NCBI RefSeq assembly: GCF_003034965.1
Contig: NZ_PZKE01000014.1
Coordinates: 1 to 64,000, forward strand
Reading direction: 5' to 3'
DNA length: 64,000 nucleotides
Source: Fuscovulum blasticum DSM 2131
GTDB taxonomy: Bacteria > Pseudomonadota > Alphaproteobacteria > Rhodobacterales > Rhodobacteraceae
Part shown: one piece after another, positions 1 to 64,000 of the stretch
Position numbering within the stretch: the first letter of the stretch is position 1
Layout: every line of letters starts with the position of its first letter
The notes under the pieces: generated by a model
What the model was told of the DNA's origin: nothing
What the model saw: only the letters and a program-made list of their open reading frames with translations
Databases searched by the model: none
Position numbers and translations under genes: made by a program

Positions 1-896
1 TCGGCAATGGCGGGGCCGACCTGCTGGCGGGCGGGGCGGGAAATGACCAGTTGGACGGCGGCGAGGGCAATGACACGCTGCGCGGCGGCGCCGGGGCGGA
101 CCGGCTGGCGGGCGGCGGGGGCGTGGATTACGCCACCTATGCCGATGCGGCGGCAGGCGTGCGGGCCGATCTGTCGAACCCCGCCGGCAATACCGGCGAT
201 GCGGCGGGCGACAGCTATGTTTCGATAGAAAACCTTGCCGGATCACAATCCGCCGACACGCTGACCGGCGATGGCGGCGACAATGTTCTGATCGGCAATG
301 GCGGGGCCGACCTGCTGGCCGGGGGCGCGGGCGCTGACACGCTGGACGGGGGTGAGGGCAACGACACCCTGCGCGGCGGGGCCGGGGCGGACCGGCTGGC
401 CGGGGGCAACGGCGCGGATTACGCCACCTATGCCGATGCCACAGCGGGCGTGCGGGCCGATCTGACGAACCCCGCCAGCAATACCGGAGATGCGGCGGGG
501 GACAGCTACCTGTCGATCGAGAACCTTGCCGGATCGCAATTGGCCGATGTGCTGATGGGCGATGCCGGGGCGAACCTGATCAACGGCAATGGCGGCGCGG
601 ACTGGATCGACGGGCGCGGCGGCGATGACCTTCTGGCCGGGGCGGCCGGGGCCGATACTTTCGTGTTCAATGCCGGGCGGGATACCGTGCTGGATTTCGA
701 GGATGACACCGACACCATCCTGCTGGACCCGGCCCTTTGGGGCGGCGGCGCGCGCGACATCGCCAGCATCCTGGCGCCCGAGAACGTGATCGTCACTGCG
801 ACTTCGGTGATCCTGGTGTTTTCCGACACCGACCGGCTTGAGGTGCGGGGCGTGACCGATGCCGCGCTGCTGGCCGACGATCTGGTGATCGGCTGA
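1..896 (+). CDS. RTX-type calcium-binding repeat protein, C-terminal part (5' end outside window)
   Basis: Only the last 298 or so codons are inside the window; the reading frame is open back to the left edge, so the start is not seen. The visible protein is built of glycine/aspartate nonapeptides of the G-G-x-G-x-D type that form calcium-binding beta-rolls in secreted RTX proteins. They alternate with a spacer carrying a DYATYAD motif, a GVRADL motif and a SIENLAGS motif. The unit is 97 residues: it recurs from about base 3 to base 294, and a third, diverged copy begins near 585. The last 90 residues ([14 protein letters not shown], then DRLEVRGV) look like the usual RTX C-terminal end that carries the type I secretion signal. 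Substrate or activity cannot be read from this fragment. No type I transporter genes are visible downstream. It is followed by 218 bp without a gene. Confidence 0.88.
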
Positions 897-1114
897 TCCG
901 GGCAGGCACGTTTTCCGACCGGCGGCAAGGAAGCCTTAACCCTGGTCGTGCAGAGATCGGGGCAAGGCGGGGGCAGGCTGTGCCCCCAGACGGCAGGAGG
1001 TCGCGGTATGACGCAGCATGTCTTCGCACAAGGCAGACAGGCCCCGGCCCGGGGCGGGCCCTTCCTGGCCGGTCCTTCTGGCTGACCCCCCCGGAATTTC
1101 AAGGATTCTGACCC

Positions 1115-2392
1115 ATGCTCAGGCTTTTGGGCTATCTGCACACGCTTGCCCTTTACCCGGCGGCCCGGACCGTTGTGACCGCCCAATCGCTGCGGATGTG
1201 GCTGAAAACGCTGGGACAGCGGCCCCGGGTTCACCATGAGACGGCCTATGACGGCCGCCCGATCCTGTTGCTGGCGCTGTATGAAAAGGGCGGGCTGCGG
1301 CCCGATGTGACGCGGCTGCTGCGGGCGGCGCGGGGGCAGGGGCTGTATGTTCTGGCCGTGAACACGCTGCGGCTGACCGACCCCGCCGCCACGCGCGACC
1401 TGATCGACTGCTATATCGAGCGGCCGAATTTCGGCCGGGATTTCGGCAGCTACAAGACCGGCTTCCTGCATCTGTTCGCGCGCGGCTGGCAGGGCACCTG
1501 CCCGCGCCTGCTGATGCTGAACGACAGCATCTATTTCTCGCAAGAGCGGATGCCCGCCTTCCTGCGCGACATGATGGCCCCGGAGGCCGAGGTTCTGGGC
1601 GGAACCGAGAATTTCGAGATCGAATATCACCTTGGATCGTTCTGCATCGCGATGGCGGGGCGCATCCTGGCGCATCCGCAGTTCCGGGCCTATTGGCGCG
1701 GCTACCGGCTGACCGACGTGCGCCCGGTGGTCATCCGGCGGGGCGAGATGGGGCTTTCCAAGGCCCTGAAGCGCTGCGTTGCCGACCCGCGGGGCTTTGC
1801 CGCGCTGTATGGCGCCGCCCGCTATCTGCGGGCCTTGCAACAGGACGACAGCCTGATCGACGTGACGCTGACCCGCGCCCGCACATCGGACCTGACGGGG
1901 TGGAAGCGGGTCAGCCCGGAAAACATTCGCACGGCCTTGCAGGGCCGGTTCCTTGCCCCGGTGAACACGCTGTCGAAGCAGGTTGAAAAGCACGACATCC
2001 AGTTGGATGCCCGGCTGGAGGAACTGAACCGCCGGATGTTCGTAAAGGATCGGGAAACCCTGCTGGGCTATCTTCGCAAGAACCTGGACGACGGGGCGCA
2101 AGCGGATGAGGCGATCTTGATGGAAGCGATCCGGTCCGAACTGGGCCATGCCTTTCTGGAGGGCAGCCAGATCCACCAGAACGCGGCGATCCTGCTGCAT
2201 ATGGGGATGCCGCTGGTCAAGCTGGACGGGCTGTATCGCGGCATGTTCAACCTGTTCGACATCCGCAACATCACCGCCGCCCTGACGGTGGACGAACAGC
2301 AGGAACTGACCGCGCTGCTGGTGGAGCGGCCCTATGGCAATGACACGCTGACGGGCTGGCGCCGCGCCGCCTTCAACCGTGGTCTGATCTGA
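1115..2392 (+). CDS. RgpF-like (rhamnan synthesis F) family protein
   Basis: A 425-residue protein of the RgpF/rhamnan-synthesis family, whose members act in building rhamnose-containing or similar surface polysaccharides. Family-like motifs are NFGRDFGSYKTG at residues 105-116 and LNDSIYF at 135-141, with an acidic and aromatic pocket (ENFEIEYHLGSF) around residue 170. There is no signal peptide, so it should act in the cytoplasm on an activated sugar or lipid-linked chain. The C-terminal third (QVEKHDIQLDARLEELNRR onward) is helical and charged. The ATG is preceded by AAGGA about 10 bases upstream. It is the first of three closely spaced plus-strand genes (gap of 12 bp to the next). The exact transferred sugar cannot be inferred. 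Confidence 0.75.
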   Translation: MLRLLGYLHTLALYPAARTVVTAQSLRMWLKTLGQRPRVHHETAYDGRPILLLALYEKGGLRPDVTRLLRAARGQGLYVLAVNTLRLTDPAATRDLIDCYIERPNFGRDFGSYKTGFLHLFARGWQGTCPRLLMLNDSIYFSQERMPAFLRDMMAPEAEVLGGTENFEIEYHLGSFCIAMAGRILAHPQFRAYWRGYRLTDVRPVVIRRGEMGLSKALKRCVADPRGFAALYGAARYLRALQQDDSLIDVTLTRARTSDLTGWKRVSPENIRTALQGRFLAPVNTLSKQVEKHDIQLDARLEELNRRMFVKDRETLLGYLRKNLDDGAQADEAILMEAIRSELGHAFLEGSQIHQNAAILLHMGMPLVKLDGLYRGMFNLFDIRNITAALTVDEQQELTALLVERPYGNDTLTGWRRAAFNRGLI

Positions 2393-2404
2393 GGGGGGGC
2401 CGCG

Positions 2405-3421
2405 ATGAACGCCTTTTCTGCTGCGCTGAACGGCCTGCCCGCGGATTTCGATCCCGAACTGTATCTGCGCCTGAACCCCGATGTCGCCGCCGCCGGGATC
2501 GCGGCCGCCGCGCATTACCTGGCCCATGGCCGGGCCGAGGGGCGGGTCTGGCGCAGCGATCCCCTGCCGGCGGATTTCGATCCGGGGCTTTACCTTGACC
2601 TCAACCCCGAACTGGCCCGGGCGGGCGTTGACCCGGCCCTGCATTACCGCACCTTCGGCCGGCGCGAGGGGCGGTTCTACCGCGATGCCGATCCGGCCGC
2701 CGCGCCGCGCCGCGAGGCGCTGGTGGTCTTTGTCCATATCGGCAAGACGGCGGGCAGCAGCCTGAACGAGGTGCTGTACCGGGCCCTTGGCCCCGGTGTC
2801 CGGCATGTCGAGACGCTGGTGGACCATCCGTCGGTGGCGGCGCGGCAACTGGCGCAAAGCGGCTGGGTTTCGGGCCATCTGTGGACGGGGGCGCTGTGTG
2901 GCCTTGTCCGCGGCGTGACCGACCGGCCGCTGCGGCTGTTCACCCTGCTGCGCGATCCGGTGGAGCAGATCTGTTCGGCCTATAACTGGCTGCTGGTGCT
3001 GGCGGCCCGAGGCCCCGCCGCCGAAGCCGTGATGCCCGAGGACATTCGCGCCGCCACCCGCGCGGTGGCCGCCACCGACCACGGCGATCCGGCAGCGGTG
3101 ATCCGCACGCTGGCGCGGCATGGCGGGCTGTTCCTGAACCATCAGGCCCGGGCGGTGTTTGGCCCCGGTGCCGGCACGATGACCGACGAGGAGATGCGCG
3201 CCGGCCTTGCCCGGTTCGAGGGCGTGGGTCTGCCGGACCGGATTGGCGATCTGGCGGCGCAGATGACCGGATGCCCCGACATCACGGTGCCCCGGGAAAA
3301 CGCCAGCCCCTATCGCTTTGACAAGGCGGTGTTCCGCAGCCCGGCGGTGGCCGGGTTCCTGGCCCGGGCCCATGCCGCCGATGCGCGGCTGGTGGCGCTG
3401 GTGCGGGCCGGAAAGGGATGA
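2405..3421 (+). CDS. Sulfotransferase-family protein with tandem N-terminal repeat module
   Basis: 338 residues. Two copies of a roughly 40-residue repeat lie at residues 11-50 and 54-90, each with an FDPxLYLxLNP core and an HYxxxGRxEGR end. This module is known as an N-terminal addition on glycosyltransferases and sulfotransferases. From about 105 a carbohydrate sulfotransferase fold follows. HIGKTAGSS (111-119) matches the 5'-phosphosulfate (PAPS) loop and LLRDPVEQICSAYNWL (181-196) matches the 3'-phosphate-binding strand-helix. It probably sulfates a saccharide or carries out a related transfer during surface polysaccharide synthesis. Its stop overlaps the start of the next glycosyltransferase gene (ATGA), so the two are probably co-translated. 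The acceptor is unknown. Confidence 0.8.
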   Translation: MNAFSAALNGLPADFDPELYLRLNPDVAAAGIAAAAHYLAHGRAEGRVWRSDPLPADFDPGLYLDLNPELARAGVDPALHYRTFGRREGRFYRDADPAAAPRREALVVFVHIGKTAGSSLNEVLYRALGPGVRHVETLVDHPSVAARQLAQSGWVSGHLWTGALCGLVRGVTDRPLRLFTLLRDPVEQICSAYNWLLVLAARGPAAEAVMPEDIRAATRAVAATDHGDPAAVIRTLARHGGLFLNHQARAVFGPGAGTMTDEEMRAGLARFEGVGLPDRIGDLAAQMTGCPDITVPRENASPYRFDKAVFRSPAVAGFLARAHAADARLVALVRAGKG

Positions 3422-4389
3422 GGCCGATGTTCCATCTGCGCGCCCCTGCCGTGGAACCGGCCCCGCCGCTGGCCGAGGTGGTGCTGGCGGTGCGCAACGG
3501 GGCCCGCTTTCTGCCGCAGCAGATGGACAGCCTGTTCGCACAGACGGGGGTGCGGTTGCGGCTGCGGGCGCTGGATGACGGGTCCACTGACGGATCGCGG
3601 CAGGTGATGGTGGATCAGGCCGGGCGGGCGGGCCGGGTGCTGCATCTGGCCGAAGGGCCGCGCGCCGGTGTGGCCGAGGCCTTCTTTACCCTGTTGGACC
3701 GGGTTGGTGCCGATGCCGATCTGATTGCGCCCTGCGATCAGGATGATGTCTGGCTGCCGCGCAAGCTGGCGCGGGCGGGCCGAGCGCTGGCGGCCTTGCC
3801 CACGGGCTGCCCCGGGGCGGTGATCGGCGCGCGGATGGTGACCGATGCCGGCCTGCGCCCCCTCGCGCGCGATCCGGCTTGGCGGCGGCCACCGGGCTTT
3901 GCCAATGCGCTGGTTGAAAACATCGTGCCCGGCAATGCGCTGGTGATGAACGCCGCCGCGCTGGCGCTGGTGCGGGCCAGCCTGCCCGCCGCGCGCGCCG
4001 CCGGGGTGCCGCTGCATGACTGGTGGATCTATCTGGTGCTGTCCGGGGCCGGGGCGAACCTCTGGCACGACCCCGAGCCGATGGTGCTGTATCGCCAGCA
4101 CGGCGGGAATGAGATCGGCGGTGCGCCGCGCGGGCTGCGCCGGAGCTTGCGGATGCTGGCCGCGCTGGACGGGCGCTATCGCCGGCGGATCGACGCCAAC
4201 CTGTCCGCCCTGCTGGCCTGCGCCGACCTGCTGACGCCGGAAAACCGGCGCCTGTTGCAGCAGTTCGCGGCGCTGCGGGTGGCCCCACCGGTGCGGCGGC
4301 TGGCGGGGGCTTTCGGCCTGGGCCTGTACCGGCAGGGGCGGGCGGCGCAGGCGGCGCTGCGGGTGGGTCTGGCGCTGGGGCGGGCGTGA
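3418..4389 (+). CDS. GT2-family glycosyltransferase
   Basis: 323 residues with a GT-A fold at the N-terminus: VVLAVRNGARFLPQQMDSLFAQ at 21-42 starts the nucleotide-binding strand, DDGSTD is at 53-58 and the metal/nucleotide motif CDQDDVW at 106-112. The DQDD type and the ENIVPGNALVMN stretch resemble rhamnosyltransferases of the RgpA/RgpB or WbbL type, which would suit the RgpF-like neighbour; that assignment is inference. There are no membrane segments. The ATG at 3418 overlaps the sulfotransferase stop. An alternative ATG three codons later (3427) is possible. The gene converges with kpsM, with only 2 bp between the stops. Confidence 0.85.
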   Translation: MRPMFHLRAPAVEPAPPLAEVVLAVRNGARFLPQQMDSLFAQTGVRLRLRALDDGSTDGSRQVMVDQAGRAGRVLHLAEGPRAGVAEAFFTLLDRVGADADLIAPCDQDDVWLPRKLARAGRALAALPTGCPGAVIGARMVTDAGLRPLARDPAWRRPPGFANALVENIVPGNALVMNAAALALVRASLPAARAAGVPLHDWWIYLVLSGAGANLWHDPEPMVLYRQHGGNEIGGAPRGLRRSLRMLAALDGRYRRRIDANLSALLACADLLTPENRRLLQQFAALRVAPPVRRLAGAFGLGLYRQGRAAQAALRVGLALGRA

Positions 4390-4391
4390 CC

Positions 4392-5210
4392 CTAACGCTC
4401 CAGCAGCAGCCACTTTGCCTGCCAGCTCAGCAGCCGCAGCCCGGCCAGCAGCAGCGCCAGCGACACCCCGCAGACATAGACCGCCGAGGTGTAGCTGTCA
4501 GGGTAATCGGGAAAGAAGCCTGACCGCATGATCCCGGTGACATGCACCAGCGGGTTCCACCACAGCACGGCCTGCAGCGCCTGCGGCATCCGCTCAAACA
4601 GCACCAGACCGCCCGAGATCAGGAACAGCGGGCGCGAGATCAGCGACCAGATCACATGCCAGGTGTGAAAGCGCAGGAACAGCCAGGCGTTCAGCGTGCC
4701 CACGGCCAGCGCGAAAAGCGCCGCCAGAGCAAGGGCTTCGCCGATGCGGGCGATGTCCGGCACGGCGCGCGTGTCGAACATCAGCAGGATCGCGGTGATG
4801 ACGATGTAGAACACCAGAAGTTCGGCCAGCAGGTTGACCACGAACCGCGCCGTGATGGCATCGACGAAGGTGACCACCGGATAGCTGAGCAGGGGCCGCG
4901 AAAAGACCAATGCCCCGCTGACCCGGTTCGCCACCGTGGTGAACAGCGCGAAGGGCAGCATCGCCGTGGCATAGAACAGCTCGAAACTGCTGCCGATGGG
5001 GGGCGCCGCGAAGAAGAACGAGAAGGCGAAGGTCAGGATCGCGATGCCGGCCACCGGCTCAAGGATCGCCCAGAGATAGCCGCCGGGCGAACGGCCATAG
5101 GTCGTGGCCATTTCGCGCAGCATCAGCGCCCCGACCGCGCGCGGGCTGAACAGCCGCCGCAGGGGCGGGCGGCAGGGGCGCAGGGCAGGGCTGATTCGGC
5201 TTCCATCCAT
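4392..5210 (-). CDS. kpsM: ABC-2 polysaccharide export permease (KpsM-like)
   Basis: 272 residues with six predicted membrane segments, starting near PGGYLWAILEPVAGIAILTFAFSF. The N-terminal cytoplasmic helix (RAVGALMLREMATTYGRSPGGYLW) is the signature region of capsule-type ABC-2 permeases that export completed polysaccharide across the inner membrane. The ATPase partner is kpsT and the periplasmic-spanning partner is kpsE, both on the opposite strand just upstream. kpsM is divergently transcribed from kpsE, sharing a 98-bp promoter region, and converges on the glycosyltransferase. In the classic capsule clusters kpsM and kpsT are adjacent in one operon, so the inversion is unusual. The start could instead be an internal Met, since the first 25 residues are Arg/Pro-rich. 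Confidence 0.88.
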   Translation of the reverse strand: MDGSRISPALRPCRPPLRRLFSPRAVGALMLREMATTYGRSPGGYLWAILEPVAGIAILTFAFSFFFAAPPIGSSFELFYATAMLPFALFTTVANRVSGALVFSRPLLSYPVVTFVDAITARFVVNLLAELLVFYIVITAILLMFDTRAVPDIARIGEALALAALFALAVGTLNAWLFLRFHTWHVIWSLISRPLFLISGGLVLFERMPQALQAVLWWNPLVHVTGIMRSGFFPDYPDSYTSAVYVCGVSLALLLAGLRLLSWQAKWLLLER

Positions 5211-5308
5211 GGGGCCTTATAGCCGGGCAGTCGTTAGGCGTTTCTTAGCACCCGCCGGGCATTGTCTGTGAAAACCGGCCCGCAGGGGCCAAGCCGCATG
5301 AGGATGAG

Positions 5309-6565
5309 GTGACCGCAGACCGCCAGATCGCCCCCCAGATCGCCGCCGTGGAAGCTGCTGTTCCGGCGCCCGCGAAACCTTCGGTCGTGGCGCTGGCGCC
5401 GCCGCCCCTGCTGCCCGCCGCCGCCCCCGAGGCTCCGGTCCGCCCGCCCGTGCGGCGGATGCGGGTCCGGCTGCGGCATCATCTGGTGGCGCTGTCCTTC
5501 GTGCTGGTCGTGCTGCTGCCCTCGGCGCTGGGGGCCTGGTATCTGTGGGCCCGCGCCGCCGACCAGTATGCCTCGACCGTGGGCTTTTCGGTGCATCACG
5601 AACAGACGGATTCCGCGCTGTCGCTGCTGCGGGGCATCGCGTCCTTTTCCGGCTCCAGCTCGGCCGATACCGATATTCTTTACGAATACATCTTCAGCCA
5701 GCCGCTGGTGGCCGAGATTGATGCCGAAATCGGCCTGCGCGACATGTGGTCGAAACCGCAGGGCGACCCTGTGTTCACCTTCGGCCCCGACGGCACGATC
5801 GAGGATCTGGTCGCCTATTGGGAAGACATGGTGACGGTCTATTACAACGCCAGCACCCGCCTGATCGAGATCAGGGTGCTGGCCTTCACCGCCGAGGATG
5901 CGCAGCGCATCAGCGAGACGATCTTTGCCAAGTCGAACGCCATGATCAACCGGCTGAACGACATCGCGGCGAATGACCTGATCCGCTACACGTCCGACGA
6001 ACTGGCCCGGGCCGAGGCCGAGTTGCGGCGGGCGCGGCAGGCGCTGACCGATTTCCGCAACCGCAACCAGCTTGTCGATCCGGCGGCGGATCTGGCCTCG
6101 CAAAGTGGCATCCTGGCGGGGCTGCAGCAGGAACTGACCGGCGCTATGGTGGAACTGGATCTGCTGCGCGACCGGGGCGCGCAGGAAGACCCGCGCATCG
6201 GCCCGATGGAAAAGCGCATAAGGGTGATCGAGGCGCGCATCGCCGCCGAGCGGCAGAAGCTGGGCCTTGGCGCGGATGGCGATGGCGCCAACGCCATGGC
6301 GGATGTGGTGGCCGAGTACGAGCGGTTGCAGGTTGACCGTGAATTTGCCGAAACCACCTATGCCGCCGCCCGCGCCGCGCATGAGGCCGCGCTGACCGAG
6401 GCGCGGCGGCAAAGCCGCTATCTTGCGCCGCATATCGCGCCGACGCGGGCCGAAAGCGCGCGCTTTCCCGAACGCGGCAAGATCCTGGCGGTGGGGATGG
6501 TGTTCCTGTTCATGCTCTGGGGCATCGCGGTGCTGCTGTATTATTCGCTGCGCGACCGGCGCTGA
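5309..6565 (+). CDS. kpsE: Capsule polysaccharide export inner-membrane protein (KpsE/Wzz-like)
   Basis: 418 residues. A Pro/Ala-rich cytoplasmic tail (1-55) leads into a membrane helix at about 59-80 (HHLVALSFVLVVLLPSALGAWY). A long periplasmic domain follows, rich in coiled coil between about 220 and 370 (DELARAEAELRRARQALTDFR and similar), and then a second helix near 392-412 before a short basic tail. This two-helix layout is that of polysaccharide co-polymerase/export proteins that bridge the ABC transporter to the outer-membrane polysaccharide channel. No outer-membrane partner (KpsD/Wza) is in the window. The start is GTG at 5309 behind an AGGATGAG-like site; the nearby ATGs at 5298 and 5304 are out of frame. 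kpsT follows after 9 bp. Confidence 0.85.
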   Translation: MTADRQIAPQIAAVEAAVPAPAKPSVVALAPPPLLPAAAPEAPVRPPVRRMRVRLRHHLVALSFVLVVLLPSALGAWYLWARAADQYASTVGFSVHHEQTDSALSLLRGIASFSGSSSADTDILYEYIFSQPLVAEIDAEIGLRDMWSKPQGDPVFTFGPDGTIEDLVAYWEDMVTVYYNASTRLIEIRVLAFTAEDAQRISETIFAKSNAMINRLNDIAANDLIRYTSDELARAEAELRRARQALTDFRNRNQLVDPAADLASQSGILAGLQQELTGAMVELDLLRDRGAQEDPRIGPMEKRIRVIEARIAAERQKLGLGADGDGANAMADVVAEYERLQVDREFAETTYAAARAAHEAALTEARRQSRYLAPHIAPTRAESARFPERGKILAVGMVFLFMLWGIAVLLYYSLRDRR

Positions 6566-6574
6566 GGCTCGGCC

Positions 6575-7231
6575 ATGATCGAATTGCGCAACCTTTCCAA
6601 GACCTACCGCATGGACGGGGTGTCAAAGACCGTGCTGCACCCCACCACGATGCGGCTGCCGCGCGGGCGCACCATCGGGCTGGTGGGGCGCAACGGGGCG
6701 GGCAAGTCCACCCTGTTGCGCATGATCGCCGGCACGCAGGCAGCTTCGGGCGGGACGATCCGGCTGCACGGCACGGTGTCCTGGCCGGTGGGGTTTGCCG
6801 GATCGTTCCACCCGGATCTGAGCGGCGCGCAGAACGCCCGCTTCGTGGCGCGGATCTATGGCGTGGACAGTGATGAGCTGATCGGATTCGCCGAGGATTT
6901 TGCCGAACTGGGCGGCCATTTCCGTCTGCCGGTGCGCACCTATTCGTCGGGGATGCTGTCGCGGCTGGCCTTCGCGCTGTCGATGGGAATCGCCTTCGAC
7001 TGCTATCTGGTTGATGAGGTGACGGCGGTTGGCGATGCGGGCTTTCGCGCCAAGTCGGAACGCATGTTCCGCGCCCGGATGCGGGGGGCGGGGGGGATTG
7101 TCGTCAACCATTCGGACGCGGTGATCCGCGATCTGTGCGATTGTGTGCTGCTGCTCGAAGGGGGGCGCCTGACCTGGTATGAGGACGTGGCCGAGGCGCT
7201 GCGCCAGCATCAGCGCAACATGACGGGATAG
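6575..7231 (+). CDS. kpsT: Polysaccharide ABC exporter ATP-binding protein (KpsT-like)
   Basis: 218 residues, the normal length for KpsT. Walker A is GRNGAGKST (38-46), the signature is YSSGMLSRLAFALSMG and the Walker B region is CYLVDEV followed by a non-canonical acidic stretch. It energises export of polysaccharide through KpsM. It lacks the C-terminal carbohydrate-binding domain of Wzt proteins, so it should export without reading a terminal cap. The gene sits 9 bp behind kpsE and is probably translated from the same message. Confidence 0.92.
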   Translation: MIELRNLSKTYRMDGVSKTVLHPTTMRLPRGRTIGLVGRNGAGKSTLLRMIAGTQAASGGTIRLHGTVSWPVGFAGSFHPDLSGAQNARFVARIYGVDSDELIGFAEDFAELGGHFRLPVRTYSSGMLSRLAFALSMGIAFDCYLVDEVTAVGDAGFRAKSERMFRARMRGAGGIVVNHSDAVIRDLCDCVLLLEGGRLTWYEDVAEALRQHQRNMTG

Positions 7232-7300
7232 CCCGGCACGGTTCGACAAACACGCCCGCGTCAGATAAGGCAGGCCGCGAAACCTGAACAGGGGAACGAG

Positions 7301-8287
7301 ATGGGTGAGTGTGTGCTGGTCACCGGGGGGGCGGGCTATGTTGGCGCCCATGCCTGCAAGGCGCTGGCGAAGGCGGGGTTTCAGCCCGTGGTGTTCGACA
7401 ATCTGGCCACCGGCTGGGCCGAGGCGGTGAAATGGGGCCCTCTGGTGCAGGCCGACCTGATGGATCGCGCCGCGATTGACCGGGCGCTGGCCGACTATCG
7501 CCCGGTTGCGGTGATGCACTTCGCAGCGCTGTCGCTGGTGGGCGAATCGATGAAAGACCCCGGCCTTTACTGGCGGGTGAATGTCGGCGGCGCGCTGAAC
7601 CTGGCCGAGGCCTGCGTTGCGGCGGGTGTGAAGAACTTTGTCTTCTCGTCAACCTGCGCCACCTATGGCGATCAGGACGGGGTGATGCTGACGGAGGACA
7701 CCGCCCAGCATCCGATCAACGCCTATGGCGGGTCGAAACTGGCGATCGAGCATATCCTGCGCGACTACAGCGCCGCGCACGGGCTGAACCATGTGATCTT
7801 CCGCTATTTCAACGTGGCCGGCGCCGACCCCGAGGGCGAGATCGGCGAACAGCACCGCCCCGAGACGCATCTGATTCCGCTGATGCTGGAGGCGGTGGCC
7901 GGCACCCGCCCGGCGCTGACGGTGTTCGGCACCGATTACCCCACGCCCGACGGCACCTGCGTGCGCGATTATGTGCATGTCAGCGATCTGGCCGCCGCGC
8001 ATGTGCTGGGGCTGCGGCGGCTTTTGGCGGGGCAGGGCAACGGGGTGTTCTGCCTGGGCTCGGGCCGTGGCTTTTCGGTGCGCGAGGTGATCGACGCCAG
8101 CCGCGCCGTGACCAACCGCGAGGTGCCGGTGGTGATCGGCGCGCGGCGGCCCGGCGATGCGGCGGCGCTGGTGTCGTCGTCCACGCTGGCGATCACCGAC
8201 CTGGGATGGGAGCCGCAGCGATCGACCCTGCGCCAGATGATCGGCGACGCCTGGGCCTGGGCGCAGAAGCCGGGCTACAGCCGCTGA
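7301..8287 (+). CDS. galE: UDP-glucose 4-epimerase
   Basis: 328-residue extended short-chain dehydrogenase. The NAD-binding motif TGGAGYVG lies at 8-15, Ser/Thr catalytic residues in FSSTCATYG near 115-123, and the Tyr-Lys pair in YGGSK is Y142/K146. GalE interconverts UDP-glucose and UDP-galactose and would supply galactose donors to the polysaccharide genes just upstream. The ATG follows GGGGAACGAG. It lies 69 bp after kpsT on the same strand and may be co-transcribed. Two perfect hairpins follow its stop (8297-8339). Confidence 0.95.
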   Translation: MGECVLVTGGAGYVGAHACKALAKAGFQPVVFDNLATGWAEAVKWGPLVQADLMDRAAIDRALADYRPVAVMHFAALSLVGESMKDPGLYWRVNVGGALNLAEACVAAGVKNFVFSSTCATYGDQDGVMLTEDTAQHPINAYGGSKLAIEHILRDYSAAHGLNHVIFRYFNVAGADPEGEIGEQHRPETHLIPLMLEAVAGTRPALTVFGTDYPTPDGTCVRDYVHVSDLAAAHVLGLRRLLAGQGNGVFCLGSGRGFSVREVIDASRAVTNREVPVVIGARRPGDAAALVSSSTLAITDLGWEPQRSTLRQMIGDAWAWAQKPGYSR

Positions 8288-8296
8288 CGCTGCGTC

Positions 8297-8352
8297 GATT
8301 TCTTTGAAGAAATCTTGCCGGAGCCTTTGAAGGCTCCGGTGCGGAGTTTTTT
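8297..8352 (+). terminator. Two stacked hairpins ending in a T-run downstream of galE
   Basis: Two perfect inverted repeats lie back to back: GATTTCTT/AAGAAATC (8297-8314, 2-base centre) and CCGGAGCCT/AGGCTCCGG (8318-8339) with a TTGA loop. A GTTTTTTG run lies at 8346-8353. The second hairpin looks like an intrinsic terminator for galE. The first may act with it or be a separate element. It lies between convergent genes. Confidence 0.6.
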
Positions 8353-8371
8353 GAAAACGCCGCGGTCTGCG

Positions 8372-9493
8372 CTACAGATCCCAGTCCAGCGCGGCTTTCT
8401 TCGGCGCGGCCGCCGCCGGCGTGTCCTCAAGCCCCAGCCAGCCGCCGCGGATGGGCAGCTTGCGTTCGGCGCCCCAGTCGCCGGTCACGGTCAGCGTGTC
8501 GCCGTCCAGCATCACGCCGGCCACCGCCTGCCCGGCGGACCAGCGGATTGCCCCCAGGATATGGCGCACCTCGACCGTTCCCATCGGGTCCAGCGTCACC
8601 AGGCCGGGTTGGCCGGCGGCGGTCAGCGGATCGGGGGTTTCGCGGGCGGACAGGCCCAGGTTGGGCAGGGCTGCGCCTTCCTCGACCCCAAGGCAGCCGC
8701 GGTGACGGCCGTTCCAGGGGGCGTAATCGCGGCCGCCGTTCGAATGCCAGAGCATTGTCATCGGCAGGCGGCGGGCATTGCGCAGCGACAGGAACAGGTC
8801 GCCCTCCTGGGGGCGGACGACGGCGGTCCAGCCAAGGCGCGAAGCCGGGTCTTCCACCGCGCTGACGAAATCTTCATGCGCATCGCCCCAGGGGTAGCGG
8901 TGCAGGTTCACCGACCCGCCATCGGCGGCGGGGAATTCGGCCGGGTCTTCGCTGCGGCGCGGATAGGCCAGCCGCGACCGGCCACGGGTGGGGGCAGCTT
9001 CCAGCGGTTCGGCAAGGGTTTCGAACCAGCGCTTGCGCGAGAACGAGAGTTTCGCGCCATTCGGGACCGAGATCATGGCGTGATTGCTGACGGGCAGGCT
9101 GCCGGTGCCGCCGATGAACAGGTGGCGCTGGTAAAGGAAGGGGTGGTCGTCGCTGACCGAAAGTTCCTTGACCAGCGTGGCCCCCTGCACCTCGCCCGAG
9201 AGGATGGCGCGCAGGATGCCGGGGCCGGCGGGCGTGGGAACCCAGGTGCCGTTTGCTGCCAGACCGTGCAGCCCGGCGGGGCTGGCGCCCATGGGGGCGG
9301 CCAGAAAATCGCCGCCCAGCCGGCGCTGATGCGGTGGGGCCTCGGCGGGCACCTCGTCTTCGGTCCAGGGGGCGTGGTGCAGCGGGCTTATCGCGGCGCC
9401 TTCATCGGTGATGGTCAGGCGGGTGATCTGGCCGCCCCGCGCATCGAAGGCAACCGCGATGCCACGGGCGGCAAGGGATGAGGTCTGGGGCAT
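8372..9493 (-). CDS. Galactose-mutarotase-like (aldose 1-epimerase superfamily) protein
   Basis: 373 residues, no signal peptide. The beginning (GIAVAFDARGGQITRLTI), an LGGDFLAAPMG motif near 70, and the alternation of beta strands with HHxxW and HRYPWG elements resemble the carbohydrate-binding super-sandwich of aldose epimerases. I do not see enough to name a substrate. It could act on sugars as a mutarotase or be a sugar-binding relative that has lost catalysis. Transcribed towards galE (convergent) and divergent from the SDR gene at 9631. The ATG has a GGAGACAG-like site upstream on the minus strand. Confidence 0.5.
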   Translation of the reverse strand: MPQTSSLAARGIAVAFDARGGQITRLTITDEGAAISPLHHAPWTEDEVPAEAPPHQRRLGGDFLAAPMGASPAGLHGLAANGTWVPTPAGPGILRAILSGEVQGATLVKELSVSDDHPFLYQRHLFIGGTGSLPVSNHAMISVPNGAKLSFSRKRWFETLAEPLEAAPTRGRSRLAYPRRSEDPAEFPAADGGSVNLHRYPWGDAHEDFVSAVEDPASRLGWTAVVRPQEGDLFLSLRNARRLPMTMLWHSNGGRDYAPWNGRHRGCLGVEEGAALPNLGLSARETPDPLTAAGQPGLVTLDPMGTVEVRHILGAIRWSAGQAVAGVMLDGDTLTVTGDWGAERKLPIRGGWLGLEDTPAAAAPKKAALDWDL

Positions 9494-9630
9494 CGGGTCT
9501 GTCTCCTGCGGGCGGTGTCGGGTGCAGGGTAGGCCCGCCGATGCCCGGCCTGCAAGGGCGGGTCAGGGAACTGGCATGTCGGCGGCCGGGTCTCTAGGTT
9601 GCGGTCAGGCGGATCTGCAGGGAGGCAGGG

Positions 9631-10368
9631 ATGGGGCGGCTGGACGGCAAGGTGGCGGTGGTGACGGCGGCGGGGCAGGGCATCGGCCGGGCGTCCGCGC
9701 TGGCGATGCAGCGCGAGGGGGCGCGGGTCATCGCGACTGACATCAACAGCAAGACGCTGGCCGAACTGGCGGCGGCGGGGCTGGAAACGCGGCTGCTGAA
9801 CGTGCGCGATCCGGCGGCGGTGGCGCAGATCGCGGCGGACCTGCCCGAGACCAGCGTTCTGTTCAACTGCGCGGGGTTCGTGGCGAATGGCACGATCCTG
9901 GAGTGCAGCGATGATGACTGGGCGTTCTCGCTGGATCTGAACGTGACGGCGATGTTCCGCATGTGCCGCGCCTTTCTGCCGGGGATGATCGCCCAAGGCG
10001 GCGGGTCGATCGTCAACATGGCCAGCGCGGTGGGGTCGATCATCGCGGCGCCGAACCGCTTTGTCTATGGCGTGACCAAGGCGGGGGTGATCGGGCTGAC
10101 CAAGGCGCTGGCGGCGGATTTCGTGACACGGGGCATCCGCTGCAACGCGATCTGCCCCGGCACGGTGGAAAGCCCCAGCCTGGAGCAGCGGCTGCGGGCG
10201 ACGGGGGATTACGAAGCCGCCAGAACGGCCTTTATCGCCCGCCAGCCGATGGGGCGGATGGCGACGGCCGAGGAGATTGCCAATCTGGTGGTCTATCTGG
10301 CGTCGGACGAGTCGAGCTTCACCACGGGACATGCCCATGTGATTGATGGGGGCTGGTCCAACGTCTGA
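9631..10368 (+). CDS. SDR-family dehydrogenase, 2-keto-3-deoxy-L-fuconate dehydrogenase-like
   Basis: 245 residues, a classical short-chain dehydrogenase. The dinucleotide motif is TAAGQGIG at 12-19 (AA in place of the usual first GG/GA), an acidic residue at the end of strand 2 (ATDIN) points to NAD, and the catalytic S132, Y146 and K150 are present (YGVTK). The C-terminal part (CPGTVESPSLEQRL, FTTGHAHVIDGGW) resembles 2-keto-3-deoxy-L-fuconate dehydrogenases and related human BDH2-type enzymes. A role in deoxysugar-acid catabolism is therefore plausible but not proved. No fucose pathway genes are next to it. The start follows a GGAGGCAGGG site. Confidence 0.75.
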   Translation: MGRLDGKVAVVTAAGQGIGRASALAMQREGARVIATDINSKTLAELAAAGLETRLLNVRDPAAVAQIAADLPETSVLFNCAGFVANGTILECSDDDWAFSLDLNVTAMFRMCRAFLPGMIAQGGGSIVNMASAVGSIIAAPNRFVYGVTKAGVIGLTKALAADFVTRGIRCNAICPGTVESPSLEQRLRATGDYEAARTAFIARQPMGRMATAEEIANLVVYLASDESSFTTGHAHVIDGGWSNV

Positions 10369-10396
10369 CCGGGGGATGTTGCCCCACGCCGCCGAA

Positions 10397-10425
10397 GGCC
10401 AGCCGCCGCGCCCGGGTGGCTGGCC
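10397..10425. terminator. GC-rich hairpin between convergent genes
   Basis: Perfect 8-bp arms GGCCAGCC/GGCTGGCC separated by 13 bases, in the 66-bp space between the SDR stop and the molbindin stop. There is no T-run on either side, so it is either a weak bidirectional terminator or an RNA-stabilising hairpin. Confidence 0.4.
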
Positions 10426-10434
10426 GGTCAGCAG

Positions 10435-10644
10435 TCAGTCGTCAAGGCCGACCATCACGTCCGAGGCCTTGATCACGGCATAGGCTTTCTGGCCGACGGT
10501 CAGACCCAGTTCCTCGACCGATTCATTGGTGATCGAGGCGGTGACGATGCTGCCGCCCACGTCGATGCGGACATGGCTGGTGACCGCGCCCGAGACGATT
10601 TCGACCACGGTGCCGGGCAGCAGGTTGCGTGCGCTGAGTTTCAT
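10435..10644 (-). CDS. Molybdenum-pterin-binding protein (molbindin, TOBE/Mop domain)
   Basis: 69 residues, a single Mop/TOBE domain: MKLSARNLLPGTV at the start, then GAVTSHVRIDVGG and TASITNESVEELGLTVG, matching molbindins. These form hexamers that bind molybdate or tungstate in the cytoplasm and are thought to buffer it. Molbindins usually sit with modABC or molybdoenzyme genes; none is within this window, so it is a solitary copy. Its start is preceded by AAGGACTCCCCC-type sequence on the minus strand. Confidence 0.9.
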   Translation of the reverse strand: MKLSARNLLPGTVVEIVSGAVTSHVRIDVGGSIVTASITNESVEELGLTVGQKAYAVIKASDVMVGLDD

Positions 10645-10989
10645 GGGGGAGTCCTTTTCTCAGGGTTGTGGGAAAACTGTTCTCCTGCATCTGTGGATTG
10701 TCCATCGGATGTGGCGCAAAGGGGCCGCGACAAATCTGCCTTGCCTGCGAAACGGGCATTCAGGTGCGGAATGTGCCGGCAGGCCGACCCGTTGTCGCAC
10801 AGGGTGGCCGAAGGCGAGGCTGGCGCCGTGGTCCGGCCTATCCGGCTGAAATGATTTGAAGAATCCGGTCCGTGGTATTCTTTCTGCCAGAGCCGGGGCC
10901 GGACGCGCCACCTTGACAGACCCGTGCCCCCGCCGGATAAGCCCGGTGCCTCCGTCTTGTAGTGCCGCTTTGGCAGGAAAGGCCCGCCG
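10645..10989. other. Intergenic region between divergent molbindin and purC genes
   Basis: 345 bp that I cannot assign to a gene; short open frames here lack ribosome sites and recognisable products. It holds the molbindin promoter (unresolved) and a good candidate purC promoter near its right end. Confidence 0.5.
10913..10941 (+). promoter_or_regulatory. Candidate sigma-70 promoter for purC
   Basis: A perfect TTGACA at 10913-10918 is followed after 17 bases by GATAAG (10936-10941), placing a transcription start near 10948, some 40 bases before the purC ATG. No purine riboswitch fold is apparent in the short leader. Confidence 0.5.
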
Positions 10990-11982
10990 ATGCCCGCCGC
11001 CTCCTCCGTCGATTTGACCCGCGTCTTGCCCGCGGCCCGCATCCCGGAACTGCCCCATCCCTATTTCGGTAAGGTGCGCGATTGCTATGATCTGCCGCCG
11101 TCGGACGGGTTTCCGATGGGGCGGCGCATCCTGATTTCGTCGGACCGGATCAGCGCCTTCGATCGCATCCTTGCGGCCATTCCCTGCAAGGGCCAGGTGC
11201 TGACGCAGACCGCCCGCTACTGGTTCGATGCCACCCGCGACCTGTGCGACAACCATGTCGTGGCCTATCCCGACCCGAATGTCGTGATCGGCCGCCGGCT
11301 GACCATCCTGCCGGTCGAGGTGGTGGTGCGCGGCTATCTGGCGGGCACCACGTCAACCTCGATCCTGACGCAATACAAGGCCGGCGCGCGCGAGATGTAT
11401 GGCCATACGCTGCCCGATGGCCTGCGCGACAACGAGGCCCTGCCGCAGGCGATCATCACGCCCACCTCCAAGGCGTTTGACGGTGGCCATGACGAACCGC
11501 TGACCGCCGACGAGATCGTGGCGCAGGTGCTGCTGACGCGGGCGCAGTGGGATGAGGTGTCGGAAAAGGCGTTGGCGCTGTTCGCGCGTGGCCAGAAGAT
11601 GGCGGCCGAGCGCGGGCTGATCCTGGTGGACACCAAATATGAATTCGGGCTGGACGAGAACGGCCGCATCCTGCTGGCGGACGAGATCCACACCCCCGAC
11701 AGCAGCCGTTACTGGATCGCCTCGGGGTATGAGGCGGCGCTGCGCGACGGCACCCGTCCGCCCAGTTTTGACAAGGATGTGATCCGGTCCTGGGTGGTCA
11801 GCCGCTGCGACCCCTATCGCGACCCGATCCCCGAGATTCCGGCCGAGATGATTGCCCGCACGGCGCAGGTCTATATCGACGCCTATGAGGCGATCACCGG
11901 CCAGACGTTCGTGCCCGATACCACGGGTGACACGCCGCTGGACCGTGTGCGCGCCAATCTGGCGCCCTGGTTCACGGCCTGA
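10990..11982 (+). CDS. purC: Phosphoribosylaminoimidazole-succinocarboxamide synthase (SAICAR synthase), long form
   Basis: 330 residues. It catalyses the ATP-dependent joining of CAIR and aspartate in purine synthesis. Diagnostic stretches are [11 protein letters not shown] near 18-28, SSDRISAFD near 49-57, the [15 protein letters not shown] block near 106-120 and [12 protein letters not shown] with [12 protein letters not shown] near 216-242. Its length and the [12 protein letters not shown] insert match the longer, ADE1-like form rather than the roughly 240-residue bacterial enzyme usually found next to purS-purQ-purL. It stands alone here, so a second short purC may exist elsewhere in the genome (inference). 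Start ATG follows GGAAAGG. Confidence 0.95.
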
Positions 11983-12049
11983 TGCAGCCTGCCCTTTGCA
12001 GCATGACCCCGCGCCGCCCTATGCTGCGCGGGAACCGGGAGATTAAGCG

Positions 12050-12973
12050 ATGATTCTGTCCTGTGGCGAAGCCCTGATCGACATGCTGCCGCGCACCGCG
12101 ACCACGGGTGAGGCCTGTTTTGCCCCCTATGCCGGCGGGGCCGTCTTCAATACCGCCATCGCGCTTGGCCGCCTTGGGGCGCCGTCGGCGTTCTTTTCCG
12201 GCGTGTCGAACGACATGCTGGGCGAGATCCTGACCGAGACTCTGACCGCGTCAAAGGTGGACACGCGCTATCTGGCACGGTCGGACCGGCCCACCACGGT
12301 GGCCTTTGTCAAGCTGGTGAACGGGCAGGCGACCTATGCCTTTTATGACGAGGCGACGGCGGGGCGGATGCTGTCGCCCGACCAGTTGCCCGACCTGCCC
12401 GCCGGGGTGGCGGCGCTGTTCTTCGGCGGCATCAGCCTTGTGAACGACCCCGCCGCCAGCACCTACGAGGCCTTGCAGGCCCGCGAGGCCGGCGCGCGTG
12501 TCACCATGATCGACCCGAACATCCGCCCCGGCTTCATTGCCGGCAAGGAAGAAGCCTACCGCGCCCGCATTGGCCGGATGATCGGGCGCGCCGACATCGT
12601 GAAACTGTCGGACGAAGACCTGCACTGGCTGGAAGGCAGCGGTGACCTGACCGCGCTGGCGCGCGGGATCGTGGCGCGTGGCCCGAAGGTGGTGTTCATT
12701 ACCGAAGGCGCGAAAGGCGCGCGGGCGGTGACGGCGACGCAAGACCGCTTTGTCGCGGCCACGCCGGTGACGGTGGCCGATACGGTGGGGGCGGGCGATA
12801 CGTTCAACGCGGGCGTGCTGGCGGCGCTGCACGCGGCGGGCGTGCTGACCAAGGCCGGGGTCGCGGCCCTGCCGGACGCGGTGCTGGATCAGGCGCTGTC
12901 GCTGGGCACCCGTGCGGCGGCCGTCACGGTCAGCCGCGCCGGCGCGAACCCGCCCTGGACGCACGAACTGTGA
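12050..12973 (+). CDS. PfkB-family carbohydrate kinase (fructokinase-like)
   Basis: 307 residues, ribokinase fold. Sugar-site residues [10 protein letters not shown] (6-15) and the di-Gly [10 protein letters not shown] (28-37) are at the N-terminus; the anion-hole/catalytic motif [12 protein letters not shown] is at 244-255, with D250 as general base. The GEALID start is typical of bacterial fructokinases and KDG kinases. It phosphorylates a free sugar or sugar acid with ATP in the cytoplasm; the substrate is not fixed by sequence. Its stop overlaps the GTG start of dtd (GTGA), implying coupled translation. Confidence 0.85.
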
Positions 12974-13413
12974 GGGCTGTCCTGCAACGGGTGAGCCGCG
13001 CGCAGGTCTCTGTCGCGGGCGAGGTGGTCGGGCGCTGCGGGCCGGGCCTGATGATCCTGATCTGCGCCATGCAGGGCGACAGCGACGAGGCGGCGGCGAA
13101 GGTGGCGGCCAAGATCGCCAAGATGCGGATCTTCAAGGACGATCAGGGCAAGATGAACCTGTCGGTCCGCGATGTGGGGGGCAGCGCGCTGGTGATCAGC
13201 CAGTTCACCCTGGCCGCCGACCTGCGCGGCAACCGCCCCGGCTTCAGCACCGCCGCCGCCCCGGAGGAGGGCAAGCGGCTGTACGAATTGTTCGCGGCGC
13301 ATCTGGCGGCGGAAGGGGTGCCGGTCGAGACCGGCATCTTCGGGGCCGACATGGCGGTGGAACTGGTGAATGACGGGCCGGTCACCATCTGGATCGACAG
13401 CGAGGCCGGCTGA
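12970..13413 (+). CDS. dtd: D-aminoacyl-tRNA deacylase
   Basis: 147 residues, the full usual length. It removes D-amino acids (and glycine from tRNA-Ala) that have been mischarged on tRNA. Both active-site motifs are present: SQFTLAAD at 77-84 and [10 protein letters not shown] at 134-143. The start is GTG at 12970, overlapping the stop of the sugar kinase by 4 bp; the N-terminal [13 protein letters not shown] is exactly the family start, which decides the choice. It converges on the small secreted protein gene. Confidence 0.96.
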
Positions 13414-13418
13414 CCGGC

Positions 13419-13961
13419 CTATTTGAACGGGTTGCCGGGCGATTGCTTGGTGATCACGTCCCCGCAGCCGATCAGCGCGTCGATCGAGGCGCGCGATCCG
13501 GCCAGCGTGTAGTTCTGCACATCCGCCCCGTCCGCCGACCGCAGGAACAGCCGGTTGCCCTTGGCCACCTCGACGATGAAGTCGATGCCGGCATCGCTGT
13601 CGGGCAGGGTGAACAGCACCGAATTCAGCCGCAGGTTGGCGGCGTTCAGGTTCCAGGGCGCCATGCGGTCGATCTGCACCTGAAGGTCGGCGGTATCGCC
13701 GGTATCGCCGGTATCGCCGAAATCCCATTGGGTGGAATAGAACTGCAACTGGACCGAACCGTCCTGGAACGTCCAGATCGAGAAGGTTTCGCCGGGGGCC
13801 GAAACCGTGGCGACGCAGCCCATCGTGCCATCGTCCCAGGCCACCATTTCCACCAGCCAGGCCTTGTTGCGTTCAAGCACCTGGGATTCATAGTTCTGTG
13901 CAAGCGCCGGTGTGGCGGTCAGCAAGGCGGCGGCTGCGGCAAGGGCTTTGGGCGAAATCAT
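13419..13961 (-). CDS. Small secreted protein of unknown function
   Basis: 180 residues with a clear Sec signal peptide (PKALAAAAALLTATPALA, cleavage before QN near residue 22). The mature part is beta-rich and contains a GDTGDTGDT run near residues 82-90, caused by three perfect 9-base repeats in the DNA (13692-13718). Two cysteines (near 54 and 169) could form a disulfide in the periplasm. I do not recognise the family. It is transcribed towards dtd and lies downstream of the acyl-CoA synthetase on the same strand, separated by a strong hairpin. Confidence 0.7.
   Translation of the reverse strand: MISPKALAAAAALLTATPALAQNYESQVLERNKAWLVEMVAWDDGTMGCVATVSAPGETFSIWTFQDGSVQLQFYSTQWDFGDTGDTGDTADLQVQIDRMAPWNLNAANLRLNSVLFTLPDSDAGIDFIVEVAKGNRLFLRSADGADVQNYTLAGSRASIDALIGCGDVITKQSPGNPFK
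13692..13718. repeat. Three perfect tandem 9-bp repeats (GGTATCGCC)
   Basis: GGTATCGCC occurs three times without a mismatch and stays in frame inside the small secreted protein, where it encodes Gly-Asp-Thr three times. It is a possible slippage site that would change length without breaking the frame. Confidence 0.9.
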
Positions 13962-13983
13962 CTGTCAGGTCCGATCTGTGGCA

Positions 13984-14006
13984 GGCGCGGCCAGTTTGGC
14001 CGCGCC
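13984..14006 (-). terminator. Strong GC hairpin downstream of acyl-CoA synthetase
   Basis: Perfect 9-bp arms GGCGCGGCC/GGCCGCGCC with a 5-base loop, placed 50 bp after the synthetase stop and upstream of the small secreted protein gene, both on the minus strand. No T-run follows on the minus strand, so termination may be Rho-assisted. Confidence 0.45.
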
Positions 14007-14055
14007 GGCACGATTCCTGCAAATGAAAACTCCCGTCATGCGGGCTGTTGAGGGG

Positions 14056-15948
14056 TCAGGCCTTCCAGTCCCAGGCGCCGGTGAAGCCGCCCAGAAGGTG
14101 GCCGACCTTTTCCTCATCCACCGGGCCGGTCTTGGCCAGACGCGCGACCAGGCCGCGCTTCTTGTCTTCGACCACCTCGGCCACATGGGCGGCGATGCCT
14201 TCCTTCTGCAGGGCGGCATCATAGACCCGGGTGATCGACATCCGGCGCAGGGCCGGCTTGAACACCTTGCCCACGGCCGTTTTCGGCATGTCATCGACGA
14301 TTTCCAGATACTTCGGCACCGCCGCCCGTTCGACGATATGCGCCTCTGCATGGGCGATCAGCTCGTCTGTCGTGACCGTCGCGCCCTTGACCAGTTCGAC
14401 ATAGGCCGCGGGCAGTTCGCCGGCATGGGCATCGGGCTGGCCGATGGCGCCGACCATGGCCACGGCCGGGTGGCTCATCAGGGCCTCTTCGATGATCGCC
14501 GGGTCGATGTTGTGGCCGCCGCGGATGATCAGATCCTTGGCGCGCCCGGTGATGAACAGATAGCCGTCCGCATCCAGGCGGCCCAGGTCGCCGGTGCGCA
14601 GGAAGCGGCCTTCGGCGAAGAGTTCGCGGTTCTTGTCGGCTTCGGTATAGGTCGAGCCTTCAAAGACGCCGGGGTTCGAGACGCAGATTTCGCCCACCTC
14701 ATCGACGCCGCATTCCCGCAGGCCGATGGCGCCCATGCTGGTCAGGATGCGCACCTGGGTGTGCGGGAAGGGCAGCCCGACCGAGCCGATCTTCTTGGCA
14801 CCGTCCGGCGGGTTGATCGAGACAAGGCAGGTGGCTTCGGTCAGGCCATAGCCTTCGATGATCTCGATGCCGGTTTCCTTCTTGAAGCGGTTGTACAGTT
14901 CGACCGGCAGCGCGGCAGACCCTGAAAACGCATTCCGCAGCGAGGAAATATCGGCATTGACCGGGCGCTGCATCAGGGCGGCCAGCGCCGTGGGCACGGT
15001 GATCAGATAGGTGACCTTGTGGCGTTCGATCAGCTTCCAGAGGTTGTCGAACACGCCCTCGCCGCGATAGCCCGCCGGCGTGGGGAAGACGACATGCGCG
15101 CCCGAGGCGATCATCGACATCATGATCGGGTAGCAGGCGAAGACGTGGAACAGCGGCAGCGGGCACATGACCACATCTTCCGGCTTGAACAGCAGCCGTT
15201 GCCCGAGCCAGCCGTTGTAGACCATGCCCGAGACCTTGTGCTGGGCCACCTTGGGCATTCCGGTGGTGCCGCCGGTGTGGAAATAGGCGGCAACGCGGTC
15301 TTCCTGCGGGTCGGCAAAGGTCAGCCGGTCGGCGGGCTGGCGGGCAGCCTCGGCGTGGAAGGACTTGACCTCGGCCCGGTGGTGGAAATGCAGCTTCGGC
15401 CGGATCAGCGGCACGATCAGCCGCTTGAGGCCGGTCAGATAGGTGAGCAGGTCGATTTCCAGCACGGTCTGCACGCTGGGTGCAAACTTGACCGCCTCGG
15501 CCACCTTGTCGGGCACGTCAGTCTTGGGGAAGGCGCGCAGCGTGACCACGACCTTGGCCTTGGTCTCGCGCAGGATGGCGCTGATCTGGTCGGCTTCCAG
15601 CAGCGGGTTGATCGGGTTGACGATGCCCGCCACCGCGCCGCCCAGCAGGGTGACGGCGGTTTCCAGCGTGTTCGGCAGGATGAAGGCGACCACATCCTTT
15701 TCCCCCACGCCAAGGCTGCGGAACAGGTTGGCGGCCTGGGTCACGCGACCCAGAAGCTGCGACCAGGTCAGCGTCGATTTCGGCGCCTTCGGGTCGGATA
15801 GCAGTTGATAGGTGATCGCAGGGCGTGACCCGTGGCGGGACGCGGCCCGCGACAGGAAAGCATACATGCTGCGCGGTTCGTCGCGATCGGGCCATGGCAT
15901 TTCGGCCTCGATCGCCCGCACGTCGGCGAGCGTGGAAAAGCTTCCCAT
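14056..15948 (-). CDS. Acyl-CoA synthetase (AMP-forming)
   Basis: 630 residues, ANL superfamily. Motifs in order: HTGGTTGMPK (P-loop, near 225), EGYGLTEAT (near 363), RTGDLGRLDADGYLFITGR (near 455) with the hinge, and the C-terminal catalytic lysine in KTAVGKVFKP. It activates a carboxylic acid to its CoA thioester via an acyl-adenylate; length and the N-terminal extension suit a medium/long-chain or branched acid, but the substrate is not defined. It carries no membrane anchor. The start has AGGAGACTT directly upstream. Neighbours do not point to a pathway. Confidence 0.9.
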   Translation of the reverse strand: MGSFSTLADVRAIEAEMPWPDRDEPRSMYAFLSRAASRHGSRPAITYQLLSDPKAPKSTLTWSQLLGRVTQAANLFRSLGVGEKDVVAFILPNTLETAVTLLGGAVAGIVNPINPLLEADQISAILRETKAKVVVTLRAFPKTDVPDKVAEAVKFAPSVQTVLEIDLLTYLTGLKRLIVPLIRPKLHFHHRAEVKSFHAEAARQPADRLTFADPQEDRVAAYFHTGGTTGMPKVAQHKVSGMVYNGWLGQRLLFKPEDVVMCPLPLFHVFACYPIMMSMIASGAHVVFPTPAGYRGEGVFDNLWKLIERHKVTYLITVPTALAALMQRPVNADISSLRNAFSGSAALPVELYNRFKKETGIEIIEGYGLTEATCLVSINPPDGAKKIGSVGLPFPHTQVRILTSMGAIGLRECGVDEVGEICVSNPGVFEGSTYTEADKNRELFAEGRFLRTGDLGRLDADGYLFITGRAKDLIIRGGHNIDPAIIEEALMSHPAVAMVGAIGQPDAHAGELPAAYVELVKGATVTTDELIAHAEAHIVERAAVPKYLEIVDDMPKTAVGKVFKPALRRMSITRVYDAALQKEGIAAHVAEVVEDKKRGLVARLAKTGPVDEEKVGHLLGGFTGAWDWKA

Positions 15949-16068
15949 AAGTCTCCTCCCTTCTGGTCAGCGCCCCGGTTCTGACGGCCGGGTTATCGGC
16001 GAATGTGGGGGCTGGGCCGGTCTTTGCCAACCGCTTTCCGTTGCCGGATACGCAACGTCAGGGCCGGG

Positions 16069-17859
16069 TCAGATCGTGCCGTCGGTAAATTGCAGCCGCG
16101 CCAGCCGGGCGTAAAGGCCGCCTTCGGCCACAAGCGCATCATGCGTGCCCTGTGCGACGATCTGCCCGTCCTCGAACACGATGATGCGGTCGGCGCGTTT
16201 GACGGTGGCCAGACGGTGCGCGACGACCAGCGTGGTGCGGCCCTGCGACAGGTGTTCGACCGCCTCTTGCACGGCGCGTTCGCTTTCGGCGTCCAGCGCG
16301 CTGGTCGCCTCGTCCAGCAGCAGGACGGGGGCGTTGCGCAGGATGGCGCGGGCGATGGCCACGCGCTGCTTCTGGCCGCCCGACAGCATGACGCCGCGTT
16401 CGCCAAGGAAGCTGTCATAGCCCTGCGGCAGCACGCTGATGAAGTCATGCGCGGCGGCGGCGCGGGCGGCGGCTTCAACCTCGGCATCGCTGGCTTCGGG
16501 GCGGCCGAAGCGGATGTTGTCGCGGGCCGAGGCGGCAAAGATCACCGGATCTTGCGGCACAAGCGCCAGCGCGCGGCGGAAGTCGCTGCGGGCCATGTCG
16601 CGCAGGTCGATCCCGTCCAGCGTGATGCGGCCCGATTGCGGGTCGTAGAACCGTTGCAGCAGTTGCAGGATGGTGGTCTTGCCGGCGCCCGAGGGGCCGA
16701 CCAGCGCCACCGTCTCGCCGGGGCGGACATGCAGCGACACGCCTTTCAGGGCGGAAACATCGGGGCGGGCCGGATAGCGGAAGGTGACGCCTTCGAAGGC
16801 GATCTCGCCGCGCACGGGGCGGGGCAGGGGCTTGGGCCGGGCCGGGTCCTGCACGCTGTCTTCGGCATTCAGGATCTCGACCAGGCGTTCGGTCGCACCC
16901 GAGGCGCGCTGCAATTCGCCCCAGATCTCCGAAAGCGCGCCCACGGCCCCGGCCACCAGAACGGCATAGATCACGAACTGGATCAGTTCGCCCATGCTCA
17001 TCCCGCCCGCCCGCACGTCGCGGGCACCGACCCAGAGCACGCCCACGATGCCGGTGAAGACCAGGAAGATCACGATCACGGTCATCACCGCCCGCGTGCC
17101 GATGCGGCGGCGGTTGGCGTCAAAACTTTTCTCGGTCACTTCGGCAAAGGCGGCGCGGGTGGGGCCTTCATGGGTGTAGGATTGCACGGTCTGGATCGCC
17201 AGCAGCGATTCAGAGGCCGAGCCCGAGGAAGAGGCGATCCAGTCCTGGCTTTCGCGCGACAGCGACCGCAGGCGGCGGCCCAGAACGATGATCGGCACCA
17301 CCACGGCGGGCACGATCAGCAGGACAAGCCCCGTCAGCTTGGCCGAGGTGAGCAGAAGCATCACCATCCCGCCCAGAAGCAGGATCAGGTTGCGCAGCGC
17401 GATGGAAATCGACGAGCCGATGACAGACAGGATCAGCGTGGTGTCGGTGGTGATGCGGCTGAGAACCTCGCCCGTCATCACCCGTTCGAAGAAGGACGGG
17501 CTGAGGGAGGTTACCTTGTCAAAGGTGGCGCGGCGGATGTCGGCCACGACGCGTTCGCCCAGCCGGGTGACAAGGTAGTAGCGCAGCCCGGTGCCCACGG
17601 CCAGAAGGGCCGCGATCAGCAGGAAGGCCCCGAAATATTCGTCCAGAAGCGCGACATTGGTCGAGTTGAACCCGTCCACCACGCGGCGCACCGCCAGGGG
17701 CAGGATCAGGCTGATCCCCGCCGTGACCACCAGCGCCGCCAGGGCCGCCACCGTCATCATGCGATAGGGCCGCAGGAAGGGCATCAGACCGGCAAGGGCG
17801 CCGACGCGGCGCGAGGTCGGGCGGTCTTCGGTCGGGGCGGTCTTCGGGGATCTGGCCAT
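16069..17859 (-). CDS. ABC exporter, fused permease-ATPase (half transporter)
   Basis: 596 residues from the ATG chosen (MARSPK). The open frame runs 82 codons further upstream, but that would overlap the divergent hydrolase gene and lacks a ribosome site. The N-terminal half has about six membrane segments (first at VAALAALVVTAGISLILPLA). The ATPase half has Walker A GPSGAGKTT, the signature LSGGQKQR and Walker B VLLLDEATSALD. This is the MsbA/LmrA-like homodimeric exporter layout seen in many alphaproteobacteria for lipids or drugs; cargo is unknown. Divergent from the alpha/beta hydrolase at 18083. Confidence 0.92.
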   Translation of the reverse strand: MARSPKTAPTEDRPTSRRVGALAGLMPFLRPYRMMTVAALAALVVTAGISLILPLAVRRVVDGFNSTNVALLDEYFGAFLLIAALLAVGTGLRYYLVTRLGERVVADIRRATFDKVTSLSPSFFERVMTGEVLSRITTDTTLILSVIGSSISIALRNLILLLGGMVMLLLTSAKLTGLVLLIVPAVVVPIIVLGRRLRSLSRESQDWIASSSGSASESLLAIQTVQSYTHEGPTRAAFAEVTEKSFDANRRRIGTRAVMTVIVIFLVFTGIVGVLWVGARDVRAGGMSMGELIQFVIYAVLVAGAVGALSEIWGELQRASGATERLVEILNAEDSVQDPARPKPLPRPVRGEIAFEGVTFRYPARPDVSALKGVSLHVRPGETVALVGPSGAGKTTILQLLQRFYDPQSGRITLDGIDLRDMARSDFRRALALVPQDPVIFAASARDNIRFGRPEASDAEVEAAARAAAAHDFISVLPQGYDSFLGERGVMLSGGQKQRVAIARAILRNAPVLLLDEATSALDAESERAVQEAVEHLSQGRTTLVVAHRLATVKRADRIIVFEDGQIVAQGTHDALVAEGGLYARLARLQFTDGTI

Positions 17860-18082
17860 GGCGTCGCGGCTTCCTCTTGCTGCCGGGCCGGGGTTTAGTC
17901 CGCATGGCCTGCGGGGGCAAGCAATGCCTTGCCGAAAGGGGTATCCGTCTCTCCTCTTTTCCCCGGTCGCGGGGCGTGCCAGTGTTGCCCCGCACCGGGA
18001 CGATCCGGCGACGATCCGGCCGAAGCGGCTTCGGGCCGGCGGGACGATCCACGATTCTTGCGGTTTCTTCGAGGGGATGACC

Positions 18083-18907
18083 ATGCCGCAGCATTTTACC
18101 GCCACGGACGGGGCGCGGCTGGCCTATCGCGACGAGGGCACCGGGTTGCCGGTGCTGTGTCTGGCCGGCCTGACCCGCAACATGGCCGATTTCGACGATG
18201 CCCTGCCGGCGCTGGCCGGGGTGCGGGTGATCCGCATGGATTACCGTGGCCGCGGCGACAGCGACTGGACCGGGGCCGCCAGCTATACCGTGCCGCAAGA
18301 GGCGGCGGATGCGCTGGCGCTGCTGGATCATCTGGGGCTTGAACAGGCGGCCATTCTTGGCACGTCGCGCGGCGGGCTGATCGGGATGCTGCTGGCGGTA
18401 ACCGCCAAGCCCCGGCTGCTGGGGCTGTGCCTGAACGACATCGGCCCCGAAATCGTGCGGTCGGGGCTGGAGCGGATCAAGGATTATGTCGGCCGCCGCC
18501 CGGCGGCGCGGACGCTGGCCGAGGTGGCCGAGAAGCTGCCGGCCAATTCGCCGGGCTTCGAAGGCGTCAGTGCCGCGCAATGGCAGGCCATGGCAGACCG
18601 GCTTTACCGTCAGGGCGAGGGACGGGTCGAACTGCGCTATGACCCCGCGCTGCGCGAGTCGGTGCTGGCCTCGTTCGCGGTGCCGCCCACCGACCTGTGG
18701 CCGCTGTGGGCGGCGACGGCGGGCCTGCCGGTGGCGCTGATCCGGGGCGCGAATTCCGATCTGCTGACCCCGGACACCGTGGCGCGGATGCAGGACATGC
18801 GGCCCGACCTGATTTTCACCGATGTGCCCGACCGGGCGCATGTGCCCTTTCTGGATGAACCCGAAGCCGTGGCGGTGCTGCGGCGGTGGCTGGAGCAAAT
18901 GGAATGA
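18083..18907 (+). CDS. Alpha/beta hydrolase
   Basis: 274 residues from the second of two adjacent ATGs (18077 and 18083); GAGGGG at 18071-18076 is well spaced only from 18083. The oxyanion region is CLAGLTRNMADF, the nucleophile elbow is LGTSRGG (S95), the acid is likely Asp in RGANSDLLTP and the base is His in DRAHVPFLDEP. It is an esterase/lyase-like enzyme of unknown substrate, acting in the cytoplasm. Its stop overlaps the start of the dehydratase (ATGA), beginning a plus-strand run that continues to 23983. Confidence 0.85.
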   Translation: MPQHFTATDGARLAYRDEGTGLPVLCLAGLTRNMADFDDALPALAGVRVIRMDYRGRGDSDWTGAASYTVPQEAADALALLDHLGLEQAAILGTSRGGLIGMLLAVTAKPRLLGLCLNDIGPEIVRSGLERIKDYVGRRPAARTLAEVAEKLPANSPGFEGVSAAQWQAMADRLYRQGEGRVELRYDPALRESVLASFAVPPTDLWPLWAATAGLPVALIRGANSDLLTPDTVARMQDMRPDLIFTDVPDRAHVPFLDEPEAVAVLRRWLEQME

Positions 18908-19866
18908 CTCTGCAGGCGATCGAGGCGGCGGCGGCGCGGATGCGCGGCCATGTGCGGGTGACGCCGCTGTTGAACGCGCCCCTGCTGGACCGGCTGGCGG
19001 GGCGGCGGATCTTCGTCAAGGCGGAATGTCTGCAGGTGACCGGCAGTTTCAAGGCGCGCGGCGGATGGGCGGCGGTGTCAGCCCTGCCGGCGGGCGCAAG
19101 GGGCGTGCTGGCGATGTCGTCAGGCAACCACGCGCAGGGCGTGGCCTGGGCCGCGGCGGCGCATGGGGTGCCGGCGGTGATCGTCATGCCGTCGGATGCA
19201 CCGGCGGTGAAGGTGGCCAATACCCGCGCCTATGGGGCCGAGGTGGTGCTGTATGACCGCGTCCGCGACGACCGCGACGCGCTGGCGGCGGGGATCGCGG
19301 CCGAGCGGGGGCTGGCGCTGGTGCCGCCCTATGACCACCCCGAGGTGATTGCCGGTCAGGGCAGCGTGGGGCTTGAGATTGCCGTGCAGGCGGCCGAGGC
19401 CGGGATTGCCGGTGCCGATGTGCTGGTCTGCTGCGGGGGCGGCGGGCTGTCGGCCGGGGTGGCCATGGCGCTGGACGCCCGCGCGCCGGGTCTGCGTGTC
19501 CGCACGGTGGAACCGGCGGGGTTCGACGACATGGCGCGGTCGCTGGTTTCGGGGCAGCGCGAAGGCAACGCGGCGGCGACCGGATCGGTCTGCGACGCGA
19601 TCCTGACGCCGATGCCGGGGGCGCTGACCCTGCCCATCCTGCACCGGCTGGCCGGGCCGGGGATGGTGGTCAGCGATGACGAGGCGCTGCGGGCGGTGGC
19701 GCTGGCCTTCCGGTATCTGCGCATCGTCGCCGAACCGGGCGGCGCGGTGGCGCTGGCGGCGGCGCTGTTCCGCGATGACCTGCCCGAGACGGTGATCTGC
19801 ACCGTCAGCGGTGGCAATGCCGACCCGGAGATCTTTGCCGGGGCGCTGGCCCGCTTTGGCGGCTGA
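18904..19866 (+). CDS. Threonine/serine dehydratase-like PLP enzyme
   Basis: 320 residues, fold type II PLP enzyme. The cofactor lysine is in TGSFKARGG (near 46-54), the substrate loop is SSGNHAQG and the phosphate-binding glycine loop is CCGGGGLSAG. There is no C-terminal ACT-like regulatory domain, so it is the catabolic type (threonine or serine ammonia-lyase, or a serine racemase relative). The ATG at 18904 overlaps the preceding stop. It is followed 34 bp later by the PcaD-like gene. Confidence 0.88.
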   Translation: MTLQAIEAAAARMRGHVRVTPLLNAPLLDRLAGRRIFVKAECLQVTGSFKARGGWAAVSALPAGARGVLAMSSGNHAQGVAWAAAAHGVPAVIVMPSDAPAVKVANTRAYGAEVVLYDRVRDDRDALAAGIAAERGLALVPPYDHPEVIAGQGSVGLEIAVQAAEAGIAGADVLVCCGGGGLSAGVAMALDARAPGLRVRTVEPAGFDDMARSLVSGQREGNAAATGSVCDAILTPMPGALTLPILHRLAGPGMVVSDDEALRAVALAFRYLRIVAEPGGAVALAAALFRDDLPETVICTVSGGNADPEIFAGALARFGG

Positions 19867-19900
19867 GGCCGCCCGGAAACGACAGACGACGAAGGTTCCC

Positions 19901-20686
19901 ATGGCCCCGATCTTCCTGCCCGACCTGCGCCTGAACGCCCGGCTTGACGGCCCCACCGACGGCCCGCCGCTGGTGCTGCTGCACGCGCTTGGCCTGCGGC
20001 TGGAGCTGTGGGACGCGGTGGTCGCGCGCCTGCCGCGCCACCGCATCCTGCGGCTGGACATGCGCGGCCATGGCGGCAGCGACGTGCCGCCCGCCCCCTA
20101 TGCCATGGGCACGCTGGTGCGCGATGCCGAACGGGCGATGGACCATTTCGGAATGAAGGAGGCGGTGGTCGTCGGCCTGTCGATCGGCGGGCTGATCGCG
20201 CAGGGGCTGGCCGTCAAGCGGCTGGATCTGGTGCGCGGGCTGGTGCTGTCGAACACCGCCGCCCGCATCGGCATTGCCGGACAATGGCAGGACCGCATCG
20301 CCACGGTGCGCGACGGGGGCCTTGCCGCCCTTGCCGATGCCACGATGGAGCGCTGGTTCGGCCGCAAATGGCGCGAGGTGTCGCAGATGCCGGCGCTGCG
20401 CGAGATGCTGCTGGCCTGCCCGGCCGAAGGCTGGATGGGCTGCGCCGCCGCGATTGCGGGCACGGATTTCTATGAAACCACGGCCATGCTGCGCCTGCCG
20501 CTGCTGGCCATTGCCGGGGCGAATGACGGGTCAACCCCGGCCGATCTGGTGCGCGAGACCGCCGATCTGGTGCCGGGCAGCCGGTTCACGGTGATCCGTG
20601 GCGGCGGGCATCTGCCCTTTGTCGAACAGCCCGACGCCTATGTCGCGGCGCTGGCGGAGTTCCTGACCGGCATCGGCCATGGCTGA
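19901..20686 (+). CDS. pcaD: 3-oxoadipate enol-lactonase-like hydrolase
   Basis: 261 residues, the usual PcaD length. It shows LLHALGLRLELWD near the oxyanion hole, DMRGHGGSD, the nucleophile elbow VGLSIGG, an acid in AGANDGSTP and the base in GGGHLPFVEQP, all in the arrangement of 3-oxoadipate enol-lactonases. That enzyme turns the enol-lactone into 3-oxoadipate in protocatechuate breakdown. No other pca genes (pcaGH, B, C, IJ) are in the window, so it may serve another lactone. Its stop overlaps the next hydrolase by 8 bp. Confidence 0.72.
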   Translation: MAPIFLPDLRLNARLDGPTDGPPLVLLHALGLRLELWDAVVARLPRHRILRLDMRGHGGSDVPPAPYAMGTLVRDAERAMDHFGMKEAVVVGLSIGGLIAQGLAVKRLDLVRGLVLSNTAARIGIAGQWQDRIATVRDGGLAALADATMERWFGRKWREVSQMPALREMLLACPAEGWMGCAAAIAGTDFYETTAMLRLPLLAIAGANDGSTPADLVRETADLVPGSRFTVIRGGGHLPFVEQPDAYVAALAEFLTGIGHG

Positions 20687-21428
20687 GGTGCTGCTGGTGC
20701 CGGGATCGTGCCACGGGGCGTGGTGCTGGCACCGGGTCATTCCGGCGCTGGCCGCGCTGGGGCACAGTGCCCGCGCCATTGACCTGCCCGGACGCGGGGC
20801 GGATGCGGCCACGGTCACGCTGGACGATCTGGCGGCGGCCATCGTGGCGGCGCTGGACCGGCCGACCGTGGTTGTGGGCCATTCCGCGGCGGGATACGCC
20901 ATCACCGCCGCTGCCGAGCGCGACCCCGCGAACATGGCCGCGCTGGTCTATCTTTGCGCCTATGTGCCGGTGTCGGGCCAGTCGCTGGCGCAGATGCGGC
21001 GGGCCGGGCCGCGCCAGCCGCTGGCGGGCAGCTACCGGCTGGATGCGGCGCGGACGGTGTTTTCCTTTGATCCGGCGCGGGTGGACGATCTGTTCTATCA
21101 CGACTGCCCTGCTGAGGACCGCGCCCTTGCGGCACGCTGCCTGGCGCCCGAACCCATTGCCCCGCAGGAAACGCCGTTGCGGCTGACCGCCCGGTCGCAA
21201 GACCTGCCGCGCCATTACATCGCCTGCACCGAGGACCGGGCCATTCCGCCGGAGTATCAGGCGGTGATGGCGGCTTCGGTGCAGGAGGCCAACCGGACGG
21301 CGCTGCCTTCGTCCCATTCGCCGTTCTTCGCCATGCCGCAGGCGCTGGCCGCGCGGATCGACCGCATCGCGGGGGGCCTTTCGGCGGCGGGCCGGGGTGA
21401 TATGGTCGCGCCCGTTCCGAAAGGCTGA
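20679..21428 (+). CDS. Alpha/beta hydrolase of the methylesterase/hydroxynitrile lyase type
   Basis: 249 residues. It begins at once with the core strand (MAEVLLVPGSCHGAWCWH), has the nucleophile elbow VVGHSAAGY near 69-77, the acid in ACTEDRAIPP and the base His in SSHSPFFAMPQ. The short N-terminus and the C-terminal motif match the plant methylesterase/EstC group, whose bacterial members hydrolyse esters of small aromatic acids. The overlap of 8 bp with the PcaD-like gene suggests a joint function, possibly ester cleavage followed by lactone hydrolysis (inference). Confidence 0.8.
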   Translation: MAEVLLVPGSCHGAWCWHRVIPALAALGHSARAIDLPGRGADAATVTLDDLAAAIVAALDRPTVVVGHSAAGYAITAAAERDPANMAALVYLCAYVPVSGQSLAQMRRAGPRQPLAGSYRLDAARTVFSFDPARVDDLFYHDCPAEDRALAARCLAPEPIAPQETPLRLTARSQDLPRHYIACTEDRAIPPEYQAVMAASVQEANRTALPSSHSPFFAMPQALAARIDRIAGGLSAAGRGDMVAPVPKG

Positions 21429-21431
21429 GCC

Positions 21432-22652
21432 ATGCCCAACCCGCGCCTTGCGCTGACCTTCATCCTGATCACCGTGGCGATGGACGCGATCGGGATCGGC
21501 ATCATCTTTCCGGTCATGCCCGACCTGATCCGTCAGGTAACGGGGCGATCCTTGTCCGAGGCCGCGCTTTGGGCCGGAACGCTGGGCACTGCCTTTGCGG
21601 TGATGCAGTTCCTGTTCGGCCCCGTCCTGGGCGCGCTGTCCGACCGTTTCGGCCGCCGTCCGGTGTTGCTGGTGTCGCTGGCGGTCATGTCGGCGGATTA
21701 TCTGGTGATGGCGACCGCGGGCACGATCTGGCTGCTGCTGGCGGCGCGCATCGTGGCCGGCATCACGGCGGCCACCTATTCCACCGCCACCGCCTTCATT
21801 TCCGACATCACCCCGCCCGAAAAGCGCGGCGCGCGTTTCGGCCTGATCGGGGCCTGTTTCGGGGTGGGCTTCGTTGTCGGGCCGCTGATCGGCGCCGGTC
21901 TGGCCGGGATCGACACCCGCGCGCCGTTCTTTGCCGCCGCCGCCATGGCCGCCGCCAACATGCTGCTGGGCTGGTTCACCCTGCCCGAGACGGTGACCGA
22001 TGCCACCCGCCGCCCGTTCCTGTGGGCGCGGGCCAATCCGCTGGGGGCGCTGCGGTCGGTCAGCCGGTTGCCGGGGGTGGGCTATACGCTGGCCTGCTTC
22101 CTGATCCTTGGCATTGCGATGAATGTCTATCCCACGGTCTGGGCCTTTTACGGCGAGGCCAATTTCGGCTGGTCCTCGGGCATGGTCGGGGTGTCGCTGG
22201 CGCTTTATGGCATCAGCTTTGCGGTGGGGCAGGCGGCGATTGTCGGCCCGGTGATCCGTCGCTGGGGCGAACACCGGGCGGCGCAGTTCGGCATGGTGGT
22301 GGATGTGGTGACGCTGACCGCGCTTGGTCTTGTCACCTCGCCCGTGGTGGCGCTGGCCATCATCCCGGTCACGGCGCTTGGCGGCACCGTCACGCCGTCG
22401 CTTCAGGCGCTGGCCTCACGCGCGGCGCCGGCCGATGCGCAGGGTGAGGTGCATGGCGTGTTGTCCAGCCTGAACGCGGTGGCCACCATCCTTTCGCCGC
22501 TGGTGATGACGACCACCTTCGCGCATTTCACCCGCGAGGGCGCTGCGGTCCATGCCCCCGGCGCGCCGTTCCTGCTGGCCGCCGGGCTGATGGCCGGCTG
22601 CCTTGCGCTGCACAGCCTGGCGGCGCACCGTCCCCGGAGCTTGCCCGCCTGA
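21432..22652 (+). CDS. Major facilitator transporter of the TCR/Tet type
   Basis: 406 residues, about twelve membrane helices. It has the opening DAIGIGIIFPVMPDL motif, the loop 2-3 motif GALSDRFGRRPVLL and the helix 5 motif C region, as in TetA-like drug:H+ antiporters. In this family many chromosomal members export metabolites rather than tetracycline. It starts 3 bp after the hydrolase stop, so it is probably co-transcribed and may export a substrate or product of the neighbouring enzymes. Confidence 0.9.
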   Translation: MPNPRLALTFILITVAMDAIGIGIIFPVMPDLIRQVTGRSLSEAALWAGTLGTAFAVMQFLFGPVLGALSDRFGRRPVLLVSLAVMSADYLVMATAGTIWLLLAARIVAGITAATYSTATAFISDITPPEKRGARFGLIGACFGVGFVVGPLIGAGLAGIDTRAPFFAAAAMAAANMLLGWFTLPETVTDATRRPFLWARANPLGALRSVSRLPGVGYTLACFLILGIAMNVYPTVWAFYGEANFGWSSGMVGVSLALYGISFAVGQAAIVGPVIRRWGEHRAAQFGMVVDVVTLTALGLVTSPVVALAIIPVTALGGTVTPSLQALASRAAPADAQGEVHGVLSSLNAVATILSPLVMTTTFAHFTREGAAVHAPGAPFLLAAGLMAGCLALHSLAAHRPRSLPA

Positions 22653-22744
22653 TTGCCCGTTTGCGGCATGTTCTGTCGCTGAAAGACCGGCCCGGGCGGC
22701 CTTGGCTGCCTAGGCTTTCGGCTGACGGTGCAAGGGGGGCGCGC

Positions 22745-23983
22745 ATGAAACTCACGGATCTTGAAATCTTCGTCGTCGCCCCGCCGGCGCCGGGCTGGGG
22801 CGGGCGCTACTGGATCTTTCCGAAGATCACCACCGACGATGGCATCACCGGCTATGGCGAATGTTACGCCTCGACCGTGGGGCCGAAGGCGATGCGGGCG
22901 GTGATCGAGGACGTGTTCGACCGGCACATGCGCGGCCAGTCGGCCGAGGATCTGGAGCTGATGTATCGCCGCGTTTATTCCAGCGGCTTCACCCAGCGGC
23001 CCGACCCCACGGTGATGGGCGCCTTCGCGGGGCTGGAAATTGCCTGCTGGGATATTCTGGGCAAGGCGCGGAACCGGCCGGTCTGGGCACTGCTGGGCGG
23101 GCGGATGAATGACCGGGTGCGCAGCTATACCTATCTTTACCCGGACCCCGGGCAGGACCAGACGGAATTCTGGGTGAACCCCGACTGGCAGGCCGAGGCG
23201 GCCGCCAAGGCGGTGGCGCAGGGCTTTACCGCCGTCAAGTTCGACCCGGCCGGGCCTTATACCATTCGCGGCGGGCACCAGCCCGCTATGAGCGATATTT
23301 CCCGCAGCGTTGCCTTCTGCAAGGCGATCCGCGAGGCCGTGGGCGACCGGGCCGACCTCTTGTTCGGCACCCATGGCCAGTTCACCACCGCCGGGGCCAT
23401 CCGGCTGGGCCGCGAGCTGGAGCCGTTCAACCCGCTGTGGTACGAAGAACCGATCCCGCCCGACAACCTGCTGGAATTCGCCGAGGTGGCGCGGGCGGTG
23501 CGTATTCCGCTGGCCACGGGCGAACGGCTGACCACCAAGACGGAATTCGGGATGCTGCTGCGGGCAGGCGGGGTGAAGATCCTGCAACCGGCGCTCGGCC
23601 GGCTGGGGGGTATTCTTGAGGCCAGGAAGCTGGCCGCCATCGCGGAAATCTTCAACGCCGAAATGGCGCCGCATCTTTATGCCGGCCCGGTGGAATGGGC
23701 CGCGAATGTGCATCTGTCGGTGTCGATCCCGAACCTGCTGATCGCGGAAACCATCCAGACCGGCGGCGCCTTCCACATGGCGCTGATCCGCAACAGCCTG
23801 ACATGGGAAGATGGCTACATCCTGCCGCCCGAGGCACCGGGGCTGGGCATCGACTTCGACGAGGATCTGGCGCGCGCGCATCCCTTCACCGGCACGGGGC
23901 TGCATCTGCAGATGCAGGAGGCGCCCTGCGATTACCGCCACGGCAACCGCTTTGAGGGCGGCGCCCCTGCGGCCAAGGCCTGA
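22745..23983 (+). CDS. Mandelate racemase/muconate lactonizing enzyme family, sugar-acid dehydratase-like
   Basis: 412 residues, enolase superfamily. The capping domain is followed by a TIM barrel with VKFDPAG (barrel strand 2), GTHGQFT (strand 3), WYEEPIPP (strand 4), ATGERL (strand 5), LQPALGR (strand 6) and APHLYAG (strand 7). The Glu ligands and the strand 7 His are present, but the usual Asp at strand 3 and at strand 6 is not seen. This arrangement is one I associate with a subgroup of acid-sugar dehydratases or cycloisomerases. Substrate unknown. It follows the MFS gene by 92 bp and ends the plus-strand run at a strong terminator. Confidence 0.8.
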   Translation: MKLTDLEIFVVAPPAPGWGGRYWIFPKITTDDGITGYGECYASTVGPKAMRAVIEDVFDRHMRGQSAEDLELMYRRVYSSGFTQRPDPTVMGAFAGLEIACWDILGKARNRPVWALLGGRMNDRVRSYTYLYPDPGQDQTEFWVNPDWQAEAAAKAVAQGFTAVKFDPAGPYTIRGGHQPAMSDISRSVAFCKAIREAVGDRADLLFGTHGQFTTAGAIRLGRELEPFNPLWYEEPIPPDNLLEFAEVARAVRIPLATGERLTTKTEFGMLLRAGGVKILQPALGRLGGILEARKLAAIAEIFNAEMAPHLYAGPVEWAANVHLSVSIPNLLIAETIQTGGAFHMALIRNSLTWEDGYILPPEAPGLGIDFDEDLARAHPFTGTGLHLQMQEAPCDYRHGNRFEGGAPAAKA

Positions 23984-24019
23984 GCCGGCCGAAGGGCGCC
24001 GGACCCTGCCCGGAAAAGC

Positions 24020-24050
24020 AAAACCCCCGCCGGTGGCGGGGGTTTTCTTT
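24020..24050. terminator. Bidirectional intrinsic terminator
   Basis: Perfect 12-bp arms AAAACCCCCGCC/GGCGGGGGTTTT (24020-24031 and 24035-24046) around a GGT loop, followed by TTTTCTTTTCT on the plus strand and preceded by A-rich sequence for the minus strand. It lies between the convergent dehydratase-like gene and clpA and should serve both. Confidence 0.9.
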
Positions 24051-24056
24051 TCTGGA

Positions 24057-26375
24057 TCATTCGGCCGTCAGCAGCGGGGGCTTCTGGCCGGTCAGCCGGG
24101 GTTTCTGCGGTTCCTGCACCTCAAGGACGATGGCATCGTCCTTGACGCCCACCTTCACCAGCCCGCCCTTGGTCAGCTTGCCGAACAGCAGTTCCTCGGC
24201 CAGCGGCTTCTTGATGTGTTCCTGGATCACGCGGCCCAGCGGACGCGCGCCCATCTTGTCATCATAGCCCTTTTCGCCCAGCCAGGCCGCCGCTTCCGGC
24301 GTCAGCTCGATATGGACGTTGCGGTCGATCAACTGGGCTTCAAGCTGCAGCACGAACTTCTCGACCACTTGCAGGATGATCTCGCGCCCAAGGGGCGCGA
24401 AGGAAATCACTGCGTCCAGACGGTTGCGGAATTCCGGCGTGAAGGTGCGTTCCACCGCCGCCGTATCCTCGCCCGTGCGGCGTTCGCGGCCGAAGCCGAT
24501 GGCTTCCTTGGCCATGTCCGCCGCCCCGACGTTCGAGGTCATGATCAGGATCACGTTGCGGAAATCCACCGCCCGGCCGTTGTGGTCGGTCAGCTTGCCG
24601 TGGTCCATCACCTGCAACAGGATGTTGTAGACATCCGGGTGCGCCTTCTCGATTTCGTCCAGCAGCAGCACGCAATGCGGGTGCTGGTCCACGCCATCGG
24701 TCAGCATCCCGCCCTGATCGAAGCCGACATAGCCGGGCGGGGCGCCGATCAGACGGGAAACCGCGTGTTTCTCCATGTATTCCGACATGTCGAAGCGCAG
24801 CAGTTCCACGCCCAGCGTGGCCGCAAGCTGTTTGGCCACCTCTGTCTTGCCCACGCCGGTGGGGCCGGTGAACAGGTAGTTGCCGATGGGCTTTTCCGGT
24901 TCGCGCAGGCCGGCACGGGCCAGCTTGATGCTGGCCGACAGCGCCTCGATCGCCTTGTCCTGGCCGAACACCAGCCGTTTGAGCGTTCTTTCCAGATCGC
25001 GCAGCGTTTCGGCATCGTCCTTCGAGACGTTGCGCGGCGGGATGCGGGCGATCTTGGCCACCACGGCCTCGATCTCCTTGGTGCCCAGAACCTTCTTGCG
25101 CTTGGAATCGCTGACCAGATGCTGCGCCGCCCCCGCCTCGTCGATCACGTCGATGGCGCTGTCGGGCAGCTTGCGGTCATTGATGTAGCGGCTGGCCAGT
25201 TCCACCGCCGACTTGATCGCATCCGCGGTGTAGCGCAGTTCGTGGTGTTCCTCGAAATGCGGCTTGAGGCCCATCAGGATCTTGATGGCATCGGGCACCG
25301 ACGGTTCGTTCACGTCGATCTTCTGGAACCGGCGCGACAGCGCGCGGTCCTTTTCGAAGTGCTGGCGGAATTCCTTGTAGGTGGTCGAGCCCATGCAGCG
25401 CAGCTTGCCGCCCTGCAACGCGGGTTTCAGCAGGTTCGAGGCATCCATCGCTCCGCCGCTGGTGGCGCCGGCGCCGATGACGGTGTGGATCTCGTCGATG
25501 AAGAGAATCGCATCGGGGTGATCCTCAAGCTCTTTCACCACGGCTTTCAGCCGTTCCTCGAAATCGCCGCGATAGCGGGTGCCGGCCAGAAGCGCGCCCA
25601 TGTCGAGGCTGAAGATCGTGGCGCCCGACAGAACCTCGGGCACCTCTTTCTTGATGATCTTCCAGGCCAGGCCTTCGGCGATGGCGGTCTTGCCGACGCC
25701 GGGGTCGCCCACCAGAAGCGGGTTGTTCTTGCGCCGGCGGCACAGCACCTGGATCGCCCGCTCAACCTCGGCCTCGCGGCCGATCAGCGGATCGACATCG
25801 CCCTTGCGGGCCTTGATGTTCAGATCGACGCAATACTTGGACAGCGCCGATTCCTTGGCTTCGCCCGCCTCGGCCTTGGGGGTTTCCTGCGGTTCGTCCG
25901 CGCCCTGAACGGGGCGGCTTTCGCCATAGGACGGGTCTTTCGCCACGCCATGCGCGATGAAATTCACCGCGTCGTAGCGGGTCATGTCCTGTTCCTGCAG
26001 GAAATAGGCCGCGTTCGATTCCCGTTCGGCGAAGATGGCGACCAGCACGTTGGCGCCCGTCACCTCGGTGCGGCCAGACGACTGCACATGGATCGCCGCG
26101 CGCTGGATCACGCGCTGGAAGGCTGCCGTCGGCACCGCTTCGCTGCCTTCGACGCTGGTCACCAGCGTGGACAGGTCATCGTCGATGAAATCGGTCAGGG
26201 TCTTCTTCAGGTCTTCCAGATCAACCGAACAAGCCTTCATCACGCGGGCCGCGTCGGGTTCGTCGATCAGGGCCAGCAGGAGGTGTTCCAGCGTGGCGAG
26301 TTCATGGCGACGCGCATTGGCCAGGGCCAGCGCCGCGTGGATGGCTTGCTCGAGCGTGGACGAGAATGACGGCAC
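24057..26375 (-). CDS. clpA: ATP-dependent Clp protease ATP-binding subunit ClpA
   Basis: 772 residues from GTG at 26375, chosen because AGGAG lies about 10 bases upstream and [16 protein letters not shown] is the family N-terminus; the frame is open 31 codons further up without a better site. The Clp N-domain repeats ([18 protein letters not shown]) are followed by AAA+ module 1 with Walker A GDPGVGKT and module 2 with GPTGVGKT, and by Walker B sequences LFIDEIHT and [11 protein letters not shown]. An IGF/L-type ClpP-binding loop is present near IGFGRERR. It unfolds substrates for ClpP, usually with the ClpS adaptor; neither partner is in the window. Confidence 0.97.
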
Positions 26376-26535
26376 TTGGGCGTGCTCCTGTTCCTCGGGG
26401 TCGGGCGGGGATGAACCCGCATTCGACCGTGGCCTCATGGGAGTAAAGTTCGGTTCTTTTTGTCGCACTTCAAGCGCAATCTGCGCCCGATCCGCATTTG
26501 TCTTGGTCCATCACCGGAAAAGTGATGTCCGCGTC

Positions 26536-27303
26536 TCAAAACAGGTCTTTCCGCGCGCGGATTTCGGCAAAGACCACCGTGTCGCTTGCCTGGGGCAGAC
26601 CGACCGCTGCCTTCATCTGCGGCAGGGGGGCGCGCAGGAAGGGGTTGGTCGCCAGTTCTTCGGCAAGTGTCCAGGGCATTGGCAAGCGGCCTTCGCGGCG
26701 CATCTCGGACAACCGCCCTTGCCGAGAGATAAGCGCGGGATTGCCGGGTTCAAGGGCCAGAGCGAAGCGCAGGTTGCCGTCCAGATAGTCATGCCCCGAA
26801 CAGATCAGCGTTTCGGGCGGCAATGCGGCCAGTTTCGACAGGCTGGCCCACATCTCGGCCGGCGTGCCTTCGAACAGACGGCCGCAGCCGGCGGCCATCA
26901 GGCTGTCGCCGGTGAAGGCCAGCGCGCTGCCCGGGAAGTGAAAGGCGATATGGCCGCGGGTATGGCCCGGCACGTCGATCACCACGGCGCTTTCGGCCCC
27001 GATGGCCACCCGGTCGCCTTCTCGCAGGGCGTGGTCCAGCGGCGGCAGGCGGTGCGCATCGGCGGCCGCGCCGTGGACGCGGGCGCCGGTTGCGGCGTGG
27101 ATCTCGGGCACGGCCTGGATATGGTCATCGTGGTGATGCGTCAGCAGGATGTCGGTCAGCCGCCAGCCCTGCGCGGCCAGCGCCGACAGGACCGGCGCGG
27201 CTTCGGGGGCATCGACCAGCGCGGTGCGGCCCGACGCGGCGTCATGCAGCAGGAAGGCGAAATTGTCCTTCAGGCAGGGCACGGTCAGCAGGTTCAAGGC
27301 CAT
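26536..27303 (-). CDS. gloB: Hydroxyacylglutathione hydrolase (glyoxalase II)
   Basis: 255 residues, exact family length. The metallo-beta-lactamase motif THHHDDH is at 55-61, with further zinc/iron ligands in PGHTRGH near 110 and in [16 protein letters not shown] near 131-146, and the C-terminal glutathione-site motif NPFLR. It hydrolyses S-lactoylglutathione to lactate and glutathione in methylglyoxal detoxification. The start is ATG at 27303. It is divergent from the methyltransferase gene, with 62 bp between starts; this pair is common in Rhodobacterales (recollection). Confidence 0.95.
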
Positions 27304-27365
27304 GGTCTTTCCCCGTTCAGCGGCTAAGATGCCCCGACCTTGACCCGAACGGGGGCCCGTCTGCA

Positions 27366-28133
27366 ATGCACCTCGACGTGCAGGATCTGCGCGATTTCTA
27401 CTATCGCACCCGGTTGGGCCGGGTGGCGCAACGGGCCATTCGTGACCAGATGCTGCGCCTTTGGCCACCGGCTGCCGGGCATACGGTGGCGGGCTTCGGC
27501 TTTGCCGTGCCGTTGCTGCGCCCCTATCTGGCCGAGGCGCGGCGGGTGGTGGGGCTGATGCCCGGGCCGCAGGGGGTGATGCCCTGGCCCGCGGGGATGC
27601 AGAACGTCTCGGTCCTGTGCGAAGAGAACAACTGGCCGCTGCCGACCGGGCTGGTGGACCGGCTGGCGGTGATGCACGGGCTGGAAACCAGCGAAAACCC
27701 CTCGGCTGTGCTGGATGAGGCGCATCGTGTACTGGGGCCGGGGGGCCGGGCGCTGTTCGTGGTGCCGAACCGCGCCGGGCTGTGGTCGCGCCGTGATGCC
27801 ACGCCCTTCGGCTTTGGCCGGCCCTATTCCAACGCCCAGCTTGAGGCGCAGTTGCGCCGCCACGGCTTTACCCCCGAACGCAGCCTGACCGTGCTGCACG
27901 CGCCGCCCAGCCAGACACCGTTCTGGCTGCGCACCGCCGATGCCTGGGAAAAGCTGGGTCGCCGCCTGCCCTGGCTTTCGGGCGGGGTGCTGATGGTCGA
28001 GGCGTCGAAACAGGTTTATGCGCCTACACGGGGCGGCCTTGGGGCGGTGGTGAAAAAACCGCTGCGGGTGCTGGAGGGCATCGGGCAGGGCGCGGCGAAG
28101 CCCGCCCTGAACCCGCGCGCCGGGCAGGACTGA
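27366..28133 (+). CDS. SAM-dependent methyltransferase-like protein
   Basis: 255 residues. The family N-terminus is [22 protein letters not shown] class I methyltransferase core is recognisable by [21 protein letters not shown] (motif I degenerate), then [31 protein letters not shown] (motifs III-IV), which is a type 11 methyltransferase feature. The acceptor is unknown. Divergent from gloB, with which it probably shares a promoter region. Its stop lies 7 bp from the converging L,D-transpeptidase stop. Confidence 0.8.
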
Positions 28134-28140
28134 CCCGCCC

Positions 28141-28710
28141 TCAGATCACCCGCACCCGCGTGCCCACCGGGCAAAGCTGGAACAGTTCGGCGATCATCTC
28201 GTTGTAAAGGCCGATGCAGCCGTCTGACGACCGGCGGCCGATCTTGCGGGTGTCATGGGTGCCGTGAATGATATAGGCTGGCCAGGACAGATACATCGCA
28301 TGGGTTCCCAGCGGGTTGTCAGGCCCCGGCCCGATCGGCTTCCAGTCGGGATAGCGTGCCATCTGCGACGGCGTGGGGGTCCAGGACGGCCCTTCCTTCT
28401 TGCGCACGATCTCGGTGTAGCCGCGCTTGGTCAGATCGTCCGAAATCGGCACCGAGGTCGGGAAGATCCGGTGATCGCCGCCTTCGGCGTTCCAGTAATG
28501 CAGGGCGCGCGAGAAGGTGTCGGCCACAAGCATCGGCTTGCCAAGGCTGTCGAAATGATCGCGCCAGGCGTGCATCTGGAAGCCCGACACATTGTTGCGC
28601 ACCGTGGCCGGGGCGGCGTCCTGCGAAAGGGCAGGGGTTGCAAGGGCGGCCCCCGCGGCGCTGGCAAGGCCAAGCGCCATTGCGGCGCGGCGGTTGAGGG
28701 TGTCGGTCAT
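28141..28710 (-). CDS. L,D-transpeptidase (YkuD domain), Tat-type signal
   Basis: 189 residues. The start NRRAAMALGLASAAGAALATPALSQ is a twin-arginine-like signal peptide. The YkuD domain carries HGTHD (catalytic region) and SSDGCIGL, where the cysteine attacks peptidoglycan peptides. Family members normally have Arg after CI/CV; here it is Gly, as I recall for other Rhodobacterales copies. It should act in the periplasm to cross-link peptidoglycan or attach a lipoprotein. It is a single gene converging on the methyltransferase. Confidence 0.9.
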   Translation of the reverse strand: MTDTLNRRAAMALGLASAAGAALATPALSQDAAPATVRNNVSGFQMHAWRDHFDSLGKPMLVADTFSRALHYWNAEGGDHRIFPTSVPISDDLTKRGYTEIVRKKEGPSWTPTPSQMARYPDWKPIGPGPDNPLGTHAMYLSWPAYIIHGTHDTRKIGRRSSDGCIGLYNEMIAELFQLCPVGTRVRVI

Positions 28711-29181
28711 GGGGGCCTCCTGTCTGCTGGCCCGCGCGGCCTGACCCGACAGGCGACGGACCCTTCACGCGGACATATTCGGGTTTTTAGATGATTCTCT
28801 GATACATGATTGTCAACCGCAACGGGCGTGCCTGACGCCCTCGTGACAGGGGCGTGAGCTGGGGCGTGAGCGGGGCCGCCCTGCCAGAGACGGCAGACCG
28901 GCCGTCGATTCTGCGCAGCGGGATGCCCGCCGGGGGTGCATCACGTTGGCGCAGCGCAGCCCAAAGGTGCCGGATGCCCCCGATTTCCTACCTTTAGCGC
29001 CAACAGCGTGTTAAACCTCAGTAGCGCGGTCAGGAAAGCGCGTCCAACCCGTTGCGGGGCTGCAAAGCCTCTGCTAAGGACGCCGCAAAATCGGAATACT
29101 TGGGGCTTGCTTCTGTCCGTGGCCATTCGACGCATGGCCGAGGTCGAGAAAGGTGAAGCCCGAGACAAGGGAAGGACGATC
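28711..29181. other. Long intergenic region upstream of the ATP synthase operon
   Basis: 471 bp between the divergent L,D-transpeptidase and atpH genes with no gene I can support. The left end holds the transpeptidase promoter. The right part must carry the atp operon promoter and leader, but I see no box close enough to consensus to name. An open frame runs into atpH from 28936, but its upstream part looks non-coding. Confidence 0.5.
28788..28816 (-). promoter_or_regulatory. Candidate promoter for the L,D-transpeptidase gene
   Basis: On the minus strand a perfect TTGACA (28816-28811) is followed after 17 bases by CATCTA (28793-28788), about 78 bases before the ATG. The -10 box is weak. Confidence 0.35.
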
Positions 29182-29741
29182 GTGGCCGAAGCAGCTTCCA
29201 TCTCGCAAGGCATCGCCGAGCGCTACGCCACCGCGCTCTTCGAACTTTCGAAAGAGACCGGCGCGCTGAAGACGCTGGAAACCGACATTGATGCGCTCAA
29301 GGACGTTCTGGCCGGCAGCCCCGACCTGGGCGCCATGATCGCCTCTCCGGTGATCAGCCGCGGCGATCAGGCCAAGGCCGTTGCCGCGATTGCCGGCAAG
29401 ATGGGCCTGAGCCCGCTGATGACCAACACCCTGGCGCTGATGTCCGAAAAGCGGCGTCTGTTCGCGCTGCCGCAGGTTCTGTCGGCGCTGGCCGGCCTGA
29501 TCGCGGAAGAAAAGGGCGAAGTGACCGCCGAGGTCACGGCTGCCACCAAGCTCTCGGCCGCGCAGGCCAAGAAACTGGCCGAAACGCTGAAGGCCAAGGT
29601 CGGCAAGACCGTGAAACTGAACACCACCGTTGATGAAAGCCTCATCGGCGGACTTATCGTCAAGCTGGGCTCGACCATGATCGACACGTCGGTCAAATCG
29701 AAGCTCGCTTCCCTGCAGAATGCCATGAAAGAGGTTGGGTG

Positions 29742-29742
<1 letters not shown>
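29182..29742 (+). CDS. atpH: ATP synthase F1 delta subunit
   Basis: 186 residues from GTG at 29182, chosen because AAGGA precedes it at good distance and [21 protein letters not shown] is the family N-terminus. The conserved C-terminal block [22 protein letters not shown] with the [10 protein letters not shown] end is present. The subunit links F1 to the peripheral stalk. It is the first gene of atpH-A-G-D-C; its TGA overlaps the atpA ATG by one base (TGATG). Confidence 0.96.
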
Positions 29743-31280
<1,538 letters not shown>

Positions 31281-31300
31281 GCCCCTGAAGGAGTAGGCAG

Positions 31301-32161
31301 ATGCCCAGCCTGAAGGACCTCAAGAACCGGATCGGAAGCGTCAAGAACACGCGGAAGATCACGAAGGCGATGCAGATGGTCGCCGCGGCGAAACTTCGTC
31401 GCGCGCAGGATTCGGCCGAAGCCGCCCGTCCCTATGCTGAACGCATGGGGGCGGTGATTGCCTCGCTGGCCTCGGGGCAGGGTGCCGGTGCGCCCCGCCT
31501 TCTGGCAGGAAACGGTCGCGACCAGATTCACCTTCTGGTCGTGATGACCTCGGAACGCGGCCTTTGCGGCGGCTTCAACTCGACCATCGTGCGTCTGGCC
31601 CGCCAGCGCGCGAACGAGCTGGTGGCGCAAGGCAAGACGGTCAAGATCCTGACCGTCGGCAAGAAGGGCCGTGAGCAGCTCAAGCGGGACTGGGCCAGCG
31701 CGTTTGTTGGCCATGTCGATCTGTCGGACGTGCGGCGCCTTGGCTATTCCAACGCCCAGGGCATTGCGCGCGAAGTTCTGGCGGCCTTTGAGGCCGGCGA
31801 AGCCGATGTGGTGACGATCTTCTACAACCGCTTCCAGTCGGTGATCAGCCAGGTTCCGACCGCGCAACAGGTTATCCCCGCCAAGTTCGAGGCGGCCGAG
31901 ACCAATGCGCTGTATGACTACGAACCCAGCGAAGAGGCCATTCTGGCCGACCTTCTGCCGCGGGGCGTGGCCACGCAGATCTTCACGGCGCTGCTGGAAA
32001 ATGCCGCTTCGGAGCAGGGCGCGCGGATGTCCGCCATGGACAACGCAACCCGCAACGCCGGCGACATGATCAACAAGCTGACGATCCAGTACAACCGGAG
32101 CCGTCAGGCCGCGATCACCAAGGAGCTGATCGAAATCATCTCCGGCGCCGAGGCCCTGTAA
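31301..32161 (+). CDS. atpG: ATP synthase F1 gamma subunit
   Basis: 286 residues. It forms the central rotor shaft: the N-terminal helix [27 protein letters not shown] and the C-terminal helix ending in [13 protein letters not shown] are both intact, with the ERGLCGGFN motif between. Only 6 bp separate its stop from the next, non-ATPase gene. Confidence 0.97.
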
Positions 32162-32167
32162 GACGCC

Positions 32168-32917
32168 ATGAAACCCGTGCCGACATATGTGCAGGACAAG
32201 GACGAGAGCACGCTGATGTTCTCGGTCTGCTCGTTGGTGCGGGATCAGGCGAAATACGACCGTCTGCTCGAGTCGTTCGAGCGGTTCGGTTTCACCCCGG
32301 ACAAGGCCGAGTTTCTGGCGGCCGACAATCGTGAGGGCAACCAGTTCCACGGGTTTTCCTGGCACAAGCAGATGCTGCCCCGTTGCAAGGGCCGCTATGT
32401 GATCTTCTGCCATGAGGATGTGGAGCTGGTCGACCGCGGCTACGACGATCTGGTTGCCGCGATCGAGGCGCTGGAAGAGGCCGATCCGAAGTGGCTGGTG
32501 GCCGGTGTTGCCGGCAGCCCCTGGCGGCCGCTGAACCACAGCGTCACCGCGCAGGCGCTGCACATCAGCGATGTCTTCGGCAACGACCGTCGGCGGGGCA
32601 ATGTGCCCTGCCGGGTGGAAAGCCTGGACGAATGTTTTCTGCTGATGCGGCGGCTGAAGCCGGTGCTGAACTCTTACGACATGCAGGGGTTCCACTACTA
32701 CGGGGCGGATCTTTGCCTGCAGGCGGAATTTCTGGGCGGTCGCGCCTATGCGATCGACTTTCACCTGCACCACTACGGCCGCGCGATCGCGGATGAGAAC
32801 TTCCATCGCCTGCGCCAGGAAATGGCGCAGAAATACCGCCGCTGGTTCCCCGGCCGGATCCTTCACTGTGTGACGGGACGGGTGGCACTGGGCGGCGGAT
32901 GGTATGAGGCCCGATAG
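32168..32917 (+). CDS. StrF-like glycosyltransferase-fold protein inside the atp operon
   Basis: 249 residues inserted between atpG (6 bp gap) and atpD (69 bp gap), same strand. It resembles the GT2-like StrF group: FSVCSLVRD at the first strand, AADNREGNQ with SWHKQMLPRCKGRYVIFCHEDVEL at about 52-87 (CHEDVE would be the metal/nucleotide DxD-like site), an ESLDECFLLMRR block and FHYYGADLCLQA with HLHHYGR towards the end. No signal peptide or membrane helix. The gene looks intact and has normal local base composition. Its position implies co-transcription with ATP synthase, but nothing links it to ATPase function. I recall that an unassigned reading frame at this position was reported in early atp operon sequencing from a Rhodobacter relative; this should be checked. 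Confidence 0.65.
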   Translation: MKPVPTYVQDKDESTLMFSVCSLVRDQAKYDRLLESFERFGFTPDKAEFLAADNREGNQFHGFSWHKQMLPRCKGRYVIFCHEDVELVDRGYDDLVAAIEALEEADPKWLVAGVAGSPWRPLNHSVTAQALHISDVFGNDRRRGNVPCRVESLDECFLLMRRLKPVLNSYDMQGFHYYGADLCLQAEFLGGRAYAIDFHLHHYGRAIADENFHRLRQEMAQKYRRWFPGRILHCVTGRVALGGGWYEAR

Positions 32918-32941
32918 GCGCAGGTCATCGGAAATAGGTAG

Positions 32942-34423
<1,482 letters not shown>

Positions 34424-34432
34424 GGGGGCGTC

Positions 34433-34825
34433 ATGGCAGCAACCCTGCAATTCGACCTGGTTTCCCCTGAACGGCGGCTTGCCTCCGTTCAGGCGACCGA
34501 GGTGCAGATCCCCGGTGCCGCTGGCGACATGACGGCGATGCAAGGCCATGCGCCGACCATTACCACCCTGCGCCCCGGCATCCTGCGCGCCGTTTCGGCC
34601 GAAGGCACCAAGGCCTATGTGGTGACCGGCGGCTTCGCCGAAATCAGCGCGACCGGCGTTTCGGTCCTGGCCGAACGCGCGGTGCCGCTGGACGAAATGG
34701 ACGCCAAGCTGATGGATCAGCTTGTTGCCGACGCTTCTGCCGCCAGCAGTGTCGGTGTGGACAAGGACACCGCCGAAAAGGCAATGTCCGATCTGCAGGC
34801 GATGAAGGCCGCAGCCGGCTTCTGA
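34433..34825 (+). CDS. atpC: ATP synthase F1 epsilon subunit
   Basis: 130 residues. The N-terminal beta sandwich ([40 protein letters not shown]) is standard; the C-terminal helical part is short, as in alphaproteobacteria. It connects the rotor to the c-ring and may inhibit hydrolysis. Last gene of the operon; an intrinsic terminator follows. Confidence 0.95.
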
Positions 34826-34852
34826 GCCAGGCCACGGCCCGTGATCATATGT

Positions 34853-34881
34853 CCCCCGCCGATGGCGGGGGCATTTCTTTT
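34853..34881 (+). terminator. Intrinsic terminator of the atp operon
   Basis: CCCCCGCC/GGCGGGGG arms around GAT (34853-34871), then CATTTCTTTT. Located 27 bp after the atpC stop; the same type of C5GCC stem as the clpA terminator. Confidence 0.85.
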
Positions 34882-34937
34882 AACTAGTCGCTCACATTTG
34901 TACTGTGTAGTTGTCACAAAGTTGATGGAGTGACGTT

Positions 34938-35285
34938 ATGCTGCGTCTTGGGGCTTCGGTCGGCGTACATCAAGGATCGCGGATTCTGTTTTCGGATTTT
35001 GCGGACGGCGGGCAGATGTGGACGGGGAATGGCCCGCGCGAATACCGCCTGGACGTGACCTTTCCCGAACCCTTCACCCGGACGCCGGCGGTTACGGTTG
35101 GCCTGTCGATGTGGGACATGGACCACAAGACCAATTCCCGCATGGACATCGGCGCCGAAAACATCACGCCGCAGGGCTTTCAGATCGTGTTCAAGACCTG
35201 GGGCGATACGCGCATTGCGCGGGTCCGGGCCGACTGGCTGGCCATTGGCTCGGTCCGCGATGATGAGGATTGGGAAATCGAATAG
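34938..35285 (+). CDS. H-type lectin domain protein
   Basis: 115 residues, essentially one H-type lectin (discoidin-like agglutinin) domain: RILFSDFADGGQMWTGNGPR, VTFPEPFTRTPAVTVGLSMWD, then ITPQGFQIVFKTWGDTRIARVRADWLAIG. In animals and slime moulds such domains bind N-acetylgalactosamine as hexamers; bacterial roles are little known. No signal peptide, so it is cytoplasmic or leaves by a non-Sec route. Ribosome site TGGAG before the ATG. It sits alone between the atp terminator and the converging chemoreceptor gene. Confidence 0.75.
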   Translation: MLRLGASVGVHQGSRILFSDFADGGQMWTGNGPREYRLDVTFPEPFTRTPAVTVGLSMWDMDHKTNSRMDIGAENITPQGFQIVFKTWGDTRIARVRADWLAIGSVRDDEDWEIE

Positions 35286-35312
35286 CGCCGGTCCTTGCCA
35301 GGGGCGGCCGCG

Positions 35313-36746
35313 TCAGAACCGATAGGCCAGTCGCAGCGCGCCCCAGTGCTGGCCCTGCACCAGAATGGGTGCCGAGACATCCTTCATCATCACGAAGTTG
35401 TCCCCGCCCATGTCGCGCCGGTAGATCTGCATCAGGAACGGGGCGGTTGACCGGGCTGCTGCCTGCCCCACCCTGTCGGCAAAGATGCGGCGGTTGCGGC
35501 AATGGGCGGCATTCCAGACCGGATCAGGGCCCTGCGGGGCCGAGAATTTGCGGTTGTGGGTCGGCAGATACCCGGTCCTGTTCACTGCGGCACAGAACAC
35601 CACCCGCGGGTCCAGCGCCAGTACCGGTTCCTGCACCGGGGGGGGCAGCCGGTCTGTCAGGGCGGTGAAGGGGGCCAGCACCTGCTGCGGGGCCGTGCCC
35701 GGAACCGGCTCATAGGCGGTCGAGAACAGGTCTGCCCCCGAAATCTCACCCTTTGCAAGGGCTGCTTCCAGTGCCTGACCGATCTGACGGGCGCGGTCCA
35801 TGGCCGCGTCGATCAGGGGGCGGTCTGCGGTTGCCCCGCCAAGGGCGAACATGTGCTGCACCATCCCTTCGCCCAGATGCACCAGCGCGGCGACGCGATC
35901 CCGCGCTTCGTTCACCAGACCGGCCTGGGCGGTTACTTCATCATGCAGGGCCCGGAAGGTGGGGGCAAAGCCCTGCATCACCCCGCGCAGACGTGCCGCC
36001 TCATCCGACAGGGTGGACAGCTCGCCGTCCGCCTGTGCCGCCTGGGCGCCGATCAGGCGCAGGGCGGTTTCTGACGCGGCAAGTTCGGCCATGCCGGCCT
36101 GCGCCTGCACGGCCACCCCCTGGGCTTCGGCCTGCAGGATCCCGATCTCGCCCGCCAGGGCGCCCACGGTATCCGAAATCAGCCGTGCCGCATCGGTGGC
36201 CTGGGCGGCCAGCGCGTTCACCGCATCGGCCACGACCGCAAAGCCGCGCCCGGCGGGGCCGGCGCGGGCGGCCTCGATCTTGGCGTTGATCGCCAGCAGG
36301 CTGACCTCGCGCGCGATTTCCAGCACCCTTGCATTTGACTGGCTGGCGGCGCGCATTGCCTGGTCGATGCGGCCCAACTGCCCGCCGACGCCGCCCACCC
36401 AGCCCATCACCTGCTGGCTGGAGGACAGCGCAAGCCCGACTTGGCCGGTTGATGTGGCCAGCGCTCCGATCAGCCCGCCGATCACCGATGACAGCCGATC
36501 GGTCGCCGCGATCATGGTGGCACTGGCGGCTGAAACCCCGCGGGCCCCGCCCCGCGCTTCGGTCAGCCGGGCGAGTTGCTGGCGGGCTGCCGATTCCACA
36601 CCTTCCAGAAAGCCCGCGACATCAACGATGTCATGCCCCAACTGCATGGAAACCGACGCCATCTCGTCAAGGATACGGTCCATAGACTGCCGCAGCGGAG
36701 GGGGCGGCGGAGAGGCAAGGGGGACGGCTGACGAAGGGGGGGGCAT
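35313..36746 (-). CDS. Soluble methyl-accepting chemotaxis-like protein with C-terminal sensor domain
   Basis: 477 residues from the ATG at 36746; a GTG 11 codons upstream and a later ATG (MDRILDEMAS) are alternatives, and the start is not settled. No membrane helix. A Pro-rich N-terminus leads into helices and the signalling hairpin EIAREVSLLAINAKIEAARAG with RGFAVVADAVNALA. The C-terminal 120 residues (NRTGYLPTHNRKFS, RNRRIFADRVG, YRRDMGGD, HWGALRLAYRF) form a Cache-like sensor domain seen at the C-terminus of cytoplasmic receptors in alphaproteobacteria. The sensor placed after the signalling part is the reverse of classical receptors. No che genes are nearby. Confidence 0.82.
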   Translation of the reverse strand: MPPPSSAVPLASPPPPPLRQSMDRILDEMASVSMQLGHDIVDVAGFLEGVESAARQQLARLTEARGGARGVSAASATMIAATDRLSSVIGGLIGALATSTGQVGLALSSSQQVMGWVGGVGGQLGRIDQAMRAASQSNARVLEIAREVSLLAINAKIEAARAGPAGRGFAVVADAVNALAAQATDAARLISDTVGALAGEIGILQAEAQGVAVQAQAGMAELAASETALRLIGAQAAQADGELSTLSDEAARLRGVMQGFAPTFRALHDEVTAQAGLVNEARDRVAALVHLGEGMVQHMFALGGATADRPLIDAAMDRARQIGQALEAALAKGEISGADLFSTAYEPVPGTAPQQVLAPFTALTDRLPPPVQEPVLALDPRVVFCAAVNRTGYLPTHNRKFSAPQGPDPVWNAAHCRNRRIFADRVGQAAARSTAPFLMQIYRRDMGGDNFVMMKDVSAPILVQGQHWGALRLAYRF

Positions 36747-36816
36747 GCGGAGCGCGGCTCCGGGCAGGTATGGCGCCACACTGACCGACAGCCGTTTCCG
36801 CCCGGTTAATGCCGGC

Positions 36817-37836
36817 TCACCCGCGCGGGTAGAGGCCTTCGTAGATGGGCGTCAGGGTCTCGGTCTCGAACAGGCTGGAGACCGACATGCCGCCCCAGAT
36901 GTTCAGGATCGCCTGTGCGAACATCGGTGCGGTCGGCACGATGCGGATGTTCTTTGCCGCCTGCACCTTGTCGCCCTGTTCGATGGAATCGGTGATCACC
37001 AGCGATTTCATCACCGATTTCGACACCCGCTCGACCGCCGGGCCCGACAGCACGCCATGGGTGATGTAGGAATGAACTTCCTTCGCGCCCTGTTCCATCA
37101 GCACCTCGGCCGCCTTGCACAGGGTTCCGGCGGTGTCGCAGATGTCGTCGACGATGATGCAGACCTTGCCCTCGACATTGCCGATCACCGTCATCTCGGC
37201 CACTTCGCCGGCCTTTTCGCGCCGCTTGTCCACGATCGACAGGGGCGCGTTGATCCGCTTGGCCAGTTCGCGGGCGCGGGCCACGCCACCCACGTCGGGC
37301 GAGACGACCATCACCTCATCAAGGCGGCCCTTGAAATGGTGTTCGATGTCCAGCGCGAAGACCGGGCTGGCATAGAGGTTGTCCACCGGAATGTCGAAGA
37401 AGCCCTGAATCTGCGCGGCGTGCAGGTCCAGGGTCAGCACGCGGTCCACGCCGGCCTGGGTGATGAGGTTCGCCACCAGCTTTGCCGAGATCGGTGTGCG
37501 GGCCTTGGCGCGGCGGTCCTGGCGGGCATAGCCGAAATAGGGGATCACGGCGGTGATGCGCGCCGCCGACGACCGGCGCAGCGCATCGACCATGATCAGC
37601 AGTTCCATCAGGTTGTCATTCGCCGGGTTCGACGTGGGCTGGATGACATACATGTCTTCGCCCCGGACATTCTCATAGACCTCGACGAAGATTTCCTGAT
37701 CGTTGAAGCGTTCGATCCGCGCCTCGACCAGATTGATCGACATGCCCCGGTGCATCGACATCCGACGCGCGATGGATTTCGCAAGGCTGAGGTTGGCATT
37801 GCCGGAAATCAGTTTCGGCTCGGTGATGGCGGGCAT
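36817..37836 (-). CDS. prs: Ribose-phosphate pyrophosphokinase (PRPP synthetase)
   Basis: 339 residues. It makes PRPP from ribose 5-phosphate and ATP for nucleotide, histidine and tryptophan synthesis. It has the [18 protein letters not shown] metal-binding signature, the [17 protein letters not shown] flexible loop and the PRPP-binding [11 protein letters not shown]. The ATG at 37836 gives [19 protein letters not shown], the family start seen in alphaproteobacteria. It is divergent from the hydrolase gene at 38001. Confidence 0.97.
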
Positions 37837-38000
37837 TTGAACACTCCGGCTGGGCAACGGAATCGGTTGCGGCGGGCATAGCACCGGGGCGGGCGGGGCG
37901 CAAAGGGGCGGCGGCACTTCCTGAGAAGGCAACACGCCGGATTGGCTTGAACATGGGCTTTTGCGGGTCTATGGCGAAAACCTGTGTTGCGGAATGACCA

Positions 38001-38807
38001 ATGCCTGAAGATTTCACTGCCCCGCCGCTTGCCCCCGTGCGCGTCTGGGACCGGGGTGATCCGCGCCCGGTTCTGGCGGTGCATTGCAGCCTTGCCCATG
38101 CCGGAGCGTGGTCCGGTCTGGTCGAAAGGCTGCACGGGCTGACGCTGACCGCGATGGACCTGCCCGGTCATGGCCGCGCGCCCGATTGGGATGGCATTGC
38201 CGACCTTCAGGATCTGGCCACCCGCGATGCGATTGCACTGGCCGAGGCGCAGGGGCGCCCGGTTGACCTGTTCGGCCACAGTTTCGGCGCCACCGTCTGC
38301 CTGCGGATCGCGCTGGAGCGCCCTGATCTGGTGCGCAGTCTGGTTCTGGTCGAACCCGTGCTGTTTGCCGCCGCGCGCAGCCATGCCGCCTTTGCCGGGT
38401 TTCAGGCCCGCCATGAGGCGGTGGCCGCGGCCATGGCAAGCAACCGGGCCGAGGCGGCGGCGCTGTTTCATGCCGACTGGGGCAATGGCGAGGCGCTGGC
38501 CGATCTGCCGGACCGCCAGCGGCACTATATCATCGACCGCATCCACCACATCGCGGCGCAATCCGCCGCCCTGGTGGACGACCGCGCGGGTCTGACGCGG
38601 CCCGGCGGGCTTGAATCCGTGGCCGTGCCGGTGCTGCTGATCGAAGGATCGGAAAGCCCGGCGATCATCGAGGCGATTCAGGGGGCGCTTGCCGCACGCT
38701 TGCCGCGCGCCATCCGGCTGATCGTGCCGGGGGCGGGGCATATGGTGCCGATCACCCACCCGCATCTGATTGCGCCCGCGATACAGGCGCATCTCGACGC
38801 GGCCTGA
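38001..38807 (+). CDS. Alpha/beta hydrolase
   Basis: 268 residues. HCSLAHAGAW (oxyanion region, near 28-37), DLPGHGRAPD, nucleophile elbow FGHSFGA with S94, acid probably in IEGSESPAI and base His in PGAGHMVPITHP. Cytoplasmic esterase-like enzyme of unknown substrate. It converges with the threonine aldolase gene (9 bp between stops). Confidence 0.85.
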   Translation: MPEDFTAPPLAPVRVWDRGDPRPVLAVHCSLAHAGAWSGLVERLHGLTLTAMDLPGHGRAPDWDGIADLQDLATRDAIALAEAQGRPVDLFGHSFGATVCLRIALERPDLVRSLVLVEPVLFAAARSHAAFAGFQARHEAVAAAMASNRAEAAALFHADWGNGEALADLPDRQRHYIIDRIHHIAAQSAALVDDRAGLTRPGGLESVAVPVLLIEGSESPAIIEAIQGALAARLPRAIRLIVPGAGHMVPITHPHLIAPAIQAHLDAA

Positions 38808-38816
38808 GCGGGCGTT

Positions 38817-39845
38817 TCAGCCGGCCAGAGCCGCAAGAAAGCGGTCGACATCCGCGCCGGTGGTGTTCCAGCTTGTCACCAGCCGCGCCGCTTCGCGCCC
38901 CTCGGGGGCGGGCATCTCGTAATAGACGGCCCCGGAGGCCTGCAGCCGGGCATGGGTGCCGGCGGGCCATTCGGGGAACATCATGTTGGCCTGAACGGGG
39001 TGGGTCTGGCGCACGCCGGGAATGGTGGCCAACCCCGCCGCCAGCCGCGCGGCGGCGGCATTGGCCTGCGCGGCCAGCCGCAACCAGAGGCCGCCGTCCA
39101 GATAGGCGTCCATCTGCGCGGCCAGATAGCGGTGTTTCGAGAAGAGATGACCGCCGCGCTTGCGGCGCAGCTCGAATTCCCAGGCTTTGGCCGGATCGAA
39201 GATCACCACCGCCTCGACGCCCAGACAGCCGTTCTTGGTACCGCCGAACGAGAGCAGATCAATGCCGGCCTTCCACGTCATCTCGGCCGCCGTCGCGCCC
39301 GTTGCCACCAGCGCATTGGCGAAGCGGGCCCCGTCCAGATGGCAGGGCAGGCCGAAGTCATGCGCGGCGGCGGCCAAGGCCGCAATTTCCGCCGGGGTGT
39401 GGACGGTTCCCGCCTCGGTCACGTTGGTGATCGACACCGCCCCGCGCTGCACGCCATGCACGCTGCCGCCGGTGCCAGCGATGGTGGCGCGCAGGCCTTC
39501 GGGCGTCATCCGTCCATGGGGGCCGTCCACCAGAACCAGCTTGGCGCCGTTGGAATAGAACTCGGGCGCGCCACATTCATCCTCGGCGATATGGGCGTGC
39601 CGGTGGCAGAAGATCGCGCTCCAAGGTGGGGCCACGGTTGCCAGGGCCAGTGCGTTGGCGGCGGTTCCCGTCGCCACCAGATGCACCGCCGCCTCGGGGG
39701 CCTCGAACAGCTCGCGCAGGCGGTCCTGCACCCGTTCGGTCAGCGCATCGGCGCCGTAGCCGCGGGTGAAGCCGTCATTGGCGGCGGCCAGCGCGGCCAT
39801 GACTTCGGGCGCCGCGCCCGAGCTGTTGTCAGAGGCGAAAAACAT
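38817..39845 (-). CDS. ltaE: Low-specificity L-threonine aldolase
   Basis: 342 residues from ATG at 39845. PLP fold type I: FASDNSSGA start, GTAANALALA, the HAHIAEDE block, HLDGARFANA (Asp to the pyridine nitrogen) and the cofactor lysine in SFGGTKNG. It splits threonine or allo-threonine to glycine and acetaldehyde. The frame upstream of 39845 belongs to the neighbouring gene and is not part of it. Its ATG overlaps the upstream gene's TGA by one base, so the two are probably coupled. Confidence 0.92.
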   Translation of the reverse strand: MFFASDNSSGAAPEVMAALAAANDGFTRGYGADALTERVQDRLRELFEAPEAAVHLVATGTAANALALATVAPPWSAIFCHRHAHIAEDECGAPEFYSNGAKLVLVDGPHGRMTPEGLRATIAGTGGSVHGVQRGAVSITNVTEAGTVHTPAEIAALAAAAHDFGLPCHLDGARFANALVATGATAAEMTWKAGIDLLSFGGTKNGCLGVEAVVIFDPAKAWEFELRRKRGGHLFSKHRYLAAQMDAYLDGGLWLRLAAQANAAAARLAAGLATIPGVRQTHPVQANMMFPEWPAGTHARLQASGAVYYEMPAPEGREAARLVTSWNTTGADVDRFLAALAG

Positions 39846-40297
39846 CAGGGCCGTTCCTCGATGATGTGGTCTTCCCAGTCGTCCTCGGGGACGGCTGCTT
39901 CCGAAAGGGTCTGCCCCCGGACCGAATGTCCCGAGGAATGGGTGGTTTCCGCGTCGCCCGTCACCAGCGGGTGCCAGTCGGGAAGTGGCTCTCCCAGCCA
40001 AAGCAGCTTGTAGGCGCAGGTGGAGGGCATCCAGTAGGCCACGCGCGGCAGCGACTTGGGCGTCAGCACCACACATTCGGGAACATGTTTCTTGCGGTTC
40101 GGATAGTCGGCGCAGCGGCAACCGGCATCATCGAACAGCCGGCAGGCGATGCGGGTGTAAAGCACCTCGCCCGTGTCCTCGAACTCCAGCTTGTTCAGGC
40201 AGCACTTGCCGCAACCGTCACAAAGCGCCTCCCATTCGGGGGCGGTCATCTTCTTCAGCGGGACGGTTTCCCAGAACCGGGGGCGCAGCTTTTCCAT
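39845..40297 (-). CDS. YcgN-like cysteine-cluster protein (UPF0260)
   Basis: 150 residues. The cysteine set CDGCGKCC near 27-34, then ACRLFDDAGCRCADY and PEC, is the UPF0153/UPF0260 signature, thought to bind zinc or an iron-sulfur cluster; function unknown. The WMPSTCAYKLLW and PDWHPLVTGD motifs fit the YcgN family closely. ATG at 40297 chosen from the family start MEKLRPRFWE; the frame continues upstream without reason. Coupled to the threonine aldolase gene by a TGATG junction. Confidence 0.88.
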   Translation of the reverse strand: MEKLRPRFWETVPLKKMTAPEWEALCDGCGKCCLNKLEFEDTGEVLYTRIACRLFDDAGCRCADYPNRKKHVPECVVLTPKSLPRVAYWMPSTCAYKLLWLGEPLPDWHPLVTGDAETTHSSGHSVRGQTLSEAAVPEDDWEDHIIEERP

Positions 40298-40338
40298 GCG
40301 GGCAACCTGCGCTGAACGCGGCCGGAAGGGAAGGGGAG

Positions 40339-40362
40339 GCAAAAATCTTCCAGAATTTTTGC
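40339..40362. terminator. A/T-rich hairpin downstream of ribF
   Basis: Perfect arms GCAAAAAT/ATTTTTGC separated by 8 bases, with outer AGGGG/CCCCT pairs extending it. It lies between the ribF stop and the YcgN-like gene, both on the minus strand, and has T-rich sequence on that strand inside the stem. Probable terminator of ribF. Confidence 0.5.
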
Positions 40363-40387
40363 GGTTGCCCCTGAAGGAACCCGGGGC

Positions 40388-41311
40388 CTAGACCGCCGAC
40401 AGGATCGCCCTTGCGCGGGCGCAGTCGGCCTGCATCTGGTCGATCAGGGCCTGCAGCCCGTCGAACTTCAGCTCGGGGCGCAGGTAATCGACCAGCGCGA
40501 CCGAAAGGTGGTGGCCGTAAAGATCGCCCTTGAAATCCAGCAGGTTGGTTTCAAGGTTCGGCACCTGCCCGTCGAACATCGGCCGCACGCCAAGGCTGGC
40601 CGCGCCCATATAGGTGCCGACCTGCGGTCCGGTCCGCACATCGACCTTGACCGCATAGACGCCGAAGCGGGGCAGGTGCAGCCCGTCCAGCGCCATGTTG
40701 GCGGTGGGGAAGCCCAGTTCGCGGCCGCGCTTTTCGCCGTGGATCACCTCGCCCTCGATCCGGTGCCAGTGGCCCAGCATGGCGGCGGCATCGCGCGGGC
40801 GGCCTTCGGTCAGCGCGGTGCGGATCGCGGTGGACGACACCTCGATCCCGCCTTGCCGCAGCAGCGGTGCGATGGTGGTGCGGAACCCCAGCTCGCGGCC
40901 CAGCCGGGCCAGATCCTCGGCCGTGCCGGCGCGGCCCTTGCCGAAGCGGAAGTCTTCGCCCACCACCAGATGCGAGATGCCCAGACCTTTCATCAGCACC
41001 TGGCCGGCGAAGTCTTCCGGCGACAGGCCCGACAGCAGCGTTCCGAACTGAAGCTGGAACAGATGTTCGACGCCCAGCTTGTCCAGCCGGTTCGCTCGCG
41101 CCTCGGCATTCATCAGGCGGAAGGCGGGGGCGTCGGGGGCGAAGAACTGCCGTGGGTGCGGTTCAAAGGTGATCACCCCAAGCGGGCCTTGTCCGCGCGC
41201 AAGGTCGATGACCGAGCGGTGGCCCAGATGCACCCCGTCGAAATTGCCCATTGCGCAGGATGCCCCGCGCGCGGCCGGGTCAAGCCATTGCCAGTCCTGA
41301 TGAATCTGCAT
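40388..41311 (-). CDS. ribF: Bifunctional riboflavin kinase/FAD synthetase
   Basis: 307 residues. The N-terminal adenylyltransferase domain has GNFDGVHLGH (near 23-32) and the C-terminal flavokinase domain has GEVIHGEKRGRELGFPTANM (near 183-202). It converts riboflavin to FMN and FAD. The ATG at 41311 follows the MaoC gene on the same strand after 40 bp. Confidence 0.96.
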   Translation of the reverse strand: MQIHQDWQWLDPAARGASCAMGNFDGVHLGHRSVIDLARGQGPLGVITFEPHPRQFFAPDAPAFRLMNAEARANRLDKLGVEHLFQLQFGTLLSGLSPEDFAGQVLMKGLGISHLVVGEDFRFGKGRAGTAEDLARLGRELGFRTTIAPLLRQGGIEVSSTAIRTALTEGRPRDAAAMLGHWHRIEGEVIHGEKRGRELGFPTANMALDGLHLPRFGVYAVKVDVRTGPQVGTYMGAASLGVRPMFDGQVPNLETNLLDFKGDLYGHHLSVALVDYLRPELKFDGLQALIDQMQADCARARAILSAV

Positions 41312-41351
41312 CGGCCCCCCGGGCAGCGGGCCGGCGTCGGGCGCGGGCCGC

Positions 41352-41819
41352 TCAGTCGAACTTTCGGCTTGGCGCCAGAACCAGCGCCTCGCCCTTCAGG
41401 ACCACGGTTTTACCCACCGAGGCCCAGGTTTCAAGGGTCACCCGGCGTTTCGCGTGGTCGATGGCCAGAACACGCACTTCGGCGGTGACCTGATCGCCCG
41501 GCCGGACCGGGGCCATGAACTTGAGGCTTTGGCCCAGATAGACCGTGCCATGCCCCGGCAACTGTTCCCCGATCACCGCCGAGATCAGCCCGGCGGTCAG
41601 CATCCCATGCGCGATGCGGCCCTGGAACATGGTGTCCTGCGCATAGGCTTCATCCAGATGCACCGGGTTGCGGTCGCTGGAGACCTCGGCAAACAGTTCG
41701 ATGTCGCGATCGGTGACAACCTTGGTCAGGCTGCGCGTCATGCCGATTTCAAGATCTTCAATGCAGATCGTGCCGCGGGGCAGGTTGTGCGTTGTGTCCA
41801 GCATCATGATGAGTCCCAT
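41352..41819 (-). CDS. MaoC-family (R)-specific enoyl-CoA hydratase-like protein
   Basis: 155 residues, single hot-dog domain. ELFAEVSSDRNPVHLDEAYA carries the hydratase 2 motif with catalytic Asp and His, followed by GRIAHGMLTAGLISAV. It hydrates trans-2-enoyl-CoA to (R)-3-hydroxyacyl-CoA, as PhaJ does for polyhydroxyalkanoate supply, though many MaoC proteins have other acyl substrates. A second start (MMLDTTHN) four codons on is possible. Confidence 0.88.
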   Translation of the reverse strand: MGLIMMLDTTHNLPRGTICIEDLEIGMTRSLTKVVTDRDIELFAEVSSDRNPVHLDEAYAQDTMFQGRIAHGMLTAGLISAVIGEQLPGHGTVYLGQSLKFMAPVRPGDQVTAEVRVLAIDHAKRRVTLETWASVGKTVVLKGEALVLAPSRKFD

Positions 41820-41929
41820 CCAGGTGGCGGGACGCTAGCAGATGCCGCAGCGCAGCGCAATTCCCGTGCGCAAGAAATGTTCTGCTGCGTTTTGATTGTC
41901 GCAACAATATTTCCGGCGCGATTTGGCGA

Positions 41930-42817
41930 TCAGCGCAGATGACCCATGGCCAGCGTGGGCGAAAGTTGCCGCTCGGCCAGCCATTGCGCAAGTTTCGCGG
42001 CATCGGGGGTGGTGCTGTCGGGACCGAAGGCGGCGGCGTCGATGCCGCCGGTGATGAACAGCGTGTCCAGCCCTTCGGCGATGCCGCCCTGAATATCCGT
42101 CGCGATGCCATCCCCGATGCAGAGTATGGCGCCATCGGTATCGCGCAGCGCGGCCAGGCGACGCCGGGCCAGATCATAGATCGGCGGATGCGGTTTGCCG
42201 AAATACAGCGCCCGGCCCCCCATCGCCTCGTAATCCCGCGCAAGGGCGCCGGCGCACCACAGGCGGCGGTCGCCATAATCGACCACGATGTCGGGGTTCG
42301 CGCACAGCATCGGCAGGCCCAGCGTCTTGGCCATCAGCAGTTCGGCCCGGTAATCCTCGGGCGTTTCGATCAGGTCGTCGCGCAAGCCTGTGCAGACCAC
42401 GCCTTCAGCCTCGCGCAACGGCACGCGGAGGATGGGCGGCTGGCCTTGGGCAAAGGCGGCGATGTCGGGGGCAAAGTCGGTGTAGAAGGGTTCGTCCTTC
42501 TCGGCCCCGATGGCAAAGACCTTGCGCCCCACCGCGCCCGACAGCAGCGCGAACTGCGCCGCATCGCCCGAGGTGACGATCTCGTCCCAGGCATCTTCCG
42601 GCACGCCCATGCCCAGAAGCTGCTGCGCCACGCTGGATTTCGGCCGGGGCGCATTGGTCAGCAGGACCACCGCGCCACCGCCCGCCCGATAGGCGCGCAG
42701 GGCGGCAACCGCATCGGGAAAGGCGGTCTTGCCGTTGTGCAGGCACCCCCAAAGATCGCAGAACACGGCATCATAGCGTGCGGCAACGTCTGACAGGCGG
42801 GGGATGATCTCGGTCAT
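41930..42817 (-). CDS. HAD-superfamily phosphatase, TIGR01459 type
   Basis: 295 residues. VFCDLWGCLHNG near 18-29 is the HAD motif I in the DxWG form of this subgroup, LLTNAPRPKSSV is motif II, YFGKPHPPIYD contains the motif III lysine and CIGDGIATDIQGG motif IV. It is NagD-like, so it probably hydrolyses small sugar or nucleotide phosphates. ATG at 42817; the frame runs further upstream, but would cover the divergent rhodanese promoter. Divergent from the gene at 42934. Confidence 0.9.
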   Translation of the reverse strand: MTEIIPRLSDVAARYDAVFCDLWGCLHNGKTAFPDAVAALRAYRAGGGAVVLLTNAPRPKSSVAQQLLGMGVPEDAWDEIVTSGDAAQFALLSGAVGRKVFAIGAEKDEPFYTDFAPDIAAFAQGQPPILRVPLREAEGVVCTGLRDDLIETPEDYRAELLMAKTLGLPMLCANPDIVVDYGDRRLWCAGALARDYEAMGGRALYFGKPHPPIYDLARRRLAALRDTDGAILCIGDGIATDIQGGIAEGLDTLFITGGIDAAAFGPDSTTPDAAKLAQWLAERQLSPTLAMGHLR

Positions 42818-42933
42818 GGCGGCTCCTTCTCTTGGGGGTTTGTCGCCCCGGCAGCGGAAAAAGGAAAGGCCCGCTTGGCCCGGGCGGCGAAGCTGCGTTA
42901 TATGCGAATCGTGGAATGTGATCGGAGAGCAGG

Positions 42934-43332
42934 ATGAAACTGGCAATGATGCGGCTTGCCCTCGTGGCCGCTCTCGCCGCCGCGGCCCCCGCGCTGCGGG
43001 CGGGCGAGGCGGTGGAAGAGGCGCTGACCGTCGAACAGATGCAGGCCAGCGGCGCGCTGGTGGTGGACATCCGCACGCCCGAGGAATGGGCGGAAACCGG
43101 CGTGATCGACGGCGCGAAGCTGGTGACCTTCACTGACGCCGACAGCTTTCTGGCCGCCATTGGCCCCGAGATTGCCGATGGCCGCGACCTTGTGCTGGTG
43201 TGCCGGTCGGGCCGACGCAGCGGCATTGCCGCCGAGGCGCTGGCGGAGGTGATTCCGAACCGGGTCATCTCGCAGCAGGGCGGCATGGTGGGGCTGGTCG
43301 CCGGCGGCTACAGTCCGGTGCCGCCAGGCTGA
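42934..43332 (+). CDS. Secreted rhodanese-domain protein
   Basis: 132 residues. Signal peptide at about 1-23 (MRLALVAALAAAAPALRAG). The rest is one rhodanese domain with DIRTPEEWAETG and the active-site loop CRSGRRSG (C90). It would carry or transfer sulfane sulfur in the periplasm. The usual partner is unknown; no sulfur-oxidation genes are close. A GC hairpin follows its stop. Confidence 0.88.
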   Translation: MKLAMMRLALVAALAAAAPALRAGEAVEEALTVEQMQASGALVVDIRTPEEWAETGVIDGAKLVTFTDADSFLAAIGPEIADGRDLVLVCRSGRRSGIAAEALAEVIPNRVISQQGGMVGLVAGGYSPVPPG

Positions 43333-43340
43333 AACGAAAA

Positions 43341-43361
43341 GGGCCGGGGAAACCCCGGCCC
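43341..43361. terminator. Hairpin between convergent rhodanese and ppaC genes
   Basis: Perfect 9-bp arms GGGCCGGGG/CCCCGGCCC around AAA, preceded by AAAA and followed by GGTTCCGTTCT. Lies in the 50-bp gap between the two stops; likely a bidirectional terminator. Confidence 0.6.
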
Positions 43362-43382
43362 GGTTCCGTTCTCTGACCCGGA

Positions 43383-44303
43383 TCAGATCTTCAGCGCCGG
43401 GATGATCTGCTTCTTGCGGCTCATGATGCCCGGCAGAACGACGGTATCGCCCGACACCTTGCAGGGGAAAGAGGCTTCTGCGATCTGCTTCACCAGATCG
43501 TTCGGCACCAGCAGGGTGGCCTCTTCCTTCAGGATGTCGATGATGAACAGCAGCACCTGATCGGCGCCGTCTTCCTTGGCAACGGCGGGCATACTGGCCA
43601 TCAGGCTGGCCTTGCGGTCCAGCAGAACCTTCGGCGCGGTGGTTTCCAGAACCGAGACGCGCAGTTCCTTGCCGTCGATGTTGTATTCCTTGCTGTCCAT
43701 CCGCAGCAGGGCGGCATCCGAGAAGGCCGAGACATCGGATTTGGCTTCGAAGAGCTGCGCCGCGAAGTCCGGGATCGACACGCCAAGATCGGCGGCCAGC
43801 TTCTCGGCCACGGCCTTGTCATGGGCGGTGGTGGTGGGGCTGCGGAATTCCAGCGTGTCGGACAGGATGCAGGACAGCATCGCGCCCTTGATCGCCTTCG
43901 GGGCCTTGGCCAGATCGTCCCCCATCAGATCGTGCAGGATGGTGGCGGTGCAGGCCAGCGGGCGGATGGTGATGTCGATCGGGTTCTTGGTCTTCAGGCC
44001 GCCGACCAGCATGTGGTGGTCGATGATGCCTTCGATCCTGGCCTCGTTGATCGAGGGCGGCAGTTCGGCGGGATTGTTGGTGTCAACGATCACGACGCTG
44101 GTGCCGGCGTCCACATCCGCAATGATCTCGGGCTTGGTCAGGCCCCAGTGGCGCAGCACGAAGGCGGCTTCGGTGTTCGGTTCGCCCAGCAGCACGGGCT
44201 TGGCGGGCACGCCCTTCACCTCGGACAGATACCAGGCCCAGATGATGGGGCTGCCGGTCGAGTCGGTGTCGGGGGATTTGTGGCCGAAAACGAGGGTGGT
44301 CAT
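43383..44303 (-). CDS. ppaC: Manganese-dependent inorganic pyrophosphatase (family II)
   Basis: 306 residues, DHH family. Metal ligands are in GHKSPDTDS (H8, D12, D14), VIVDTNNP and IIDHHML, and the C-terminal substrate motif SRKKQIIP is present. It hydrolyses pyrophosphate in the cytoplasm and has a much higher turnover than the family I enzyme. The ATG at 44303 is the family start; the frame extends 34 codons upstream into the divergent azlC promoter and was not used. Confidence 0.96.
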   Translation of the reverse strand: MTTLVFGHKSPDTDSTGSPIIWAWYLSEVKGVPAKPVLLGEPNTEAAFVLRHWGLTKPEIIADVDAGTSVVIVDTNNPAELPPSINEARIEGIIDHHMLVGGLKTKNPIDITIRPLACTATILHDLMGDDLAKAPKAIKGAMLSCILSDTLEFRSPTTTAHDKAVAEKLAADLGVSIPDFAAQLFEAKSDVSAFSDAALLRMDSKEYNIDGKELRVSVLETTAPKVLLDRKASLMASMPAVAKEDGADQVLLFIIDILKEEATLLVPNDLVKQIAEASFPCKVSGDTVVLPGIMSRKKQIIPALKI

Positions 44304-44437
44304 GGAACGGGACTCATGTTTTGGGGTTTGGCCGGGCTTATAAGTGAGGGTTGGGGAAATGTCACCCTGTCCGGTGGGGCGGCGGTGCCCCGCCGGTTTT
44401 GACAAGGGCGGCGCGGGCGGATAGCGGTTGGCGCATC

Positions 44438-45142
44438 ATGTCAGACGACGCTTTTTCCCCCGAACCCCCGCCGCGCTTTCTGCAGGGGCTGCTGCAATCG
44501 GTGCCGATTGCGCTTGGCTATTTCCCCATCGCCTTTTCCTTCGGCGTGGCGGCCACCCGGGCCGGGCTGACGGCGCCCGAGGCGGTGATGCTGTCGCTGG
44601 TGATCTATGCCGGGGCTTCGCAGTTTCTGGCGCTGGCGCTGGTGACCAGCGGGGCGCCGGTGCTGGTGTCGGCCTTCACGCTGATCGCCATGAACCTGCG
44701 GCATGTCCTTTATGGCCCCGCGCTGATGAAGCAGGCAGGTAGCGGCGCCAGCCGGCGGCTGGCCTGGGGCTGGGCCTGGGGACTGACGGACGAGGTGTTC
44801 GGTCAGGCCCTGGGGGCGCTTGCGCGCGGGCAGCGGTTTTCCGAACGCTGGATGTTCGGCCTTGGCCTTGGCGCCTATGCCGCCTGGGTGGGCGGCACGG
44901 CGGTGGGGGCGCTGGCCGGTGGCGGCGCGCTCGAGGCCTGGCCGGCGCTGAACGCAGGCCTTGGCTTCATGCTGACGGCGCTGTTCCTGGCGCTTCTGCT
45001 GTCGATCCTGTCGCGGGCGGCGCTGCCGGCGATTGCCGTTGCGGCGGTGGCCACGGTGATCGGCACGCTGGCGGTATCGGGCACCGTGGGAATTCTGGCC
45101 GGCATGATCTGCGGCGCATTGGCGGGGGTGGTGCGGCGATGA
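44438..45142 (+). CDS. azlC: AzlC-type branched-chain amino acid exporter, large subunit
   Basis: 234 residues with about six to seven membrane helices. The motif GYFPIAFSFGVAATRAGL, then YAGASQFLALAL and MNLRHVLYGPAL, is diagnostic. With AzlD it exports leucine/isoleucine-type amino acids. ATG at 44438. Its stop overlaps the azlD start (ATGA). Confidence 0.92.
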   Translation: MSDDAFSPEPPPRFLQGLLQSVPIALGYFPIAFSFGVAATRAGLTAPEAVMLSLVIYAGASQFLALALVTSGAPVLVSAFTLIAMNLRHVLYGPALMKQAGSGASRRLAWGWAWGLTDEVFGQALGALARGQRFSERWMFGLGLGAYAAWVGGTAVGALAGGGALEAWPALNAGLGFMLTALFLALLLSILSRAALPAIAVAAVATVIGTLAVSGTVGILAGMICGALAGVVRR

Positions 45143-45462
45143 ACACCGATCTTGTCCTGCTGGCCGTTCTGGCCGGGGCGGCGAACTGGGCCTTCCGCGC
45201 GCTGCCGACGCTGCTGCTGCGGCAAGAGCCCCGGCCCGGCGGGCTGGCGGCGCGGTTTCTGGCGGCCACCGGGCCGGCGGCGATTGCGACACTGGTCGTC
45301 GCCTCGGCCCTGCCGCAGCTTTACCCGGTGCCGCGCGACCTGATCCCGCTGGCGGCGGGCGTGCTGGCAACCGTGGCGGCCTATCTGCCGCGCCGCTCGG
45401 TCGTGGGGGCGACGCTGGCGGGGGCCACGGCCTATGGCGCGGTTTTCTGGCTGGTCAGTTGA
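45139..45462 (+). CDS. azlD: AzlD-type branched-chain amino acid exporter, small subunit
   Basis: 107 residues, about four membrane helices. NWAFRALPTLLL near the start and PAAIATLVVASALPQLY fit AzlD. It forms the exporter with AzlC; the genes overlap by 4 bp. Confidence 0.9.
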   Translation: MNTDLVLLAVLAGAANWAFRALPTLLLRQEPRPGGLAARFLAATGPAAIATLVVASALPQLYPVPRDLIPLAAGVLATVAAYLPRRSVVGATLAGATAYGAVFWLVS

Positions 45463-45544
45463 ATCGGCGTGACATAATGACAGCCCTCGCCCCTTGCGCG
45501 CCGCGCCGATGCGGGCGACCATGCCCGCCAAGGAGGCCCGCCCG

Positions 45545-45862
45545 ATGATCGAGATCAGTCCCAGTAAGGTTGTGCAAGTCATCTTCCTGTCGCGTGAGGA
45601 GGCGGCCGGCGAATCCGAGCTTTGGGCCTTCATCGACGGCATGAATTCCGAGGAGAAGGCGCATCTGACCGCCATCGCCTGGGTCGGCCGCGGCGCCTTT
45701 GAACCCGAGGATTACCTTGAGGCGGTAGAAACCGCCTTTGTGCAGGCCACGACGCCGACGGCAGACTACCTGCTGGGGATGCCGCATCTGGGCGAGAACC
45801 TTGAAGCGGGGCTTGAGGCGCTTGGAGTCGATGTCTCGGGCGAGGAAGAAGACCTGCTCTGA
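45545..45862 (+). CDS. DUF3775-like small acidic protein
   Basis: 105 residues, strongly acidic, no signal peptide. It shows the motif HLTAIAWVGRGAFEPEDYLEA, followed by PTADYLLGMPHLGENLEAGLEALG. These are the hallmarks of the DUF3775 family, of unknown function. The ATG at 45545 is fixed by AAGGAGG nine bases upstream; the longer frame is not used. It lies 82 bp after azlD. Confidence 0.8.
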   Translation: MIEISPSKVVQVIFLSREEAAGESELWAFIDGMNSEEKAHLTAIAWVGRGAFEPEDYLEAVETAFVQATTPTADYLLGMPHLGENLEAGLEALGVDVSGEEEDLL

Positions 45863-45922
45863 CCCCTTGCAGGTGGCCGGGGCAGGGCACATTTATTCCG
45901 CAATCGGAATATGAGGTGTGCG

Positions 45923-46372
45923 ATGCCCGCAACGATGGATGCCGTAAAGCTGACCTGCGCCACCTGTGGCCAGGCCAATCGTGTGCCGCTGGCCCGGCTG
46001 GCCGAGGGGCCGAAATGCGGCCATTGCGGCGATCCGCTGGCCGATGGGCGGGTGGCCGAACTGGAGGCCGCGACGCATGACAAGATGACGCGGGGTGACG
46101 GCTTGCCGGTTCTGGTGGATTACTGGGCACCTTGGTGCGGCCCCTGCCGCAGCATGGCCCCGGAATTCGCCCGCGCCGCCAGGACGCTGGCCCCGCAGGT
46201 GCGGCTGATGAAGCTGAACACCGAGGATTACCCGCAAATCTCGGCTCGGGCCGGCATCCGGGGGATTCCGGCGCTGATCCTGTATCGCAACGGGCGCGAG
46301 GTCGCGCGCCTTGCCGGTGCCCGCCCGGCGGCCGAGATCGTGGCCTTCGCACGCCAGCACAGCCAGCCCTGA
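45923..46372 (+). CDS. trxC: Thioredoxin 2 (zinc-ribbon thioredoxin)
   Basis: 149 residues. The N-terminal zinc site has CATC (C12, C15) and CGHC (C32, C35), and the thioredoxin fold has the active site [10 protein letters not shown] (C72, C75). This is the Trx2 layout, a disulfide reductase used mainly in oxidative stress. ATG at 45923 preferred because GAGGTG precedes it; an in-frame ATG at 45911 is possible. Confidence 0.94.
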
Positions 46373-46388
46373 GCCCCGCTTCGCCCGC

Positions 46389-46419
46389 TTGACAAGACAA
46401 CGACATTGGGCCAGATACC
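46389..46419 (+). promoter_or_regulatory. Candidate promoter of tRNA-Ala
   Basis: Perfect TTGACA (46389-46394) with GATACC at 46414-46419 (19-base spacer, longer than ideal), 14 bases before the mature tRNA. The -35 box is convincing; the -10 box is less so. Confidence 0.4.
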
Positions 46420-46432
46420 CGCCACGGTCATT

Positions 46433-46508
46433 GGGGCAGTAGCTCAGTTGGGAGAGCGTATCGTTCGCAATGATAAGGTCAGGGGTTCGATCCCCCTCTG
46501 CTCCACCA
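46433..46508 (+). tRNA. tRNA-Ala (anticodon CGC)
   Basis: 76 bases with encoded CCA. Acceptor GGGGCAG pairs with CTGCTCC and includes the G3:U70 pair that marks alanine tRNAs. D arm GCTC/GAGC, anticodon stem TATCG/TGATA (ending in a G:U pair) with loop TTCGCAA (anticodon CGC, reads GCG), variable AGGTC, T arm AGGGG/CCCCT with TTCGATC. All four helices form. Confidence 0.95.
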
Positions 46509-46610
46509 TTGACCGCTGATTTTATTGGGTAATTTCTCCTGCAAGGGGTCTTCCCATAGCGGGACGGCGCTTTCTGGCGCGGATGTACCGAAACACTCCC
46601 CAAATGAAAC

Positions 46611-46635
46611 GCCTTTGTCAGCACACCCCAAAGGC
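46611..46635 (-). terminator. Possible hairpin downstream of the sulfate operon
   Basis: Arms GCCTTTG/CAAAGGC separated by 11 bases, about 95 bp beyond the cysW stop on the minus strand, followed there by GTTTCATTT. A weak intrinsic terminator is plausible. The rest of 46509-46728 shows no gene I can support. Confidence 0.3.
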
Positions 46636-46728
46636 CGCCTTCGACCACTGGGTCAGTATCAAAGTGCTGCGTCGGGTGCCGGTCATGATCTGGCGACCAG
46701 CGGCCAACCGGCTGTGTGAGGGAAGCCG

Positions 46729-47568
46729 TCAGCGCCGACGTTCAAGCACGACCTTGGCGACAAGCGCCAGCAGCGCGATCAATGTCAGGGTCGAGGCCGC
46801 GGCAAAGGCGCCGGCGATGTTCAGGTCGTTGAACAGCAGTTCGATCTGCAGGGGCAGGGTGTTGGTTTGCCCCCGGATCGAGCCGGACACGATCGAGACG
46901 CCGCCGAACTCTCCCACCGCGCGGGCCGAGCACAGGATGGCGCCGTAAAGCAGCGCCCAGCGGATGTTCGGCAGCGTGACCCGCCGGAACACCTGCCAAC
47001 CCGAGGCGCCCAGCGTGACCGCCGCCTCTTCCTGATCGCTGCCCTGCGCCTGCATCAGGGGCAAGACCTCTCGCATCACGAAGGGAGAGGTGACGAACAG
47101 CGTCACCAGCACGATCCCCGGCAGGGCAAACAGGATCTGCAGGTCATGCGCGGCCAGCCAGGGGCCAAGCAGGCCCTGCCGGCCGTAGAGAAGCAGGTAG
47201 CAGATCCCGGCGATGATCGGCGAAATCGAGAACGGGATCTCGATCAGCGTCAGCAGGGCGCCGCGCCCCGGAAAGCGGAACCGGGCCACAAGCCAGGCCG
47301 CCGCGATGCCGAAGGCCACATTCACCGGCACCACCACAAGGGCGACCAGAACCGTCAGCCAGACGGCATGAAGGGTGTTCGGTTCAAGAATATTGGCCGC
47401 GAAGGCCGCCCAGCCGGCGGCGAAGGCCCGGTAGAAGATGTAGGCCAGCGGAATGACCACCAGCAGCAGGCTGGACAGCAGGGCTGCCGCGATCAGCAGC
47501 CGGGGGATCAGCCGGCCCTGGCCGGGTGCCGCGGTGTGAGTGGGCGACAGGGGCAGGGGGCTGCTCAT
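46729..47568 (-). CDS. cysW: Sulfate ABC transporter permease CysW
   Basis: 279 residues, six membrane helices. The permease loop [23 protein letters not shown] is the EAA motif that contacts the ATPase, and the SVSI-type region [22 protein letters not shown] is typical of CysW. It imports sulfate or thiosulfate with CysT. Last gene of a minus-strand operon; its start overlaps the cysT stop by 4 bp. Confidence 0.93.
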
Positions 47569-48422
47569 TGCCGTTTTCCCTTGTAGCGCATGGCCCTTGC
47601 CTGCAGCAGGTTCGACGCCGCCAGCAGGACCAGCGCAAGGATCAGCAGCGTCAGCGCGATCACCGCGGCGCCGTTGTAATCGTATTCCTCAAGCCGGATC
47701 ACCGCCAGAAGCGAGGCGATCTCGGTTTCCATCGGCAGGTTGCCGGCAATGAAGACCACGGCCCCGAATTCCCCCAACGACCGGGCGAAGGACAGGGAGA
47801 TGCCCACCACGAAAGCGGGGAAGATCGCCGGAAACACGATCCGCCGGAACGCGGTGAACGGAAAGGCCCCCAAGGTTGCCGCCGCCTGTTCATACTGCGG
47901 GTCCAGGTCTTCCAGCACGGGCTGGACGGTGCGCACCACGAAGGGAATCGAGGTGAAGGCCATGGCGATGGTCACCCCCCAGATCGTGTAGACAACCTTG
48001 ATGCCCTGCGGTTCCAGCACGGCGCCATACCAGCCGTTCCCTGCAAACAGCGCCGACAGCGTAAGCCCTGCAACAGCCGTTGGCAGGGCGAAGGGGATGT
48101 CGATCAGTGCATCCAGCAACCGCTTGCCCGGAAAATCATAGCGCACCAGCACCCAGGCCATCAGCAGGCCATAGACGGCACAGAGAACCGAGGCCATCGC
48201 GGCGGCCGAGATCGTCAGCTTCAGCGCCGCAAGCGTGCGCGGCGCGCTGGCAATCTCGAGGAACCGCAAGGGGCCGACCTCGGCCCCTTTCAGCACCAGC
48301 GCGATGATCGGCAGAAGGATGATGATGCCGACATAGGTCAGCGTCAGCCCCATTGTCAGGCCGAACCCGGGAAGAACCCGCTTCGGCCGGATGACCGAAG
48401 CGGTTGGTGTCGATGCCGTCAT
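47565..48422 (-). CDS. cysT: Sulfate ABC transporter permease CysT
   Basis: 285 residues, six membrane helices. EQAAATLGAFPFTAFRRIVFPAI is the EAA loop and the FARSLGEFGAVVFIAGNLP block is a CysT hallmark. It pairs with CysW in the membrane. It overlaps both neighbours by 4 bp. Confidence 0.94.
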   Translation of the reverse strand: MTASTPTASVIRPKRVLPGFGLTMGLTLTYVGIIILLPIIALVLKGAEVGPLRFLEIASAPRTLAALKLTISAAAMASVLCAVYGLLMAWVLVRYDFPGKRLLDALIDIPFALPTAVAGLTLSALFAGNGWYGAVLEPQGIKVVYTIWGVTIAMAFTSIPFVVRTVQPVLEDLDPQYEQAAATLGAFPFTAFRRIVFPAIFPAFVVGISLSFARSLGEFGAVVFIAGNLPMETEIASLLAVIRLEEYDYNGAAVIALTLLILALVLLAASNLLQARAMRYKGKRQ

Positions 48423-49411
48423 TGGTTCACGAACAGCGTGTCAAGGATGCCGCCTTCGGCAAGGTGCTCGGCCTTGATCTTGTCCCAGCCGCCGAAAACC
48501 TCTTCGACCGTCACCAGCTTCACATCGGGGAAGTCTGCCGCGGTCTCTGCCTTCACGGCCGGATCGTTGACCCGGTAGAAATGCCTGGCAAGGATGCGCT
48601 GACCTTCGGGGCTGTACAGGAATTCGAGATAGGCTTTCGACACCTCTTCCGTGCCCTTCTTTCTGGCATTCTCGGTCACGACCGCCACCGGGAATTCCGC
48701 CAGCAGGCTGAGCGAGGGCGTCACGCGGACAAAGCCCTTGTCGGCGTATTCCTTGGCGATGCCGCCGGTTTCGGCCTCGAACGTGATCAGAACATCGCCG
48801 ATGTCCTTTTCCGCAAAGGTCGTGGTGGCTGCGCGCCCGCCAGTATCGAACACCGGAACGTTCGCGAACAGGGCCTTGACGAACTCTTGCGCCTTGGTTG
48901 CATCGCCGGCGTTCTTGTCCAGCGCATAGGCATAGGCGGCCAGATAGGTATAGCGCGCATTGCCCGAAGTTTTCGGATTGGGGAAGACAACCTTCACATC
49001 CGCGCGGACAAGATCATCCCAGTCCTTGATGCCCTTGGGGTTGTCCTTGCGCACAAGGAACGCCGGCAGCGAGTAATAGGGCGACGCCTCGTTCGGGAAG
49101 GCCTTGCGCCAGTCTGCGTCCAGCAGGCCGCCGGCGGCCAGAACGTCGATGTCGGTCACCTGGTTGAAGGTCACCACGTCAGCCGGCAGCCCCTCCAGAA
49201 TGGCGCGTGCCTGTTTTGACGAACCGGCGTGCGATTGTTCGATCGTAACGTCCTTGCCGGTGGCATCTTTCCAGACCTTTGCGAAGGCGGGGTTCACTTC
49301 GGTGAACAGCTCTCGGGACACGTCATAGGACACGTTCAGGATCGAATCCTGCGCCATAGCCGGCAGCGCAAGGCCCAGGCCAAGGGCTGCGGCAAGAATA
49401 CGGGTTTTCAC
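48419..49411 (-). CDS. Sulfate ABC transporter periplasmic binding protein
   Basis: 330 residues from GTG at 49411, supported by AAGGAG upstream; a longer frame is not used. Signal peptide 1-20 (ILAAALGLGLALPAMA). Mature features LNVSYDVSRELF, QSHAGSSKQARAI, ADVVTFNQVTDIDVLA and NPKTSGNARYTYLAAYAYA match Sbp/CysP proteins and supply the Ser/Gly sulfate-binding residues. Sbp and CysP cannot be separated with confidence here. Confidence 0.94.
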   Translation of the reverse strand: MKTRILAAALGLGLALPAMAQDSILNVSYDVSRELFTEVNPAFAKVWKDATGKDVTIEQSHAGSSKQARAILEGLPADVVTFNQVTDIDVLAAGGLLDADWRKAFPNEASPYYSLPAFLVRKDNPKGIKDWDDLVRADVKVVFPNPKTSGNARYTYLAAYAYALDKNAGDATKAQEFVKALFANVPVFDTGGRAATTTFAEKDIGDVLITFEAETGGIAKEYADKGFVRVTPSLSLLAEFPVAVVTENARKKGTEEVSKAYLEFLYSPEGQRILARHFYRVNDPAVKAETAADFPDVKLVTVEEVFGGWDKIKAEHLAEGGILDTLFVNQ

Positions 49412-50526
49412 GGGAGAGACTCCTTGAGTTCGGAAAGGGGGGCATCGGCAGGAACTGTCGGTCTTGCAGGCGGCGCCGTGGCGCTGCGCGGATCGACAAA
49501 CACGCATCCCGCCTGCACGCGCAGATGAACGGCTTGCCCGACCGCCAGTGCCGTGGCGGTTCGTCTTGGCACCTCGGCGTCCATCTCGACACCGGCGGAT
49601 TCGGTCAGCCGCACCCGCAACAGGGCGCCGGTCGAGGCAAGGTCGGTAATCCGGTAGCGGCCATCTTCGGCCGGAACGGGGGTGATGTCAGAGGCCCGCA
49701 GGAACAGCCGCGCCGGGCCATCGGGCAGCGCGCGGCGGGGCAGGGCGGTTGCGTCCAGCCCCCGCGCCTGAACCCGGCCTGCCTGAAGGGTGACCGGAAG
49801 TTCGACGGTGTGCCCCAGAAACCGCGCCACGAACGGAGAGGCGGGATGATCATAAATCTCGTCGGGCCGACCGATCTGTTCGATCCGGCCGGCACCCATG
49901 ACAACTACGCGATCAGCCAGCTCGAAGGCTTCTTCCTGGTCATGGGTGACAAAGATCGTGGTGGTTCCCGACGCTTCATGGACGTGGCGCAGCCAGCGGC
50001 GCAGGTCGCGCCGGACCTGCGCGTCGAGCGCGCCGAAGGGTTCGTCCAGCAGCAGGATACGGGGCGAGGTTGCCAGTGCCCGCCCCAAGGCAACCCGCTG
50101 GCGCTGTCCGCCGGACAGTTCCGCCGGGTATCTGTCGGCCAGGGTTTCGATCTGCAGGAACTGCAACAGTTCGTTCACCCGGGCGGTGATGGCCGCCGCA
50201 TCGGGGCGGCGGGGGCGGGGCTGAACGGTCAGCCCGAAGGCGATGTTGTCGCGTACCCGCATGTGGGGGAACAGGGCATAATGCTGGAAGACGAACCCCG
50301 TCTCCCGGGTCTGCGGCCGCCGCGCCAGCCAGTCCTCGTCCGCAACGGTCAGCGAACCCGCGTTCGGCCAGTCAAGGCCGGCGATGATCTTCAGCAGCGT
50401 GGTCTTGCCCGACCCGGACGGCCCCAGCAGCGCCACCAGTTCGCGGTCGGCGACGGCAAGATCAATGCCCCTGAGGACTTCGGTCGCACCGAAGCGGCGT
50501 GTCAGGTTTTCGATCACAAGCGCCAT
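49408..50526 (-). CDS. cysA: Sulfate ABC transporter ATPase CysA
   Basis: 372 residues. Walker A GPSGSGKT (35-42), signature LSGGQRQR, Walker B RILLLDEPFGALD and switch His in TIFVTHDQ, followed by a C-terminal TOBE-like part (RLFLRASDITPV). The ATG is preceded by AAGGAGG. It is the first gene of the operon, whereas in enteric bacteria it is the last. GTGA overlap with the binding-protein gene. Confidence 0.95.
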   Translation of the reverse strand: MALVIENLTRRFGATEVLRGIDLAVADRELVALLGPSGSGKTTLLKIIAGLDWPNAGSLTVADEDWLARRPQTRETGFVFQHYALFPHMRVRDNIAFGLTVQPRPRRPDAAAITARVNELLQFLQIETLADRYPAELSGGQRQRVALGRALATSPRILLLDEPFGALDAQVRRDLRRWLRHVHEASGTTTIFVTHDQEEAFELADRVVVMGAGRIEQIGRPDEIYDHPASPFVARFLGHTVELPVTLQAGRVQARGLDATALPRRALPDGPARLFLRASDITPVPAEDGRYRITDLASTGALLRVRLTESAGVEMDAEVPRRTATALAVGQAVHLRVQAGCVFVDPRSATAPPARPTVPADAPLSELKESLP

Positions 50527-50605
50527 GGGGCCTCCTTCAGACCCGGGCAAGGTAACGGCCCGGGGGGCGCAGGGGCAAGGAACGGGGCGAATTGAACTTG
50601 ATGCG

Positions 50606-50630
50606 TGAAAGGGGATAATTTTTCCTTTCA
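50606..50630. promoter_or_regulatory. Inverted repeat upstream of cysA
   Basis: Arms TGAAAGG/CCTTTCA separated by 11 A/T-rich bases, 80-105 bp before the cysA start. It could be an operator for the sulfate operon or overlap its promoter (TTATCC lies in the centre on the minus strand). No regulator can be assigned. Confidence 0.4.
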
Positions 50631-51008
50631 TGCCGCCATTTTCGGTGAAATCTTCTATTCAGGCGAAATTCGGCAGATTTGATGCAGGATTCGCCCACCG
50701 GCGTTCGTGCCATTCCGGGCGTATGGAAAGGTTGCGGACGGGGCCCTGCCCTGCCGCGTTCGGCCCTGGAAAACCCAGCACTTTCAAGCGGATCAGGCCT
50801 GCCTTGCCGGCTCTGCCACTGACAGGGCGCGGGCTGGGAGGCCGTGGTTTCGCGGGATGTCCGGCGAAGGGGCCGGGGGGCTGCGCCGCCCTGCGTTCAA
50901 AGACGCATCCGCAAGGCGGATCCGCCTTCATCAGAGCAGAGTTCATCGCCGGGATGCGCCTGCGAGGCGCGCGCCCGGACTGCCGCGGCAATGGCGGCAG
51001 CAAACCGA

Positions 51009-51037
51009 TTGACCCGAATCAATGTGTATCATATGTT
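51009..51037 (+). promoter_or_regulatory. Candidate sigma-70 promoter of the catabolic operon
   Basis: TTGACC (51009-51014), a 17-base spacer and TATGTT (51032-51037), followed by the dctP ribosome site and ATG at 51081. The local sequence is much more A/T-rich than its surroundings. Confidence 0.5.
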
Positions 51038-51062
51038 GATATGGCGTTTCAATATAAGAAAC
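51027..51062. promoter_or_regulatory. Two candidate operators over and after the -10 region
   Basis: Two inverted repeats: TATCA-5-TGATA (51027-51041), which covers the -10 box, and GTTTC-7-GAAAC (51046-51062), which lies over the likely start of transcription. Such short dyads are the type bound by IclR-family regulators, and an IclR gene is in the operon; binding is inference. Confidence 0.4.
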
Positions 51063-51080
51063 GAAATGGGAGGAGAAACC

Positions 51081-52064
51081 ATGAATATCCGATACGGCGC
51101 CTTCGCCGTAATTGCGCTCCTGTGCCCTGCGGCTGGCTGGGCGCAGGACTACACGCTGAAGTTTGGCCACGCCGCGACATCGACGCACCTGTTCCAGGAC
51201 GGGCTGGTGATGTTCGCCGAAAAGGTGGCCGACAAGACCGATGGCAAGGTGAAGGTCGAAGTCTTCGGTGACCGCCAGCTTGGCGATGACAAGCAGCTTC
51301 TGGAGGGGGTGCAGCTTGGAACAATCGACGGTGCGCTGGTGTCAGTGCCGACAATCCCGCTGACGCTGAACGCCCCGGCGTTCGACGCGCTGCAGTTGCC
51401 GTTCCTTGTGCCGAGCTATGACAAGATGGCCGAAGTCCTGTCCTCGGATGTCGGGTCGCAGTTTCTGGATACCTTGACGCCCCTGGGCATCAAGGGGCTG
51501 GGCTATGTCGAGGCGGGACAGCGCCACTTCCTGTCGCGCACCAAGCAGGTGACGACGGTCGATGATTTCAAGGGCCTGAAAACCCGCATCGTTCCCACGC
51601 CACTTCACAAGGCAATCTGGGAAGCGGTTGGCACCAGCCCCATCGGCATGGCCTTCGGCGAGGTGTTCTCGGCGCTGGAAACCGGAACGATCGACGCGGT
51701 CGAGATCAACCTGTCGTCTGCCTATGCCGAAAGCTATTACGAGGCCGCCAAGAACGTGACGCTGACAGGCCATTACTTCTGGCCCGGCGTGCTTATGATG
51801 AGCGGTGCCAAGTTCGACAGCCTGCCGGAAGATGTGCAAAAGGCCATTGCCGAGGCTGCGCATGAAGTCATCGTCGAGCAGTATGCGCTGGCCCGCGATC
51901 AAGAGGCGGAAACTGCCAGAAAGCTGGAAGAAAAGGGCGCGATCATCTCGCAGTTCAGCGAACTGCCCGAGATGCAGGCCCGGGTGCAGCCGGTGGTCGA
52001 TGCCTGGCTGACAAAAGACCCGCTGATCCAGGTCTTCGTTGACGCGGTGCGCGCCACGAACTGA
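51081..52064 (+). CDS. dctP: TRAP transporter substrate-binding protein (DctP type)
   Basis: 327 residues. Signal peptide 1-21 (GAFAVIALLCPAAGWA). Mature protein starts DYTLKFGHAATSTHLFQDG, with GDRQLGDDKQLLEGVQLGTIDG and the conserved Arg motif DFKGLKTRIVPTPLHKAIWEAVGTSP, then EVFSALETGTIDAVE. The Arg normally salt-bridges a carboxylate in the ligand, so an organic acid is the likely cargo. GGGAGGAG precedes the ATG. First gene of the 12-kb operon; 101 bp separate it from dctQ. Confidence 0.95.
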   Translation: MNIRYGAFAVIALLCPAAGWAQDYTLKFGHAATSTHLFQDGLVMFAEKVADKTDGKVKVEVFGDRQLGDDKQLLEGVQLGTIDGALVSVPTIPLTLNAPAFDALQLPFLVPSYDKMAEVLSSDVGSQFLDTLTPLGIKGLGYVEAGQRHFLSRTKQVTTVDDFKGLKTRIVPTPLHKAIWEAVGTSPIGMAFGEVFSALETGTIDAVEINLSSAYAESYYEAAKNVTLTGHYFWPGVLMMSGAKFDSLPEDVQKAIAEAAHEVIVEQYALARDQEAETARKLEEKGAIISQFSELPEMQARVQPVVDAWLTKDPLIQVFVDAVRATN

Positions 52065-52165
52065 TCCGCGCGGGGCGCGGCCAGCCCAAGGCGGCCGCCC
52101 CCCTCTCCGTCCGCATCACTCCGACACGGTTTCCAGCGTGGCCCACGGGCCGCGGCGGGGAAGGT

Positions 52166-52750
52166 GTGTCCGATCACGGGAAACAAGCCATGCGTGCCAT
52201 GCGACGCACATTCGACGCGATCCTTTCGACCTGCCTCATCTGGATGCTGGTTGTTCTGTTGGGGGTGATGTTGGTGCAGATCTTTCTGCGCTACGGGTTT
52301 TCCACTTCGCTGATCTGGGGCGAAGAGGTGTGCCGGTATCTGCTTGTCTGGGTGTCTTTCCTGGGGGCGATCCTGGCCTATGAACGCGGCGAGATCGCAA
52401 GCGTTCCGATGCTGCGCGATGCGCTGCCGCGCCGGCTTGGCCTTGTCCTGGCCATGTTTGCCAATGCCTGCGGCGTGGTGCTGCTGGCTGTGCTGGTCTG
52501 GTACGGCTGCATCTATGCCCATCGTCTTGGGTCGGCGCCAATTCCCGCGATGAAATTCCTGCTGGGCGATCTGTTCGGGCCGGATGTGGCGGTGCCCAGC
52601 ATGTTCTGGATCTATGTCGCGCTGCCTGTGGGCCTGGCCCTGTTCGCGCTGCGGCTGGCGATGGATATTCTGCTCTACGCCCGGATGATGAACCGTGGCC
52701 AACGTGCCTCGGACCTGCGCGACGATCTTGCCCGGGAGATGCACGGATGA
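52166..52750 (+). CDS. dctQ: TRAP transporter small permease (DctQ type)
   Basis: 194 residues with four membrane helices. The family motif WGEEVCRYLLVWVSFLGA is at about 51-68. The GTG at 52166 is a possible start, but ATG at 52190 (MRAMRRTF) gives a more usual length; neither has a strong ribosome site. The stop overlaps dctM by 4 bp. Confidence 0.9.
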   Translation: MSDHGKQAMRAMRRTFDAILSTCLIWMLVVLLGVMLVQIFLRYGFSTSLIWGEEVCRYLLVWVSFLGAILAYERGEIASVPMLRDALPRRLGLVLAMFANACGVVLLAVLVWYGCIYAHRLGSAPIPAMKFLLGDLFGPDVAVPSMFWIYVALPVGLALFALRLAMDILLYARMMNRGQRASDLRDDLAREMHG

Positions 52751-54021
52751 TCCTGTATCTGGGCATTTTCTTCGTTGCGCTGATGATCGGTATGCCCGTT
52801 GCCCTGGGGCTGGGCATGGCCTCGCTGATCTATCTGCTGATCGAGGGGCACGGTCATCTGCTGATGGCCTTCCCGCAGCGCATGATCGCCGGGATCGACA
52901 GTTTCCTTCTGCTGACGATCCCCTTCTTCATCCTGGCCGGAAACCTGATGAGCGCGGCCAACATGACCGGCCATATCGTGCGGTCCGCCCAGCTTTTGGT
53001 CGGGCGCATCAAGGGCGGGCTGGCAATCGTCAACGTGCTGTCAAACTTCCTGCTGTCGGGGGCCAGCGGGGCTGCAACTTCTGAGGCGGCTGCGGTCGGC
53101 GGCATCATGATCCCGCCGATGAAGCGCGATGGCTATGATCCGGCCTATGCGGCCGCGCTGACCGCGACCGGCTCGCTTCTGGGGCCGCTGATTCCGCCGT
53201 CCTTGCCGCTGATCCTGTTCGGTGTGCTGTCGGGCACCTCGATCGGCGATCTGTTCCTGGCGGGGATTGTGCCGGGCATCATCCTTGGCGGGCTGCTGCT
53301 GGTGTACGCCCTTTGGAAAGGGCACCGTGAAAACCACCCCGTCGCCCCCCGCGTGCCGGTGGAAGAGCGGCGCGGCATCCTGATCACGGCCACCCCGGCG
53401 ATCATCATGCCCATCCTGATCGTGGTGGGCATCCGCAGCGGGATCTTCACCCCGACCGAGGCCGCCGGCGTGGCCTGTCTTTATGCGCTGGCCTGCGGCT
53501 TCTTCATCTATCGCTCGCTGAACTGGACAAAGCTGCGGAAGTGCTTCTACGACACCGCCACCATGTCTTGCGGCGTGATGCTGGTGGTGGCGATGGCCAG
53601 CATGACGGGCTTTGTACTGGGGATCGAAAGCCTGCCGCAAAAGGTTGCCGCGCTGATCCTGGGGCTGACAGAGAACCCGGTTCTGCTGGTGATCCTGCTG
53701 AACGTGATCCTGCTGATCCTGGGGCTTTTCCTGGAGCCGCTGGCTGCGATGGTCCTCATCATGCCGATCCTGAATGCGCTGGCGCCGACCATCGGCATGG
53801 ATTCGGTGCAGATGGGCGTGATGGTTGTCCTGAACCTGATGATCGGCCTGTGCACGCCTCCGGTGGGGCTGGTCCTGTTCATCGTCAGTTCCATCGCGCG
53901 CAGCCCGCTTCAGGCCGTGGCGCGGGCATCGCTTCCCATGCTGTGCCTGTGCCTGATCGTTCTGTTTCTCGTTGCGGCGGTTCCAGGCATCACGCTTGGC
54001 ATCCCGGCTTTGTTGAAGTGA
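52747..54021 (+). CDS. dctM: TRAP transporter large permease (DctM type)
   Basis: 424 residues, about twelve membrane helices. PFFILAGNLMSAANMT, SGASGAATSEAAAVGGIMIPPMKRDGYDPAYAAALTA and PTEAAGVACLYAL are DctM hallmarks. With DctP and DctQ it imports a carboxylate using a sodium gradient. The start overlaps dctQ; 7 bp separate it from the regulator gene. Confidence 0.96.
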   Translation: MILYLGIFFVALMIGMPVALGLGMASLIYLLIEGHGHLLMAFPQRMIAGIDSFLLLTIPFFILAGNLMSAANMTGHIVRSAQLLVGRIKGGLAIVNVLSNFLLSGASGAATSEAAAVGGIMIPPMKRDGYDPAYAAALTATGSLLGPLIPPSLPLILFGVLSGTSIGDLFLAGIVPGIILGGLLLVYALWKGHRENHPVAPRVPVEERRGILITATPAIIMPILIVVGIRSGIFTPTEAAGVACLYALACGFFIYRSLNWTKLRKCFYDTATMSCGVMLVVAMASMTGFVLGIESLPQKVAALILGLTENPVLLVILLNVILLILGLFLEPLAAMVLIMPILNALAPTIGMDSVQMGVMVVLNLMIGLCTPPVGLVLFIVSSIARSPLQAVARASLPMLCLCLIVLFLVAAVPGITLGIPALLK

Positions 54022-54028
54022 GGGAACT

Positions 54029-54799
54029 ATGACTGTGGAACTCGACAAATCAGTGAACCAGTCCACCCAGATGGCCTTCATGGTGATCGAAGTGATGGCC
54101 GAGATCGGCAAGCCGGTGGCGCTGTCCGAACTGTCGCGGCGGATCGGATCGTCAAAGGTTCGCGTGTTCCGGTTTCTGCGCACGCTGCTGTCGCTGGGCT
54201 ATGTGCTGCAAGACCCGGAAACCGACAAATACCGGCTGTCCTACAAGCTGTATCACCTGGGGCAGGCGCTGGCGGATTCCACCGATATTCTGCGCGAGGC
54301 CCGGCCCGTGATGGTGGAGTTGCGCGATACGACCGGCTTCACGGTGTCGCTTTCGCAGATGGAAGCAACGGGAATGCGTATCCTGGACATGGTGCGCACC
54401 GAGCAGCCGGTTGAAATCGTCACCCGCCCCGGCGCGCTGCTGGACTTTCATGCCTCGGCGCAGGGCAAGATTGCCCTGGCCTTCGGCGGGGCACATCTGG
54501 CCGAAGGGCCGCTGCGCCAATGGACGGGCGAAACCCCGACAGATCGCGCGATCGTGGCTGCGGACGTTCTGGCCGCGCGCAAGCTGGGCTGGGCCGAGGC
54601 CCCCAATCAGACGCTGCAAGGGGTGACCGCGGTCTCGGCCCCTGTGTTCGACAGGGACGGCGCCTTCATCGCCACACTGACCATCGCCGGGCCGACGATG
54701 ATCATCGGCACCCCCCCGGCCGAGCGCTTCATCGAGGCGCTGATCGGGGCGGCCCGCAAAATCTCCATCAATCTTGGAAACACGGACCAACACACATGA
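54029..54799 (+). CDS. IclR-family transcriptional regulator
   Basis: 256 residues. The N-terminal winged helix (about 15-70) includes KPVALSELSRRIGSSKVRVFRFLRTL and GYVLQDPETDKYRLSYKLYHLG. The effector domain has the FHASAQGKIALAF motif and the PVFDRDGAFIATLTIAGP end. IclR proteins bind small acids as effectors. It lies between the transporter and the enzymes and probably controls the operon it sits in, possibly at the dyads near 51027-51062. The stop overlaps hyuA by 4 bp. Confidence 0.94.
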   Translation: MTVELDKSVNQSTQMAFMVIEVMAEIGKPVALSELSRRIGSSKVRVFRFLRTLLSLGYVLQDPETDKYRLSYKLYHLGQALADSTDILREARPVMVELRDTTGFTVSLSQMEATGMRILDMVRTEQPVEIVTRPGALLDFHASAQGKIALAFGGAHLAEGPLRQWTGETPTDRAIVAADVLAARKLGWAEAPNQTLQGVTAVSAPVFDRDGAFIATLTIAGPTMIIGTPPAERFIEALIGAARKISINLGNTDQHT

Positions 54800-56871
54800 C
54801 AAGATACTCTCTGGCGGTCGACATAGGCGGCACTTTTACAGACGCCGTGCTGCTGGTCGACGATGGCCGCACCTATGTGGACAAGACCCTGACCACGCAT
54901 GGCAACCTGTTGGAAGGGTTCTTCCGGGGGGTGAACCTTGTGATGGGGCGCGCGGGAATCAAGCCTGCCGACGTGAACGATGTGATCGTTCATGCAACGA
55001 CCGTCGTCACCAACGCCCTGATCGAGCGGAAGGGCCCGCCGGTGGGGCTGATCCTGACAAAGGGGTTCACGGATATCCTCTATATCCGGGACGAGCATCG
55101 CTATGACATGTACGATCCCCAGATCGAATTCGCCGAACCCCTGATCCCCCGCGAACGGACCTGGGCGCTGGATGAACGTGTTCTGGCCGACGGTTCGGTC
55201 GAGACTGCGGCGCAGGTGGCGGAGATCGAGGCCATCGCCAGGGACTGTCTGGCGCGGGGCATTGAATCTGTCGGCGTCAGCCTGATCAACGCCTATCGCA
55301 ACGGTGTGAACGAGGCGCTGGTGGCCGAGGTCTTTGCCCGCGTGGCGCCGGAGATCTTCGTTTCGCTGTCGTCAGAGATCGCGCCGCAGATGCGGGAATA
55401 TCTGCGCACGTCGACCGTTGCGATCAATGCCTATACCGTGCCGATCACCCGGCCCTATCTGAACGCGCTGATTGCAGAGCTGGAAAAGCAGGGCTTTTCG
55501 CAGCAGCCGCTGATCATGCTGTCAAATGGCGGTGTGATCGGGGCGGGCAGGGCAGGAACGCTGCCCGTGCGCATGATCGAAAGCGGCCCGGCGGCCGGGG
55601 CGCTGGTGGCCTGCTATTTCTCGCGCATCTTCGGGTTGCCGGACCTGATCTCGTTCGACATGGGCGGAACCACGGCCAAGGCCTGCATGATCCAGAACCA
55701 CGAACCGCTGGTGATAGGCACCTTCGAGGTGGATCGCCGCTACCGTTTCAAGCCCGGTTCGGGGATGCCAATCACGGTGCCGTCAATCGACATGATCGAG
55801 ATCGGTGCCGGCGGCGGGTCGATCGCCTGGGTTGATGAACTGGGCTTGCTGCGGACCGGACCGGAAAGCGCCGGGTCGATCCCCGGTCCGGTCAGCTATG
55901 GCCGGGGCGGCCAGGAGCCCTGCGTCACCGATGCCGATGTCGTTCTGGGTATTCTGGACCCCGACCGCTTTCTGGGCGGCGACATGAAGCTGGATGCGGC
56001 GGCGGCCAGGGCCGCGATTGCCAGGCTTGGCGCAAAGATCAATCTGACGGCCGAACAGACCGCCTGGGGTATCTATGAAGTGGTGTGCGAGCAGATGGCC
56101 TCGGCCGCGCGCACCCATGCCACGGACCGGGGGGTCGACTATCGCGGCCTGCCGATGCTGGCCTTTGGCGGTGCGGGCCCCGTTCACGCCTGCCTTGTGG
56201 CGGATCTGATTGAATCGAAGCAGGTCATCTATCCCCCGCTCGCCTCGGTCTTGTCGGCCTTTGGCACCCTGGTGACGCCTGCGCAGATTGACCTGGTGCG
56301 AAGCCAGCTTTGCCCCATGGATCGGCTTGATCCCGATGCGGCCCGCGGCTTTGTCTCTCAGATGACCGAAGAGGGCACGGCGGCCCTGAAGGAGGCCGGC
56401 CTTGCCGAGGCGGACATCAGCTTCGTCTTCGGTGCGGACCTGCGCTATCTTGGCCAGCAGTCCGAACTGCGGATCGAACTGCCCTTCGATCCGCGCAGCG
56501 GTCTGAACACCGGCATCATGCGCGAGATCTTCGAGCGCGAGTATGTCGCGCAATATGGCCTGAAGCTGGCCGATATGGCGATCGAACTGGTGAACTGGCA
56601 TGTCACGGCCAGGGGCAGCCTGCCTGACCGCGCCGCGGCGCATGTGATCAGGGGGGGCAGCCGCCCCACGCCGCGCAGCCGTGTCGTTCATTTCCGCGGC
56701 AAGCCCACGGAAACCGCCGTCTACACCCGTTCGGAGCTGATGGAGGGCGAGGTGATCGCCGGTCCCGTCATCGTGGAAGAGCGCGAAACCACGATCTTCG
56801 TCCTGCCGGGATGGACGATCCGCCTGCACCCCAACGGCAGCCTTGTTGCCGACAAAATGACGGAGCTTTGA
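54796..56871 (+). CDS. HyuA-type ATP-dependent hydrolase/carboxylase subunit
   Basis: 691 residues, N-methylhydantoinase A/5-oxoprolinase A/acetone carboxylase beta family. Two nucleotide-binding motifs of the actin-like fold are DIGGTFTD (9-16) and FDMGGTTAK near 295, with HATTVVTNALIERKG at about 70-84 and the IEIGAGGGSIAWVD region. The family couples ATP to hydrolysis of cyclic amides (hydantoins, oxoproline) or to carboxylation of ketones (acetone, acetophenone), always with a HyuB partner. Which reaction applies cannot be told from this sequence. It overlaps the regulator and is 2 bp from hyuB. Confidence 0.9.
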   Translation: MTRYSLAVDIGGTFTDAVLLVDDGRTYVDKTLTTHGNLLEGFFRGVNLVMGRAGIKPADVNDVIVHATTVVTNALIERKGPPVGLILTKGFTDILYIRDEHRYDMYDPQIEFAEPLIPRERTWALDERVLADGSVETAAQVAEIEAIARDCLARGIESVGVSLINAYRNGVNEALVAEVFARVAPEIFVSLSSEIAPQMREYLRTSTVAINAYTVPITRPYLNALIAELEKQGFSQQPLIMLSNGGVIGAGRAGTLPVRMIESGPAAGALVACYFSRIFGLPDLISFDMGGTTAKACMIQNHEPLVIGTFEVDRRYRFKPGSGMPITVPSIDMIEIGAGGGSIAWVDELGLLRTGPESAGSIPGPVSYGRGGQEPCVTDADVVLGILDPDRFLGGDMKLDAAAARAAIARLGAKINLTAEQTAWGIYEVVCEQMASAARTHATDRGVDYRGLPMLAFGGAGPVHACLVADLIESKQVIYPPLASVLSAFGTLVTPAQIDLVRSQLCPMDRLDPDAARGFVSQMTEEGTAALKEAGLAEADISFVFGADLRYLGQQSELRIELPFDPRSGLNTGIMREIFEREYVAQYGLKLADMAIELVNWHVTARGSLPDRAAAHVIRGGSRPTPRSRVVHFRGKPTETAVYTRSELMEGEVIAGPVIVEERETTIFVLPGWTIRLHPNGSLVADKMTEL

Positions 56872-56873
56872 AG

Positions 56874-58430
56874 ATGGATGGCGTAGAACTTCAGATCCTG
56901 TGGTCGAACCTGATCGGGATCGTTTCGGAACAGGCCCGCGCCCTGCAACGTATCGCCTTTTCGCCCATCGTCCGCGAGGCGGGCGATCTGGCAAACGGTC
57001 TGTTCGATGCCCGCGCCCGCATGGTTGCGCAGGCGGTGACCGGCACGCCGGGCCACATCAACTCGCTTGCCGCCGCGGCGCGCAACCTGCTTGCCCATGT
57101 CGATGCAGACAAGCTGCAACCGGGTGATGTGCTGATCACCAATGACCCCTGGATGTCGGCGGGCCATTTCTTCGACATCACGATCCTGTCGCCGATCTTT
57201 CGCGGTGAAAGGCTTATCGGCTATGCCGGATCGACCATTCACCACACCGATATCGGCGGCTATGGCATCGGGTCCGGTGCGCGCGACCTGCATGAGGAAG
57301 GGCTGTGGATTCCCGTCCTCAAACTTTACGAGGCAGGGGTGCGCAATGAGACGCTGTTCTCGATCATCACCCGGAACGTGCGCACGCCCGATGCGTTGCT
57401 GGGCGACCTTGGGGCACAGGTTTCATCCGGCATGATCGCATCGCAGCGGCTGAATGCGCTGTGCGACCGTTACGGGCTGGATGACATCGAGACCCTGGCA
57501 GACGAGATCATCAACAGATCGGAAGCCGCCACGCGCGACTCGATCCGCGCGCTGCCGGGGGGCACGTTCCACGGGTCTTCCACCTTTGACGTGCCGGGTG
57601 GGGACCGGATCACGCTGAAGACGGCCGTGACGATTGATAACGTGGCCGGCGAGATCACGGTCGATTTCGCGGGGTCGTCGGGCCGCAGCCCGCGCGGCAT
57701 CAACGTGGTGCCCGCCTATACGCAAGCCTATGCGACCTTTGCCATCCGTTCGACCCTGAACCCGGATCTGCCCAACAATGCAGGCTCGCTTTCGCCAATC
57801 AGGCTGAAGCTGCCGGACAACTGCATCGTGAACGCAACCTATCCGTCGCCGGTGAACGCGCGCCATGTGGTTGGCATGTATGTGCCCTTCCCGATCCTGA
57901 ATGCGCTGGCCCAGGTGGTGCCTGACAAGGTGGTTGCCGAAGGCTCTGGCGCGGTGTGGACGGTGCAGATCCAAGGGCAGGATGCCGAGGGGCGGCCCTT
58001 TACCTCGTCCATGTTCAACTATTCGGGCGGAATGGGCGCGCGCGCGACCAAGCCGGGCATTTCGGCGGTCTGTTATCCCACCGGGGTTTCGGCGGTTCCG
58101 GTTGAGGTGCTGGAAGCGGCCTATCCGATTGTCTTTACCTGCAAGGAACTGGAGCTGGGATCGGGCGGGGCAGGGCGCCAGCCCGGGGGCAACGGGCAGC
58201 GCATCGGGTTCCGTATGAGAACGACGCAACCCTGGCTTCTGAACACCGTGCCCAGCCGTCTGCATGAGGCCCCCCAAGGCCTTGACGGCGGCCAGCCGGG
58301 GCGTGCCGGCCAGTTCCTGGTGAATGGCACCGCGGCGGTCCTGTCGGGCAAGACCGACATGAAGCCGGGGGACGAGATCATGATGTTCACCCCGGGCGGC
58401 GGCGGCTTTGGCGCGCCCGAGCCGGTCTGA
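56874..58430 (+). CDS. HyuB-type partner subunit
   Basis: 518 residues, N-methylhydantoinase B/acetone carboxylase alpha family. ITNDPWMSAGHFFDITILSPIF at about 83-104 (metal-ligand region with Asp and His), GYAGSTIHHTDIGGYG, SSTFDVPGGDRI, and the C-terminal GSGGAGRQPGGNGQRI and FTPGGGGFGAP glycine motifs. It binds HyuA to form the active complex. A third, small subunit (as AcxC or ApcB in ketone carboxylases) is not evident; the cupin that follows could take that place (speculation). Confidence 0.9.
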   Translation: MDGVELQILWSNLIGIVSEQARALQRIAFSPIVREAGDLANGLFDARARMVAQAVTGTPGHINSLAAAARNLLAHVDADKLQPGDVLITNDPWMSAGHFFDITILSPIFRGERLIGYAGSTIHHTDIGGYGIGSGARDLHEEGLWIPVLKLYEAGVRNETLFSIITRNVRTPDALLGDLGAQVSSGMIASQRLNALCDRYGLDDIETLADEIINRSEAATRDSIRALPGGTFHGSSTFDVPGGDRITLKTAVTIDNVAGEITVDFAGSSGRSPRGINVVPAYTQAYATFAIRSTLNPDLPNNAGSLSPIRLKLPDNCIVNATYPSPVNARHVVGMYVPFPILNALAQVVPDKVVAEGSGAVWTVQIQGQDAEGRPFTSSMFNYSGGMGARATKPGISAVCYPTGVSAVPVEVLEAAYPIVFTCKELELGSGGAGRQPGGNGQRIGFRMRTTQPWLLNTVPSRLHEAPQGLDGGQPGRAGQFLVNGTAAVLSGKTDMKPGDEIMMFTPGGGGFGAPEPV

Positions 58431-58450
58431 CAAAGGGCGAGGAGCAAGAC

Positions 58451-58846
58451 ATGAGCGAAGACCTGCAACCCTTTCGTATGCCGATCAAATGGGAAGACCT
58501 GCCCCGCTTTCCGGTGCGGGACCATATCAGCCGCGCCGGATTTCGCGGCGAGGATGTGCTTCTGGTGATGAACTGGCTGGAAAAGGGCATGACCCTTGGA
58601 ATGCACAAGCATCCGTTCGAACAGATTGCCGTCGTGCTGACGGGCCGGATGCGCTGGACGGTGGGAGAGCAGACCTTTGAGGTTGGCGCGGGCGAGGTAC
58701 TGCGCGTGCCGCCCGATGTGATGCACGGCGGGATTCCGATTTCGGATGAGGTGGTGATGAACCTCGATATCTTCTGCCCCATCCGCGAGGATTACCTGGA
58801 GATCGTCGAACACCAGGCTGCCGACTTTGCGGTCAAGGGAGGCTGA
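58451..58846 (+). CDS. Cupin-domain protein
   Basis: 131 residues, one conserved cupin barrel. The metal motif is MHKHPFEQ (H52, H54, E57/Q58) with the later His in PPDVMHGG (H92). No signal peptide. It may be a small isomerase, a metal-dependent subunit or a ligand-binding partner for the HyuAB complex. Ribosome site GAGGAGC. It is 20 bp from hyuB and 1 bp from the aldolase gene. Confidence 0.85.
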   Translation: MSEDLQPFRMPIKWEDLPRFPVRDHISRAGFRGEDVLLVMNWLEKGMTLGMHKHPFEQIAVVLTGRMRWTVGEQTFEVGAGEVLRVPPDVMHGGIPISDEVVMNLDIFCPIREDYLEIVEHQAADFAVKGG

Positions 58847-58847
58847 G

Positions 58848-59630
58848 ATGGGCTTTCCCGCCGTTCTGGCAGATTTCGCCCCGACCTTGCGTCAGGGCGG
58901 GCTGCATCTTTCGACCTTCTGCCAGTTTCCGGATGCGAATGTGATCGAGGCCCTGGCCAAGACCAGGCTGGAGTCCTTCGTGCTGGATATGCAGCATGGC
59001 ATGTTCGACGAGGCATCGGTCCTGGCCTGCGTGGCGGCGGGTGCGCTGGAAGGCAAGCCGGTGCTGGTGCGCCTGCCGGTGGATGCCGGCGGGCTTGCGT
59101 CACGGGTGCTCGATTTCGGCGCGGCGGGGGTTGTGTGCCCGATGGTCAACACCGCCGAAGACGCCAGACGGCTGGTCAGCTATCTGAAGTTCCCGCCGGT
59201 CGGCGCCCGAAGCTGGGGGCCGCGCCGGGCCATTCCGATCACCGGCCAGACGGCGCCCGGCTATCTTGCCCGGGCCAATAACCTGACGCTGGCCTTCGCC
59301 ATGATCGAAACACGGCAGGCCCTGGACAATCTGGATGCCATTCTGGCCGTTCCGGGCATCGACGGGGTTTTCGTCGGTCCGTCCGATCTGTCGGTGTCGT
59401 TGTCCGACGGAGCAACGCTGGACAGCGCCGATGTGGCCCCGGCGCTGGATCTGGTTGCCGCAAAGGCCAGGGCGGCGGGGAAGATTGCAGGCATTTTCGC
59501 GATCAACCCGGACTATGCGGCCGATTGCGCGGCGCGGGGCTACAGCTTCATCGCGCTGATGCAGGATGCAATGTTCATGGCGCAGGCGGCGGATGCCTCG
59601 GTCGCGGCGGTCCGGGGCAAGACCGGATGA
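58848..59630 (+). CDS. HpcH/HpaI-family aldolase/lyase
   Basis: 260 residues, PEP/pyruvate TIM-barrel family. FVLDMQHGMFDEASV near 43-57 is the HpcH motif; LVRLPVDAGG, VVCPMVNTAEDARRLVSYLKFPP, the Glu ligand in AMIETRQALDNLDAIL and FVGPSDLSVS supply catalytic Arg, His and divalent-metal ligands. It does retro-aldol cleavage of 2-oxo-4-hydroxy acids to pyruvate-type products or a related lyase step. It overlaps the next gene by ATGA. Confidence 0.88.
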   Translation: MGFPAVLADFAPTLRQGGLHLSTFCQFPDANVIEALAKTRLESFVLDMQHGMFDEASVLACVAAGALEGKPVLVRLPVDAGGLASRVLDFGAAGVVCPMVNTAEDARRLVSYLKFPPVGARSWGPRRAIPITGQTAPGYLARANNLTLAFAMIETRQALDNLDAILAVPGIDGVFVGPSDLSVSLSDGATLDSADVAPALDLVAAKARAAGKIAGIFAINPDYAADCAARGYSFIALMQDAMFMAQAADASVAAVRGKTG

Positions 59631-60514
59631 GCCGCCCCGTCATCCTGACCGCCTGTATCAATGGCGGGCGGCCGGATGCGGCCGCCCTGAACCCGAACCT
59701 TCCCGTCACCCCTGCACAGATTGCCGCGGCTGTTGCCGAGGCGGCCGCCTTGGGCGCTGCGGTGGCGCATGTTCATGTGCGCGATCCGAAGGATGGAAGG
59801 CCATCGAACGACCCCGGCCTTTGGGCGGAAACGGTTGCGCGGATTCGCGCCACCGGCGCGGACATCCTGCTGAACCTCAGCGCCTCGATGGACGGGCTGC
59901 TTTATCTGGATGACGAGGCGGGGTTTGCGCTCTTGCCCGCCAGCACATTGCGCCCCGTCTCGGGCCGCACGGCCCATGTGATTGCCGCGCGGCCCGAGAT
60001 TGGCACCATGGACTGCGGAACCTTTGCCATGGGGCCGGCCATTCATGTGGCCCGGATCGACGATCTTCGTGAAATGGCCCGCCTTTATGCCAGGGCGGGA
60101 ATCCGGGCCGAAGTCGAATGTTTTGACTTCGGTCACCTTGAAATCGCGCGCCGGCTGGTGGCGGAAGGCTTGTTGGGCGCGCGGCCGTTTCTGCAGATCT
60201 GCCTTGGCACCGGATATGGCGGCGCACCCGCCACCCGGGCCGCCCTGCTGGCAATGTACGAGCGGATTCCCGAAGGGGCTGTCTGGGCCGCCTTTGCCGC
60301 CGCAGAGGAAAATCTGTGGGTCGCGCGTGAAGCGGTTGCCTTGGGCGGGCATGTCCGCGCCGGTCTGGAGGACACGCTGTTTGACAGCGCCGGTCTGCCG
60401 ACCACCAACGCCGCCCTGCTGACGACAGCGGTTGCAATCATCACCGGCGCGGGCGGCAGGCCCGCCAAACCGGCCGAAGCGCGGCAGATTCTTGATCTGC
60501 CCGCAAATGCCTGA
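59627..60514 (+). CDS. Beta-keto acid cleavage enzyme (BKACE, DUF849)
   Basis: 295 residues. The zinc site HVHVRDP (H48, H50) on strand 2, GFALLPASTLRP and GTMDCGTFA, then AEVECFDFGH with a further metal Glu, and QICLGTGYGGAPAT are BKACE features. Family members condense a beta-keto acid with acetyl-CoA to give acetoacetate and a new acyl-CoA (Kce of lysine degradation is the prototype). The presence with thiolase and an acyl-CoA ligase fits breakdown of a beta-keto acid. Overlaps the aldolase by 4 bp. Confidence 0.9.
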   Translation: MSRPVILTACINGGRPDAAALNPNLPVTPAQIAAAVAEAAALGAAVAHVHVRDPKDGRPSNDPGLWAETVARIRATGADILLNLSASMDGLLYLDDEAGFALLPASTLRPVSGRTAHVIAARPEIGTMDCGTFAMGPAIHVARIDDLREMARLYARAGIRAEVECFDFGHLEIARRLVAEGLLGARPFLQICLGTGYGGAPATRAALLAMYERIPEGAVWAAFAAAEENLWVAREAVALGGHVRAGLEDTLFDSAGLPTTNAALLTTAVAIITGAGGRPAKPAEARQILDLPANA

Positions 60515-60534
60515 GACCAGGACAGGGGAACAGA

Positions 60535-61695
60535 ATGGGCGAGTCATTCATTACGGGCTGGGGCCACACGAAGTTTGGCCGGTTTGACGGAGATCTGGAG
60601 GCGCTGATCCTGACGGCGGCCCGTGAAGCGATTGACCACGCCGGGATCACCCCCGACGCGATCGACGCCATCTGGATCGGGCATTTCAACGCCGGCATGG
60701 TGCATGAGGCATTTCCGTCGTCTCTGGTGCTGAACCTTGATCCGGCGATGCGCTTCACGCCCGCCACGCGCTGCGAAAATGCCTGCGCCTCGGGGTCTGC
60801 CGCCGTCTATTCCGCGCGTGAGGCGATCCGCGCGGGTTCCATCAAAAGGGCGCTGGTCATCGGCGTGGAAAAGATGACGGCCAAAGACACAGCGGGCGTG
60901 ACCGAGGCCCTTGGCGGGGCCTCTTACCAGCGCGAAGAGGCCGGCACGTCTTTCCCGCAGGTGTTTGCCCGCTTTGCACAGGCCTATTCGCAGGCCTATG
61001 GCGATTGCAGCGAGACCCTGGCCCGTATCGCGGCAAAGAACCATGCCAATGCCCTGAACAACCCGTTGGCGCAGTTGCAAAAGGCGCTGAGTGTTGAGTT
61101 CTGCAATACCGTCTCGGACAAGAACCCGATGATTGCCGCGCCCTTGCGGATGACGGATTGCTCGCTGATTTCGGATGGTGCTGCGGCGCTGGTCCTGACG
61201 GATGAAAGCCTGCTGGGTGAACATGCGCGCGCCGTGGGGTTTCGCGCTGCGGTGCAGGTGAATGATTTCATGCCGATGTCGCGCCGCACCCTGCTGGACT
61301 TTGACGGTCCCGCCGAGGCCTTCCGCCGCGCCTATGCGGCGGCCGGGATCACGGCGGCAGACCTGTCCTGCGCCGAGGTGCATGACTGCTTCACGATTGC
61401 GGAGCTTCTGACCTATGAGGCGATGGGGATAACGCCCAGGGGCCGGGGTCGGCAGGCCATCGAGGAGGGCACTGTTCTGGCCGGGGGCCGCCTGCCGGTG
61501 AATCTGTCGGGCGGCCTGAAGGCGAAGGGGCATCCCGTCGGGGCCACGGGCGTTTCCATGCATATGATGGGCGCGCGGCAGGTTCTGGGGGAAGCGGCAC
61601 AGATGCAGGTGCCGGGTGCCGAGCTGGCCTGCGTGTTCAACATGGGCGGGGCCGCCGTGGCGAATTATGTTTCCATTCTTGAGGCGGCAAAGTGA
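60535..61695 (+). CDS. Thiolase (SCP2-thiolase/acetyl-CoA acetyltransferase-like)
   Basis: 386 residues. Nucleophile Cys in TRCENACASGSAA (C84), a second active-site motif EVHDCFTIAELLTYEAMG and the His motif GGLKAKGHPVGATG. It should cleave a beta-ketoacyl-CoA with CoA to acetyl-CoA and a shorter acyl-CoA. Thiolases of this type often have a small Zn-ribbon/OB-fold partner; none is seen here. ATG after GACAGGGGAAC. Its stop overlaps the ligase GTG. Confidence 0.93.
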   Translation: MGESFITGWGHTKFGRFDGDLEALILTAAREAIDHAGITPDAIDAIWIGHFNAGMVHEAFPSSLVLNLDPAMRFTPATRCENACASGSAAVYSAREAIRAGSIKRALVIGVEKMTAKDTAGVTEALGGASYQREEAGTSFPQVFARFAQAYSQAYGDCSETLARIAAKNHANALNNPLAQLQKALSVEFCNTVSDKNPMIAAPLRMTDCSLISDGAAALVLTDESLLGEHARAVGFRAAVQVNDFMPMSRRTLLDFDGPAEAFRRAYAAAGITAADLSCAEVHDCFTIAELLTYEAMGITPRGRGRQAIEEGTVLAGGRLPVNLSGGLKAKGHPVGATGVSMHMMGARQVLGEAAQMQVPGAELACVFNMGGAAVANYVSILEAAK

Positions 61696-63227
61696 ACCCC
61701 GCGGTCTGGCTGCAGCGGGCGGCGTGGCGATGGCCCGATCGCCCGGCCCTGTTCTCTGGCGCCACAGAGGTTGCCAGCTATGCAGAGTTCCGGGCGCGGG
61801 CCGGTGCGCTTGCGGCGGGGCTTGTCGGGCAGGGTATCGGGCCCGGAGACCGGGTTGCGCTGTTTCTTGCCAACCGGCCGGATTACCTGGTGGCCATGCA
61901 GGCGATCTGGTGGATCGGGGCCGTTACGGTGCCCGTGAACTTCAAACTGCACCCAAAGGAGGCCGCCTTTATCCTGGACCATTCCGGGGCCAGGCTGTGC
62001 TTTGCCGATGGGCATCACGCGGGCGAACTGGCGGGCTTGGCCCCCACCACCCGCGTCCTGGACATGGATTCGGCGGCATTTGTCGATCTTGTCGCCGATG
62101 CGCCGCCGCCGCCCTTGCATCCGACGGCCCAGGACGACACCGCCTGGCTGTTCTACACCTCGGGCACGACGGGGCAGCCAAAGGGTGTCATGCTCAGCCC
62201 TGCCAATCTTCAGGCCATGTGCCTTGGCTATCTTGCCGATGTCGATGCCGTGTCGGCGGCGGATGCCAAGGTCTATGCCGCGCCGATGTCACACGGGGCC
62301 GGGCTTTATCAGTTCATGTATCTGATGTGCGGCGCCCGGCATGTTGTGCCGGCTTCGGGCGGATTTGACGGCGACGAGATCCTTGATCTGGCGGCGCGGC
62401 TTGGAAATCTGTGCTTCTTTGCCGCCCCCACCATGATCCGCCGCCTGATCGCGGCAGCCCGCGCGCGCGGCAGCCGGGGCGACGGGGTTCGGACCATCGT
62501 TTATGGCGGCGGACCCATGTATCTGGCCGACATTCGTGATGCGATGGCCCTGTTCGGCCCCCGTTTCGTGCAGATCTACGGGCAGGGGGAAACCCCGATG
62601 ACCATAACCGTGCTGACCCGCGCTGCGCATGTCGAGGCGCTTGCCGCCGGGCCGCAGGATGCAACCCACAGCCGGCGTCTGGCCTCGGTGGGTGTGGCAA
62701 ATGCAGGGTGCGAAGTGGCGGTTCTGGGCCGGGATGGCGCCGCCTTGCCCCCGAACGCGATGGGGGAGATTGCCGTGCGCGGACCATCTGTCATGAAGGG
62801 GTATTGGCAGGACAGGGCGGCCACGGCAGCGGCCATCCGCGATGGCTGGCTGTACACCGGCGATGTCGGTGCCCTTGATGAGGCGGGCTTTCTCACGCTG
62901 CATGACCGTTCGAAGGATGTGATCATTTCCGGCGGGACCAACATCTATCCGCGCGAAGTGGAAGAGGCGCTGTTGACCCATCCGGCGGTGGCAGAGGTTT
63001 CCGTGATCGGGCAAGCCGATGCGGAATGGGGAGAGATTGTTGTTGCCTGCGTCGTGCCCGAAGAGGGCGTGCAGGTTGACGACCGGACCCTTGACGCCCA
63101 TTGCCTGACCCAGATCGCGCGGTTCAAGCGGCCTAAGCACTATGTCTGGCTGACAGACCTGCCAAAGAATGCCTACGGCAAGGTGCTGAAAACCGAACTG
63201 CGCAAGGCCCTGACGGGCGTTCAGTAG
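61692..63227 (+). CDS. Acyl-CoA ligase (AMP-forming)
   Basis: 511 residues, ANL superfamily. LFYTSGTTGQPKGVML near 152-167, YGQGETPM near 296 (normally YGxTE), YTGDVGALDEAGFLTLHDRSKD and the C-terminal lysine in KNAYGKVLKT. It activates the carboxylic acid handled by the operon to its CoA thioester. The Gln-Gly in YGQGE rather than YGxTE is seen in part of the benzoate/malonyl-type ligases. Start is GTG at 61692, overlapping the thiolase stop (GTGA). Last gene of the operon that I can recognise. Confidence 0.92.
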   Translation: MNPAVWLQRAAWRWPDRPALFSGATEVASYAEFRARAGALAAGLVGQGIGPGDRVALFLANRPDYLVAMQAIWWIGAVTVPVNFKLHPKEAAFILDHSGARLCFADGHHAGELAGLAPTTRVLDMDSAAFVDLVADAPPPPLHPTAQDDTAWLFYTSGTTGQPKGVMLSPANLQAMCLGYLADVDAVSAADAKVYAAPMSHGAGLYQFMYLMCGARHVVPASGGFDGDEILDLAARLGNLCFFAAPTMIRRLIAAARARGSRGDGVRTIVYGGGPMYLADIRDAMALFGPRFVQIYGQGETPMTITVLTRAAHVEALAAGPQDATHSRRLASVGVANAGCEVAVLGRDGAALPPNAMGEIAVRGPSVMKGYWQDRAATAAAIRDGWLYTGDVGALDEAGFLTLHDRSKDVIISGGTNIYPREVEEALLTHPAVAEVSVIGQADAEWGEIVVACVVPEEGVQVDDRTLDAHCLTQIARFKRPKHYVWLTDLPKNAYGKVLKTELRKALTGVQ

Positions 63228-63904
63228 GCAAGCGGCACATCCTGCACTGGGGCCGGGTCGCAGGATCAGCGCTCCCCGTCAGCACGAAGCGCTACCCCGG
63301 GTTGATTGCCTTGGGTGGCGCATGTCTGGTTCGGGCGGCGCGGCTCGCGGCTTTGGAATAGATACATTCATATTTTAATTGGAGTTTTGAACCACAGCGA
63401 TGCCAGATGCGGCAATCTTTGCCCCTGCGACAGGGGCTGCGACATCAGGAAAGGGCCTGCGACGGGGGGTGCGGCACAGTTGCAAGTTGAATGGTGCGCG
63501 CTTCTGCGTCAGGGCAGGGATTACAAGTTCGTGATCGCGCAGCGCCCTGGCGGTCGGACTGGTCTGAAGGCTTCCGCGGCATCTGTGTCCGGGGGTTGAA
63601 GGCTTGGAAGATGCTCCTGGCGCGTCGTGATTTCCAGCAAAGCCCGCTCTCACGGGCAAGAGTTGCCCGATACGGTTTCGAGGTTCTTCCGATGACAAGA
63701 CCCGCCTATTCCTTCGAGTTCGAAACCAGCACCCCCGCCCCGACCGTGCAGGCGCATGAGTGGTTGGCGGTGCAGGCGCTGAAGGCTGTCGCAGCCCGGC
63801 GCAAGATTCAGGCTGCGGCGAACACCGACACGCCCTGCACAAGACAATCAGAGGTGCAGCCGGGCAGCGCGGGCAGAGACACTTCCCGCCGCCCCTGAAG
63901 CGGA
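63228..63904. other. Region without a confident gene
   Basis: 677 bp after the ligase stop. Base composition is mixed with an A/T-rich patch near 63357-63390. I see no terminator with a T-run and only short open frames. One small frame is listed separately; the rest I cannot explain. Confidence 0.4.
63692..63898 (+). CDS. Small hypothetical ORF
   Basis: 68 residues (MTRPAYSFEFETSTPAPTV to the end). GAGGTTC lies upstream of the ATG as a weak ribosome site. No domain or signal peptide recognised. The N-terminal half looks protein-like, the C-terminal part is basic and could be random. It may not be a gene. Confidence 0.2.
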   Translation: MTRPAYSFEFETSTPAPTVQAHEWLAVQALKAVAARRKIQAAANTDTPCTRQSEVQPGSAGRDTSRRP

Positions 63905-64000
63905 TCAGCCGCTGCGGCGGCCGACCGGGAAATGCCGCGGGAAGCAGAGGCCCGCGGCGGCCCGGGCGGTGTCGCGCGCTTCGCTGACCGTGTAGGGCCG
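63905..64000 (-). CDS. 3' end of a minus-strand gene (start beyond the window)
   Basis: A frame is open from the right edge to TGA at 63905-63907 and ends with RPYTVSEARDTARAAAG followed by LCFPRHFPVGRRSG. Only about 31 residues are visible, too few to name a family. GC-rich third positions suit a real gene, but a chance open frame is possible. Confidence 0.3.
   Translation of the reverse strand, partial: RPYTVSEARDTARAAAGLCFPRHFPVGRRSG

Follow-up and report, generated by a model that had tools for sequence, protein, structure and literature searches.

The best-scoring named relatives of the HyuAB proteins encoded in the window (the whole stretch of 64,000 nucleotides of Fuscovulum blasticum DNA analysed here) are the ATP-dependent cyclic amidohydrolases CapAB and N-methylhydantoinase, with which they have in common the motifs for ATP and the metal tetrad of HyuB, CapAB consisting of two subunits like HyuAB. 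Unlike these enzymes, HyuAB is accompanied here by TRAP transporter, cupin and ligase genes. According to the available excerpts of its description, the acetophenone carboxylase operon apcABCDE-bal also combines HyuA/HyuB-type subunits and a CoA ligase gene in one operon, but it requires extra subunits that are absent here, and its sequence scores are lower. HyuA, HyuB and an IclR-type regulator likewise occur in a catabolic locus of Actinobacteria, the ARO microcompartment locus (2-aminophenol meta-cleavage), in which the role of HyuAB is unknown according to the accessible part of PMC10470539; as described there, that locus has shell proteins and meta-cleavage enzymes, none of which is found among the eleven genes here. 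The BKACE enzymes CcaKce and PdKce and the divergent BsfD have the zinc ligands, the base and a catalytic arginine in common with a protein of the window, and a catabolic operon with a BKACE-family enzyme, as here, is known from the deoxyribonate cluster, for which the available excerpts of PMC6365646 mention MFS transporters together with an SDR and a lactonase, but not HyuAB, TRAP, cupin or aldolase. Among the papers listed by term searches of the open-licence PubMed Central literature, none was recognised as describing an operon like the present one.

The locus looks like a real operon for the uptake and breakdown of some small organic acid, probably under one switch. Our best reading, to which we give a probability of roughly 0.6, is that of one IclR-controlled transcription unit importing one carboxylate that HyuAB would activate with ATP. 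An earlier note on this DNA had described a ten-gene operon in one direction; its gene families and + strand positions held, and the count became eleven (51081-63227: dctP, dctQ, dctM, iclR, hyuA, hyuB, cupin, hpcH, DUF849/"BKACE", thiolase and ligase; Table 1). The junctions, rightly called tight except for dctP-dctQ, measure from -4 to +20 bp (dctQ-dctM -4, dctM-iclR 7, iclR-hyuA -4, hyuA-hyuB 2, hyuB-cupin 20, cupin-hpcH 1, hpcH-DUF849 -4, DUF849-thiolase 20, thiolase-ligase -4), and the dctP-dctQ gap measures 101 bp if dctQ begins with the GTG codon at 52166, another possible start lying at 52190. The way the genes are arranged and the single conserved block of promoter and palindrome are compatible with one transcription unit, read as a presumed single transcript. 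A point against it is that a scan of the region found three terminator-like matches on the + strand within the dctM, hyuB and cupin genes, out of five in total where 8.9 were expected by chance. The downstream flanking genes (annotated at locus L074) were rejected as members, as gene grouping did not find them beside the operon in relatives.

Table 1. Features of the operon and of the region before dctP in the window.
Feature	Position	Strand	Basis
Predicted sigma-70 promoter, TTGACC-17-TATGTT	51009..51037	+	Sole promoter-like site in 50600-64000
Palindrome GTTTCAATATAAGAAAC, GTTTC-N7-GAAAC, predicted operator for the IclR protein encoded in the operon	51046..51062	.	Between promoter and dctP
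dctP, TRAP solute-binding protein	51081..52064	+	TIGR00787 above cut-off
dctQ, TRAP small permease	52166..52750	+	Position; weak YiaM match under cut-off
dctM, TRAP large permease	52747..54021	+	TIGR00786, 388.6 bits (cut-off 268.45)
iclR, IclR-family regulator	54029..54799	+	Pfam IclR_C and HTH_IclR above cut-off
hyuA, ATP-binding subunit	54796..56871	+	Pfam Hydantoinase_A, 276.5 bits; ATP motifs
hyuB, metal-site subunit	56874..58430	+	Pfam Hydantoinase_B, 476.4 bits; alignment columns
cupin	58451..58846	+	Pfam Cupin_2; 16-row alignment
hpcH, class II (HpaI-type) aldolase	58848..59630	+	Pfam HpcH_HpaI
DUF849/BKACE-family protein, CoA clamp altered	59627..60514	+	PF05853, 245.0 bits (cut-off 24.8)
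SCP2-type thiolase, PRK07516 subfamily	60535..61695	+	NF005704, 602.9 bits (cut-off 412)
AMP-forming acyl-CoA ligase	61692..63227	+	Pfam AMP-binding

The promoter scan is no proof by itself, since 1.9 sites were expected in shuffled sequence, and the weight of the predicted promoter rests on its position and conservation: TTGAC and the block downstream of it are kept in four related loci (L011, L012, L013 and L075), and the flank upstream diverges. The palindrome occurs once in the 64-kb window, at least one site being present in 6 of 100 shuffles. It lies 5' of dctP in 11 of the 12 TRAP-bearing relatives (the exception being L115) and 5' of iclR in five of the eight ABC-type relatives; altogether, it was found in 19 of 28 HyuA relatives versus one of 19 controls, and is absent from the other nine relatives. 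It had come to attention in the window and in 11 of the relatives before any count was made; in the other 17 relatives it was present in eight, versus 1/19 controls (p = 0.006; this and the other p-values given here overstate the significance, since the 28 relatives are not independent of one another). The plain GTTTC-N7-GAAAC form occurs at seven places in the window genome. The AT-centred form occurs at two, the second inside a predicted open reading frame, and on these counts a many-gene regulon under the palindrome was rejected; the AT-centred form is unique to the operon in nine of 11 genomes (L011-L013, L075, L100-L106). We infer that the operon's own IclR protein binds at this predicted operator. 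Its best NCBIfam matches are BhcR and KdgR, and the regulators of known target all scored under cut-off (BhcR 121.3/350, KdgR 118.3/275, PcaR 93.5/284.75 bits). Elsewhere, contig C10 of genome G1415 carries five palindrome sites in 26 kb, among iclR genes 26-29% identical to that of the window, and these are probably sites of other regulators.

Near hyuA in the 28 relatives, IclR was found in 27, a cupin in 25 and the ligase in 20 (at least 48% identical in 18 of these 20), as against one, none and one of the 19 controls, respectively. Enrichment was weak for HpcH and for dctP (each in 12/28 relatives versus 3/19 controls, p = 0.06), and dctM was not enriched (12/28 versus 6/19, p = 0.55). Four rhizobial relatives, L011, L012, L013 and L075, which include two Mesorhizobium and one Aliihoeflea, keep ten of the eleven genes together with their order unchanged, the thiolase being the one missing from their operons; the genes are thus not neighbours by mere chance. 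In L013, hyuB, DUF849 and the ligase were each matched in two pieces, as if frameshifted. The conserved neighbourhood that the earlier note proposed to search for exists to that extent, four loci with ten genes replacing the outcome that it had regarded as fatal (the gene set together in no relative), whereas the full eleven are found only in the window. The operon core is common to a sparse set of relatives. In place of a loosely described "catabolic operon" there is now a delimited family open to testing, whose marks are an operator-like sequence in common, an importer and a HyuAB branch yet to be characterised. The DctP proteins of L100-L106 share 63-67% identity with that of the window, suggesting that these proteins may bind one common ligand, which, once found, would help to assign genes named "hydantoinase" or "oxoprolinase" by default; the identity of dctQ in L011, L012, L013 and L075 is 73-75%.

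The gene set is modular. L104 and L105, whose sequence extends some 6-7 kb past hyuB, show TRAP, cupin, IclR and HyuAB only (a point in favour of the main reading as well), with neither aldolase nor ligase near hyuAB, the window-clade aldolase is just 28-36% identical to those of other groups, and DUF849 is confined to the window clade among 29 loci. Such observations would suit two unrelated halves sharing a promoter, a transport-HyuAB salvage unit and an aldolase-DUF849-thiolase-ligase unit. We consider this quite unlikely, given the ligase frequency in relatives as opposed to controls and the palindrome of L070 and L072, which adjoins the ligase and also precedes the hyuAB genes, so that the ligase is linked to the control of hyuAB.

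HyuA (691 aa) carries DIGGTFTD at residue 9, DMGGTTAK at 288 and GSIPGP at 360, and HyuB (518 aa) keeps the metal site Asp38, His98, Asp101 and His123 in the alignment columns; these ATP motifs and the Asp-His-Asp-His site were compared with the available part of PMC8453981. The caprolactamase models NF050156 and NF050157 gave 461.1 and 171.4 bits, under their cut-off of 1000. HyuAB departs from the known lactamases at one residue: Lys295 stands at the position of CapA Asp302, in every HyuA row aligned (some rows representing the same place in two loci), whereas all five solved chains compared, carboxylases included, have Asp there, and the accessible text of PMC8453981 describes Asp302 as conserved.

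The same residue stands at the place of Lys281 of Apc-alpha' (position from the excerpts of PMC8453981), a subunit thought, according to the available part of PMC5214803, to phosphorylate bicarbonate, and it may be taken to favour a HyuAB that uses ATP to carboxylate a keto acid brought in by the importer. The resulting beta-keto acid would then be cleaved, either by the DUF849 protein using acetyl-CoA or, after activation by the ligase, by the thiolase, as in acetophenone degradation. The acetophenone carboxylase is indeed encoded next to a CoA ligase (accessible parts of PMC5214803 and PMC4729919), and the thiolase adjoins the ligase in three relatives. Nevertheless, HyuA scored 461 bits with CapA versus 241 (ApcC) and 194 with two Apc models, there is neither a gamma-subunit gene nor any other third subunit among the eleven genes, HyuB is shorter than Apc-beta (75 kDa) and Acx-beta (~720 aa), and thiolase and DUF849 both lie outside the lasting core, making this route doubtful. 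The number and length of its genes place HyuAB with the two-subunit hydrolases and not with the Apc/Acx ketone carboxylases. The carboxylase route closely resembles the chain drawn in the earlier note.

Hydrolysis might also mean opening the lactam of an oxidised N-heterocycle, the cluster then forming the lower part of a route that degrades aromatic or heterocyclic acids, since an Aromatoleum aromaticum family member is a gamma-lactamase of indoleacetate metabolism (available text of PMC5214803) and oxygenase or dehydrogenase genes accompany some relatives: a P450 in L070, a Rieske protein and a LigB-type dioxygenase in L072, TauD-type and SDR genes in L069 and L072 (64% identity each) and an SDR in L070 too. 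We regard this as improbable, because the oxygenase-type neighbours differ between loci, none is present among the eleven genes, and no palindrome adjoins the P450.

In the DUF849 protein, His48, His50 and Glu248, which we take to be the zinc ligands, and the catalytic Glu164 are kept in the window and four orthologs. This Glu acts as the base in BKACE (accessible part of PMC11961710). Arg244 corresponds to the catalytic Arg of CcaKce; position 227, initially a candidate for it, was rejected because chain numbering puts that Arg at 244 and matches 227 with BsfD Arg226. Phe166, at the place of CcaKce Tyr145, is weakly diagnostic and was discarded as proof of a different chemistry, since Phe also stands there in BsfD, in 3c6c and in each of the 12 genomic rows that are not orthologs. 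A charged substrate, suggested by Arg15 at the place of CcaKce Glu14 (presumably a substrate residue), was also dropped, as HMMER aligns Arg15 there and MAFFT Pro16. In the solved relative BsfD, Arg226 and Lys254 hold the CoA adenosine (available part of PMC12871164). Unlike CcaKce, PdKce and BsfD, the window protein and its four orthologs have Glu227 and Ala255 in place of both basic residues, a combination found only in the window clade; the remaining 15 rows all have a basic residue at the second site, and at the first 12 of them have Arg and three have Ala. With these residues lost, which every BKACE presumably needs, acetyl-CoA-dependent beta-keto acid cleavage is not to be assumed here, and annotation of this clade as 3-keto-5-aminohexanoate cleavage enzyme is to be avoided. 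The earlier note's single beta-keto-acid pathway through HyuAB, BKACE, thiolase and ligase lost ground on this account and because DUF849 is found in only four and the thiolase in only three of the 28 relatives, the two occurring together only in the window (29 loci).

Returning to one IclR-controlled unit acting on one carboxylate, the operon's own IclR protein would control it at the palindrome, and DctPQM, whose three genes lie together and which bears out the importer of the earlier note (DctP and DctM models above cut-off), would bring in the small acid. HyuA would phosphorylate this acid (or bicarbonate) with ATP, and metal-bound HyuB would open the substrate, most likely by hydrolysis of a cyclic amide or of a carbonyl compound of similar stability; for hydrolysis rather than carboxylation we see about even chances. 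That the Lys-bearing branch instead runs an undescribed ATP-dependent reaction, opening or carboxylating an acid other than a classical lactam and feeding a CoA-independent DUF849 zinc enzyme in an undescribed pathway, is a tentative idea that we hold on balance to be unlikely; within the family, Lys-type HyuAB is nearly always paired with a cupin, IclR and an acid importer. The cupin, of metal type (invariant His52, His54, Gln58 and His92 in 16 rows), could perform an adjacent step, for example an isomerisation. A CoA ester would be formed by the ligase, for which no NCBIfam model was over cut-off among the 25 matches listed. Aldolase, DUF849 protein and thiolase might perform C-C cleavages of the products. 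The aldolase is under the cut-offs of the curated HpaI (133.4/368.8 bits) and GarL (96.4/406.75 bits) models, its best solved match being the hydroxyketoacid aldolase 6r62, and the genomes of L011, L012 and L013 carry homologs of the thiolase, with 54-56% identity, at other places.

The operon is real: its genes run in the order dctP, dctQ, dctM, iclR, hyuA, hyuB, cupin, hpcH, DUF849 (BKACE family), SCP2-type thiolase and AMP-forming acyl-CoA ligase. An earlier note had counted ten genes in one direction, of which the direction was borne out and the number was not; the tight junctions that it described were confirmed, with -4 to +20 bp between genes except for the 101 bp separating dctP from dctQ (chosen GTG start). 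The draft genome spans 3.59 Mb, and the window covers the opening 64 kb of one of its contigs, 95 kb long. Judging from their translations, the four genes preceding the operon look like an ABC transporter for sulfate or thiosulfate, comprising a binding protein, a pair of permeases and an ATPase. Beyond the operon, the same contig (G000 contig C14, ~64.6-79.3 kb, L074) carries a second catabolic-looking stretch, with a class III aminotransferase, two FAD amine oxidases, two Rieske ring-hydroxylating-type oxygenases, an ABC ATPase with a TOBE domain and an amidohydrolase.

Features located in and around the operon
Feature	Positions	Strand	Remark
tRNA-Ala (anticodon CGC)	46433-46508		sole tRNA in the window
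Four genes	46729-50631	-	end before the predicted operon promoter
Palindrome GTTTCAATATAAGAAAC	51046-51062		between predicted promoter and dctP
Operon of eleven genes	51081-63227	+ (one direction)	gene calls and profile matches

Searching named genomes with the DUF849 protein retrieved three loci (L011, Aliihoeflea; L012, Mesorhizobium ephedrae; L013, Mesorhizobium sediminum), and a fourth was found later (L075, genome G1023). Each of the four has the window's gene order with ten of its genes, only the thiolase being missing; hyuB, DUF849 and ligase of L013 each matched in two pieces, as if frameshifted. The proposed neighbourhood of HyuA, HyuB, DUF849, thiolase and DctP recurs in four loci short of its thiolase; thiolases 54-56% identical are located elsewhere in the L011, L012 and L013 genomes. 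Compared with the window, HyuA is 89-90% identical, HyuB 91-93%, the cupin 93-95%, DctP 78-83% and DUF849 73-78%, and in a HyuA tree of 36 rows the window grouped with these four loci (support 100/100). DUF849 matches at E <= 1e-60 occurred in 11 of 390 genomes of the window's order, the ten non-self matches being only 40-45% identical, and an ortholog was present in 3 of 297 genomes of the Mesorhizobium family, those of L011 and L012 among them. The two orders appear to be different, because genome G1334, ranked no closer to the window than its class, shares its contig coordinates with G826, a genome of the Mesorhizobium order; horizontal transfer of the operon would be the simple reading.

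More widely, HyuA relatives of at least 49% identity were sparse (6 of 385 genomes in a class sample and 2 of 398 in a phylum sample, the window's own included in both, and 16 of 397 in the Mesorhizobium order) and also occurred on plasmids of Bosea and Embleya. We compared the neighbourhoods of 28 relatives (excluding L094, a 3.3-kb contig; G826, the same place as G1334; and H3, a second Embleya plasmid), some of them truncated at a contig end (L069, L071 and L106, for example), with 19 controls of 40-45% HyuA identity, a non-random set of 18 places near the top of the class-sample match list plus L027, some on short contigs. Within 9 kb of HyuA, the relatives had HyuB in 27, IclR in 27, cupin in 25, ligase in 20, HpcH in 12, DctP in 12, DctM in 12, DUF849 in 4 and thiolase in 3, whereas the corresponding control counts were 19, 1, 0, 1, 3, 3, 6, 1 and 0. 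Fisher p values, which overstate significance since the rows are related, were 8e-11 (IclR), 2e-10 (cupin), 5e-6 (ligase), 0.06 (HpcH), 0.06 (DctP) and 0.55 (DctM). Two of the 20 ligases (L025, L026) were only 30-33% identical; the contrast persisted without them (18/28, p 5e-5, its significance likewise overstated by relatedness). The operon belongs to a modular family built on an importer, IclR, HyuAB, a cupin and usually a ligase as its core. The earlier scheme, in which HyuAB, BKACE, thiolase and ligase break a carbon skeleton through a beta-keto acid, relies on the two least conserved members, DUF849 and thiolase. Although each component family is known, their combination looks new within the open-literature searches made, as do the palindrome and the altered residues described below.

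Layouts varied around this core. At 71-73% HyuA identity, L100-L103 read dctP-cupin-dctQ-dctM-iclR-hyuA-hyuB-hpcH-(thiolase)-ligase, the thiolase (61-62% identical) being present in L100 and L103; at 66-68%, L104 and L105 hold only dctP-cupin-dctQM-iclR-hyuAB, a layout that L106 follows as far as hyuA, where its contig ends. Eight loci at 55-58% (L107, L109-L113, L025, L097) combine iclR-hyuAB and cupin with ABC transporter genes, grouped with the branched-chain-type transporter annotated in L025, seven of them being followed by a ligase of 49-52% identity. Aldolases of two lineages occupy the hpcH position, those of the window clade (the window and its four closest relatives) being 28-36% identical to the others, which share 37-80% among themselves; with two lineages in one position, a class II aldolase seems to be repeatedly wanted there. 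The window clade, alone among these in having DUF849, may have a different lower pathway. The best solved match of the hpcH aldolase was the hydroxyketoacid aldolase 6r62. The cupin keeps His52, His54, Gln58 and His92 in 16 rows, and its solved matches were weak and mixed (4e2g, BacB and KdgF among them). In DctP, an otherwise ordinary binding protein of the TRAP type to which we assigned no ligand, Arg148, Arg169 and Asn210 are invariant across 12 rows.

HyuA (691 aa) and HyuB (518 aa), as two genes with short subunits, fall on the hydrolase rather than the ketone carboxylase side of the criteria in the available text of PMC5214803. HyuA keeps its ATP motifs and HyuB its metal tetrad (Asp38, His98, Asp101, His123), with roles as given in the accessible part of PMC8453981. 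The same text describes Asp302 of the caprolactamase subunit CapA as conserved, with Lys281 as its counterpart in the acetophenone carboxylase subunit Apc-alpha'; HyuA has Lys295 at this position. The motif DMGGTTAK occurs in all aligned HyuA rows, controls included, which were gathered with the window query and so are biased to its own branch, whereas the five solved chains shown, carboxylases among them, have Asp; the Lys proteins therefore form a large branch, of which we found no characterised member among the solved chains compared and the open literature searched. In L026 (Embleya plasmid, Actinomycetota; 6677-9605), the HyuAB relative adjoins a 2-oxoacid:ferredoxin oxidoreductase-type gene pair and an acyl-CoA ligase of weak similarity. 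A glyoxalase/VOC-type protein (assigned by a Pfam match from the L073 copy) follows hyuB or cupin in L072 (13753-14328) and L073 (10612-11103), the two being 67% identical, and a palindrome lies upstream of the L072 gene at 13623.

In the window DUF849 protein the zinc-binding residues, catalytic Glu and Arg244 are all retained. A further match of this protein is to cis-epoxysuccinate hydrolase (5zmy, E 8e-18). Judging from its name, we take 5zmy to catalyse a CoA-free reaction, and because of this match a CoA-independent role for the window protein is possible. In BsfD, a divergent BKACE with a solved structure, Arg226 and Lys254 are reported to hold the CoA adenosine (PMC12871164, available text), whereas the window protein and its four orthologs have Glu227 and Ala255. 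Fifteen other DUF849 rows (12 genomic, 3 solved) all have Lys or Arg at the second position, and Arg (12) or Ala (3) at the first. These residues do not support the BKACE name proposed for the protein. The available text of PMC12871164, a 2026 preprint, gives a Tyr in all BKACE sequences, a claim that may be too broad, judging from the Phe at this position in the window protein, 12 of 12 genomic rows and two of three solved chains. All 11 DUF849 paralogs L001 and L015-L024, of which one belongs to the window's genome and ten to its order, have this Phe. The accessible part of PMC4922564 describes separate BKACE groups acting on negatively charged, positively charged or hydrophobic substrates, to none of which we assigned the window clade.

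The palindrome GTTTY-N7-RAAAC has a single site in the 64-kb window and was present in 6 of 100 shuffles. It was first spotted upstream in the window and 11 TRAP-type relatives and counted afterwards: it lies 5' of dctP in 11 of 12 TRAP-bearing relatives, the exception being L115 (dctPQM after the cupins, no palindrome before dctP), and 5' of iclR in five of eight ABC-type relatives. L070 has two, one ahead of hyuA and one separating a transporter gene from the ligase, and L072 has one between the ligase and a cupin-hpcH-iclR-hyuAB run. Overall, 19 of 28 relatives and 1 of 19 controls carried it (p 2e-5, its significance overstated by related rows); outside the discovery set, 8 of 17 relatives did, against the same controls (p 0.006). 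An AT-rich-centred form matched in 21 of 25 genomes searched. Among the 11 genomes that carry L011-L013, L075 and L100-L106, nine have it in this operon alone, one has no such place and one has two; the window genome has the plain form at 7 places and the AT-centred form at two. TTGAC and the palindrome region are conserved across the window, L011, L012, L013 and L075, and the sequence upstream diverges. We infer that the palindrome is the predicted binding site of the operon's IclR, and layout and palindrome fit single control. Against one transcript stand three plus-strand terminator-like matches within dctM, hyuB and the cupin gene; chance alone would give 8.9 such sites on both strands, more than the five observed. 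Elsewhere, on G1415 contig C10 (L160 and L161), five IclR-like palindromes are spread over ~26 kb surrounding a TRAP transporter and two iclR genes, and a DUF849 gene of 44% identity lies close by; these look like other IclR-controlled operons.
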